Shown: positions 1 through 32,416 of the stretch, piece by piece
Position numbering within the stretch: position 1 is the first letter of the stretch
Layout: the number at the start of each line of letters is the position of its first letter
Assembly (NCBI GenBank): GCA_030638825.1
Contig: DAOWDU010000012.1
Coordinates: 1-32,416, forward strand
DNA from: a bacterium
GTDB lineage: Bacteria > Patescibacteriota > Minisyncoccia > JAHIHE01 > JAGLIN01
Length of the DNA stretch: 32,416 nt
Direction: 5' to 3'
Position numbers and translations under genes: made by a program
The notes under the pieces: model-generated
Databases searched by the model: none
Seen by the model: only the letters and a program-made list of their open reading frames with translations
Told to the model about the DNA's origin: nothing

Positions 1-609
1 AAATATAATCCTGTTGGTATGTTTATGAAAAATAATAAATTATATCTTGATATTAGCGATGATAGGGGGGCTGGCAGCGGAGAGGGGAATTTGCTTAGAT
101 ATTATACCGAAGACGGGGAAATATGGACAAGAGACAGTTGTCTTTATTTAATTCCTGAACTTTATTTTAACGGGAGCGATGGAATTGATCCATTTACCAT
201 AACAGGAAATAGCGATTGTGTTTATTCTCCTGTATCGCTTTGCGATGATGAGCCCTTCGGAACGGCTATTGGCGGTAATGTTTATCCCATAGATCTAAAA
301 TATAAAAAGCTTCATTTTCTGGGACAACTATTTACGGCAGCTGATTGTGGACAGGAAAGATTAAGTCAAATTGACGGAGTTGATGGAGAAAATTATATTC
401 TTGGTCCAAGAATTGTTTTAAAAAATAATCCAAGTCAAGAACTTGTTAATGTTTTTAAATCAATTGGTTTTAATTGTTGCGACAAAGTCCTTGATGATGA
501 ATGCAAAGAATGGTCTCATGACAATTATTCAATTAAAATAAGCGAACTGCTGAAATTAGAGCCATATCATAAAAATTTTAACAGAGATGATTGTATAAAT
601 TGCGGTTGA
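1..609 (+). CDS. C-terminal part of unknown Cys-containing protein (5' truncated by window)
   Basis: The reading frame is open from base 1, so the gene probably begins upstream. An internal ATG at 19 is the first start seen, but it has no Shine-Dalgarno site and the codons before it are open. About 200 residues are visible, ending in a Cys-rich tail (CC at about 153, C-x2-C at the C-terminus). No membrane segment, catalytic motif or family was recognised. The next genes encode membrane-anchored proteins with Cys clusters, so an extracytoplasmic location is plausible, but that is inference from context only. It could also be a complete small protein starting at 19. Confidence 0.6.
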   Translation, partial: KYNPVGMFMKNNKLYLDISDDRGAGSGEGNLLRYYTEDGEIWTRDSCLYLIPELYFNGSDGIDPFTITGNSDCVYSPVSLCDDEPFGTAIGGNVYPIDLKYKKLHFLGQLFTAADCGQERLSQIDGVDGENYILGPRIVLKNNPSQELVNVFKSIGFNCCDKVLDDECKEWSHDNYSIKISELLKLEPYHKNFNRDDCINCG

Positions 610-658
610 TCATTTTTTTATTTTTAAATTTTTAGATTAAAATATTAAACCCAATTTT

Positions 659-2251
659 ATGTCAATCAAAAATCAAAAACGATCTTCTAAAAAAGAACCT
701 TTTTTCTTAATGACCGTCAAAACACTTTTAGCGATTTTATTATTCACGGGAATGGGAGTGATTGTTATCGGTGGCGGGTATATTATTTTGGAGAATTGCA
801 AGGTATTAGATAATAGACCGGTTTTTTTTGAGAAGCAAGTTTTTTTAACAACAGATAAAACAGAATACCAAACAGGCGAGGAAGTGAAATTGACGGTTAG
901 GAATAATTTGGATAAAGGAATTCAGATTTATAATGTAGCCGTTGAAAGATTCAATGGCGTTAAATGGATGGATGTTAGATACGATATTGAATGTCCTTGT
1001 TTGACATACTGTGAAAAAGAATTGCCATTGATTATTAAAGTGAGTGATAATAAGATATATAACTGGGATCAGCTTGATTTTAATTGTCAATTATCTGAAA
1101 ATGGAAAGTATAGATTTGCGGTCAAGTCGGAGCTAAATACAGGAATGGATAATTACGGAGCGGAAATAATAATTTATGAACCATCAATATCTTATTCTAA
1201 TGAATTTATAATAAAAAGTAATTTGGTTGAGATTGGAGTAGTAGATTATTGTTCAGAAGATAATGACTGTGAAGCTCGTTTTTCTCATTGCAATTGTAAG
1301 TATAATTGCGTAAATAGGAATATAGAGGTAGATGACTGCACGGTCGAGTGTAATGTAAGTGGACCAATACTTCCCATGTGCGTTTGCGAGAATAATAAAT
1401 GTGTTGAAAAATCTTTAGGTTCAGGAGAATTATCTACGGAAGATATCATTATATTCCTGATCCAACAAATGGGCGATGATAATGTTTCACAGGAAATTAA
1501 AAACGCAATTCCGGAAAAACTTTACGATTACGGCAAAGAAGCAATTCCTTGTTTGATTGAAGCGCTGGATGATGAAAGGGTTTTTGATTCGTGCTATGTG
1601 GGACCAAGTGGTATGTTGAGATTCTCAAACGACGAGTGTAATCAACAATTTCTGGTTAACTCTAAATGTATGGAAATTATAAAAGGAATAATAACTCCAA
1701 GTCCATATCCTAAATGTGCTTCACATAATAAAGTTTATCGTTTTTATTATCAAGTTGACAATTGGCAGCAATGGTGGAATGAAAACCAAGACAAATCCTT
1801 AAATGAAATCAGAAAAATGGTTCGTGATTATTATAGGGCTAAGGAAGAGGAAAATAATTATCCGGCAACAGGTTATCGCGGGGAAGAATATGATTATTTG
1901 GATATAGCCGGGGATTTAGAACATGATGATTTTCTTTTAAAATTTGAAGAAGTTTGTGCTGGTTTTGATAATCTTGAACAAGTTGACTATTTGAAATGGC
2001 CGATTAAGTGCGGATGCTTAAACGCTAGCAAACATAGTTGCTATCGGCATTTTGCAGAATATAATAAAGATGCTTCTGTCTGCGATAAAATAACATGGGA
2101 TGTTTTCGGTAGAGATAATTGCTATTGGGCGGTGGCTATTGAATTAAACAAGGCCAGAATGAATGACAAGATTGATTTTTGCGGAAAGATAGAAGATGTG
2201 GGTATTGAAAATCACGCGAGGCAAAAAGCGTGTTTTGAATTGGCTAAATAA
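659..2251 (+). CDS. Membrane-anchored multidomain Cys-rich protein, unknown function
   Basis: A single N-terminal membrane helix (about residues 21-44) follows a Lys/Arg-rich start, so most of the 530 residues should face outside. Residues about 60-187 look like an immunoglobulin-like beta-sandwich (TDKTEYQTGEEVKLTVRNNL is typical of such folds). Residues 198-248 form a dense Cys cluster (CSEDNDC, CNC, CVCENNKC) resembling Cys-rich knots of secreted proteins. Residues 262-310 look helical and HEAT-like. The last ~110 residues hold another Cys-rich helical region. The Cys cluster matches that of the broken neighbour at 2266-3042, so the two are probably paralogues. The start at 659 puts the positive charges before the helix. 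Function is unknown; adhesion or surface interaction is only a guess. Confidence 0.75.
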   Translation: MSIKNQKRSSKKEPFFLMTVKTLLAILLFTGMGVIVIGGGYIILENCKVLDNRPVFFEKQVFLTTDKTEYQTGEEVKLTVRNNLDKGIQIYNVAVERFNGVKWMDVRYDIECPCLTYCEKELPLIIKVSDNKIYNWDQLDFNCQLSENGKYRFAVKSELNTGMDNYGAEIIIYEPSISYSNEFIIKSNLVEIGVVDYCSEDNDCEARFSHCNCKYNCVNRNIEVDDCTVECNVSGPILPMCVCENNKCVEKSLGSGELSTEDIIIFLIQQMGDDNVSQEIKNAIPEKLYDYGKEAIPCLIEALDDERVFDSCYVGPSGMLRFSNDECNQQFLVNSKCMEIIKGIITPSPYPKCASHNKVYRFYYQVDNWQQWWNENQDKSLNEIRKMVRDYYRAKEEENNYPATGYRGEEYDYLDIAGDLEHDDFLLKFEEVCAGFDNLEQVDYLKWPIKCGCLNASKHSCYRHFAEYNKDASVCDKITWDVFGRDNCYWAVAIELNKARMNDKIDFCGKIEDVGIENHARQKACFELAK

Positions 2252-2265
2252 ATTATAATAAAAAT

Positions 2266-3042
2266 ATGGAACAATCAACTAATCAAAATCAAAAAAACCA
2301 AAGAATTTTGGGCAAAAAATCGAAAAAGTGGCAGAAAGCGGGGATTGTGGTTTTAGGATTGCTTTTAATTTACATTTTTATAAGTTCTTTTTTTGCTTAA
2401 GATCTGATCCTGATTTTACTAAAGATCCAGAATATATTTCCTGTTTTCAAGATTCAGATTGCACTGCCAGAACCTGTGGTTGTTTGAATGAGAAAGGAGC
2501 GAAAAATTTTAGTTTTTTTATGGACAACTTTTTGCGGAGGGGGTTTAATGTGTAAAATTCCTTCATCATGCACTTGCCAAAACGGACAGTGTATCAGTAA
2601 TTATGATTATGAAGATGAGGAGTTTTATAAAAAGACAGATACAGAAAAAATAGAGGATGTTTTTATGATGCGTCTTGAAGCGCAGAAAAACTGTGATATA
2701 GAATTATCCAATTCCATTATTACTGAAAAATCAAAAGAAATAATACATTCTACTTGTTCTAATATGGCAAATGAAAGAAAGTGTTATGTGAGAAAAGATT
2801 TCAAGATACTTGCTAAATCAGATACGGCTATATTATATTTTTCTCCGTTTAATCATAAAACCGGCTGGCCGTTTTTCTTTGCCAAGGAAGATGGTAAGTG
2901 GAAAATAGATATGCATAAAATGGCTTTTGGCATTACAATGGGAGGCAGCGGCTGCGCTACCGGCTGGAGTTGGAGAGATGACGAAATAGTGGAAGAATTC
3001 TGTGGTTATTTTGAAGAGGGTGAATGTCCAGAAAAACGATAG
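2266..3042 (+). pseudogene. Frameshifted membrane-anchored Cys-rich protein (two frame changes)
   Basis: Three pieces make one sensible protein in two frames. The ATG at 2266 gives 44 residues with a Lys-rich start and a membrane helix, stopping at 2398-2400. The next frame continues with SDPDFTKDPEYISCFQDSDC and CGCLNEKGA. From about 2515 the first frame resumes with CKIPSSCTCQNGQC and a C-terminal domain containing FAKEDGKWKIDMHKM, which looks like an NTF2-like fold. The first break is at a 7-T run (about 2388-2394) and the second near another 7-T run (about 2513-2519). The Cys pattern CxxDSDC...CGC...CTCQNGQC parallels the intact upstream gene. Either the gene is decaying or homopolymer errors exist in the assembly. 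If the C-terminal piece is translated alone it could begin at 2488. Confidence 0.7.
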
Positions 3043-3086
3043 AAGTGTAAATAATAAAACAATTTAGGAATAAATAATTTTCCTTC

Positions 3087-3115
3087 TTAACTGTTTGTTT
3101 CCTTTTTGGTATAAT
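3087..3115 (+). promoter_or_regulatory. Sigma70-type promoter upstream of carbonic-anhydrase-like gene
   Basis: The -35 is TTAACT (3087-3092), the spacer 17 nt, and the -10 a perfect TATAAT (3110-3115). A short hairpin GCCAA-ATA-TTGGC (3131-3143) would lie just inside the transcript. The start codon at 3216 would give a leader of about 95 nt. Confidence 0.55.
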
Positions 3116-3215
3116 AGAAGAGAGTAAAAAGCCAAATATTGGCAAAATAATGTTTCCCCCCTTTATTTTATTTTTGGTTCTCATTTATAAGCTTTACAAT
3201 TCTAAAACTAATCTT

Positions 3216-3641
3216 ATGTCACATACATGTAAAAATCTTCTAATCCGCTGTATGGATTTTCGGTTGAATAAGGAAGTGAGAAAATGGATTGCCGAGTCGG
3301 ATTTATTTGAAGGCGGGCTTGATATTATTTCTTTGGCTGGCGCAAGTAAAGATTTGATTGATGGAAGTAAAGAAGTAAAAAATAATTTTTTGAAACATAT
3401 TGGCGTTTCTGTTGATTTGCATCAAGTGAAAAAAATTATTATTTTTAATCACAGCGACTGCGGCGCTTACGCGCAGGATTATCAATTTAGTTCGCCAGAA
3501 GAAGAAAAAGAAAAACAGCTGGAAGATATGAAAAAAGCGAAAGAGATAATTCTGGAAAAATATCCGGAAGTGGAGGTGGTTTTTATTTGGGGGGAGTTGA
3601 AGGATGAGGAAGGGGAGGAGATTGAGTTTGAAATTTTATAA
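3216..3641 (+). CDS. Minimal beta-carbonic-anhydrase-like protein
   Basis: The 141 residues carry the zinc-site layout of beta-class carbonic anhydrases: C12-M-D14-F-R16 near the N-terminus and H79-S-D-C82 later, with an AGA turn at 41-43 between them. Cys, His and Cys would bind zinc, and the Asp-Arg pair is the usual gate. Beta-class enzymes are normally about 200 residues, so this is a very short version lacking much of the C-terminal helical part. Hydration of CO2 is therefore uncertain. The frame extends up to 3150, but the extra residues there are hydrophobic and absent from the fold, so I chose the ATG at 3216, directly before the first conserved strand. The gene ends 2 nt before an inverted repeat. 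Confidence 0.7.
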   Translation: MSHTCKNLLIRCMDFRLNKEVRKWIAESDLFEGGLDIISLAGASKDLIDGSKEVKNNFLKHIGVSVDLHQVKKIIIFNHSDCGAYAQDYQFSSPEEEKEKQLEDMKKAKEIILEKYPEVEVVFIWGELKDEEGEEIEFEIL

Positions 3642-3643
3642 AT

Positions 3644-3686
3644 GGCACACTGATAAATACAGACTTTCAGCACAGATAAACACTGA
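3644..3686. repeat. Left arm of inverted repeat flanking the GxxExxY gene
   Basis: This 43-nt arm matches the reverse complement of 4130-4172 at 38 of 43 positions. It includes GCACACTGATAAA and CAGCACAGATAAACACTGA. It starts right after the stop codon of the carbonic-anhydrase-like gene and ends about 10 nt before the GxxExxY start. Confidence 0.85.
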
Positions 3687-3696
3687 TAAAAAATGT

Positions 3697-4077
3697 ATGA
3701 ACTATCAACATAATGATTTAACTAAAAAGATTATTGGATGTTTTTATAATGTTTATAATTCTTTGGGTTACGGATTTTTAGAAAAAGTTTATGAAAATTC
3801 TTTTGCTCTTGAATTAAAACAAAACGGATTATTTACAGTCCAGCAAATGCCAATCAAAGTTTCATATAAAGAACAGCCAGTCGGAGATTATTTTGCTGAT
3901 TTGGTAGTTGCAAATAAAATAATACTTGAATTAAAAGCTCAAGAAGTTTTGGCTCCAGAAAATGAGGCTCAATTGTTAAATTATTTAAAAGCAACAGAAT
4001 ATGAAGTGGGGTTACTTTTAAATTTTGGCAAAAAACCAGAGATCAAAAGAAAGATTTTTTCAAACGATCTAAAATAA
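3697..4077 (+). CDS. GxxExxY protein (PD-(D/E)XK-like)
   Basis: The 126 residues match the small GxxExxY family (PDDEXK_3 type). The name motif is G26-F-L-E29-K-V-Y32. A nuclease-like core follows: D68 in YFADLVV, then E78-L-K80 after strand IILELK, as in PD-(D/E)XK folds. Family members are common and often multicopy in Patescibacteria and other environmental bacteria, but their role is not established. The ATG at 3697 gives the usual family length; upstream codons to 3604 are in frame but overlap the previous gene and the left repeat. The gene sits between the arms of a long inverted repeat, so it may travel as one unit. Nuclease activity is inferred from the fold only. Confidence 0.85.
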   Translation: MNYQHNDLTKKIIGCFYNVYNSLGYGFLEKVYENSFALELKQNGLFTVQQMPIKVSYKEQPVGDYFADLVVANKIILELKAQEVLAPENEAQLLNYLKATEYEVGLLLNFGKKPEIKRKIFSNDLK

Positions 4078-4114
4078 TTCGACACAGAAGAACACAGACT
4101 AAAGCACTGAAAAA

Positions 4115-4145
4115 CACAGATAAAAATAATCAGTGTTTATCTGTG
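4115..4145 (+). repeat. Hairpin at the inner side of the right GxxExxY repeat arm
   Basis: A perfect 10-bp stem, CACAGATAAA (4115-4124) with TTTATCTGTG (4136-4145), closes an 11-nt loop. Its right half overlaps the long repeat arm. There is no following T-run, so it is not a typical terminator. Confidence 0.7.
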
Positions 4146-4172
4146 CTGGAAGTCAGCGTTTATCAGTGTGCT
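4130..4172. repeat. Right arm of inverted repeat flanking the GxxExxY gene
   Basis: Reverse complement of 3644-3686 with 5 mismatches in 43. The stretch before it (4078-4114) carries related words such as ACACAG and CACTGAAAAACACAG, so the right side holds extra degenerate copies. The arm ends 11 nt before the pgk start codon and so also forms the pgk leader. Confidence 0.85.
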
Positions 4173-4183
4173 ATTAAAATAAT

Positions 4184-5374
4184 ATGAAATCTCTCAAATC
4201 TATCAAAAACCTAAAAAACAAAAAAGTTCTTGTGAGGGTTGATTTTAATGTGCCAGTTGGGGATGATGGGATTGTGGATGACAAAGAAGACTGGCGAATG
4301 AAAGCGGCGTTGCCGACGATAGAATATTTGTTGGAAAAAAAAGCGAAGGTTATTTTGATGACTCACTTAGGAAGGCCAGAGGCAAGTCAAAAATTCATAA
4401 AGTCAAAAATTCATAAAGTCAAGAATCAAAAATATAGTTTAAGACCTGTAGCAGAGCGGCTTGAAGAACTTCTAAATCGTAAAATAAAATTTGTTAATGA
4501 TTGTGTCGGCGATAAAGTTAAAAAAGTAGCTAATGAAATTAAGACAGGTGAAATAGTAATGCTGGAAAATTTAAGATTTTATAAAGAAGAAAAAGAAAAT
4601 AATAAAGAATTCGCCAAAGAATTGGCTGGGCTTGCTGATGTCTATATAAATAACGCTTTTTCAGTTTCTCATCGCAAACACGCTTCCGTTGTCGCGGTTA
4701 CAAAATTTTTGCCGTCTTACGCCGGATTACTTTTAGAAAAAGAAGTGAAAATATTATCAAAGGCGATAAATAATCCGGAAAAGCCAGTAATTATTATAAT
4801 AGGCGGAGCAAAAATAAAAACAAAGATTCCTGTAATAAAATATTTATCAAACAAATTTGATAATATCTTAGCAGGCGGAGTGGTCGCGAATGTTATCTTA
4901 AAAGCAAAAGGAGTTGATATTAAAAATTCTTTGCTGGACGATATCAATATAAACGAAGTTAAAAAAATTAGTTTTAAAGATAATAAGCTTCACATTCCTG
5001 TTGACGCAGTTGTTTGCAATAGTAAAAATAAAGTAGTTTTATCGGCTATTGGAAAAATTAAAAATAACAAAATTTTAGACATTGGTCCGGAAACCGCAAA
5101 ATTATATTCAAAAATAATTTCTGATTCTAAAACTATAATTTGGAATGGTCCGATGGGATTGTTTGAAAAAGAGGAATTTTCTTCGGGAACAAAGGCAGTC
5201 GCAAAAGCAGTCGTAAAATCTGAAGGATATGTTATAATCGGAGGAGGAGACACAATTGCCGCGGTAGATAAATTCGGAGATTTGAAGAAAATAAATTATA
5301 TTTGCACTGGTGGGGGAGCGATGTTGGAATTTTTGGCGGGAAAAGAATTGCCGGGATTAGAAGCGTTGAAATAA
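4184..5374 (+). CDS. pgk: Phosphoglycerate kinase
   Basis: Cytoplasmic glycolytic enzyme transferring phosphate from 1,3-bisphosphoglycerate to ADP. The 396 residues have the full set of family motifs: RVDFNVP (18-24) and HLGRP (61-65) for substrate, ENLRFYKEE, GGAKIKTKIPVI, WNGPMGLFE, GGGDTIAAV for nucleotide, and the end CTGGGAMLEFLAGKELPGLE. Residues about 68-83 are an unusual Lys-rich stretch encoded by a 16-bp tandem repeat and sit just after HLGRP, in a region that often varies in length. The leader contains the right arm of the GxxExxY inverted repeat, so any promoter must lie in or beyond that element. No Shine-Dalgarno is visible. Length is normal and the gene looks functional. Confidence 0.97.
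   Translation: MKSLKSIKNLKNKKVLVRVDFNVPVGDDGIVDDKEDWRMKAALPTIEYLLEKKAKVILMTHLGRPEASQKFIKSKIHKVKNQKYSLRPVAERLEELLNRKIKFVNDCVGDKVKKVANEIKTGEIVMLENLRFYKEEKENNKEFAKELAGLADVYINNAFSVSHRKHASVVAVTKFLPSYAGLLLEKEVKILSKAINNPEKPVIIIIGGAKIKTKIPVIKYLSNKFDNILAGGVVANVILKAKGVDIKNSLLDDININEVKKISFKDNKLHIPVDAVVCNSKNKVVLSAIGKIKNNKILDIGPETAKLYSKIISDSKTIIWNGPMGLFEKEEFSSGTKAVAKAVVKSEGYVIIGGGDTIAAVDKFGDLKKINYICTGGGAMLEFLAGKELPGLEALK
4384..4428 (+). repeat. 16-bp tandem repeat inside pgk
   Basis: The unit AAGTCAAAAATTCATA occurs at 4384-4399 and 4400-4415 and partly again from 4416. Because 16 is not a multiple of three, the copies are read in different frames and give different residues. The whole block keeps the gene open. 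Confidence 0.85.
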
Positions 5375-5429
5375 GTTATAATATTTTAATCAGTTACTAT
5401 CTATTACTATTAATATCTAAGTTATCATT

Positions 5430-6989
5430 ATGACAAACAAACAAAACCAAACAATTTCTCTTTCAAATTTGCCGAGTATCATAATAGCTGTTGTTTTTAT
5501 TGTCGGCGTTGGCGCTGTTTATGGATTGATTGGATATCTGTTTTCTGGGATTAAAGAAAATGTAACTCCTATAATTCAAAAACCGTCTTTGGAAATTACA
5601 GATAACTATTTCGGGAATGAATTTATTCAAGTTAAGTCCCCGCAAAAAAACGCGACAATAAAAAATCCTGTTTTAATTTCCGGAAAAGCGAATGTTTATG
5701 AAGCGAATGTCAGAATCAGAATATCAGACGATAATAAAAATATCTTAGCTGATGATTTTATAACTGCCGGTGGCTGGATGGATAAATTATATTCGTTTGA
5801 AAAAGAAATAGGTTATGAAACTCCGCAAACTGAAAATGGTTTAATAGAAATTTTTGAGGAGAGCGTGAAAGATGGGAGTGAGATTTATAAAGTTGAAGTG
5901 CCAGTAGTTTTTGGGGATTATGAAGATGCTTTTTCGGATTGGAAAGTTTATCGGAATGAGGAGTATGGGGTAGAATTTAAATATCCAAAAGAATGGGGTG
6001 ATTATAATGAGATTAAAGAAGAAGAGAGACTTCTTAGAAAAACTAGAGGTAAGACATATAATTTTGATAACTCTGATTTCAAATTATCTTTTGAAAGAAA
6101 AGGGTTTGAAGTTGAGAATCGGTTTTATGTTTTTACATTAGATCTTTTGCCAGCTCGTTTTGGAGAAATAATTGATGTTGATAATTATTGTAGCTCAATA
6201 GAAAAAGAAAATAATTTTGTAGGTCTAAATCTAAGTTGTAAAGTTGTTGAATTAGACGATCAAAAAGGAATATTAAGAGATGACATAACTTGTATAGGCG
6301 GTTCAACTGGTGGAGAGATGGGTTGTAATTTTCATAGGATTTTGTTAGTAAAAACTAAAAGTTTGGAATATCCATTATTTATTGTAAATACTTCTATAGA
6401 ATACTACAATTATTATGAATCATGTGACTATTTTTCTGAGAAAGGTAGTTGTTTTGATGGAGCTGAGAAAAAATATGAAGAAGCTCTTGAAAAACATAAA
6501 AATAAAATAGATACTTTTGACCAAATCCTTTCCTCGTTCAAATTTATAGAAGAAGATGAAACTGTGGATTGGCAGACTTATCGGAATGAGGAGTTTGGAT
6601 ATGAGATGAAGTATTCAAAAAATGTGGTTGAAATTTTTTCAGATAGTGTTTTTGAAAGAGGCAGTAAAGGAAATCCTAGTTTTAAAATTAAAAGTGGAGG
6701 ACATTTTGCTCTCGGAGTTTGGGAAAATCCAGAAAGGCTATCTTTTAAGGAATGGCTTGAAAAGAGGGATGCTATGGGAACAACTTATAGTGTTCAGGAA
6801 GTAATGATTGGCAATCACAAAGGATATAGTGCGTTAAATTTAATTTATTCTTGCCACATTGAATGGAGGGGAATAGAAAAAGAAAATAAATTCTATACTT
6901 TCGGGGTAGAAATTTGTGAAGATGATAGAGATATATCTTTAGAAACATTCAATCAAATCCTTTCCACTTTCAAATTTATAGAAAAATAA
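5430..6989 (+). CDS. Membrane-anchored Gmad2 plus two PsbP-like modules
   Basis: The N-terminal ~13 residues precede a membrane helix (about 14-40), so the rest faces outside. Residues about 62-162 look like a Gmad2 immunoglobulin-like domain (IQVKSPQKNATIKNPVLISG and the following strands). Two modules follow, at about 171-373 and 381-517. Each begins W-x-x-YRNEE-[YF]-G and ends with F[DN]QILS[ST]FKFIE. This module type resembles PsbP-like domains of predicted lipoproteins and membrane proteins in Patescibacteria; no ligand is known. The next gene is a paralogue with an almost identical helix (SLSNLP and GAVYGL...GYLFSGIKEN). No catalytic residues are evident. Possible roles include surface binding or envelope maintenance, both inference. 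Confidence 0.8.
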   Translation: MTNKQNQTISLSNLPSIIIAVVFIVGVGAVYGLIGYLFSGIKENVTPIIQKPSLEITDNYFGNEFIQVKSPQKNATIKNPVLISGKANVYEANVRIRISDDNKNILADDFITAGGWMDKLYSFEKEIGYETPQTENGLIEIFEESVKDGSEIYKVEVPVVFGDYEDAFSDWKVYRNEEYGVEFKYPKEWGDYNEIKEEERLLRKTRGKTYNFDNSDFKLSFERKGFEVENRFYVFTLDLLPARFGEIIDVDNYCSSIEKENNFVGLNLSCKVVELDDQKGILRDDITCIGGSTGGEMGCNFHRILLVKTKSLEYPLFIVNTSIEYYNYYESCDYFSEKGSCFDGAEKKYEEALEKHKNKIDTFDQILSSFKFIEEDETVDWQTYRNEEFGYEMKYSKNVVEIFSDSVFERGSKGNPSFKIKSGGHFALGVWENPERLSFKEWLEKRDAMGTTYSVQEVMIGNHKGYSALNLIYSCHIEWRGIEKENKFYTFGVEICEDDRDISLETFNQILSTFKFIEK

Positions 6990-7022
6990 AATGAAAATAA
7001 CGCATCCTTTGCTACGGCTCGT

Positions 7023-7051
7023 TTGACATTCCAAATATATAGATTTTATTT
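7023..7051 (+). promoter_or_regulatory. Possible promoter before second PsbP-like gene
   Basis: A perfect -35 TTGACA (7023-7028) lies 17 nt before TTATTT (7046-7051), a weak -10. The 84-bp gap between the two paralogues is otherwise AT-rich and featureless. Confidence 0.35.
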
Positions 7052-7073
7052 TTTTTATTATTAAATCATCACT

Positions 7074-8579
7074 ATGCAAAACAAAACAAAAAAACCAGAA
7101 AAAACAATCTCTCTTTCAAATCTGCCAGGCATTATCGTCGCCGTTGTTCTTATCGTTGGCATTGGCGCTGTTTATGGATTGATGGGATATCTGTTTTCTG
7201 GAATTAAAGAAAATATAACTCCTGTGATTCAGGTGTCGGAGAATAAGAGTAATCTAGATAAAGTTGAAGAGCCAGTGGTTTTTGAGGAGGAAGAAGATAT
7301 TTCAGATTGGAAAGTTTATCGGAATGAGGAGTTTGGGTTTGAACTTAAGTATCCAGACTCTATAAAAGTTGTTACTTTTCCTAATAGCGATTATCAAATA
7401 GATTTTAGAGGAAGTAACGAAATGAATTATGCTATAATGGTGACTGCTAGAGTGAATTCCAAAATTTCTAATAAAATTAGTAATCCAGAATGTTATAGAG
7501 AGATTAATACAGAAATGCTTAATAATATAAAATGGAGTGTTAATGACTATCTATGCACTATAGGAGGAAAAATTTCTACCACTTGTTATTCAACTGTCTA
7601 TAATAATCATATCTTTGAGATATCTTTCCATGGTAATGATCTGACAAATAAAATATCAGAATTAAATCAAATTCTTTCCACTTTCAAATTTATAGAAAAA
7701 GACGAGATTGCGGAGTGGAAGACTTATAGGAATGAAGAGTATGGGTTTGAGGTGGAGTATCCGGGCGATTGGGATAATCCTTTGTGGCAAGAAGATGAAT
7801 ATAGAAAAGGAATTACATTTGGTTGTCCCGTATTTGATTTTGAAGGTAATGAACATTGTTCATTATCGTTAAGAATATCTGAGGCTATAACAAAAAGTGA
7901 AGCAATCAGAAATATTAGTATTAACATAGGAGCTTATAAAAAAGAAGATGTAATAATTAATGAAGGCGGCATACCTACAATTAAAGAATTTACAGTAGAT
8001 ACAAGAGAGGCAATAACTTATCATGACGCTGGCATTTGTGTTGAAGCATACACAAAAATATTTGATAGTAAGATGACCGTTTTATTCACAGATCGTTGTA
8101 GTGTTTACAAGGGTGAGATTTTTGATCAAATTCTTTCCACTTTCAAATTTATAGAAAAAGACGAAACTGCGGATTGGCAGACTTATCGGAACGAGGAGTT
8201 TGGATTTGAAGTGGAATATCCAAATGAAATTATAGAGGAAGAAGATGCATTCTTTTTCACGGGGCTAATAGATAAAGACACAATTGTCGTAAAGATTTTA
8301 TTTAAAAGGAACAAAAGCAGTGATGATCTTGTTTCGGATATAGAAAAAGATATTATTGTTCAAGAAGCTGGAGCTATTACATCAGATAAAATGGTTTCTT
8401 TTGGTGATACACTGAGCAGAAAAATTGTCTATAGTTTACCAACGGGCACAAATAGAACTATCTATTATATTGAGCGTGATAAAGATACCATTGAGATTAT
8501 CTGGGGATATTACGAAAGAGAAAATATTAAAAATATTGAAAAAATTCTTTCCTCGTTCAAATTCATAGAAAAAAAATAA
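7074..8579 (+). CDS. Membrane-anchored protein with three PsbP-like modules
   Basis: Paralogue of the gene at 5430. A membrane helix (about 18-42) is followed directly by three tandem modules at about 79-208, 215-361 and 368-499. Each opens with W-[KQ]-[TV]-YRNEE-[FY]-GFE-[VL]-[EK]-YP and closes with ILS[ST]FKFIEK. The Gmad2-like domain of the first paralogue is absent. The linkers between modules are nearly identical in nucleotide sequence, both inside this gene and to the upstream gene, which favours duplication or gene conversion. The interiors of the modules differ strongly and the first two contain Cys residues. The stop is 1 nt before the next start codon, so it is probably cotranscribed with the debranching enzyme gene. 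Confidence 0.8.
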   Translation: MQNKTKKPEKTISLSNLPGIIVAVVLIVGIGAVYGLMGYLFSGIKENITPVIQVSENKSNLDKVEEPVVFEEEEDISDWKVYRNEEFGFELKYPDSIKVVTFPNSDYQIDFRGSNEMNYAIMVTARVNSKISNKISNPECYREINTEMLNNIKWSVNDYLCTIGGKISTTCYSTVYNNHIFEISFHGNDLTNKISELNQILSTFKFIEKDEIAEWKTYRNEEYGFEVEYPGDWDNPLWQEDEYRKGITFGCPVFDFEGNEHCSLSLRISEAITKSEAIRNISINIGAYKKEDVIINEGGIPTIKEFTVDTREAITYHDAGICVEAYTKIFDSKMTVLFTDRCSVYKGEIFDQILSTFKFIEKDETADWQTYRNEEFGFEVEYPNEIIEEEDAFFFTGLIDKDTIVVKILFKRNKSSDDLVSDIEKDIIVQEAGAITSDKMVSFGDTLSRKIVYSLPTGTNRTIYYIERDKDTIEIIWGYYERENIKNIEKILSSFKFIEKK

Positions 8580-8580
8580 A

Positions 8581-10410
8581 ATGCAACTAACCCACCAATA
8601 CAAAAATACAAAAATACAAAAAGAAATTAGCGGGAATGCTGATCTTCTTTTGGGGAATGATTTGGGGAATTATTTTTATTTGACTAATGGAAAAGAGACA
8701 AAATATCAGGGATTTTTTTACGCGGATGGAAAAAAAGATAAAAATAAATTGGCGGTTTATAAAATAATTGATCAGATTAAGATTTTAGGCGATTCTAAAA
8801 TAACAGAAATTAAAAACAGTTTTTTTGAAATTGAGAGAAAATCTGAAAATAATCTTAGCGAGAAATATTTTATGCCAGACGGTTATAACTCGCTTTGCTT
8901 AAAAACAAATAAAAAAACGAAAGCGGAAATTGTTTTAGATGTGCGTTATCCTTATGATTCAAGGCAGATGGGCAGAGTTTATAACATTAAAATAGAAAGA
9001 GAACACACCCTAATAAAATTTACAAAACGACGCAATTTAGCTGAGGATGGATTAGATGATAAAAAAGAATTTATTTTGTATCTGGCGATAAAGACTGATA
9101 GATATGATTACAAAAAAATAGGAGAGTTTTTTTCCAAGCATTATCAAAAAGATGAAGATAGAAATTCATATCCTTGCGACAGATTTGTTTTTAAGGCGCT
9201 GGAAATGGAATTTAAAAACGCCGTTTTTTCGGTAGCCAATAGTCCCCAAAAAGCATTAACAGAAGCTAAATATGTTTTTGATAATTTTAAGGAATTGCGC
9301 GAGAAAGCAAAAAAGGATACTTATCAGAAAATAAAACCTCTGAATATTAGCGATGAAGAGATAGGAATGGCTTACTTGTGCGCTGAAAATTCTATTAATA
9401 CTTTATTGGTTAAGAATAATAATAAAAAAGGAGCTTACGCCGGACTGCCGTGGTTCTTTCAGTTTTGGCACAGAGATGAGGCGATATCTCTTTTGCAAAT
9501 TTATAAGTTAGACAAAAATTTAGCTCAGGAAATCATTTTAGCGCAATTGAAAACAGTTTCAGAAAACGGCCAGATTCCCAGGCAAAGATTTTTTGATGCG
9601 GAACAAATGAAACTACAAAGCGCCGACGCGCTTAGCTGGTTAACGGAAAGAATGTTTAAAATCTCTCACAGGTATAAATTACCAGACGATTTTAAAATAG
9701 ATATTATCAAAGGGCTTGAAAAGACGGTTTCTAACTTAATTCAAAGAAAGACCATCAATGAGTTGGCAGGTAGTGAAAAAAGCGAGACTTGGATGGATTC
9801 TTTAAATAGAGATGGAGCGAGAATTGAAATTCAAGCGGGACGATTGAGAATGTATAACTTTTTATATAAATTAACTAAAAACGATCAGTATCAGATTTTA
9901 GAAAAAGAATTAAAAGCCAAAGTCAGAGAGAAATTTTATCAAGGCGGAATTTTATTTGATGGTCCGAACGACAAAACAATAAGACCGAATATTTTTTTGG
10001 CGGCATATCTATATTCCGAACTCTTAAATAAAGAAGAATGGGAGCTATGTTTTGACAAAATACTGCCAAAGCTTTATCTTGAATGGGGAGGGCTTTCGTC
10101 GGTAGATACGACAAGCAGTGAATTTATTTCCAAAGATACTGGAGAAAATAACGCCAGCTATCATAATGGAAACAGCTGGTATTGGATAAATAATTTAGCG
10201 GCGCTTGTTCTATATAAATCAAATCCGCACAAATATTCAGAATATATAAACTCTATCATGGAAGCCAGCACAAATGAAATTTTATATAATGGAATAGCGG
10301 GACATCACAGTGAAGTAAGCTCTGCGAAAAAACAAACCTCCGCCGGATGCGGAGCGCAGCTTTGGAGTGGGGCAATGTATTTGGAGGTTTTGGATGAGAT
10401 GATACAATAG
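8581..10410 (+). CDS. Glycogen debranching enzyme (amylo-alpha-1,6-glucosidase type)
   Basis: Predicted to hydrolyse alpha-1,6 branch glucose in glycogen-like polymers. The 609 residues follow the bacterial/archaeal layout: an N-terminal beta-rich domain (about 15-200) and an (alpha/alpha)6 catalytic barrel (about 255-605). The barrel holds AGLPWFFQFWHRDE (287-300), ETWMDS (402-407), IEIQA (415-419), a YHNGNSWYWI segment and GCGAQLWSGAMYLEVL near the end, all family hallmarks. The N-terminal residues YKNTKIQK are encoded by three copies of an 8-bp ATACAAAA repeat (8598-8621), so the extreme start may be an unstable extension. No signal peptide is seen, so it should be cytoplasmic. With pgk and the oxidoreductase subunit nearby it fits sugar-polymer fermentation. 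Confidence 0.9.
   Translation: MQLTHQYKNTKIQKEISGNADLLLGNDLGNYFYLTNGKETKYQGFFYADGKKDKNKLAVYKIIDQIKILGDSKITEIKNSFFEIERKSENNLSEKYFMPDGYNSLCLKTNKKTKAEIVLDVRYPYDSRQMGRVYNIKIEREHTLIKFTKRRNLAEDGLDDKKEFILYLAIKTDRYDYKKIGEFFSKHYQKDEDRNSYPCDRFVFKALEMEFKNAVFSVANSPQKALTEAKYVFDNFKELREKAKKDTYQKIKPLNISDEEIGMAYLCAENSINTLLVKNNNKKGAYAGLPWFFQFWHRDEAISLLQIYKLDKNLAQEIILAQLKTVSENGQIPRQRFFDAEQMKLQSADALSWLTERMFKISHRYKLPDDFKIDIIKGLEKTVSNLIQRKTINELAGSEKSETWMDSLNRDGARIEIQAGRLRMYNFLYKLTKNDQYQILEKELKAKVREKFYQGGILFDGPNDKTIRPNIFLAAYLYSELLNKEEWELCFDKILPKLYLEWGGLSSVDTTSSEFISKDTGENNASYHNGNSWYWINNLAALVLYKSNPHKYSEYINSIMEASTNEILYNGIAGHHSEVSSAKKQTSAGCGAQLWSGAMYLEVLDEMIQ
8598..8621 (+). repeat. Three copies of 8-bp tandem repeat at the start of the debranching enzyme gene
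   Basis: ATACAAAA is repeated three times without change, inside codons 6-14. A gain or loss of one unit would shift the frame, so this is a potential slippage site. Confidence 0.8.
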
Positions 10411-10527
10411 TAATTTGTTGTAACTCGTTGTAACTTATGGAAATTGAGAAAAGTTATACAATTACAATAAATTACTACAAATTACAATTTATTACCATCA
10501 ATTACTAAATTACTAAATCTAATTATC

Positions 10528-11706
10528 ATGTTGAATAAAAAAATTAATTATCAAGCTTTATCTGGCGGACAAGCAGTCGCTATAGCGATGAGACAAATTA
10601 ATCCGGATGTTGTGGCGGCTTATCCGATTACTCCGCAGACACCGATTATTGAAACCTTTGCGCAGTTTGTGGCGGATGGGGAAGTTGATACAGAATTAAT
10701 AAATGTTGAATCGGAACATAGCGCGCTTAGCGCTGTGGTTGGCGCTTCGGCTGCGGGCGGAAGGGCGATGACGGCGACCGCTTCTCAGGGGCTTGCTTTG
10801 ATGGCGGAAATTGTGTATGTTGCGTCAGGATCCAGGCTTCCGATTGTAATGGCAATTGCGAATAGAGCGTTATCGGCGCCAATCAATATCCATTGCGATC
10901 ATACCGATTCTATGTTTTTACGGGATTCTGGTTGGATTCAAATTTACAGCGAGAACGCGCAGGAAGCTTATGATAATATGCTGATTGCTCTTAAAGTGGC
11001 CGAGAACAAAGATGTTTTAACTCCCGCAATGGTAATGCAAGATGGATTTATAACTTCGCACAGTATTCAAAATGTGGAAATATTAGACGATAAAGTGGCA
11101 AAGAAGTTTATCGGAAAATATAATCCTGAGCATCCTTTGCTAAATACAAAAAAGCCAATTACTATCGGTCCGCTTGATTTGTTTGATTATTTCTTTGAAC
11201 ATAAATATCAGCAAGCGGAAGCGATGGAAAATAGCAGAAAAGTCATCAAAGAAATAGATCAAGAATTTTACAAACTAACGGGAAGAAAATATAGCTTTAT
11301 TGAAAAATACAAAACAAATGACGCGGAGCAGATAATTGTTGTTCTTAGCTCAACTGCGGGGACAGCAAAAATGGTTGTTGATGATTTAAGAAAAAAAGGA
11401 AAGAAAGTCGGCTTAATAAAAATAAGAACGATGAGACCATTTCCAAATGTGGAGATTGCTCAGGCCTTAAAAAATGCAAAAGCCGTGGCTGTTTTGGATC
11501 GATCTATCTCTTATGGAAATTATAGCCCCGTTTTTACGGAAGTGCGATCTGCTTTGTATAATTTAAAAAATAAGCCAAAGTTATATAATTACATTTACGG
11601 AATAGGCGGCAGAAACATTGGTCTTGACAATCTTGAAAAAGTATTTAATGATTTGATAAAAAATGATATTTCTGATAAGATAAATTATATAGGACTTAGG
11701 AAATAA
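10528..11706 (+). CDS. porA: 2-oxoacid:ferredoxin oxidoreductase, alpha subunit
   Basis: Alpha subunit of pyruvate (or related 2-oxoacid) ferredoxin oxidoreductase, which decarboxylates the oxoacid to acyl-CoA and reduces ferredoxin. The N-terminal thiamine-binding-partner domain shows AAYPITPQTPIIE, ESEHSA and the Ala/Gly-rich GASAAGGRAMTATASQGLALM. The C-terminal domain shows VVLSSTAGTAKMVVDDLR and the KIRTMRPFP segment. The 392 residues match stand-alone alpha subunits. The beta, gamma and delta partners, usually adjacent, are not in this window, so the complex must be completed by genes elsewhere. The 117-bp upstream gap is AT-rich with TTACTA-type words; I see no strong promoter there. 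The substrate cannot be settled from sequence alone. Confidence 0.9.
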   Translation: MLNKKINYQALSGGQAVAIAMRQINPDVVAAYPITPQTPIIETFAQFVADGEVDTELINVESEHSALSAVVGASAAGGRAMTATASQGLALMAEIVYVASGSRLPIVMAIANRALSAPINIHCDHTDSMFLRDSGWIQIYSENAQEAYDNMLIALKVAENKDVLTPAMVMQDGFITSHSIQNVEILDDKVAKKFIGKYNPEHPLLNTKKPITIGPLDLFDYFFEHKYQQAEAMENSRKVIKEIDQEFYKLTGRKYSFIEKYKTNDAEQIIVVLSSTAGTAKMVVDDLRKKGKKVGLIKIRTMRPFPNVEIAQALKNAKAVAVLDRSISYGNYSPVFTEVRSALYNLKNKPKLYNYIYGIGGRNIGLDNLEKVFNDLIKNDISDKINYIGLRK

Positions 11707-11734
11707 TAGTATTAATCAATTTAAGATAGCAATT

Positions 11735-12694
11735 ATGAACAAAGAATTAAATGAAATTTTTAAGGATGTCAAGGCGCTTCAATTACAGGGAGCGACAAGC
11801 GTTGCGAAAACTGTTATTGACGCTGTAATTGAAAATCAAGATAAAATAATTTCCGAGTCGTCAGATAAAGATGATTTTGTTTTGAAAATAAAAGAGATTG
11901 CCGAAAAATTAGTTTGGGCGCAGCCAACTGAAACAATGGCGCAGAATATATTAGGATTTATAATTTTTGAACTTCAGGATCCAGAAGTAAAAAACATAGA
12001 TGGTTGTAAGAAAGTATTTAAAGAAAGAACGAGTGAACTAAAAAATATTATAGAAAAAAATGAGAAAGAGTTTACAAAAAACGGATTAGAACTAATAAAG
12101 TCATCAGTTAAAAAAAGCAGATCGCTTAATATTCTTACCCATTGCCATTCTTCTGGCGTCCGCAGTATTTTGAAGGCGGCAAATAACGAGGTGGGTTTTA
12201 AAATTTTCAATACCGAAACAAGGCCAGTTTTTTTGGGAAGAGCGACAGCAGAGAAGATGGTTGACAGCGGAATAGATGTAACGATGATCATAGACAGCGC
12301 GGCGCCGTTTGTTATTAGCAATAAGAGCGGGCCGAAATTTGATATTGATATGGTTTTAATGGGTTCAGACGCAATTACTTTAAATGGCGCGGCTATAAAT
12401 AAAATAGGAAGTTATGGAATTTCTCTTTCCGCTTTTCACGAAAAAATCCCGCTTTATATCGTGGTAAGCTTATTAAAAATCAAAAGGGGAGTTTATAATA
12501 TTTTGGATATTCCTATTGAAATTAGATCCTGCAATGAAGTTTGGGAAAATGCGCCGAAGGGACTTGATATTGTTAATTTTGCTTTTGATATTATTCCTTC
12601 AGAATTTATAACTGGTTTTATTACGGAATTTGGAATTCTAAAACCAGAGGAAATAAAAGAAGCGGTGGTGAAGAATTATCCGAGATTATTATAA
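11735..12694 (+). CDS. Ribose-1,5-bisphosphate isomerase-like (eIF2B alpha/beta/delta family)
   Basis: The 319 residues belong to the eIF2B/MtnA superfamily. The catalytic pair of archaeal ribose-1,5-bisphosphate isomerase (a Cys and an Asp) has counterparts here: C137 in ILTHCHSSGVRSI and D212 in VLMGSDAITLNGAAINKIG. NTETRPVFLGR fits the phosphate-binding segment. In the AMP pathway this enzyme converts ribose-1,5-bisphosphate to ribulose-1,5-bisphosphate for form II/III RuBisCO, a route seen in archaea and in some Patescibacteria. RuBisCO and AMP phosphorylase are not in this window. An MtnA-like or unassigned eIF2B-like role is the alternative. The gene follows the oxidoreductase subunit by 28 nt and probably shares its transcript. 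Confidence 0.75.
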   Translation: MNKELNEIFKDVKALQLQGATSVAKTVIDAVIENQDKIISESSDKDDFVLKIKEIAEKLVWAQPTETMAQNILGFIIFELQDPEVKNIDGCKKVFKERTSELKNIIEKNEKEFTKNGLELIKSSVKKSRSLNILTHCHSSGVRSILKAANNEVGFKIFNTETRPVFLGRATAEKMVDSGIDVTMIIDSAAPFVISNKSGPKFDIDMVLMGSDAITLNGAAINKIGSYGISLSAFHEKIPLYIVVSLLKIKRGVYNILDIPIEIRSCNEVWENAPKGLDIVNFAFDIIPSEFITGFITEFGILKPEEIKEAVVKNYPRLL

Positions 12695-12713
12695 AGATAC
12701 AAGAATATAAAAG

Positions 12714-14012
12714 ATGTTTATGTTTAAATCTTTATCTAAAAAATTTCAGCCAATTGCTTCCTCTCTTGCCCCGAATTATACGATTTGGGATGTTTTGATT
12801 GTGAGTAGATATTTATTTTTGCCGTGGAATTGGAGGAGATTACAGAAAGGAAAAAATTCAAGAAAGTTAGAGAGAAAATTTTGCGAGTATGTAGATTCAA
12901 GATGGGCAGTTAGTTTTGAAAATGGACGATCAGGGCTTTATGCGATTTTGAAATGTTTGGGAATTAAAGATTATGATGAAATTATTTTACAAGCGTTTAC
13001 GACTGTCGCTTTATCTAATGCGATTAAATGGTGCGGAGCGAAACCGATTTATGTTGATATAAAAAAAGAGACTTATAATATTAACCCCGAAAAAATAGAG
13101 GAAAAAATTACGAGTAAAACGAAAGCGATTATTGTTCAGCACACTTTTGGCAATCCGTGCGAAATGGATAAAATTATGGAAATTGCCAGGAAACATAATT
13201 TAGATGTCATTGAAGATTGCGCGCATTCGCTGGGCGCGGAATATCAGAATAAAAAATTAGGAACAATCGGCGATGTCGCGTTTTTTAGTTTTGGGCGAGA
13301 TAAAATTATTTCCGCGGTTGCTGGCGGAATGGTTGTAACAAATAATAATAAACTTGGCGAGAAAATAAAAGAGTTTAAAAACCAAATGCCATATCAAAAA
13401 AAGTCTTTAATTGTTAGACAATTATTCCAGCCAATTGTGGCTTATAAATCTTTGAAACTATATTATTTTTTTAATCTCGGGAAAGTAATAATGTATTCAG
13501 CTGTAAAATTTAAAATTATCACGAAAGCTTATTCTAAAGAGGAAAGAAAGAATAAAAGGCCAGAAAACTTTCCCGCGAAAATGCCGAACGCTTTGGCGGA
13601 GATTGCTTTACATCAAATGAAATTAATTGATAAATTTAATAAACACAGAATAGAAATCGCCAGATTATATCGCAATTTGCTGGAGCGAGGCAATATAACT
13701 TTGCCAAAACCAACAACACATTCAAAGAATATATTCCTATGGTTTACGATTTTAGTTGAAAATAAAAAAGAGCTAATTAAAAAAGCTCGAAAAGATCATC
13801 TTCTTCTGGGCGACTGGTTTCCGCAAGCAATTGGACCGATAGAAGTTAATTTAGAAAAATGCGATTATCAAAAAGGCAGTTGTCCAATCGCAGAAGAAGT
13901 AAGTTCAAGGTGTGTTAATTTACCGACGCATTTTAGAATGGATAAGGGGGATGTGGAAAGGATTGTAACTGTCATTGACAAATTTTATGCAAATCAAAGA
14001 AATAACAAATAA
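12714..14012 (+). CDS. DegT/DnrJ/EryC1-type PLP-dependent aminotransferase
   Basis: Cytoplasmic PLP enzyme of the sugar aminotransferase class, which usually makes amino sugars for surface glycans. Key parts are SFENGRSGLYAIL (67-79) for cofactor phosphate, IEDCAHSLGA (166-175) with D168 for the pyridine nitrogen, and FSFGRDKIISAVAGG with the Schiff-base lysine at K197. The C-terminal half carries NLPTHFRM-type substrate contacts. Length 432 is slightly above the family norm because of about 35 extra residues at the N-terminus. Two ATGs are possible (12714 and 12720). The last 26 nt overlap the FemAB-like gene, so the two are translationally linked, which suggests a shared cell-surface role. 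The exact sugar or substrate is unknown. Confidence 0.88.
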   Translation: MFMFKSLSKKFQPIASSLAPNYTIWDVLIVSRYLFLPWNWRRLQKGKNSRKLERKFCEYVDSRWAVSFENGRSGLYAILKCLGIKDYDEIILQAFTTVALSNAIKWCGAKPIYVDIKKETYNINPEKIEEKITSKTKAIIVQHTFGNPCEMDKIMEIARKHNLDVIEDCAHSLGAEYQNKKLGTIGDVAFFSFGRDKIISAVAGGMVVTNNNKLGEKIKEFKNQMPYQKKSLIVRQLFQPIVAYKSLKLYYFFNLGKVIMYSAVKFKIITKAYSKEERKNKRPENFPAKMPNALAEIALHQMKLIDKFNKHRIEIARLYRNLLERGNITLPKPTTHSKNIFLWFTILVENKKELIKKARKDHLLLGDWFPQAIGPIEVNLEKCDYQKGSCPIAEEVSSRCVNLPTHFRMDKGDVERIVTVIDKFYANQRNNK

Positions 14013-15030
14013 ACAGCAATGGGAAGATTTTATTCTTCAAAATAAAGAATCCACTTTTCTGCATTCTTGGAATTGGGGGGAATTTAATAAAAACACGGGC
14101 GAGAAAATTTGGCGGGTGGGGATTTTTGATGATCGTAGAGACGAGGCATTGCCTCGTCTTGTCTTGGTCGCTTTAATTATTAAAGTAAAAGCGAAAAGAG
14201 GATCGTTTTTATTTGTTCCGCAAGGACCGATTATAACTCATAACTCAAAACTTATAACTCATAATTTATTAAATAAGCTCTTTTATTTTTTGAAAAGATT
14301 GGGCGAAGAAGAAAAAGTTGGGTTTATTAGAATTAGTCCTGTTTTGGAAAATAGTGAGGAGAATTTGGATATTTTCAAACAAGCGGGTTTTAGAAATGCG
14401 CCAATTCATATGATGCATCCAGAAATTACTTGGCTGTTGGATATTACAAAAAGTGAAGAAGAGATTTTAAAAGGAATGAGAAAAACGCATCGGAATTTAA
14501 TTCGCCGCGCCGTGAAAGATGGTGTTGAAATTATTCAAAGCATGGATGAAAAATATTTGAAAGAATTTTATGATATACATATGGAAACTGTGCGCCGTCA
14601 TAAATTTGTGCCTTTTTCTTATGATTATATAAAAAGTGAAGTTGAGACATTTAAAAACGATAATCAAATAAGCGTTTTTTCCGCGAAATATAAAAATAAA
14701 ATAATTTCATCAGCAATAATTGTTTTCTATGGCAATCAGGCATTTTATCATCACGGATCATCTCTGTCAGAATACAATAAAATCCCATCGTCATATTTAA
14801 TTTTATGGGAAGCGATCAAAGAGGCTCAGAAAAGAAATAAAGAGATATTTAATTTCTACGGCATTGTGGAAAATAAGCCGAAACATCCTTGGGCGGGTCT
14901 TTCTAAATTCAAAAAAGGATTCGGCGGTTATAGAAAGGAACTGGTTCATTGCCAAGATTTGCCGCTTAGTAAAAAATATTTGATTACTTGGATGGTTGAG
15001 ACAGGAAGAAAAATCAAGAGAGGATATTAA
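13987..15030 (+). CDS. FemAB-type peptidoglycan bridge aminoacyltransferase
   Basis: Resembles FemX/FemAB enzymes, which use aminoacyl-tRNA to add residues to the lipid II side chain. Visible features are FLHSWNWGEF (24-33), the double GNAT-like fold, GMRKTHRNLIRRAVKDGVEI (the typical basic helix), YHHGSSLSEYNKIPSSYLILWEAI, and NFYGIVENKPKHPWAGLSKFKKGFGG near the end. I chose the ATG at 13987 over the TTG at 13975 because the protein then starts directly at MQIKEITNK. Two insertions are odd: residues 51-58 (RDEALPRL) are encoded by a perfect palindrome, and residues about 81-97 by a direct repeat. Both fall before and around the segment RGSFLFVPQGP and appear tolerated. Confidence 0.87.
   Translation: MQIKEITNKQQWEDFILQNKESTFLHSWNWGEFNKNTGEKIWRVGIFDDRRDEALPRLVLVALIIKVKAKRGSFLFVPQGPIITHNSKLITHNLLNKLFYFLKRLGEEEKVGFIRISPVLENSEENLDIFKQAGFRNAPIHMMHPEITWLLDITKSEEEILKGMRKTHRNLIRRAVKDGVEIIQSMDEKYLKEFYDIHMETVRRHKFVPFSYDYIKSEVETFKNDNQISVFSAKYKNKIISSAIIVFYGNQAFYHHGSSLSEYNKIPSSYLILWEAIKEAQKRNKEIFNFYGIVENKPKHPWAGLSKFKKGFGGYRKELVHCQDLPLSKKYLITWMVETGRKIKRGY
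14139..14159. repeat. Palindromic element inside the FemAB-like gene
   Basis: AGACGAGGCA (14139-14148) and TGCCTCGTCT (14150-14159) form a perfect 10-bp inverted repeat around one T. It is far more GC-rich than the gene around it and is read as RDEALPRL. The preceding GTAGAG suggests a longer ancestral palindrome whose right side has decayed. Confidence 0.85.
14231..14264 (+). repeat. Direct repeat inside the FemAB-like gene
   Basis: TTATAACTCATAA occurs at 14231-14243 and 14252-14264. Similar TAACTCxTAA words occur between genes at about 10420, 19675 and 27850, so this looks like intergenic-type sequence lodged in a coding region. Confidence 0.75.
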
Positions 15031-15071
15031 ATTTCACTGTCATTTAAAATTCGCTATACTAAGAAGTCATT

Positions 15072-16292
15072 ATGTTATTCAAAAAAAGAAAAAAATCTTG
15101 GCAAAGAAATAGAAGCTTTCCCAAAAAAAGAAACGCCGTGAAGTTTCTAAAAAGATTAGCGACTATAATATTTATTTTTTTAATTATTTATTTTATTTTT
15201 TTCTCGCAATTCTTTCTAATAAAGAAAATTGAAATTGAGGGGAATAAAAATATTCTTTCAGATAATATTAGAGAAACTATAAATAATGACATTTCCCAGC
15301 CGGTTTTGGGATTTATTCCGAGGAATAATTTTCTTCTTACTAAAGATGAAGAAATAGAAACGCTATTGCTAAATAAATTTTCTGAAATTAAAGTAGTGGA
15401 AGTAAATAAAAAATTTCCGAATTCATTAAAAATAAAAATCACCGAAAAAAACCCGCTTATTATTTGGTGCAGATTGGAGGATTGTTATTATCTAGACAAT
15501 AATGGCGTAGCTTTTCTGTCCGCGGATAAAAATTTGCTAACAGAAAAAGATAGTAAATTTATAAAAATTATGGAGCAACTGGAAATAGAGGAAGAGACAG
15601 AAGATAAGATTGAAACAAATAAAGCAGGAATATTAGAAGATAAAAAAAAGAACGATGTAACTTATAAATTAAGCGCTGAACAATTTGAAAGAGTAAGATT
15701 ATTTTTTGTCGGGGAGGAAACTAACGACTGGGTGTCAACTTATCCTGTTCTGTTTGCAGTAGCGGGGAAAGATTTTGGGTTGCCTGTTTTGACTGAACTT
15801 TCGGGCAGAGATACTAAGTATTCTCTCAGCTTCGCAAAAAAAATGATTGATGACTTGAAAAGAATTGAGGTGTGTGATGACGAAAAAATATTTCAGATTA
15901 GAATAAATTTTAATTTTGAAAACGAAAGCATTTTCATAAATGTTATTGAAAGAAAAAAAGAAGAGGAGAGAATAGCCGCTGTTTTTGAGCCGATCAAAAT
16001 AAACGACGAAGTTTCTGATTCTGATTTTATAAATTTTGCTATTAGAATAGACAAAGAAATAAAAAACAAAACCACTTTAAATATTAATTATTACAAGACC
16101 AAAGGGACGGGCAGCAGGGAGTTAATCGCTTACACGGACAAAAATACAAGGGTTTATTTTAACACAACTGATGACGCGGATCTGCAGGTAAATTATCTGA
16201 AAGATTTTTTATCAAAAGGAATAGACAGAAAAAAAATAGACGCTTTGGAATATATCTATCTTAAATCTGGAAATAAGATTTTTTACAAGTAA
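15072..16292 (+). CDS. ftsQ: FtsQ/DivIB-type cell division protein
   Basis: The bitopic layout fits FtsQ: a very basic cytoplasmic tail (residues 1-26), one membrane helix (about 27-50), then a POTRA domain (about 49-118) with IKKIEIEGNKNILSDNIRE at its start and VNKKFPNSLKIKITEKNPLIIW at its end. The long extracytoplasmic part continues to residue 406. In the divisome this protein links early and late components. It is longer than many homologues because of a Glu/Lys-rich insertion around 170-205. It stands apart from ftsA, ftsZ and mur genes here. A TATACT -10 (15055-15060) lies 12 nt before the start, but its -35 is weak. Confidence 0.85.
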   Translation: MLFKKRKKSWQRNRSFPKKRNAVKFLKRLATIIFIFLIIYFIFFSQFFLIKKIEIEGNKNILSDNIRETINNDISQPVLGFIPRNNFLLTKDEEIETLLLNKFSEIKVVEVNKKFPNSLKIKITEKNPLIIWCRLEDCYYLDNNGVAFLSADKNLLTEKDSKFIKIMEQLEIEEETEDKIETNKAGILEDKKKNDVTYKLSAEQFERVRLFFVGEETNDWVSTYPVLFAVAGKDFGLPVLTELSGRDTKYSLSFAKKMIDDLKRIEVCDDEKIFQIRINFNFENESIFINVIERKKEEERIAAVFEPIKINDEVSDSDFINFAIRIDKEIKNKTTLNINYYKTKGTGSRELIAYTDKNTRVYFNTTDDADLQVNYLKDFLSKGIDRKKIDALEYIYLKSGNKIFYK

Positions 16293-16297
16293 TTCAC

Positions 16298-16326
16298 TTG
16301 TATGTCCATTTGCTTTATGGTATAAT
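16298..16326 (+). promoter_or_regulatory. Sigma70-type promoter
   Basis: The -35 is TTGTAT (16298-16303), the spacer 17 nt, and the -10 a perfect TATAAT (16321-16326), placed 22 nt before the ATG at 16349. It would drive the membrane protein gene and probably the next two genes. Confidence 0.6.
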
Positions 16327-16348
16327 AAAATTAGGTTAAGTTGATAAT

Positions 16349-16870
16349 ATGGATATCCAGACCACAATAAACAGTATTAATTGGAATACTCTTAATTGGG
16401 ATTTATTCGTACTGGTTATTTTTGCTGTTGGCGTTCTTATTTATAGCTTCTTTTTGGGAAGAGACAGGGTTTTTGTGATTTTAATCAGTGGTTATATTTC
16501 TCTCGCATTATTAAACAAGGCGCCATTAATTTTTGAAACATTCGGTATTCAGATAAATGATTCTTTCGCTAATACGACCGCAATTTTTATTGGATGTCTT
16601 GTTGTCTTATTTTTTATACTTTCATCTTCTGCCTTTACTTCGGTTTTTGACAGAAGTCCAACTGGAACGGCGCTGCAAACCGTAACAATAAGTTTTTTAC
16701 AAGTTGGTTTTATTATTAGCGTAATTATTTCTTTTTTATCTTTTGAAGAAACAAACACGCTTCCTTTATTTGTAAAATCAGTTTTTGCTGAAAACCAAAC
16801 GCAATCTTTTTGGTTATTAGCGCCTCTAATATCTATTTTATTGTTTAGAGGAAAACGAAAGATATATTAA
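16349..16870 (+). CDS. Polytopic membrane protein, unknown
   Basis: The 173 residues contain about five hydrophobic segments (roughly 18-36, 41-62, 77-98, 106-129 and 151-167) with a short basic tail GKRKIY. The first loop has SFFLGRDRVFVILISGYISL, a pattern faintly like CvpA-type proteins, but I cannot assign it. It follows ftsQ and has its own strong promoter. The gap to the next gene is only 16 nt, so an operon with the TSP3-repeat protein and perhaps the slipin is likely. Function unknown. Confidence 0.75.
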   Translation: MDIQTTINSINWNTLNWDLFVLVIFAVGVLIYSFFLGRDRVFVILISGYISLALLNKAPLIFETFGIQINDSFANTTAIFIGCLVVLFFILSSSAFTSVFDRSPTGTALQTVTISFLQVGFIISVIISFLSFEETNTLPLFVKSVFAENQTQSFWLLAPLISILLFRGKRKIY

Positions 16871-16886
16871 TCATTAAATTAAAAAT

Positions 16887-18404
16887 ATGGAAAATGAAAA
16901 AAACAATAACGACTATAATAACGAAAGCTATTTAGACAAAAGAATAAAACCAGATGATCTTCAAAGCGTCGGAGTATTAGATGAAATTGAGGATAAGAAA
17001 GAAGAAAAATCTATTAATCCGCCTGAAAAAGATACTAAATCAAAAGATAAACAAAAAGAAATGCATTCAAAAATTGTCAGAAAAAAAAGCAAAGATTTTA
17101 CAATGCCTTTAATTCTCGGCGCTGTAGTTTTAATAATGGTTGGAATAGTCGCTGCTTATTTTCTACTAGGTATAAAAATAACGCCTCAGCCCCAGAAAGA
17201 AAATCCTCAGCAAATTATAAAATCAGCAATGCAGGAAATGCAAAAAGTGAAAACTTATAGTTATAACGGTGTTATAGAATTTGATGTTGAAAATAAAGAA
17301 ACTTATGAGAATTTTAATTTTAATGTAGAACTATCAGGAAAAGCGGATCAGGCAGATATAAATAATATTAAATCTTTTAATAATTTAAAAGCTAAGATTG
17401 ATGTTCCTATAGATGGAGACAGACAGGAATTTTCTTTTAATTTAGATACTATGCAGTTTGGACAAAAAAAGACATATCTTAAACTAAATGATTTTGATCT
17501 CGGGATAATCGGGATAAGAGTAGGACCGCAATTTAATTCTTTAATTGATTCTTTTAAAGGAAATTGGTATAAATTAGATTTGGAAGAATTGGAGAAATTA
17601 AGCGCTGCTTCTTCTGGCAGTGTCAGTGGTATGAGTATGACAACCTATGATGTGAATAAAATTATGGCGCTTTATAATAAATATGAATTATTGAAATTTC
17701 AAGAAAATCTGGGTGATGTAAAGTTAGGAGATATTGATGTTTGTCACTATAAAGTTAGATTGGATGGGATCGCTTTGGTTAATTTTTATGTAGATATTAT
17801 GAAAGAAGTGATAGCCGAAATGAATCCAGCAGAAAAAGGTGAAATTTTAACTGAAGAATTTGATGAAGTATTTAAGGAAATTGAAGATAGTATTGAAAAG
17901 TATGATTACGCAATAAATAAAGTAGCAGATAATGTTAATATTGAAATTTGGATAGGAAAGAATGATAGATTAATATATAGAACTAAAATTTATGGAGAGT
18001 TTGATAAAGAATTTATAGAAATGATTGGAAATGAAATGATTGCTAAAGGCGATATCTCAGAAGAAGATTTTATGGACGAATTAAATAAAGACGAAGACGC
18101 TTCAATTGCGTTTTACGCTGATATTAGAATGAGTGATTTTAATCAGCCTGTTGAAATTAACGAGCCAGAAGAAGCGGAAAATTTGATGGAATTTTTAGAA
18201 GGAATGATGACATCAGGAATTAGTTCGGGAGATTCTGACCAAGACAGGTTAAGTGATAATGCAGAAACTATTTACGGCACTGATCCAAATAATCCCGATA
18301 CTGACGGTGATGGGTATACCGATGGAGATGAAGTATCAAAAGGATATGATCCGTTAGTTCCAGGAAATGCTAAATTAGATTACGATAAATTATTTAAGAT
18401 GTAA
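16887..18404 (+). CDS. Membrane-anchored protein with C-terminal calcium-type Asp repeats
   Basis: A charged cytoplasmic tail of about 72 residues precedes one membrane helix (about 73-95), and about 410 residues lie outside. The outer domain (about 105-435) begins with QIIKSAMQEMQKVKTYSYNG and is rich in beta strands, recalling LolA/LppX-like lipid-carrier or lipoprotein folds; this is a fold impression, not a firm match. The last ~60 residues hold thrombospondin type 3-like calcium motifs: DSDQDRLSDNAE and DTDGDGYTDGDE. Such tails are frequent on surface proteins of Patescibacteria. It is encoded between a polytopic membrane protein and a slipin, which fits an envelope role. Confidence 0.8.
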   Translation: MENEKNNNDYNNESYLDKRIKPDDLQSVGVLDEIEDKKEEKSINPPEKDTKSKDKQKEMHSKIVRKKSKDFTMPLILGAVVLIMVGIVAAYFLLGIKITPQPQKENPQQIIKSAMQEMQKVKTYSYNGVIEFDVENKETYENFNFNVELSGKADQADINNIKSFNNLKAKIDVPIDGDRQEFSFNLDTMQFGQKKTYLKLNDFDLGIIGIRVGPQFNSLIDSFKGNWYKLDLEELEKLSAASSGSVSGMSMTTYDVNKIMALYNKYELLKFQENLGDVKLGDIDVCHYKVRLDGIALVNFYVDIMKEVIAEMNPAEKGEILTEEFDEVFKEIEDSIEKYDYAINKVADNVNIEIWIGKNDRLIYRTKIYGEFDKEFIEMIGNEMIAKGDISEEDFMDELNKDEDASIAFYADIRMSDFNQPVEINEPEEAENLMEFLEGMMTSGISSGDSDQDRLSDNAETIYGTDPNNPDTDGDGYTDGDEVSKGYDPLVPGNAKLDYDKLFKM

Positions 18405-18461
18405 TTAATAAAGGTCGAGCGATATTTAAATTCTAAAATTCTAATTAATTAAGAAAAAACT

Positions 18462-19232
18462 ATGTTTGATATTATAATTTTTTGGATAATAATAACAGCG
18501 CTGTTTGTCTTAATAATCAGCATCAAACAAATTAATGAATATGAGAGAGGAGTTAAATTTCAACTCGGAAAATATATTGGGATGATGGATCCAGGCTGGA
18601 GAATTGTTATTCCTGTTTTTCAGACCTATCAAAAAGTGGACATCAGAGTAAAGGCGGTTGATGTGCCTGATCAAGACGCGATTACAAAAGACAATGTTTC
18701 CGTAAATGTTAACGCCGTGCTTTATTATAAAGTAGCTAATGCGGAATCTGCTATCATCAAGGTAGAATATTTTGATTATGCCGTTTCTCAATTGGCGCAA
18801 ACCACAATGAGAGATGTTGTCGGAGAAGTGACTCTAGATGAATTACTCTCCAAGAGAGATACCATTTCCGATCGGATTCAAGAAATTGTTGATAGAGCGA
18901 CTGATCCCTGGGGAATAAAAATTGAATCCGTGGATCTAAAACATATTGAGCTGCCTGAAGACATGAAAAGAGTTATTGCCAAACAAGCGGAAGCGGAAAG
19001 GGAAAAGCGCGCGGTCATTATCAAAGCAGAAGGTGAAGTTATTGCCGCTGACAATATGTCAAAAGCAGCTGGAATTTTAGCAAGATCAAACGGAGCTTTG
19101 CATTTGAGAACTCTGCAATCCATAAACGATCTAAGTTCCGATCAGTCAAATACAGTTATTTTCGCAATTCCGTTAGAAGTTTTGAGAGCCTTTGAAGGTA
19201 TTAAAGAAATGGCTAGCAAAAACAAAGAATAG
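18462..19232 (+). CDS. SPFH/band 7 protein (slipin, stomatin-like)
   Basis: The 256 residues fit a prokaryotic slipin: an N-terminal hydrophobic hairpin (about 3-22), then the SPFH domain starting INEYERGVKFQLGKYIGMMD and including DVPDQDAITKDNVSVNVNAVLYYKV, and a helical C-terminal part with KRVIAKQAEAEREKRAVIIKAEGE. These proteins form membrane-associated oligomers that organise membrane domains and often work with an NfeD-type protease partner; no nfeD gene is beside it. A strong hairpin terminator follows the stop codon, closing the transcript. Confidence 0.9.
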   Translation: MFDIIIFWIIITALFVLIISIKQINEYERGVKFQLGKYIGMMDPGWRIVIPVFQTYQKVDIRVKAVDVPDQDAITKDNVSVNVNAVLYYKVANAESAIIKVEYFDYAVSQLAQTTMRDVVGEVTLDELLSKRDTISDRIQEIVDRATDPWGIKIESVDLKHIELPEDMKRVIAKQAEAEREKRAVIIKAEGEVIAADNMSKAAGILARSNGALHLRTLQSINDLSSDQSNTVIFAIPLEVLRAFEGIKEMASKNKE

Positions 19233-19241
19233 TATATTTTG

Positions 19242-19283
19242 AAGCAAGACTGGTTTTACAAAAATCCAGTCTTGCTTTGTTTC
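19242..19283 (+). terminator. Rho-independent terminator after the slipin gene
   Basis: A perfect 12-bp stem, AAGCAAGACTGG (19242-19253) with CCAGTCTTGCTT (19266-19277), closes a 12-nt loop and is followed by TGTTTC. The T-tract is weak, but the stem is long and placed 10 nt after the stop. Confidence 0.8.
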
Positions 19284-19420
19284 TGAAAGTGTGATATAAA
19301 GTATGGGTGTGTGGGATATTATTAAAATATACGGTATTTAGTATGATAAAGTTAATATTTGAAAATTATATCATTGAAAATTGATTGAAAATTAGAAATT
19401 AGAAATTGAAAATTTAGTCT
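19284..19420. other. Intergenic AT-rich stretch before tRNA-Lys
   Basis: Contains short degenerate direct repeats of TTGAAAAT and TTAGAAAT (about 19359-19417). They are too irregular and close-packed for a CRISPR array. The tRNA promoter must lie here, but I cannot pick a convincing -35/-10 pair. Confidence 0.5.
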
Positions 19421-19493
19421 GGGGCGTTAGCTCAGTTGGTAGAGCAACAGCCTTTTAAGCTGATGGTCACAGGTTCGAATCCTGTACGCCCCA
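19421..19493 (+). tRNA. tRNA-Lys(TTT)
   Basis: A complete cloverleaf can be drawn. The acceptor arms GGGGCGT and ACGCCCC pair perfectly, the D-stem is GCTC/GAGC, the anticodon loop CTTTTAA has anticodon TTT, and the T-arm contains GGTTCGAATCC. The discriminator base is A at 19493, and CCA is not encoded. Confidence 0.97.
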
Positions 19494-19497
19494 CCCA

Positions 19498-19579
19498 AAG
19501 CATATAAGCATGTAAACATTTAAACAAAATTTTGAAATCTCAACATGTTTATATGCTTAAATACTTACATGTTTATATG
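19498..19579. repeat. Inverted and direct repeats between the two tRNA genes
   Basis: AAGCATATAAGCATGT (19498-19513) is the near-perfect inverse of ACATGTTTATATGCTT (19543-19558), 14 of 16 positions. ACATGTTTATATG is repeated directly at 19567-19579. The spacer could fold into a hairpin and may mark processing of a two-tRNA transcript. Confidence 0.65.
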
Positions 19580-19583
19580 ACAA

Positions 19584-19657
19584 GGGCGCTTAGCTCAGTT
19601 GGCTAGAGCATCTCGTTTACACCGAGAGGGTCGGGGGTTCGAATCCCTCAGCGCCCA
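19584..19657 (+). tRNA. tRNA-Val(TAC)
   Basis: The acceptor arms GGGCGCT and AGCGCCC pair perfectly, the D-stem is GCTC/GAGC, the anticodon stem is TCTCG/CGAGA around loop TTTACAC with anticodon TAC, and the T-arm contains GGTTCGAATCC. The discriminator A is at 19657, and CCA is not encoded. Its 3' end is the left boundary of the defence island and is duplicated at 27828. Confidence 0.97.
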
Positions 19658-19669
19658 CAAGTTTAACTT
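19643..19669 (+). other. Left boundary repeat of defence island (tRNA-Val 3' end, attL-like)
   Basis: This 27-nt stretch covers the T-arm 3' side, acceptor 3' strand and trailer. It matches 27828-27854 at 23 of 27 positions, including an unbroken CAGCGCCCAC and a TTTAACT. Both copies are followed about 40 nt later by the same terminator motif. Attachment-site function is inferred. Confidence 0.6.
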
Positions 19670-19708
19670 AAAATTTATAACTCGTAATATTTTGTGTATA
19701 CCAAAAAA

Positions 19709-19737
19709 CCAGCTTCTATGTAGAGGTTGATTTTTTT
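19709..19737 (+). terminator. Terminator after the tRNA genes
   Basis: CAGCTTCTA (19710-19718) pairs with TAGAGGTTG (19721-19729) using two G-U pairs in RNA, followed by A and seven Ts. The motif recurs at 27890-27920. Confidence 0.65.
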
Positions 19738-19739
19738 AC

Positions 19740-19768
19740 TTGAATTATTACTGGTTTAATGGTAACAT
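19740..19768 (+). promoter_or_regulatory. Promoter of the restriction-modification operon
   Basis: The -35 is TTGAAT (19740-19745), the spacer 17 nt and the -10 TAACAT (19763-19768), 45 nt before the first start codon and right after the tRNA terminator. The four genes downstream have no room for other promoters between them. Confidence 0.5.
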
Positions 19769-19813
19769 AAGAGCAAGGAAAAGGGAGAGAGGATTTTGAG
19801 CTAAAATATAGTT

Positions 19814-20890
19814 ATGGATAAAAAATATTTAAACAAAATAATCAAGGGCGACTGTATAGAAGAATTAAAAAAGATGTCTGAAAATTCAGTTGATCTTATT
19901 TTTGCAGATCCGCCATATAATCTTCAATTAAAAAATGATCTATATCGTCATAATCAGACAAAGGTTAATGGAGTAAATGATAGATGGGATAAGTTTTCAT
20001 CTTTTGGGGAATATGATAAATTCACTTATGATTGGCTAAAAGAATGTAAAAGAGTATTAAAAAAAGATGGGGCAATTTGGGTTATTGGAAGCTATCATAA
20101 TATTTTCCGCGTTGGAAAAATTATACAAGATTTAGATTTTTGGATTTTAAACGATATTCAATGGATTAAAACAAATCCGATGCCCAATTTTATGGGAACT
20201 CGTTTTAATAATGCGCAAGAGACATTAATTTGGGCTTCTAAAAATCAAAAGTCAAAATTTACTTTTCATTACAAATCAATGAAGGCTTTTAATGATGACA
20301 AACAAATGCGAAGTGATTGGTATGTTCCTATTTGCAATGGAGGAGAAAGAATAAAAATAAACGGAGAAAAAGCACACTCAACGCAAAAACCAGAGGCGAT
20401 ACTTTATAGAATTATATTATCAACTTCAAATGTCGGGGATGTTATTTTAGATCCTTTTATGGGAAGCGGAACAACTGGAGCGGTTGCTAAAAAATTAAAA
20501 AGAAATTTTATTGGAATAGAAAAAGAAAGTTTTTATATTAAAATAGCTAATCAAAGAATTAAAAAAATAAAACCGCTTGATGATGAATTATTAACTTATT
20601 CAGTTGAAGAAAAAAAACCAAAAGTTCCATTTGGTAGTTTAATTGAAACTAAACTTATAAATGTCGGTGATTGTTTGTATTCTAAAAATGGAAAATATAA
20701 AGCCAAAATTTTAGCTGATGCGACTTTATTATGGAATAATAAAGTTGGCTCAATTCATAAAATAAGCGCTGAGATTTTAGGCAAAATTTCAAATAACGGC
20801 TGGACATATTGGTATGTAAAAGATAAAAAAGGCAATTTAATTCTTATTGACGAGATAAGAAATGAGTATATTAAAAAATTTTTAACTTAA
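19814..20890 (+). CDS. HinfI/CcrM-like DNA adenine methyltransferase with RAMA domain
   Basis: Beta-class N6-adenine methyltransferase: catalytic DPPY (32-35) comes before the SAM-binding DPFMGSGTTG (213-222). ECKRVLKKDGAIWVIGSYHNI and KAHSTQKPEAILYRIILS are conserved between them. Residues about 271-358 form a RAMA domain, starting VPFGSLIE and including IHKISAEILGKISNNGWTYW, as at the C-terminus of M.HinfI and CcrM. From memory, both length (358) and motif spacing are very close to M.HinfI, so a GANTC-type target is the best guess. It is first in a four-gene operon; the AIPR gene starts 5 nt after its stop. As the first protein made, it could protect host DNA before the nuclease appears. 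Confidence 0.93.
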   Translation: MDKKYLNKIIKGDCIEELKKMSENSVDLIFADPPYNLQLKNDLYRHNQTKVNGVNDRWDKFSSFGEYDKFTYDWLKECKRVLKKDGAIWVIGSYHNIFRVGKIIQDLDFWILNDIQWIKTNPMPNFMGTRFNNAQETLIWASKNQKSKFTFHYKSMKAFNDDKQMRSDWYVPICNGGERIKINGEKAHSTQKPEAILYRIILSTSNVGDVILDPFMGSGTTGAVAKKLKRNFIGIEKESFYIKIANQRIKKIKPLDDELLTYSVEEKKPKVPFGSLIETKLINVGDCLYSKNGKYKAKILADATLLWNNKVGSIHKISAEILGKISNNGWTYWYVKDKKGNLILIDEIRNEYIKKFLT

Positions 20891-20895
20891 AAAAT

Positions 20896-22722
20896 ATGGA
20901 ATATAAAATTGAACCAAATCAAAGTCATTTTGCAACAGTGCGAGAATATGTGGAAAAATACAAGAAAGATTATGAGCTAAGTTCTTCTGTGAGTAGTTTT
21001 TATTATTTTGTATTAAATTTATTTTTTGATTTAAACGATGAAGAGATAAAAAATTCTATTACTGATAATAATTTTTTAAAAAACGAAACGAAAGAGATAG
21101 GTAAAAAAATAGATTATGATCGTGGTATTGATGCAGTTTATATTAAAAATATGGAAACTAAAAAACCCGAGATACACCTATTTAATTTTAAATATACTGA
21201 AAATTTTGATAATACTAAAAGTAATTTTCCATCTTCGGAAATAGATAAAATTATAGGTTTCCTAACACCTCTTTTAAAAAAAGACGAAAATCTTAAAAAG
21301 GAAGTTAATTATGTTTTAGCTGACAAAATAAATGAAATAGATGATGAATTTAAGAAAGGAAATAATCCTAAAATATTTTTTCATTTGTGTTCAAATTTAT
21401 ATTTGCCATTAAAAACGGAAGAAGAAAATAGATTGAAAAATTTTTTTGAAGAAAAAGGACTTTTAGTGTTGGATTATATTTCCATGAACGAAATCGTGAA
21501 TCGTTTTATCATTAAAGATAGAATTAAAATAAATGCTAAAATTCGTTCTATTGGAGAAAATTATTTTGATAAATCAACAGGAGGAAATTTAAGAGCTTTG
21601 ATTTTAGAGGTAAAAGCAATTCATTTAATTAGAATGATTTTAAATGATTCTAATATTAGAAATGATGTTGATTTTTCAAATTATGATTCATTATCAGATG
21701 ATAAATATAAAATATTAGATGATGCTTTTGATGAAAATGTTAGAGTAGAACAAAAAGGAAAAATTAATCAGAATATAAAAGATACAGCATTAAATGAAAC
21801 AGAAAATTTTTATTTTTTCTATTATAATAATGGAATTACAATAACTTGTGATTCTGTTGATTATGACCCAATAACAGATACTTGCATTAAATTAGAAAAT
21901 CTACAAATTGTTAATGGTCAACAAACCATTAGGGCTTTATATGATGCTTTTAAGGAAAATCCAAAAAAAGTTGCAAATCTTGAAATTTTTTGCAGAATTT
22001 ATGAAATTAAAAACAAAGAAGAAAACAGAGAATTAAAAATAAAGATTGCCGAGTATACAAATAGTCAAAATCCAGTTAATACTAGAGACATAAGAGCAGT
22101 TGGTCAAACTCAAATTTTGTTAGAGCGACAATTTAAAACAAAAGGTTATTTTTATGAAAGAAAAAAGAATCAATACAAAGATCAACCAAAAGAAAAAAGA
22201 TTAGATGCTGAAAAAATAGGTCAAATGCTTATAAGTTTTTATAATGAAAAACCAGCAGTGGCTAAAAATACTAAACAAATTATTTTTGGAACAGAATATG
22301 AAAATGTTTTTTCTGAAGATATTACAGCAGATTCTATATTGTTGGTAAATGAAATTTTTAATTTTATTGATAAAAAAAGGAATGAAGAAGCAATTAAGTT
22401 AAAACAACAAGAAAAGGTTGAGCATTTTGATACATATATTCTTCATTGTTCTTATTATTTACTTTATATAATTAAAAAATTAGCAGATTATGAAAAAATA
22501 GATTTAAACATTGAGAATAAAAGTAAAATTATTAATTTGTATGATTCTGCTAAAAAAATAATTTTAGAAATTATTACCAATAAATTCAAAGATAAAAATG
22601 GAAAACTAGAAGAATTTCCAGCTTTTGGTCCTTATTTTAAATCCAATGAACTTAAAAAGAAATTTGAAGTTTTATATTTTGAGAATGAAGATGATCAAAT
22701 TTTAAAAAAATTCTTAACTTAA
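20896..22722 (+). CDS. AIPR-family (abortive infection phage resistance) protein
   Basis: The 608 residues carry the AIPR core: YYNNGITITC (309-318), LQIVNGQQTIRALYDA (336-351), AEYTNSQNPVNTRD (385-398) and FYERKKNQY (419-427). The N-terminal part has GIDAVYIK (77-84) followed by IHLFNFKY (93-100), an arrangement like Mrr/PD-(D/E)XK nucleases (Asp, then an N-x-K), so it may itself cut nucleic acid. AIPR proteins are known from plasmid-borne phage-resistance loci and often lie near methyltransferases. Here it sits inside the operon between the first methyltransferase and the endonuclease with 5-nt gaps on both sides, implying strict co-expression. Its trigger and target are unknown. Confidence 0.88.
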   Translation: MEYKIEPNQSHFATVREYVEKYKKDYELSSSVSSFYYFVLNLFFDLNDEEIKNSITDNNFLKNETKEIGKKIDYDRGIDAVYIKNMETKKPEIHLFNFKYTENFDNTKSNFPSSEIDKIIGFLTPLLKKDENLKKEVNYVLADKINEIDDEFKKGNNPKIFFHLCSNLYLPLKTEEENRLKNFFEEKGLLVLDYISMNEIVNRFIIKDRIKINAKIRSIGENYFDKSTGGNLRALILEVKAIHLIRMILNDSNIRNDVDFSNYDSLSDDKYKILDDAFDENVRVEQKGKINQNIKDTALNETENFYFFYYNNGITITCDSVDYDPITDTCIKLENLQIVNGQQTIRALYDAFKENPKKVANLEIFCRIYEIKNKEENRELKIKIAEYTNSQNPVNTRDIRAVGQTQILLERQFKTKGYFYERKKNQYKDQPKEKRLDAEKIGQMLISFYNEKPAVAKNTKQIIFGTEYENVFSEDITADSILLVNEIFNFIDKKRNEEAIKLKQQEKVEHFDTYILHCSYYLLYIIKKLADYEKIDLNIENKSKIINLYDSAKKIILEIITNKFKDKNGKLEEFPAFGPYFKSNELKKKFEVLYFENEDDQILKKFLT

Positions 22723-22727
22723 AAATT

Positions 22728-23591
22728 ATGCAATACAAAAAATTTAAAAACATTTTTAACGAAACTATTTTTGAAGAATCAAAAGCGGTTTTGATTGAAA
22801 AAATAGCAAAATATCCGAATAGATATATTGGTTTATTCAGACCAACAAAACCAAAAGCAAAAATTCTACAAAATTTATTACAATCTCATGAGATTCGTTT
22901 TGGCGATGCTTTTGAGGAGGCTATTGAAGAATATTTTAAGGAATTTGGTTATCAAATTTTAGGAAAGAAATTTGTTAATGGCGATAATGACGAACTAAAT
23001 ATTGATCAATGTTTCAAAACTAAAGACAAAGTTTGTTTTATTGAACAAAAAATTAGAGACGATCACGATTCTACTAAAAAAAGAGGACAGATAGAAAATT
23101 TTGAGAAAAAGCTAAATGAGATGATTGGCAAATATGGTGAGAAAAACCTTGTTGGCATCTTTTATTTTATTGATCCTGATTTACGAAAAAATAAAAATTA
23201 TTATAAAGCCGAACTTGAAAAAATGTCTCGGGATTATGGTGTCGAGATTTATTTATTTTACGGAGTTGAGCTATTTGATCTTTTGAAGCAGGAGAATGTT
23301 TGGGATGAAATATTGAAATATTTAGAGCAGTGGAAAAAAGAGATTCCTGATTTTCCAGAAACAAATTTTGATATTGATGCTAAAAACTCATTTGATGAAA
23401 TAAAAGATTTGTCGCCGAGTCTTTATAGAAAAATTTTTCAAGATGATATTATTTTTAACGAAATAGTTTTAACGATTTTTCCAGAGAAGAAAACCTTAAA
23501 ACTATTACTTGATTATTTCAAGGAAAAATCACCCGAAAAAACTATTTATCAAACAATTGCTAATTTACTTAAAGAAAGATTAGAAAATTAA
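22728..23591 (+). CDS. Type II restriction endonuclease, PD-(D/E)XK type
   Basis: The 287 residues show a nuclease core. An acidic helix RFGDAFEEAIEEYF (57-70) is followed by D93 in ELNIDQCF, then E106-Q-K108 in VCFIEQKIRDDHDSTKKRGQ. D93...E106-x-K108 is a standard PD-(D/E)XK active site, and the RDDHDSTKKRGQ stretch after it is strongly conserved-looking and probably contacts DNA or shapes the active site. GIFYFIDPDLRKNKNYY is a further core strand. I cannot name the exact enzyme family. Its place between an AIPR gene and a methyltransferase, with 5-nt gaps, makes it the cutting partner of the operon. The recognition site is probably that of the flanking methyltransferases (GANTC-like), which is inference. 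Confidence 0.82.
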   Translation: MQYKKFKNIFNETIFEESKAVLIEKIAKYPNRYIGLFRPTKPKAKILQNLLQSHEIRFGDAFEEAIEEYFKEFGYQILGKKFVNGDNDELNIDQCFKTKDKVCFIEQKIRDDHDSTKKRGQIENFEKKLNEMIGKYGEKNLVGIFYFIDPDLRKNKNYYKAELEKMSRDYGVEIYLFYGVELFDLLKQENVWDEILKYLEQWKKEIPDFPETNFDIDAKNSFDEIKDLSPSLYRKIFQDDIIFNEIVLTIFPEKKTLKLLLDYFKEKSPEKTIYQTIANLLKERLEN

Positions 23592-23596
23592 TTTTT

Positions 23597-24379
23597 ATGA
23601 TTTCTCAAAACGAGATTATACACGACGATTGCATAAAAGTTTTAAAAACTTTTTCTGATAATTCTTTTGATTTAATTTTTGCTGATCCGCCGTATAATTT
23701 GCAATTGCCGAAAAATAAAAAATTGATTCGCGCTGATGGTTCAGAAGTAATTCCTGTTAGCGATAGTTGGGATAAATTTGAAAGTTATGAAGAATATGAT
23801 ATTTTCACAGAAAATTGGATAAAAGAATGTCAAAGAATTTTAAAACCAACAGGAACAATTTGGATTATGGGAATGTATCACAATATTTTTCGTGTTGGTA
23901 AAATTATGCAAGATTTAGGATTGTGGTTTTTGAATGATGTAATTTGGGTAAAAATTGACGCTATGCCCAACTTTAACGGCAGAAGATTTACAAATAATCA
24001 TGAAACTTTAATTTGGGCGGTAAAAAATAAAAATTGCAAAAATTATACTTTCAATAATGAATTTTTAAAACAAATGAATAATGGATTGCAAATGAAAGAT
24101 ACTGATTGGATTTTTAAAATTTGTAAAGGGAGAGAAAGATTAAAAGATGGAAATGGAATAAAAGCACATCCTACACAAAAACCACTTAAATTAATTCAGC
24201 AAGTTTTACTTTCCGCAAGCAGAAAAGGTGATTTAGTCTTAGACCCATTTATGGGAAGCGGAACAACCGCAATTGTTGCCAAAGCGCTTGGCAGAAATTG
24301 GGTTGGTATTGAGAAAGAAAAAAAGTATGTTGACTTAGCGAATATGAGAATTAAAAAATATACAGAACAAGCAAGATAG
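23597..24379 (+). CDS. Second beta-class DNA adenine methyltransferase (no RAMA domain)
   Basis: DPPY (30-33) precedes DPFMGSGTT (216-224), the beta-class order, and the body aligns throughout with the first methyltransferase of the operon: ECQRILKPTGTIWIMGMYHNIFRVGKI, MPNFNGRRFTNNHETLIWA and AHPTQKP. At 260 residues it ends just after the catalytic domain and lacks the RAMA extension. The two genes are therefore diverged paralogues. A two-methyltransferase set is typical when the target is asymmetric, each enzyme modifying one strand; alternatively this one may be a replacement or counter-methylase. It is last in the operon and followed by an AT-rich hairpin. Confidence 0.93.
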   Translation: MISQNEIIHDDCIKVLKTFSDNSFDLIFADPPYNLQLPKNKKLIRADGSEVIPVSDSWDKFESYEEYDIFTENWIKECQRILKPTGTIWIMGMYHNIFRVGKIMQDLGLWFLNDVIWVKIDAMPNFNGRRFTNNHETLIWAVKNKNCKNYTFNNEFLKQMNNGLQMKDTDWIFKICKGRERLKDGNGIKAHPTQKPLKLIQQVLLSASRKGDLVLDPFMGSGTTAIVAKALGRNWVGIEKEKKYVDLANMRIKKYTEQAR

Positions 24380-24436
24380 TTTAGATAAAATATAAAATTT
24401 TTTCTCCACACAAGGACTGGTTTGTGTCCAGTTCTC

Positions 24437-24465
24437 AAAGTTTTTAAAACACAAAAAACTTTTTT
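24437..24465 (+). terminator. Possible terminator after the restriction-modification operon
   Basis: AAAGTTTTT (24437-24445) can pair with AAAAACTTT (24454-24462), ending in a run of six Ts. The stem is almost all A-T, so strength is doubtful. The 251-bp gap around it holds no gene; a further short ACTGG/CCAGT inverted pair lies at about 24416-24432. Confidence 0.4.
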
Positions 24466-24573
24466 ATTCTTAAAAACAAAAAAATCTCGAATTCTCGGGA
24501 CAAATCTGTTCCAGCGGAAAAGATTGGGGATATGAGACAATAAATAACCTTGTAAATAATCATAACTATTTAC

Positions 24574-24602
24574 TTGACAGGAATTTTTACACTTGCTACA
24601 AT
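24574..24602 (+). promoter_or_regulatory. Promoter of the HTH-Panacea/toxin pair
   Basis: A perfect -35 TTGACA (24574-24579), 17-nt spacer and -10 TACAAT (24597-24602). The start codon at 24631 lies 28 nt downstream, leaving a leader of about 20 nt. Autoregulation by the HTH protein here is likely but not shown. Confidence 0.75.
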
Positions 24603-24630
24603 AAAAATGTAATTGATAATTCAAAAAACT

Positions 24631-25413
24631 ATGACTACTTTTTTAAAAAAACTTCGGCAACAAAATAATATTAGTCAAGAGTTTTTGGCAAAAAAAATTA
24701 GCGTGTCGCGTCCGACTTATGTTCAAATTGAAAAAGGAGAACGCAAAATGCTTGTGGAAGAAGCGCAAAAATTGGCGCGGTTTTTTGGTTTGTCATTAGA
24801 AGATTTTTTGGCAGGCAGAGAAAATACAAAGCCAAAAGTAAAACTTGAGAAATCCGCAAAACGAATAAAACCAAAAAAGCAAAAGCAAGAAATGCGAATT
24901 TCAGTTCCACAGGAAAAAGTTGAAAAATTTAAAGAAACGCTTTTGTATATTCTGGAACGAATCGGCGCGCGTCCAAATATTGGCGAAGCTGTCGTATGTA
25001 AACTGATGTATTTTATTGATTTTGATTATTATGAAAAATACGAGGAGCAACTTATCGGCGCGAAATATATTAAAAACCACTTTGGACCGACTCCTGTCGC
25101 TTTCCCTGAGATTATAAAACAAATGGAAAAAGATGAAGATTTAATTCCTTTTGTAAAAAAATATTTTCAACACGATCAAAAAAAATATTTACCGCGCAGA
25201 TCTGCTGACCTGTCAAATTTTTCAGCTCAAGAAAAAGAATTAATTGATTGGGAAATAGAGCGGTTTAAAGATTTTAACGCCAGTAAAATGAAGGAATATT
25301 CCCATCAGGATGTACCGTGGATTGGCGCTGATAATTTACAACCAATTAATTACGAAGCGGTTTTTTGCCGAACGCCGGAATTTTCCGTAAGACAATACGA
25401 CGATGAAATATGA
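24631..25413 (+). CDS. HTH-XRE plus Panacea (DUF4065) antitoxin
   Basis: Residues about 4-60 form an XRE-type helix-turn-helix (LRQQNNISQEFLAKKISVSR then YVQIEKGERK). A basic linker (about 65-90) follows. Residues about 102-230 match the Panacea/SocA-like domain: KLMYFIDFDYYEKYEEQLIGA and KNHFGPTPVAFPEI. Panacea domains serve as antitoxins that neutralise diverse toxins in PanAT systems. The HTH fusion suggests it also represses its own promoter. I chose the ATG at 24631 because the TTG at 24613 would leave almost no leader from the promoter. The last 11 nt overlap the toxin gene, so translation is coupled. Confidence 0.85.
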   Translation: MTTFLKKLRQQNNISQEFLAKKISVSRPTYVQIEKGERKMLVEEAQKLARFFGLSLEDFLAGRENTKPKVKLEKSAKRIKPKKQKQEMRISVPQEKVEKFKETLLYILERIGARPNIGEAVVCKLMYFIDFDYYEKYEEQLIGAKYIKNHFGPTPVAFPEIIKQMEKDEDLIPFVKKYFQHDQKKYLPRRSADLSNFSAQEKELIDWEIERFKDFNASKMKEYSHQDVPWIGADNLQPINYEAVFCRTPEFSVRQYDDEI

Positions 25414-25783
25414 AGAAACAAAAGAATTTACACGAGATTTTAAAAAACTGCTGAAGAAATTTGCATCATTAGTTGAAGATTTAGAAGTGAATAAACAATA
25501 TAGAATTGAACTTTTTCATTGTAAAGAAATAGATAGTAGAAGTATTTTTGAAATTCAAAGAGCTGGAAATACGGACGGGCTTAAATTTTATAAAGTTAAA
25601 AAATTTCAATGTAAAAGTCTAAAGGGCCGCGGAGCAAAAAGTGGTATTCGTGTTACTTATGCTTATTTTCCAACCGAACAAAAAATTGTGTTTTTAGAAA
25701 TATATTTTAAAGCCAAACAAGAAAATGAAAATAGACAAAGAATAGCGGATTTTATAAAAATAGAAATAGAGAATCAGGATTGA
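25403..25783 (+). CDS. RelE/ParE-like toxin
   Basis: The 126 residues have the RelE-type layout: N-terminal helices with TRDFKKLLKKF, then strands rich in basic residues (CKSLKGRGAKSGIRVTYAYF) and the closing strand KIVFLEIYFKAKQ followed by a short helix. RelE relatives are ribosome-dependent mRNA nucleases; ParE relatives act on gyrase. I cannot decide between them from the sequence. The gene overlaps the Panacea antitoxin by 11 nt, supporting a two-gene toxin-antitoxin unit. A strong terminator follows about 35 nt after the stop. Confidence 0.75.
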   Translation: MKYEETKEFTRDFKKLLKKFASLVEDLEVNKQYRIELFHCKEIDSRSIFEIQRAGNTDGLKFYKVKKFQCKSLKGRGAKSGIRVTYAYFPTEQKIVFLEIYFKAKQENENRQRIADFIKIEIENQD

Positions 25784-25818
25784 TTTTAATTTTTTGAACG
25801 AGAATTAAAATTAAGCAG

Positions 25819-25853
25819 AAAATGCTTAAAATATAATTTTAAGCATTTTTATT
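25819..25853 (+). terminator. Strong terminator after the toxin gene
   Basis: A perfect 14-bp stem, AAAATGCTTAAAAT (25819-25832) with ATTTTAAGCATTTT (25836-25849), closes a 3-nt loop and runs into Ts. The A-rich 5' side and T-rich 3' side would let it act in both directions. Confidence 0.85.
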
Positions 25854-25871
25854 ACAAAAATTTGTAGGTTC

Positions 25872-25900
25872 TTGACTTGTGGATAACTATTTGCTATACT
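25872..25900 (+). promoter_or_regulatory. Promoter of the ATPase/RloB pair
   Basis: The -35 is TTGACT (25872-25877), the spacer 17 nt and the -10 TATACT (25895-25900), preceded by TGC. The start codon is 30 nt downstream. Confidence 0.7.
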
Positions 25901-25930
25901 CTAAGCAGATAATAATTAAACAATAAAAGT

Positions 25931-27145
25931 ATGATCCACTCATTTTCATGCAAAAATTTTTATTCTTTCAGCGATCTTGCGACTGTTAGTTTTGTTGTGA
26001 ATGAAAAAGCGCCAGATAATCATGGTTATTTTTTAGCGCCCTCTGAAGCGCGGCTTTCTAAAGCTGAAACTGTAATAGGTCCCAACGCCTCCGGTAAAAC
26101 TAATTTGTTAAAAGTTTTGCCGTTTATGAAATGGCTGATAGCTGATTCATCCAATATCAATCCAACGGCGCCATTGCCTGTAAAACCGTTTATGTTTGGC
26201 GGACAAAAAAATAAGCCGGTTGAGCTTTCGGCTGATTTTGAAATTGACGGCGATATTTATACTTACAGTTTTGTTTTAGATGAAGAAAAAATTATTTCAG
26301 AAGAGTTGAAAGTTAAAAATAAAACAAAGCAGAAAATGACGAGTAAAAAGATTTTTTCTCGCGAGCGGGACAGTGAAAGTAAATTATATAACTTGGACGA
26401 TAAAAATTTTAATTTACCAAAGGGGTTTGAAAATTCAATACGACCTAACGCCAGCATTGTAAGTGTTGCTGTTCGGTTGGGACATAAAGAGAGCTTAAAG
26501 TTTTTTGATTATTGGAAAAAAATGGAAACCAATGTCATTGAAGCTGGCTGGATAGGCGATCATCTTTTGCCTAATGCGAGCCAGCATTTAATTGAGGCGT
26601 TGGATTTTTATAGCGAAAGCAAAAACGAAACTCTAAAAAAAGAGGCTGAAAAACTTTTGTCTCGTTTTGATCTTGGCTTGGAATCATTTAAAATAGAAAA
26701 AGAAAAGAAAGAAAACGGTTTTTCAATGAATGTAAAAGTCGCCCATTCTTTTAGCGGTCGGACTGAATATCTTCCAATGCAATATGAATCTTCCGGCACG
26801 AAACAGCTTTTTATTTTATTAAAAACTATTCTTTTGGTATTAGCCAATGGCGGTGTCGCAGTGCTTGATGAGTTTGACGTTAATCTGCATCCGGAAATAG
26901 TTTTATCTCTGTATGAATTATTTATTCATCCGGAAACAAATCCCAACAACGCCCAATTATTTCTTAGCACTCATAGTCACTTGGTTTTAAACGAACTGGA
27001 TAAATATCAAATTATTCTCACAGAAAAAAACAACAAAGGACAAAGTGAATCATGGCGATTGGATGATGTGTCAGGCGTTCGCGCTGATGATAATTATTAC
27101 GCGAAATATATTGCCGGTGCGTATGGAGCCGTTCCTAAATTATAA
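25931..27145 (+). CDS. AAA family ATPase, RloA/OLD-like
   Basis: An ABC/SMC-type ATPase of the AAA_15/AAA_21 group. It has Walker A GPNASGKT (50-57), a signature-like ESSGT (286-290), Walker B VAVLDEFD (309-316) and an H-loop STHS (346-349). The region between (about 90-280) is the family-specific lid and helical insertion. Unlike classical OLD proteins it has no C-terminal TOPRIM domain; instead the next gene, 12 nt downstream, encodes a separate TOPRIM-like RloB protein. This two-gene format resembles RloAB and, more loosely, the PARIS ATPase-TOPRIM pair, both linked to phage defence. The ATPase would sense or scaffold and the partner would act as the nuclease. Confidence 0.88.
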   Translation: MIHSFSCKNFYSFSDLATVSFVVNEKAPDNHGYFLAPSEARLSKAETVIGPNASGKTNLLKVLPFMKWLIADSSNINPTAPLPVKPFMFGGQKNKPVELSADFEIDGDIYTYSFVLDEEKIISEELKVKNKTKQKMTSKKIFSRERDSESKLYNLDDKNFNLPKGFENSIRPNASIVSVAVRLGHKESLKFFDYWKKMETNVIEAGWIGDHLLPNASQHLIEALDFYSESKNETLKKEAEKLLSRFDLGLESFKIEKEKKENGFSMNVKVAHSFSGRTEYLPMQYESSGTKQLFILLKTILLVLANGGVAVLDEFDVNLHPEIVLSLYELFIHPETNPNNAQLFLSTHSHLVLNELDKYQIILTEKNNKGQSESWRLDDVSGVRADDNYYAKYIAGAYGAVPKL

Positions 27146-27157
27146 GGTAAAACAAAT

Positions 27158-27688
27158 ATGGCAAGAAGTAATCCAAATAAAAAGAAAAGACGACAGGCGA
27201 GTAAAACCCTTCTTATATTTGGGGAGGGTTTTAACGATGGAATGTTTTTAAAGCATTTAAAAGCGTTATATTCTTTTAACGCAGGTGTTGCGATAACCGT
27301 CAAAAAGGGGAAAGGCGGTAATGCAAAAAGTATTGTTATTGACGCAATAAAAATTCCCGGCGCTTTTGACAGAAAAGTAGTTGTTCTTGATAACGATAAG
27401 CCCAAGAGTGAGATGATCGAAGCCAGAAGAGAAGCAAAGGGCAGGAGTATTGAATTATTAGAGAATACCCCTTGTTTAGAATATTTACTTATATCAATTA
27501 TTAATGAAAGGCCAAAAGAAAAAAATTCTAGTTGGTGTAAAAATGAATTTGAGTCGAAATATCTTAATAGAAAAAAACGAAGAGAATCAAATGAATATAA
27601 TAAATTGTTTCCAAAAAAATTATTGGATTCTAAAAGATCTACTATATCAGAATTAAATAAATTGATTTCAATTATGGAGGGGGAGTAA
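27158..27688 (+). CDS. RloB-like TOPRIM protein
   Basis: The 176 residues fit RloB: a basic start (residues 1-16), then TLLIFGEGFNDGMFLKHL with the acidic E23 of a TOPRIM fold, VVVLDNDKP (74-82) with the Asp-x-Asp pair, and PCLEYLL (105-111), the RloB counterpart of the cysteine/phenylalanine-rich segment. TOPRIM acidic residues bind metal for phosphodiester cleavage. It follows its ATPase partner by 12 nt and is the last gene before the island's right boundary. RloB homologues are commonly 200 residues or more, so this is on the short side. Nuclease activity is inferred. Confidence 0.78.
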   Translation: MARSNPNKKKRRQASKTLLIFGEGFNDGMFLKHLKALYSFNAGVAITVKKGKGGNAKSIVIDAIKIPGAFDRKVVVLDNDKPKSEMIEARREAKGRSIELLENTPCLEYLLISIINERPKEKNSSWCKNEFESKYLNRKKRRESNEYNKLFPKKLLDSKRSTISELNKLISIMEGE

Positions 27689-27725
27689 ATTATAAAGTTA
27701 TATTTCAACATTATAACAAAAATAA

Positions 27726-27842
27726 TTAGTTCTCTAATAACCTCTCCGCCCTCTTCAACTTCCCCTCGACTCTCTCCCAATTCTCCAAAATCCCAACCCA
27801 AACCACCGGGAAATTGTTCCCAACTACATCCCGCAGCGCCCA
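27726..27842 (-). pseudogene. Possible C-terminal gene remnant in a pyrimidine-rich tract
   Basis: On the minus strand this stretch reads as a 38-codon open segment ending in a stop (27726-27728), with a helix-like end NWERVEGKLKRAERLLEN. It is preceded by a stop and so has no start. It is much richer in C (plus strand) than any neighbour and nearly G-free, unlike structured RNA. I do not recognise the protein. It ends inside the island's right boundary repeat, so it may be a relic of the integrated element. A chance open frame cannot be excluded. Confidence 0.3.
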
Positions 27843-27854
27843 CTATTTTAACTC
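27828..27854 (+). other. Right boundary repeat of defence island (tRNA-Val 3' end copy, attR-like)
   Basis: A 27-nt copy of the tRNA-Val 3' end and trailer (19643-19669), 23 of 27 identical. No 5' tRNA half precedes it, so it is not a tRNA gene. As at the tRNA, it is followed by a TAACT-rich spacer (48 versus 51 nt) and the CAGCTTCTAT terminator motif. The whole 338-bp gap from 27689 to 28026 contains only this repeat, the remnant, a terminator and a promoter. Confidence 0.6.
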
Positions 27855-27889
27855 ACAACAAATAACTTATAACCCGCGACCCTTTTAAA

Positions 27890-27920
27890 TTCAGCTTCTA
27901 TTTGAAGGTTGAGTTTTTTT
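27890..27920 (+). terminator. Terminator at the right end of the island
   Basis: TTCAGCTT (27890-27897) pairs with AGGTTGAG (27906-27913) with G-U pairs, followed by seven Ts. It shares CAGCTTCTAT and AGGTTGA with the tRNA terminator at 19709. Confidence 0.6.
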
Positions 27921-27931
27921 ATTGTTTTTTA

Positions 27932-27960
27932 TTGATAAACAAAACATTCAATGCTATAGT
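27932..27960 (+). promoter_or_regulatory. Promoter of the ECF sigma factor gene
   Basis: The -35 is TTGATA (27932-27937), the spacer 17 nt and the -10 TATAGT (27955-27960), with TGC before the -10. The start codon at 28027 leaves a leader of about 60 nt. Confidence 0.6.
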
Positions 27961-28026
27961 TCATTTGAAATAAAACAATGATTTTATTGTAGTAACTATT
28001 GCAGTGGTCAATAAATATAAACTTAT

Positions 28027-28581
28027 ATGTCTCAGTTAGAAAATCAATTAACAGACGAAGAAATTGCGCGTCTTGTTCAGTCTGGCGAAATAGAATCATT
28101 TGATATCTTGATTGAAAGATACGAAGCAAAAATGAAACGCTATGCCAAGAGATTTCTTTTTGATTATGAGGAAGCAGAAGATCTCGCGCAGGAAGTTTTT
28201 CTAAAAGTTTATATCAATATTCAAAGTTTTAAGACCTCAAAGAAATTTTCTTCGTGGATCTATCGTATTGCTCACAATGAATTTATCAACGCAATTAAAA
28301 AGAAAGGCAAGGAGCCGATTTCATTTTTTGATTCTGATGTTCTTTTCCCGCATCCCGTTTCTAAAGAAAACACGGATAAGCAAATAACCGAATCGGAGCT
28401 TCGCGCGATGCTTGATAAATGCATTAATAAATTGAAGCCCAAATATCGCGAGCCAATTGTCCTCTATTATTTTGAAGAATTAAGCTATAAAGAAATCGCG
28501 GATATTTTGTGTATTCCTATTTCTACAGTCGGGATTAGATTACGAAGAGGTAAAAAAATAATGCAATCCCTACTTCATTAA
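28027..28581 (+). CDS. ECF-type RNA polymerase sigma factor
   Basis: The 184 residues have the two-domain ECF layout. Sigma-2 (about 20-95) contains FDILIERYEAKMKRYAKRF, DYEEAEDLAQEVFLKVY and WIYRIAHNEFINAIKK. Sigma-4 (about 130-184) contains LKPKYREPIVLYYFEELSYKEIADIL and STVGIRLRRGKKIM, the -35-reading helix-turn-helix. It would redirect core RNA polymerase to a stress or envelope regulon. The gene has its own housekeeping-type promoter. The next gene encodes a three-helix membrane protein whose N-terminal tail could hold the sigma factor, so the two probably form a sensing pair. Confidence 0.93.
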   Translation: MSQLENQLTDEEIARLVQSGEIESFDILIERYEAKMKRYAKRFLFDYEEAEDLAQEVFLKVYINIQSFKTSKKFSSWIYRIAHNEFINAIKKKGKEPISFFDSDVLFPHPVSKENTDKQITESELRAMLDKCINKLKPKYREPIVLYYFEELSYKEIADILCIPISTVGIRLRRGKKIMQSLLH

Positions 28582-28594
28582 TTTTAGAAGCCAT

Positions 28595-28694
28595 AGAAGC
28601 TAAGCCTCTCCACACTAACTTTAATATTACAGCTTATTTAGACATAGAACGCAATACTTTAAATAACAAATAGATGAGTAGAGGCTTAGCTTCT
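28595..28694. mobile_element. MITE-like element with 15-bp terminal inverted repeats
   Basis: AGAAGCTAAGCCTCT (28595-28609) and AGAGGCTTAGCTTCT (28680-28694) are perfect inverse copies around 70 nt of AT-rich sequence without a gene. No target duplication is visible. The arm matches the arm of the palindrome inside argS at 12 of 15 positions. Alternatively it could fold as a long hairpin between the sigma factor and the downstream membrane protein genes. Confidence 0.55.
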
Positions 28695-28717
28695 TTAAAT
28701 ATCCTAAATCATCATTT

Positions 28718-29446
28718 ATGAATAACACTACACAAAAATCATCAACCGCTAGAAAAGTGCTTGGCAAAATAAAAAATGATCAAATTAAAATGCGGTCCAA
28801 AACATACTTTGTTTTAAAAAGCGTTTTGACTATCTTTAGCGTTTTTCTTGTCGCCTTTTTTATTTTGTATTTAACCAGTTTTATTCTTTTTGCGCTGCGG
28901 GCAAGCGGGGCGTGGTATCTTCATGGTTTTGGTTTTTATGGCTTGAGAGCTTCTTTTATATTATTGCCATGGCTATTGATAATAATAGCAACAGTTTTAC
29001 TTGTGGTTTTGGAAATACTTGTCAAACATTTTTCCTTTGCCTATCATCGCCCTATTCTTTATTCAATATTGGGTATTATTATTTTTACGATTTCGGGAAG
29101 TTTCGTAATTGATAAAGCGCAGTTTCATACATGTCTTTTTCAGAAAGCCCAAGAAGGGCGTTTGCCTGTAATGGGAAATTTTTATCGTAATTTGGGCATA
29201 GAAAAAAATCGCAATGTCTGCCGCGGCATTGTTCTCAAAACAATAAATAATAATTTTCAAATTAAAACGCCGCGAGGCAAAGTTTTGAATGTAAGCATTA
29301 CTTCCGAGACACAATTTTCTAACGGAGCAGATATTAAGAAAGATGATATAATTATAGTTTTAGGAAAACGAAATAATGGCGAAGTTCAAGCTATCGGTGT
29401 TCGCAAAATTGATGATGAGTTAAATTCTTTTCCACGAATGAAATAA
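28718..29446 (+). CDS. Three-helix membrane protein with C-terminal OB-like domain, putative anti-sigma partner
   Basis: A basic N-terminal tail of about 32 residues (VLGKIKNDQIKMRSKTYF) faces the cytoplasm. It is followed by three membrane helices (about 33-58, 79-103 and 111-132) and an outer domain. Residues about 168-230 (GIVLKTINNNFQIKTPRGK ... DDIIIVLGKRNNGEV) resemble small DUF5666/OB-like beta-barrels. The gene directly follows the ECF sigma factor, the standard place for an anti-sigma factor, and the topology (cytoplasmic tail, membrane, outer sensor) fits. No classical zinc anti-sigma motif is present, so this would be an unrecognised type. The assignment is inference from context. 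Confidence 0.75.
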   Translation: MNNTTQKSSTARKVLGKIKNDQIKMRSKTYFVLKSVLTIFSVFLVAFFILYLTSFILFALRASGAWYLHGFGFYGLRASFILLPWLLIIIATVLLVVLEILVKHFSFAYHRPILYSILGIIIFTISGSFVIDKAQFHTCLFQKAQEGRLPVMGNFYRNLGIEKNRNVCRGIVLKTINNNFQIKTPRGKVLNVSITSETQFSNGADIKKDDIIIVLGKRNNGEVQAIGVRKIDDELNSFPRMK

Positions 29447-29453
29447 AACCCAA

Positions 29454-29490
29454 TCTTGTTTGTAGTAATATATATAAACACTAAACAAGA
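29454..29490 (+). promoter_or_regulatory. Inverted repeat upstream of the Shine-Dalgarno of the next gene
   Basis: TCTTGTTT (29454-29461) and AAACAAGA (29483-29490) are perfect inverse copies, the right arm touching the ribosome site AAGGGGGTGA. A hairpin here could control translation; an operator is the alternative. Confidence 0.35.
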
Positions 29491-29505
29491 AAGGGGGTGA
29501 GAAAA

Positions 29506-29913
29506 ATGAACAAAGCGATAAAAATTGGCGGGACACTTGCGGTTGTTATGGCAACAGCATTTACAATTTCGTCAGCGTTTGCTTATCAGGGTGATTATTC
29601 TAAGCAGGGACCCGCGCAATCGGCAGAAAGACATACGGCAATGACAGAGGCGATGGAGAATAATGATTATGAAGCGTGGAGCGAATTAATGGCAGATCGC
29701 GGACGAGTTGCTAAAATTATCAACGCGGAAAACTTCGCGCAATTTGCCGAAGCGCATGAATTAGCTCATAATGGCGATTTGAAAAGAGCGGATGAAATTA
29801 GGAAAGAATTGGGATTAAAAACTCGCGACGGTGAAAAAATTGGGGCAAAATTTGGCGGAGGACAAGGATATGGAAAAATGAATAGTGGAAATTACAAACA
29901 TAATGATTTGTAA
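29506..29913 (+). CDS. Small exported protein, unknown
   Basis: A clear signal peptide (about 1-26, with SSAFA before the mature start YQGDY) precedes about 109 mature residues. The core is helical: HTAMTEAMENNDYEAWSELM, then ENFAQFAEAHELAHNGDLKRADEIRKELGL, and a Gly/Asn-rich tail. The pattern is reminiscent of small CpxP-like or metal-stress periplasmic helical proteins, but I cannot assign a family. The ATG at 29506 is chosen over the GTG at 29497 because a strong Shine-Dalgarno, AAGGGGGTGA, sits 5 nt before it. It lies third after the ECF sigma factor and may be one of its targets. A palindromic terminator follows. Confidence 0.8.
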   Translation: MNKAIKIGGTLAVVMATAFTISSAFAYQGDYSKQGPAQSAERHTAMTEAMENNDYEAWSELMADRGRVAKIINAENFAQFAEAHELAHNGDLKRADEIRKELGLKTRDGEKIGAKFGGGQGYGKMNSGNYKHNDL

Positions 29914-29931
29914 TAATTCATTAGAACCGAA

Positions 29932-29956
29932 AAAGAAGAGGCGCCTCTTCTTTCTT
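29932..29956 (+). terminator. Palindromic terminator
   Basis: AAAGAAGAGGC and GCCTCTTCTTT (29932-29953) form a perfect 22-nt palindrome, with outer AACC/GGTT matches and Ts on the 3' side. It is much more GC-rich at its centre than its surroundings. Confidence 0.7.
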
Positions 29957-30006
29957 TGGTTATAACATAATAAATTAAATTGTTTAATTAAATCTAAAAT
30001 ATTGTA

Positions 30007-30411
30007 ATGAAAAAAATAATTTTAATAATAAGCGCAGTTCTTTTTGGGGCGGTTGCAGGATATACTATTAAGTGTTCCACGACAGAAATAGAAACGCAAA
30101 AAACTATATTTAAAGAGGAAATAATGCCTAAACACGAAGAGCATGAAGAACATATGGAAGAAGAGCACGAGCACGATCATTTTGTGGAAATTGAAGGAAG
30201 CGCGATGAAAGCTTTAAGTATAAAAGAAGTTGCTAATCTTTGGGAAATTGACGCGGAAATTCTCTTGTCAAAAATTATAGAGGAATTTAAGTTGCAAGGA
30301 GATTATACTGTGAATACAATTTTAGAAGAAATAAGAGACGCGGAATATAAATTTTCTCCAGCAATAATTAAAGATCTTGCGGAAGAAATAAAAAATCAAA
30401 ACGCGAATTAA
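30007..30411 (+). CDS. Exported His/Glu-rich protein, probable metal binder
   Basis: An N-terminal hydrophobic segment (about 3-19) exports or anchors the protein; C23 follows but is not in a good lipobox. Residues 43-58 hold six His among Glu (H43, H46, H49, H54, H56, H58), a likely soft site for Zn, Ni, Cu or Fe. The C-terminal part (about 68-130) has ALSIKEVANLWEIDAEILLS, a helical repeat seen at the ends of some membrane redox proteins. It is encoded 13 nt before the DUF4405-like gene, so the two probably work together in metal handling or electron transfer. The metal is unknown. Confidence 0.75.
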   Translation: MKKIILIISAVLFGAVAGYTIKCSTTEIETQKTIFKEEIMPKHEEHEEHMEEEHEHDHFVEIEGSAMKALSIKEVANLWEIDAEILLSKIIEEFKLQGDYTVNTILEEIRDAEYKFSPAIIKDLAEEIKNQNAN

Positions 30412-30424
30412 ATTTCAAAGCATT

Positions 30425-30982
30425 ATGAAAAAAATAATTCTTTCTTTACTTTTATTAATTTCAATTCCGACAACAGCTTTGGCTTGGGATGATTGTCCTT
30501 ATGGCGAAATTAATTGTCCGTATCCCGGAGATTGCAGTAGATATATTGATACAGACGGTGATGAAATATGCGATCATTCTCAGCCGGCTCCTGAAGACAG
30601 GAATATTGAAATAACAAATACGCAAACAATAGAAGATAAAAATTTAATAGCAAATAACAAACAGTCTGCGACAACTTATCATCTTTTGCCGATTTCACTG
30701 TTTTTAATTTTGGTATATTTTATCACTCACATTTTGTCTAAGAAAAAAATCATCAGCGTTGTTAATCACAGAAAAATTTGGAATTTTTTATTGTTAATCT
30801 CGTTTTTAATTTCCGGCTTGCTGGGAATTTTCTTAATTATAAAAATCAATTTTGGCATCACAATTCCTCTGCCGTTCAATACTTTATTCTGGCATGTTGA
30901 AATTGGCATCGCGATGTTTGTAATTTCAATATTTCATACTTTATGGCACTGGGCATATTTTAAGAGGATGTTTAAAATATAA
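30425..30982 (+). CDS. DUF4405-like membrane protein with Cys/Asp-rich outer segment
   Basis: A signal peptide (about 1-20, ALA before WDD) precedes CPYGEINCPYPGDCSRYIDT and DGDEICD, a Cys-rich calcium-type loop. One membrane helix lies at about 88-105 and two more at about 120-140 and 158-178. His residues H115, H157, H171 and H175 are placed as in DUF4405/cytochrome b561-like heme proteins (VNHRKIWN, LFWHVEIG, FHTLWHWAYF). It could pass electrons across the membrane using heme. It is coupled to the His-rich gene 13 nt upstream. Heme binding is inferred from residue placement. Confidence 0.75.
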   Translation: MKKIILSLLLLISIPTTALAWDDCPYGEINCPYPGDCSRYIDTDGDEICDHSQPAPEDRNIEITNTQTIEDKNLIANNKQSATTYHLLPISLFLILVYFITHILSKKKIISVVNHRKIWNFLLLISFLISGLLGIFLIIKINFGITIPLPFNTLFWHVEIGIAMFVISIFHTLWHWAYFKRMFKI

Positions 30983-31000
30983 ATTTTTTTGTTATTGCTA

Positions 31001-31030
31001 TTGACAATTTTTTTTGTTTGTGATATTAAT
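31001..31030 (+). promoter_or_regulatory. Promoter of the two-helix membrane protein gene
   Basis: A perfect -35 TTGACA (31001-31006), 17-nt spacer and -10 TATTAA (31024-31029). A good Shine-Dalgarno, AAGGAGG (31071-31077), follows before the TTG start at 31087. Confidence 0.65.
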
Positions 31031-31086
31031 AGTGTAGCGTTTATTAAAAAACGAAAAATAAAAAAATGCTAAGGAGGAATTTTTAG

Positions 31087-31824
31087 TTGAGTTTCATTGA
31101 AAATTTAAAGAAAGTGCGTAAAATATGCGACTCCAATAAGATTGTTTGGATTATCGCAATCTTGAGTGTTATAGTTGGAATGTCTATAGCACTTCATTAT
31201 GCGGAATACATAGATGATGTGCCTGAGAGTGTATCATATAGTAATAATTTTTCAGTTCCCAGTGAGTCAATTCTTAAAGAATTTTCTGACATAAGAATTG
31301 AAATTGCTGAAGATGGATCTGATCTCATTTATGGCAAAGGAGGAATTCCAATAGCTTTCAAAACTCTTAATCCAGAAGAGTTTGAAATCCAGGAATTTTC
31401 AAAGTATTATTATACAATTCAAAATAATAATGCTAGCGGATTTGCAAAAGTAGAGTTAACTCTCTGCGGTATCAGTGGAAGAGATGCCTATCAAACTTTT
31501 TACGCATATGACGCAGGTCGTATTATTGCTGAAGAAAATTCATTTGGACCGTTGGATTTTGGTACAATAAAACCCGAGTATGATATTGTGAATTTTGAGT
31601 TCAAAAAAATAGGAGAGATTATTAATTTCACTATTAATTTTGAACACAATAGCAAATCCACATGGAATGAGGCTGTTATAGGGAATTTCGTTATATTTAG
31701 TGTTCTGATCTTTTTTATTATCGTCATCCTAGACATTATTTTATTTATGTCGCTTGGTGTGATAATATTTATAGCAGAATATAATAAATATAGAAATAGA
31801 AATGACAAACAAGCTGAAGAGTAG
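31087..31824 (+). CDS. Two-helix membrane protein, unknown (TTG start)
   Basis: The start is TTG at 31087: AAGGAGG lies 9 nt upstream, and a TAG directly before it (31084-31086) rules out any earlier in-frame start. The 245 residues have a membrane helix at about 18-36, an outer beta-rich domain (about 45-200, with FSVPSESILKEFSDIRIEI and DAYQTFYAYDAGRII), a second helix at about 203-232 and a charged cytoplasmic tail. No family was recognised. The stop codon lies inside the stem of the terminator that follows. It stands alone with its own promoter and terminator. Confidence 0.78.
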   Translation: MSFIENLKKVRKICDSNKIVWIIAILSVIVGMSIALHYAEYIDDVPESVSYSNNFSVPSESILKEFSDIRIEIAEDGSDLIYGKGGIPIAFKTLNPEEFEIQEFSKYYYTIQNNNASGFAKVELTLCGISGRDAYQTFYAYDAGRIIAEENSFGPLDFGTIKPEYDIVNFEFKKIGEIINFTINFEHNSKSTWNEAVIGNFVIFSVLIFFIIVILDIILFMSLGVIIFIAEYNKYRNRNDKQAEE

Positions 31825-31846
31825 AGAACTACTCTTCTATTTTTTT
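31816..31846 (+). terminator. Terminator overlapping the stop codon
   Basis: GAAGAGTAG (31816-31824) pairs perfectly with CTACTCTTC (31829-31837) around AGAA, followed by TAT and six Ts. The TAG stop is part of the stem. Confidence 0.85.
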
Positions 31847-31872
31847 GAAAAACCTAAAATATATGCTATCAT
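31845..31872 (+). promoter_or_regulatory. Possible argS promoter
   Basis: TTGAAA (31845-31850), 16-nt spacer ending in TGC, and TATCAT (31867-31872). The start codon is only 6 nt after the -10, so the transcript would be nearly leaderless. Confidence 0.45.
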
Positions 31873-31878
31873 AAAACT

Positions 31879-32416
31879 ATGATAAACAAAGAAATAAAGG
31901 AGATTATAAATAAAGCTGTAAAGGATTTGTATAAGGATATAGAAATCCCTGATTTTGTGGTGGAATGGCCGCAGGATAAAAAATTTGGGGATTATGCATC
32001 TAATGTTGCGATGGTTTTAAGTAAGAAATTAAATAGAAATTCAGTAGAAATTGCAGAAGAAATTAAAAACAAAATTAATTCAGAAAAAGATTTAGAAGCT
32101 GAGCTTCCTATAGGAAGCTCAGCTTCTAAGTTAGATATAAAAAGTTTGTTTAGTGAAATAACGATTGCCAAGCCTGGCTTTATTAATTTTAGAATATCTG
32201 ATCAAATTCTTAGAAAAAATCTTTGTAAAAGTTTAAAAAAGAAAGATAAATTTGGTTCATCTGAAATAGGAAAAGATAAAACAGTTGTCATTGACTATTC
32301 CGCACCGAATATTGCCAAACCGATGCATGTTGGACATTTGCGTTCAACTATAATCGGACAATCGTTGTATAATATTTATAAATTTTTAGGATACAAAGTT
32401 ATTGGCGACAATCATC
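31879..32416 (+). CDS. argS: Arginyl-tRNA synthetase, N-terminal part (cut by window end)
   Basis: About 179 codons are present. The N-terminal tRNA-contact domain (about 1-110) shows VVEWPQDKKFGDYASNVAM and KPGFINFRI. The catalytic domain begins with VVIDYSAPNIAKPMHVGHLRST, containing the class I HVGH signature for ATP and the arginine pocket. It charges tRNA-Arg in the cytoplasm. Oddly, residues about 72-83 (EAELPIGSSASK) are encoded by a 38-nt perfect palindrome in the variable loop between conserved blocks. The insertion keeps the frame and no stop is introduced, so the enzyme should remain functional. Confidence 0.95.
   Translation, partial: MINKEIKEIINKAVKDLYKDIEIPDFVVEWPQDKKFGDYASNVAMVLSKKLNRNSVEIAEEIKNKINSEKDLEAELPIGSSASKLDIKSLFSEITIAKPGFINFRISDQILRKNLCKSLKKKDKFGSSEIGKDKTVVIDYSAPNIAKPMHVGHLRSTIIGQSLYNIYKFLGYKVIGDNH
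32092..32129. repeat. 38-nt perfect palindrome inside argS
   Basis: The left arm TTAGAAGCTGAGCTTCC (32092-32108) and right arm GGAAGCTCAGCTTCTAA (32113-32129) pair without mismatch around TATA, which is itself self-complementary. The arm resembles the terminal repeat of the element at 28595-28694. Confidence 0.95.

Follow-up and report, generated by a model that had tools for sequence, protein, structure and literature searches.

The GxxExxY locus

The window, i.e. the whole stretch of 32,416 nucleotides analysed here, corresponds to contig C54 in a genome (G000) of the Patescibacteria/CPR type, 1.15 Mb in size, and it carries, between the gene for a putative carbonic anhydrase (CA) and the phosphoglycerate kinase gene pgk, a short gene of the GxxExxY family enclosed by inverted arms. 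The layout is, in order, a (+) arm, the GxxExxY gene, a second (+) arm and a (−) arm, the individual features being as follows:

3150–3641, (+) strand: putative carbonic anhydrase (Pro_CA_2), the left neighbour, its stop codon adjoining the left arm
3627–3690, (+) strand: left arm with the words CACTGAT, TACAGAC, CACAGAT and CACTGAT, pairing with 4129–4189 at 84%; outer end TGGCACAC, inner end CACTGAT
3697–4077, (+) strand: GxxExxY gene, 126 aa from the ATG at 3697, PD-(D/E)XK nuclease family
4079–4124, (+) strand: second (+) arm, CACAGAAGAACACAGACTAAAGCACTGAAAAACACAGATAAA, directly 3′ of the GxxExxY stop codon
4129–4189, (−) strand: right arm, the inverted partner of the left arm, making with 4079–4124 a hairpin of the gene-less type
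4184–5374, (+) strand: phosphoglycerate kinase gene pgk, the right neighbour, which comes directly after the CA gene where the site is empty in the sister genus

The paired segments 3627–3687 and 4129–4189 are 61 nt long, 84% complementary and separated by 441 nt; the arms of 43 nt with 38 matches given in a preliminary description of this DNA are real and contained in them. As had also been claimed there, the arms touch both neighbours, the left one starting at the stop of the carbonic-anhydrase-like gene (which ends at 3641) and the right one stopping just before pgk (4184), whilst the additional words and the hairpin noticed on the right-hand side proved to be a full (+)(−) pair at about 4079–4178, folding at −29.8 kcal/mol (z = −4.6), stable as RNA and with similar folding on both strands. 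The GxxExxY frame is open from an ATG at 3604 and runs through the left arm. The local-alignment score of the arm pair is 36, compared with a mean of 9.1 (SD 1.1, maximum 15) in 1,000 dinucleotide shuffles, the runner-up inverted pair across the whole 32-kb window scoring 16. Short inverted repeats are plentiful in this AT-rich genome (149 pairs in the window), but with a score so far above the shuffle maximum, and about 150 loci tested, chance or composition is ruled out as the source of the arms. Two more gene-less inverted word arrays, both intergenic, are present in the window at 10406–10518 and 19498–19558, the types seen being GTTGTAACTC/AATTACAA and AAGCATATAAGCATG.

The GxxExxY protein

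The ORF ending at 4077 was assigned to the GxxExxY family by profile search, both with PF13366 (E = 5.8e-41; 140 bits, cut-off 22) and with TIGR04256 (E = 1.3e-39; 135 bits, cut-off 35). The residues E29, D68, E78, K80, Q92 and Y96 are invariant across 51 sequences and make up an intact PD-(D/E)XK site with the QxxxY motif of the RecB/Cas4 type. Having both the catalytic D...ExK and the QxxxY motif, the protein is a predicted RecB/Cas4-like PD-(D/E)XK nuclease; its AF2 model (pLDDT 92.7) matched Cas4 SSO0001, LHK-Exo and Hjc in Foldseek, and a PDB sequence search gave no useful match. The dN/dS ratio of 0.11 between two species of the genus indicates that the gene is under purifying selection.

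No match for GxxExxY was found in PHROGs, and the hits to PDC-S02 in PADLOC were weak (E = 6e-4). A single Bacteroidota protein used as the query matched 0 of 50,697 phage records and 5 of 72,556 plasmids, so that a phage or plasmid origin was rejected. In the literature searched, mostly outside subscription journals, GxxExxY is mentioned by two papers only, in passing, and there is no earlier report of GxxExxY units; to our knowledge, no biochemistry has been described for any GxxExxY protein.

Inverted arms at other GxxExxY loci

For each GxxExxY gene, the 300-bp upstream flank was aligned to the reverse complement of the downstream flank. The sample covered the GxxExxY genes of CPR genomes (72 tested), among which the family is patchy and multi-copy (60 of 380 genomes positive, with up to 11 copies each), as well as 80 loci in named genomes from outside the CPR (77 tested). 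The CPR flanks scored 18.6 on average, compared with 9.5 for cross-paired flanks and 9.2 for offsets at the same locus, with 43 of the 72 loci above the pooled 99% threshold; for the other phyla the mean was 18.4, compared with 9.3 for offsets and 9.5 for other ORFs, and 54 of the 77 loci exceeded the 99% threshold. The Mann–Whitney comparison with other ORFs gave p = 6.5e-19 (CPR) and 3.5e-30 (other phyla), the control scores being themselves inflated, as GxxExxY paralogues and S23 genes were among the control ORFs: high-scoring controls were few, many of them belonging to these two groups, with one GIY-YIG gene and one Y1/RAYT-type transposase in addition. The last of these, a genuine Y1/RAYT-type ORF caught together with its repeats in L131, serves as a positive control of the scan. 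Direct repeats showed no excess in the flanks of the 72 CPR loci.

GxxExxY genes are thus generally flanked by inverted arms, the controls lying at about 9–10, and the check proposed in the preliminary description, on members of the family with their 300-bp flanks, came out in its favour. The GIY-YIG genes, a small multicopy nuclease family from the same phylum, had a mean of 11.1, with four of 29 loci above the threshold and no tetrads, by which the idea of arms as a general property of small CPR nucleases was rejected.

Arm words and gene-less copies

Each arm consists of about four short words at a spacing of 8–10 nt, the word being, depending on the locus, ACGAA, ACTAA, CAC[AT]GA, CGCGGAT, GCTGAT or NNGATT. 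Autocorrelation of the arms peaks at 8–10 and 16–18 nt, and at least three copies of one 4-mer occur in 65 of 91 arms versus 23% of shuffles; in the Bacteroidota, the outer end of the arm is TTGTCTGAAC. The word is common to both arms of a locus, yet varies from locus to locus, even inside one genome, and it goes with the clade of the GxxExxY protein, not with the host. For the 58 CPR loci—nearly all non-CPR pairs being above the 60% identity cap—the Mantel correlation between arm word and protein clade was r = 0.44 (0 of 2,000 permutations). Two CPR loci, L014 and L016, combine a Bacteroidota-like protein with Bacteroidota-type, TGTCTGAACC-like arms, and therefore arms and gene travel together. 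Between L158 from a cyanobacterium and L153 from a member of the Chitinophagales, the 79% identity covers the gene together with about 25 nt, and the alignment shows no homology further out.

Gene-less arms and hairpins with the word of the unit are scattered through the same genomes. In the window's own genome, 44 occurrences of the CAC[AT]GA word pair are spread over 15 places (reversed-pattern control, 0), 14 of these places being gene-less and only the window place having the gene. The pair was also found in G002, G003, G008 and G009, and is absent from nine other members of the family; arrays without a GxxExxY gene of the cognate word are present in G009, with 14 word hits, and in G008, with 4. 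The gene-less copies are solo arms, (+)(−) hairpins or (−)(+) pairs, and one such hairpin, located before gltX, is confined among the 14 family genomes to G000 (0 of 13 relatives). In 16 Bacteroidota genomes, which contain 43 PF13366 matches, there are 78 hits of the arm pattern versus 0 in the control, many of them being hairpins of about 90–110 bp; Mucilaginibacter G400 has 39 arm hits, 3 GxxExxY genes and MITE-like hairpins of about 90–110 bp. Repeats occurring as often elsewhere without the gene had been named in the preliminary description as evidence against its proposal; they do occur, literally, at 14 of the 15 places, but their pattern is MITE- or REP-like and the excess beside the gene is very strong.

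Several further observations concern these repeats. At the site of the G000 hairpin upstream of gltX, G002 (L315) carries an unrelated GC-rich repeat, TGTCATTCCCGCGGAGGCGGGAATCC, which suggests an intergenic hot spot there. A different palindromic repeat, GTCATTGCGAGGAACGAAGCAATCGCG, is nested within a GATT-type hairpin in L284 (G400:C8). A short ORF (127-aa frame) at G000:C24:5191–5508 (L257) resembles parts of the C-terminal half of PGK, this partial second pgk copy having a gene-less CAC[AT]GA hairpin about 2 kb away.

Occupied and empty sites

The comparison with genomes having nothing between the carbonic-anhydrase-like gene and pgk, proposed in the preliminary description, did reveal an empty site, namely in the sister genus (G001), where the CA gene and pgk are directly adjacent; in G002, of the same genus as G000, the site is filled by a unit with diverged arms, and G012 retains a degenerate lone arm only. 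Among the 14 members of one family, lepA contains a GxxExxY unit in 3 genomes, placed in frame after RMEW or the corresponding residues and before YVLNLIDTPGH, the filled form thus reading RMEW-[unit]-YVLNLIDTPGH; the empty form of the other 11 is RMEW-KG-YILNLIDTPGH or a close variant. In two of the three lepA inserts the right arm is eroded. In recG, a 486-nt in-frame unit occupies one site in three genomes from two families, and a lone four-word arm lies in frame at another recG position in L026. The recG inserts have diverged about as much as their hosts, and therefore an old inheritance is probable and recent homing into recG is not supported. In both lepA and recG the host frame is kept and the inserts have no stops. 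The unit is therefore present or absent as a block, even inside essential genes, the presence/absence polymorphism at conserved sites comprising CA–pgk, lepA (3 of 14) and the gltX hairpin (1 of 14).

Other in-frame partners of GxxExxY are RuvC, RuvX, RecQ, a formyltransferase (PurN-like), prepilins and two exported-type proteins, Pfam confirming LepA, RecG, RuvC, RuvX, RecQ, the formyltransferase and the prepilin. The reading frames of the arms are not biased to the phase of the gene (in-phase open 0.48 versus 0.55 and 0.53 in CPR), so that selection for an arm readable in the frame of the gene is unsupported; the in-frame cases are therefore probably best seen as survivors of selection acting on the host gene. 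It may be added that GxxExxY (L060, L077, L250) and S23 (L190, L238) ORFs repeatedly lie just before the N-terminus of prepilin genes of the GFTLxE type or are fused to it, which suggests leader peptides as permissive landing sites. Partners acting in branch migration or on Holliday junctions—RecG, RuvC, RuvX and RecQ—also recur (L024, L033, L026, L249, L251, L298), the cases being few. A weak degenerate GxxExxY-like stretch without ExK, at G000:C56:28441–28599 (L009), lies within a 533-aa frame and is possibly an old in-frame insert.

S23 genes with similar arms

Genes of the S23 family (PF05635), found in 86 of 145 CPR genomes, have similar surroundings: their flanks in CPR scored 17.1 on average versus 9.3, with 17 of 29 above the 99% threshold and arms of four words. 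The inverted four-word arrays were seen at the S23 four-helix-bundle genes L178–L207 and at that of the window's own genome, G000:C27:17320–17607 (L238), the latter with CATTTTAA repeats. In L007 (G000:C39, 1300–1475), inverted arrays of the ATGTTAAA type, the word of the own-genome S23 element, flank a tRNA-Ser gene, and a CAC[AT]GA arm comes after them. GxxExxY and S23 genes occur within about 1.3 kb of each other in L243, L244, L245 and L246 (G092:C20, G106:C3, G066:C10 and G139:C3), which suggests that the two have common landing spots.

In the 23S rRNA intervening sequence (IVS) of Coxiella, tandem GACAGAT heptamers stand just upstream of the S23p ORF and the IVS is excised by RNase III; inverted repeats have been discussed for IVSs as well (PMC4990558). 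The heptamers tie a known rRNA IVS to the anatomy of the tetrad arms. Since the S23 proteins have like arms and are not nucleases, either two types of ORF exploit one kind of end, or neither mobilises it.

Mobility and a proposed mechanism

Based on the above results, the GxxExxY gene and its two inverted word-array arms are probably one discrete element of a REP/RAYT- or MITE-like kind that is mobile or was so until recently; the mobility of the unit is well supported, and the family seems to be a class of mobile elements that had gone unrecognised. The candidate mobile unit of the preliminary description thus holds in so far as the unit is insertable as one, as seen from the empty CA–pgk site, the lepA units, the same anatomy in most of the about 150 loci and the word following the protein clade. 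As to its suggestion of a homing nuclease, simple homing to a single conserved site is not supported, the sites being diverse and the only shared one, in recG, probably an old inheritance. Among the matches listed, no pair more than 90% identical had unrelated flanks, and the best cross-site cases (L153/L158, L157/L159) reach about 79–80% nucleotide identity confined to gene and arms, between phyla or families; the comparison used one genome per species, by which recent copies could be missed. No target-site duplication is evident by eye at the pgk and hairpin junctions, the empty sites being too diverged to fix the ends.

The GxxExxY protein itself is plausibly the mobiliser, and we infer that the arms are the ends of the element and the binding or cleavage sites of its own predicted PD-(D/E)XK nuclease; S23 proteins, lacking a nuclease fold and situated in like arms, mean that the ORF may not have this role. 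As to binding, cutting, autonomy and the route of insertion, we infer a scheme in which a multimer of the nuclease would recognise the tandem words at roughly one word per helical turn, and in which paired arms or hairpins would, on extrusion, present a branched structure for cutting. The cut or copied unit could then be pasted into permissive sites such as gene junctions, signal or leader peptides and surface loops, the gene-less hairpins being perhaps non-autonomous derivatives moved in trans. A nuclease of the Cas4/RecB/Hjc fold would thereby replace the HUH transposase in a REP/RAYT- or MITE-style working.

The main competing explanation, itself rather unlikely, regards the arms as an independent family of dispersed palindromic repeats moved by host recombination or some transposase, with the GxxExxY and S23 ORFs as passengers lodged between two arms. 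It would account for the gene-less places outnumbering the gene-bearing ones, for the arrays of G009 and G008 without a cognate gene, for the like anatomy around the unrelated S23 four-helix family and for the mixed (+)(−) and (−)(+) arrays, which resemble BIME mosaics; the arm word, however, goes with the GxxExxY clade in hosts of different families and phyla, the GIY-YIG genes are armed at only 4 of 29 loci and without tetrads, and conservation at a dN/dS of 0.11 is not needed in a mere passenger.

It is improbable that the unit acts at the RNA level in the manner of a 23S IVS, its arm stem being cut from transcripts by RNase III, with insertions therefore tolerated, and the ORF helping to spread or process the element. 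The four-word arms of CPR S23 genes, the Coxiella IVS with its heptamers and RNase III excision (PMC4990558) and the RNA stability of the window hairpin speak for such a function, but the lepA and recG inserts are in frame and stop-free, so that simple translation is enough, erosion has affected the right arm of two of the three lepA inserts, both strands fold alike, and Rfam gave no match.

Still less probable, indeed very unlikely, is a host-beneficial or defence nuclease for which the arms would be operator, immunity or self-marking sites: purifying selection, the weak PADLOC matches to PDC-S02 and the long-kept recG fusions fit it, but the family is multi-copy and patchy, has in-frame inserts in unrelated genes and dispersed gene-less arms, and the neighbours at the loci read are diverse.

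Returning to the element moved by its own nuclease, GxxExxY and S23 proteins could, tentatively, be the hallmark ORFs of one unrecognised superclass of minimal mobile elements with inverted tetrad arms. Each GxxExxY nuclease would in that case read its own array and move both itself and the hairpins lacking a gene, also in frame into essential genes, the S23 branch being then represented by the 23S IVS. Since gene and matching arms travel together, an orphan family of several phyla, with up to 11 copies per genome, becomes a testable system, the protein clade predicting the DNA word that should be bound, and a second type of ORF with IVS-like anatomy is brought beside it. The units may further explain where many short palindromic repeats, so far unaccounted for in Patescibacteria and Bacteroidota, come from, and how proteins such as LepA and RecG acquire whole nuclease domains.

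Comparison with known systems

The 23S rRNA IVS and the GxxExxY unit have in common a small ORF, about 120 aa long and enclosed by inverted repeats, with tandem short words adjoining it, whereas the GxxExxY fold is unrelated, the sites are intergenic or within protein genes instead of 23S helices, and a DNA nuclease site is predicted; the window unit, located between protein genes and having a PF13366 ORF, is not such an IVS. Free-standing PD-(D/E)XK homing endonucleases are likewise small PD-(D/E)XK nucleases in an insert missing from relatives, but GxxExxY lies outside any intron or intein, has no fixed allelic site and bears arms on both sides.

Rickettsia palindromic elements (RPEs) are palindromic repeats in frame within unrelated conserved genes (review PMC10969869). 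The lone in-frame four-word segment in recG of L026 is the only RPE-like arm; the GxxExxY unit differs in the full nuclease ORF between its arms—an RPE has no nuclease gene of its own—and in repeat sequence and phylum. Bacterial MITEs resemble the short gene-less hairpins of about 100 bp with the inverted ends TTGTCTGAAC...GTTCAGACAA found beside genes, the difference being that no target-site duplications are evident by eye, at empty sites too diverged to fix the ends. We know of no transposase family with TTGTCTGAAC...GTTCAGACAA ends.

The GxxExxY unit is best read as a REP/RAYT-like element with a predicted PD-(D/E)XK nuclease. As in REP/RAYT systems and REPINs, a chromosomal gene stands between inverted short repeats that match its clade, and gene-less copies, as solo, paired or mosaic palindromes, are far more numerous (15 places and one gene in the window's own genome). 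Unlike a RAYT, the GxxExxY protein is a PF13366 PD-(D/E)XK and not an HUH Y1 transposase (PF01797), a Y1 RAYT-type ORF having been found only in L131; its arms are arrays of about four words in contrast to one imperfect palindrome of 20–40 nt, and its units are inserted in frame within proteins.

Follow-up and report, generated by a model that had tools for sequence, protein, structure and literature searches.

Why should a gene of the AIPR family lie inside a restriction-modification (R-M) operon? AIPR was named early among phage-defence families and remained poorly understood, and reports of its frequent company with R-M genes go back to 2008 but give no mechanism. The association itself was already known, since AIPR was reported to be encoded, frequently, in R-M operons (Iyer 2008 PMC2292703; Makarova 2012 PMC3506569; PMC5608340). 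The accessible parts of these accounts covered systems of the MORC type, Type III R-M and, from Prevotella, a single Type II operon, Pin25611FIII, with a Z1-domain protein; they contained no compact Type II operon of the order methyltransferase, AIPR, endonuclease, methyltransferase (M-AIPR-R-M), no swapped specificities and no insertion footprint. Here we analysed a 32,416-nt stretch of DNA from a bacterium of the Patescibacteriota (GenBank assembly GCA_030638825.1, contig DAOWDU010000012.1), hereafter the window. Its locus allowed like R-M operons to be compared in the presence and absence of AIPR, and the old question of whether Abi and R-M genes cooperate or merely cluster became directly testable. 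The best explanation that we could offer, with about an even chance of being right, was that a Type II R-M operon (M1-R-M2), predicted to be GANTC-specific, gained AIPR at its M1|R junction, and that AIPR works as a second defence effector in its own right, expressed together with the R-M enzymes but standing outside the restriction reaction. What the sequences show directly is the identity of the genes, their intact active-site motifs, the duplication of the junction around AIPR, the lack of AIPR in other HpyAIV operons and the presence of close AIPRs in R-M operons with a different specificity; the functions given below for all four proteins are predictions.

Gene identities and the accessory island

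The original prediction had described an R-M operon holding an AIPR gene, its four genes separated by exactly 5 nt, and in both respects it agreed with our results. M1, AIPR, R and M2 ran head to tail on the + strand from ATG starts, the ORF coordinates gave an intergenic gap of 5 nt at all three junctions (Table 1), and the identity of all four genes was confirmed by domain matches. In the profile search, M1 contained an N6_N4_Mtase domain (PF01555, 3.4e-67) and a RAMA domain (PF18755, 1.9e-14), and it matched the PADLOC model PDLC03216 MTase_II at 8e-170. M2 had the same N6_N4_Mtase domain (PF01555, 1e-66) and shared 57% identity with M1 across 250 aa; the DPPY and DPFMGSGT motifs were intact in both proteins. 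Both scored under the cut-off of 830 for the CcrM equivalog model NF050803 (549.8 bits for M1 and 375.3 bits for M2), and both are of the CcrM/HinfI type, not the Caulobacter CcrM equivalog.

The product of R exceeded the cut-off of 160 bits for the HpyAIV family model NF045832, with 263 bits over profile positions 1-267 of 269, and matched PDLC03497 REase_II at 1.3e-94. This family recognises GANTC in Helicobacter pylori (PMC3936762). When aligned with 11 Campylobacterota members, R kept the family block LN.DQ...(F/L)IEQK.RDDHDSTKK with all of its conserved catalytic residues, and it was 55% identical to the Campylobacterota member L148. The likeness to HpyAIV systems extended to the adjoining CcrM/HinfI-type methyltransferase with its RAMA-length C-terminus, M1 being 52% identical to the methyltransferases next to HpyAIV-family endonucleases in Campylobacterota. 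However, the operon of the window had a second methyltransferase, and AIPR separated its M1 from R; neither feature occurred in 18 Campylobacterota loci.

The AIPR gene had the lowest GC in the operon (0.229, against 0.27-0.30 in the R-M genes). Its product matched PF10592 at 6.6e-41, with 141.4 bits against a gathering score of 25, and the PADLOC AbiU model PDLC02357 at 1.1e-40 across residues 16-563. With this full-length match and an AIPR domain well above cut-off, it resembled the AbiU/AIPR family of lactococcal abortive infection, although the AIPRs found in our analysis were only about 20-45% identical to it. Classical AbiU acts alone, as one Abi gene, whereas the window AIPR was placed within an R-M operon. 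The four-gene unit is a Type II R-M operon, probably GANTC-specific, with AIPR embedded in it.

An accessory island of 12 kb at tRNA-Lys/Val held the operon and two other defence units. Avoidance of GANTC, taken as a possible sign of long residence, was not specific to the operon's genome region (0.68 vs 0.67 in relatives). No relatives of the endonuclease were found in phages and plasmids, single AIPR or REase queries met no relatives of either on the viral contigs scanned, and a PDB sequence search with either protein gave no match.

Table 1. Features of the operon and of its accessory island in the window
Feature	Position	Strand	Description
tRNA-Lys(ttt) and tRNA-Val(tac)	19420..19658	+	Left edge of the accessory island holding the operon
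M1	19814..20890	+	Beta-class m6A DNA methyltransferase, CcrM/HinfI type, C-terminal RAMA domain, 358 aa
Direct repeat, copy 1	20873..20908	+	M1 end (KKFLT, stop), 5-nt gap, AIPR ATG and first codons (MEYK)
AIPR/AbiU-family protein	20896..22722	+	608 aa; N-terminal PD-(D/E)XK-like domain ~1-210, AIPR core 278-562
Direct repeat, copy 2	22705..22740	+	AIPR end (KKFLT, stop), 5-nt gap, R ATG and first codons (MQYK)
R	22728..23591	+	Type II restriction endonuclease of the HpyAIV family, 287 aa; predicted GANTC cutter
M2	23597..24379	+	CcrM-like m6A methyltransferase, second of the operon, lacking a RAMA domain; 260 aa
Neighbour unit	24613..25783	+	HTH-Panacea antitoxin and small protein; within the island but not part of the four-gene operon
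HTH-Panacea (SocA-like) antitoxin	24613-25413	+	PF13274 6.7e-17, PF01381 3.6e-15
Small protein	25403-25783	+	Matches no known family
AbiLi/AbiLii	25931..27688	+	Neighbour defence unit, RloA/RloB-like ATPase pair; PDLC02335 AbiLi 5.7e-74, PDLC02338 AbiLii 3.8e-15

Origin of the equal gene spacing

It had been proposed from the exact 5-nt spacing that the four genes were one co-evolved unit. As an argument for co-evolution the spacing failed at two of the gaps, which were copies of one junction. Namely, the M1|AIPR and AIPR|R junctions were the two copies of a 36-nt direct repeat, 89% identical (32/36, or 31/36 in the ATG register). These junctions agreed at 24/27 positions in register, and any other tested pair of gene starts in the window reached at most 19/27. 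The third junction, R|M2, also had 5 nt yet matched AIPR|R at 18/27, so that there was no third copy. The equal spacing of the first two junctions is beyond chance, and its cause is the duplicated junction.

The downstream copy held the native start of R, MxYxxF, which is the start of the HpyAIV family. Because this copy carried the endonuclease family's own start, the AIPR gene most likely entered a methyltransferase|nuclease junction that already existed, and an insertion would most simply account for the duplicate copies. The locus shows a possible origin of the AIPR/R-M pairing, by an insertion at a gene junction that left a 36-nt duplication. As a general rule for AIPR the footprint was rejected: among the operons tested it was found solely in that of the window, and no junction tested in L016, L179, L180 or L184 scored above 20/36, whereas the pair in the window scored 31/36.

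AIPR in other R-M operons

The ordered set methyltransferase-AIPR-nuclease-methyltransferase was sought in other genomes and recurred in Ca. Paceibacterota Tobar13m-G46 (L016) and, once contig ends were joined, in Sulfurimonas BM502 (L137/L136). In both operons AIPR belonged to the same clade as in the window and occupied the same slot. The difference lay in the endonuclease and both methyltransferases, which were DpnII, Dam/D12 and a divergent N6_N4 methyltransferase, with GATC in place of the window's predicted GANTC. The Sulfurimonas operon also differed in having two extra small genes, a Dam gene frameshifted in the assembly and an AIPR gene split across contig ends. A related order, M-R-AIPR-M, was present at L180 and L184, and a member of the phylum had a Type III arrangement, Mod-AIPR-Res (L195). 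The genes were tightly packed, with gaps of 3-5 nt in L184 and overlaps in L195 and L188. The clade of the window AIPR (support 98/100) adjoined R-M genes in 7/8 rows, namely HpyAIV, DpnII, AlwI, another REase_II or an MT-A70 methyltransferase. Within the window's class, 10/11 AIPR loci adjoined R-M genes, both Type II and Type I-like. GmrSD_N, a further defence family in these relatives, was beside no R-M gene at the 4 tested loci.

The original prediction had also asked whether AIPR keeps company with this nuclease family more than with others. Outside the window's genome none of the 18 HpyAIV operons sampled, all of them Campylobacterota loci, had an AIPR gene. AIPR is not a fixed part of the HpyAIV system, being missing from every other sampled operon with an endonuclease of this family. 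It was likewise missing from all 7 full-length DpnII loci of the phylum sample, one of which was on a 3.4-kb contig. Two Dam-DpnII-M operons without AIPR (L190 and L191) were 64-78% identical per gene to the AIPR-bearing L016, and therefore R-M does not need AIPR. AIPR proteins were also found without nearby R-M genes, for example RE2010, whose record states 'prevents superinfection'. A chance insertion had been foreseen for the case that AIPR was missing from homologous operons or that the gene order was unique to this genome; the former was found for the HpyAIV operons, but the order was not unique. Similarly, of the two options of a chance neighbour and a system, membership of the HpyAIV system fell away, but the AIPR lineage kept to R-M operons across changes of R-M type. 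For this reason it is, on the genomic distribution, no mere chance neighbour of R-M, and it has the look of a portable accessory nuclease, not of a fixed component of any one system.

The AIPR N-terminus and its possible function

The nuclease-like N-terminus that had been predicted for AIPR was supported by conservation and by modelling. Its nuclease signature consisted of D75, D79 and N97-x-K99, and in the homologue alignment D79 was kept in 45/45 sequences, K99 in 44/45 and Q/N97 in 43/45. Position 97 was N in the window, a minority variant where the usual residue is E or Q, and given this substitution catalysis was not certain. The AlphaFold2 models had a pLDDT of 91.8 for the full length and 93.7 for the N-domain, where the PD-(D/E)XK motif was placed on strands (80-84, 92-99, 159-166 and 190-195) and the signature D ... 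(E/Q)xK on the adjacent strands 80-84 and 92-99. Thus, the N-terminus was modelled as an alpha/beta domain with a PD-(D/E)XK signature. A HEPN RNase had been proposed here in 2012, according to the accessible part of that account (PMC3506569); this all-alpha reading was rejected given the strand-bearing model at the pLDDT given above, and the N-terminus points to a DNA-nuclease-type fold instead. The fold search of the PDB gave no significant match, with a best E of 0.095 for the N-domain and 0.96 for the whole AIPR; the best matches of the N-domain, none of them significant, included Mus81-Eme1, XPF, Hef, FANCM, Nt.BspD6I, Card1 and EcoT38I. A GmrSD_N-, DndB- or ParB-Srx-like domain in the C-terminal part of AIPR was no more than a lead: hhalign against GmrSD_N was not significant (E 0.34 and 0.43), though IVNGQQT paired with VLDGQQR. 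The viral proteins that Foldseek matched to AIPR, with E about 0.03 and prob 0.92-0.97, were GmrSD_N and DNA-sulfur-modification-associated ones. A search of 37 relatives for DndB itself (PF14072) was negative.

These weak structural matches, which included ParB/GmrSD-like viral proteins, would suit a DndB-like repressor of its own operon that sets the expression of R relative to M. The accessible part of one report describes DndB as a regulator of phosphorothioate modification (PMC4507180), and the four-gene operon had no separate gene for a control protein. We considered such a role very improbable, because a nuclease-like domain with nearly invariant motif residues is unexpected in a repressor, AIPRs without R-M have nothing of the kind to regulate, and most related R-M operons lacked AIPR and were evidently regulated anyway. 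An abortive effector was also considered, in which AIPR, co-evolved with the operon as a second layer, would sense a failure of R-M (unprotected or cut DNA, or an anti-restriction protein) and kill or stall the cell. The tight packing of the related operons and the faithfulness of close AIPRs to R-M operons over at least five REase/MTase types argued for it, and so did the history of the AIPR/AbiU family in abortive infection, as given in the accessible part of the 2012 account (PMC3506569). We nevertheless thought it unlikely, given the orthologous R-M operons and the 18 sampled HpyAIV operons without AIPR and the many AIPRs with no R-M nearby; a trigger or toxicity of the window AIPR remained purely putative.

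Similarly unlikely, in our estimate, was that AIPR is an autonomous defence gene carried as cargo, which uses the operon's promoter and the addictive stability of R-M with no functional complementarity. The commonness of AIPR without R-M, the footprint suggesting arrival after the M1|R junction existed, and the position within an island with other defence units were consistent with it. For pure cargo, however, the constancy of R-M company in the clade and the class was unexpected, as was the recurrence between M and R with unrelated endonucleases, and GmrSD_N kept no such company.

Under the preferred reading of a self-contained second effector, M1 and M2 would methylate the A of GANTC and R would cut GANTC lacking this methylation. 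AIPR would be a nuclease acting through its PD-(D/E)XK-like N-terminal domain under the control of its C-terminal AIPR domain, and it would attack phages that survive Type II cutting, its target most likely being base-modified phage DNA or replication intermediates. By analogy, AIPR may be a second layer, as BrxU is to BREX, rather than a partner of R. BrxU, a GmrSD Type IV enzyme encoded with BREX on pEFER, catches phages escaping BREX (PMC8565348), and the two cases would work alike in that a second nuclease is encoded alongside a methylation-based system. In contrast to the HNH domain of BrxU, that of AIPR was PD-(D/E)XK-like, with no significant profile match to GmrSD_N.

More tentatively, and with somewhat better prospects than the alternatives above, the AIPR clade might be a portable second-layer nuclease specialised for R-M operons. 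Its slot would lie between the methyltransferase and the endonuclease gene in unrelated Type II systems (other AIPRs being in Type I-like and Type III systems). It would stay as the specificity swaps, serve any methylation-based discrimination of self from non-self, and attack phage DNA that the endonuclease cannot cut. The pairing across R-M types could equally mean that AIPR interacts functionally with something that all R-M systems share. The locus also indicated that layering of defence inside one operon occurs even in small, streamlined genomes.

The AIPR-containing operon and its island

The genome containing the window measured 1.145 Mb in 57 contigs. As originally predicted, four genes (M1, AIPR, R and M2; see table) lay in succession on the forward strand, each beginning with ATG, with exactly 5 nt between neighbours at every junction. 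On sequence comparison, M1, M2 and R each retained intact active-site motifs. HpyAIV is the GANTC system of H. pylori (PMC3936762), and since R belonged to this family, the restriction-modification (R-M) system of the window was predicted to be GANTC-specific.

In four relatives (G004-G007; loci L222, L220, L218 and L221), the tRNA-Lys behind a Band_7 gene had a homologue of the last gene of the window no more than a few kb further on. In the window, about 12.2 kb separated tRNA-Lys/Val from this gene (31879 on), and, besides the R-M/AIPR operon, the accessory island at 19420-31878 contained an AbiL pair and an HTH-Panacea antitoxin with a partner of no known family. This stretch beside tRNA genes is a defence island. 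The HTH-Panacea gene and its partner were likely a toxin-antitoxin pair with a toxin of no known family.

Features of the window and of comparison loci (L-numbers) from the same class
Feature	Position	Strand	Description
M1	19814-20890	+	CcrM/HinfI-type m6A methyltransferase with RAMA domain
AIPR	20896-22722	+	PF10592 match and full-length AbiU model match
R	22728-23591	+	HpyAIV-family Type II endonuclease; 263 bits vs cut-off 160
M2	23597-24379	+	Second CcrM-like methyltransferase, without RAMA; 57% identity to M1
Direct-repeat copy 1	20873-20908		M1/AIPR junction; next-gene first codons MEYK (AIPR)
Direct-repeat copy 2	22705-22740		AIPR/R junction; next-gene first codons MQYK (R)
HTH-Panacea (SocA-like) antitoxin and 126-aa protein	24613-25783		Genes overlap by 11 nt; no family match for 126-aa protein
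AbiLi/AbiLii (RloA/RloB-like) pair	25931-27688		Adjoins R-M/AIPR operon
Endonuclease-like protein	L180:3598-4497	-	Between methyltransferase and AIPR; no Pfam match
Endonuclease-like protein	L181:7601-8590	-	Between methyltransferase and AIPR; no Pfam or PADLOC match
Endonuclease-like protein	L184:4508-5407	+	Between methyltransferase and AIPR; no Pfam or PADLOC match

Origin of the regular spacing

The equal spacing had been taken as the mark of a co-evolved unit, a reading that failed because two of the three gaps duplicated one junction. Namely, the M1/AIPR and AIPR/R junctions were two copies of one 36-nt direct repeat (89% identity), each comprising KKFLT codons, the stop, the 5-nt gap, ATG and the opening codons of the next gene. 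In start-codon register they matched at 24 of 27 bases; other gene-start pairs tested in the window reached at most 19 of 27, and a single one of 200,000 random 24-mer pairs drawn from the operon reached 21/24. The R/M2 gap was also 5 nt, yet it held no copy of the repeat. Since the HpyAIV family N-terminus is MxYxxF, the downstream copy was considered native to R. AIPR had a lower GC content than any other gene of the operon (overall 0.229; third positions 0.118). Most simply, AIPR would have entered the M1/R junction of a pre-existing M1-R-M2 operon and left a junction copy on either side. Recombination between the copies would give an uninterrupted M1-R junction again.

AIPR among R-M systems

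The proposed tie between AIPR and this nuclease family was not observed. In a sample of 249 genomes covering the phylum of a Sulfurimonas relative, 19 carried an HpyAIV-family member above cut-off; in the sample of the window's own phylum, no further genome did. All 18 HpyAIV loci fetched from Campylobacterota consisted of a plain R with one methyltransferase, and AIPR was found in none of them within 5 kb per side (one contig was shorter). This comparison indicates that AIPR is not part of the HpyAIV system. AIPR was not found with DpnII operons in the sample of the window's phylum either.

AIPR relatives were collected from one genome-collection scan and a scan of the class, and their neighbourhoods were annotated. 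The AIPR operon most similar to that of the window came, in the former scan, from a Ca. Paceibacterota genome (L016). It read Dam-AIPR-DpnII-methyltransferase, the same order as in the window with each R-M protein from another family. Two Dam-DpnII-methyltransferase operons (L190 and L191), whose proteins were 64-78% identical to their L016 counterparts, lacked the AIPR that in L016 sits between Dam and DpnII; therefore, AIPR was regarded as an optional addition to R-M. The order also recurred with extra small genes in Sulfurimonas BM502 (Dam-AIPR-small PD-(D/E)XK-like protein-DpnII-small protein-methyltransferase), where Dam was frameshifted in the assembly and AIPR was split across two contig ends, so that the join is inferred. 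Absence from homologous operons, or an order unique to this genome, had been named as signs of a chance insertion: the absence was seen in 18/18 HpyAIV operons, and the uniqueness was contradicted by L016. Between AIPR and DpnII, Sulfurimonas encoded a 187-aa protein with weak PDDEXK_11 likeness (L136:428-991, + strand), and this operon may hold two nucleases in addition to AIPR.

Other arrangements were AIPR-Dam fusion-AlwI in a Clostridia genome, Dam-CcrM-like-DpnII-AIPR on a Staphylococcus cohnii plasmid, methyltransferase-small gene-REase_II-AIPR in a genome of the window's order (L179), and an MT-A70 methyltransferase preceding AIPR in Nitrosospira. The AIPRs of L016, Sulfurimonas and these arrangements grouped with that of the window in one clade (support 100/99), where R-M genes adjoined 7 of 9 rows, and 7 of 8 with long branches excluded (98/100). 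The R-M label was clustered on the tree, requiring 4 changes vs 11.5 with shuffled labels (0/500 shuffles as low). Outside this clade, 27 loci initially labelled solitary had few R-M genes in a Pfam and PADLOC neighbour census, a lower bound since it covered top families only; beyond annotated records, R-M detection by local profile searches likewise gave a lower bound. An Acaryochloris AIPR (L017:6010-7771, + strand), close to that of the window (44%), was a decaying copy, interrupted by stop codons and with no R-M neighbours.

Within the class, this profile detected AIPR in 9 of 384 genomes, at 11 loci, and R-M genes adjoined ten of these (the window and L179 included), L182 being the solitary one. 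Four loci (L180, L181, L183 and L184) had a methyltransferase, and in three of the four a D12-type methyltransferase followed AIPR. In L180, L181 and L184 AIPR was preceded by an endonuclease-like protein of 299-329 aa; it carries RGVDFFINGISFDQK and may represent an undescribed family of PD-(D/E)XK restriction enzymes. The gene in this slot of L183 was different or broken. AIPR occurred with a helicase and a fused methyltransferase-specificity subunit in L185 and L187, with a MutH/Sau3AI-type nuclease and a C5 methyltransferase in L188, and with a C5 methyltransferase, a gene of no assigned kind and a Vsr-like gene in L186. A more distant phylum member had a Type III Mod-AIPR-Res operon (L195:3216-9694, +), AIPR overlapping both neighbours. 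As a small control, GmrSD_N, another defence family in the same relatives, lay beside an R-M gene in 0 of 4 flanked loci tested. Taken from gene neighbourhoods, AIPR is not a chance neighbour of R-M.

The presence of AIPR in R-M operons was stated in 2008 (PMC2292703) and again in 2012 (PMC3506569), and a figure of PMC5608340 showed a Type II operon of Prevotella in which AIPR occurs together with a Z1 protein. In the portions of the literature on AIPR/R-M operons covered here, we found no description of the compact Type II M-AIPR-R-M form with its specificity swapped across phyla, of the junction-duplication footprint at AIPR, or of a PD-(D/E)XK N-terminus of AIPR.

Predicted fold and working of AIPR

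The predicted nuclease-like N-terminus of AIPR was borne out by the alignment of 45 sequences, where D79 was present in all 45 and K99 in 44, while residue 97 was Q or N in 43, and by confident AlphaFold2 models (pLDDT 91.8 at full length, 93.7 for residues 1-210), in which D79 opens strand 80-84 and N97-F98-K99 closes strand 92-99. On this basis it is a PD-(D/E)XK signature of the QxK/NxK variant, with predicted catalytic residues. Foldseek of the N-domain against PDB gave no significant match; the top weak matches included Mus81, XPF, Hef, FANCM, Nt.BspD6I, Card1 and EcoT38I, all members of the PD-(D/E)XK superfamily. AIPR N-termini were assigned as an all-alpha HEPN domain by Makarova et al. 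2012 (PMC3506569). For the window protein this was ruled out by the model, which has strands bearing the PD-(D/E)XK signature. In a structural comparison against the viral library, the C-terminal AIPR domain weakly resembled GmrSD_N and DNA-sulfur-modification-associated proteins (E about 0.03), in agreement with the reported AIPR-DndB relation. Since hhalign was not significant for a GmrSD/DndB relation, AIPR was not assigned to that superfamily.

In the most likely working, M1 and M2 would protect host GANTC sites and R would cleave unmethylated GANTC. AIPR, as a separate nuclease effector from the same operon, would catch phages that survive R. In this, AIPR would act beside R-M as BrxU does beside BREX (PMC8565348), a likeness of working with no membership claimed.
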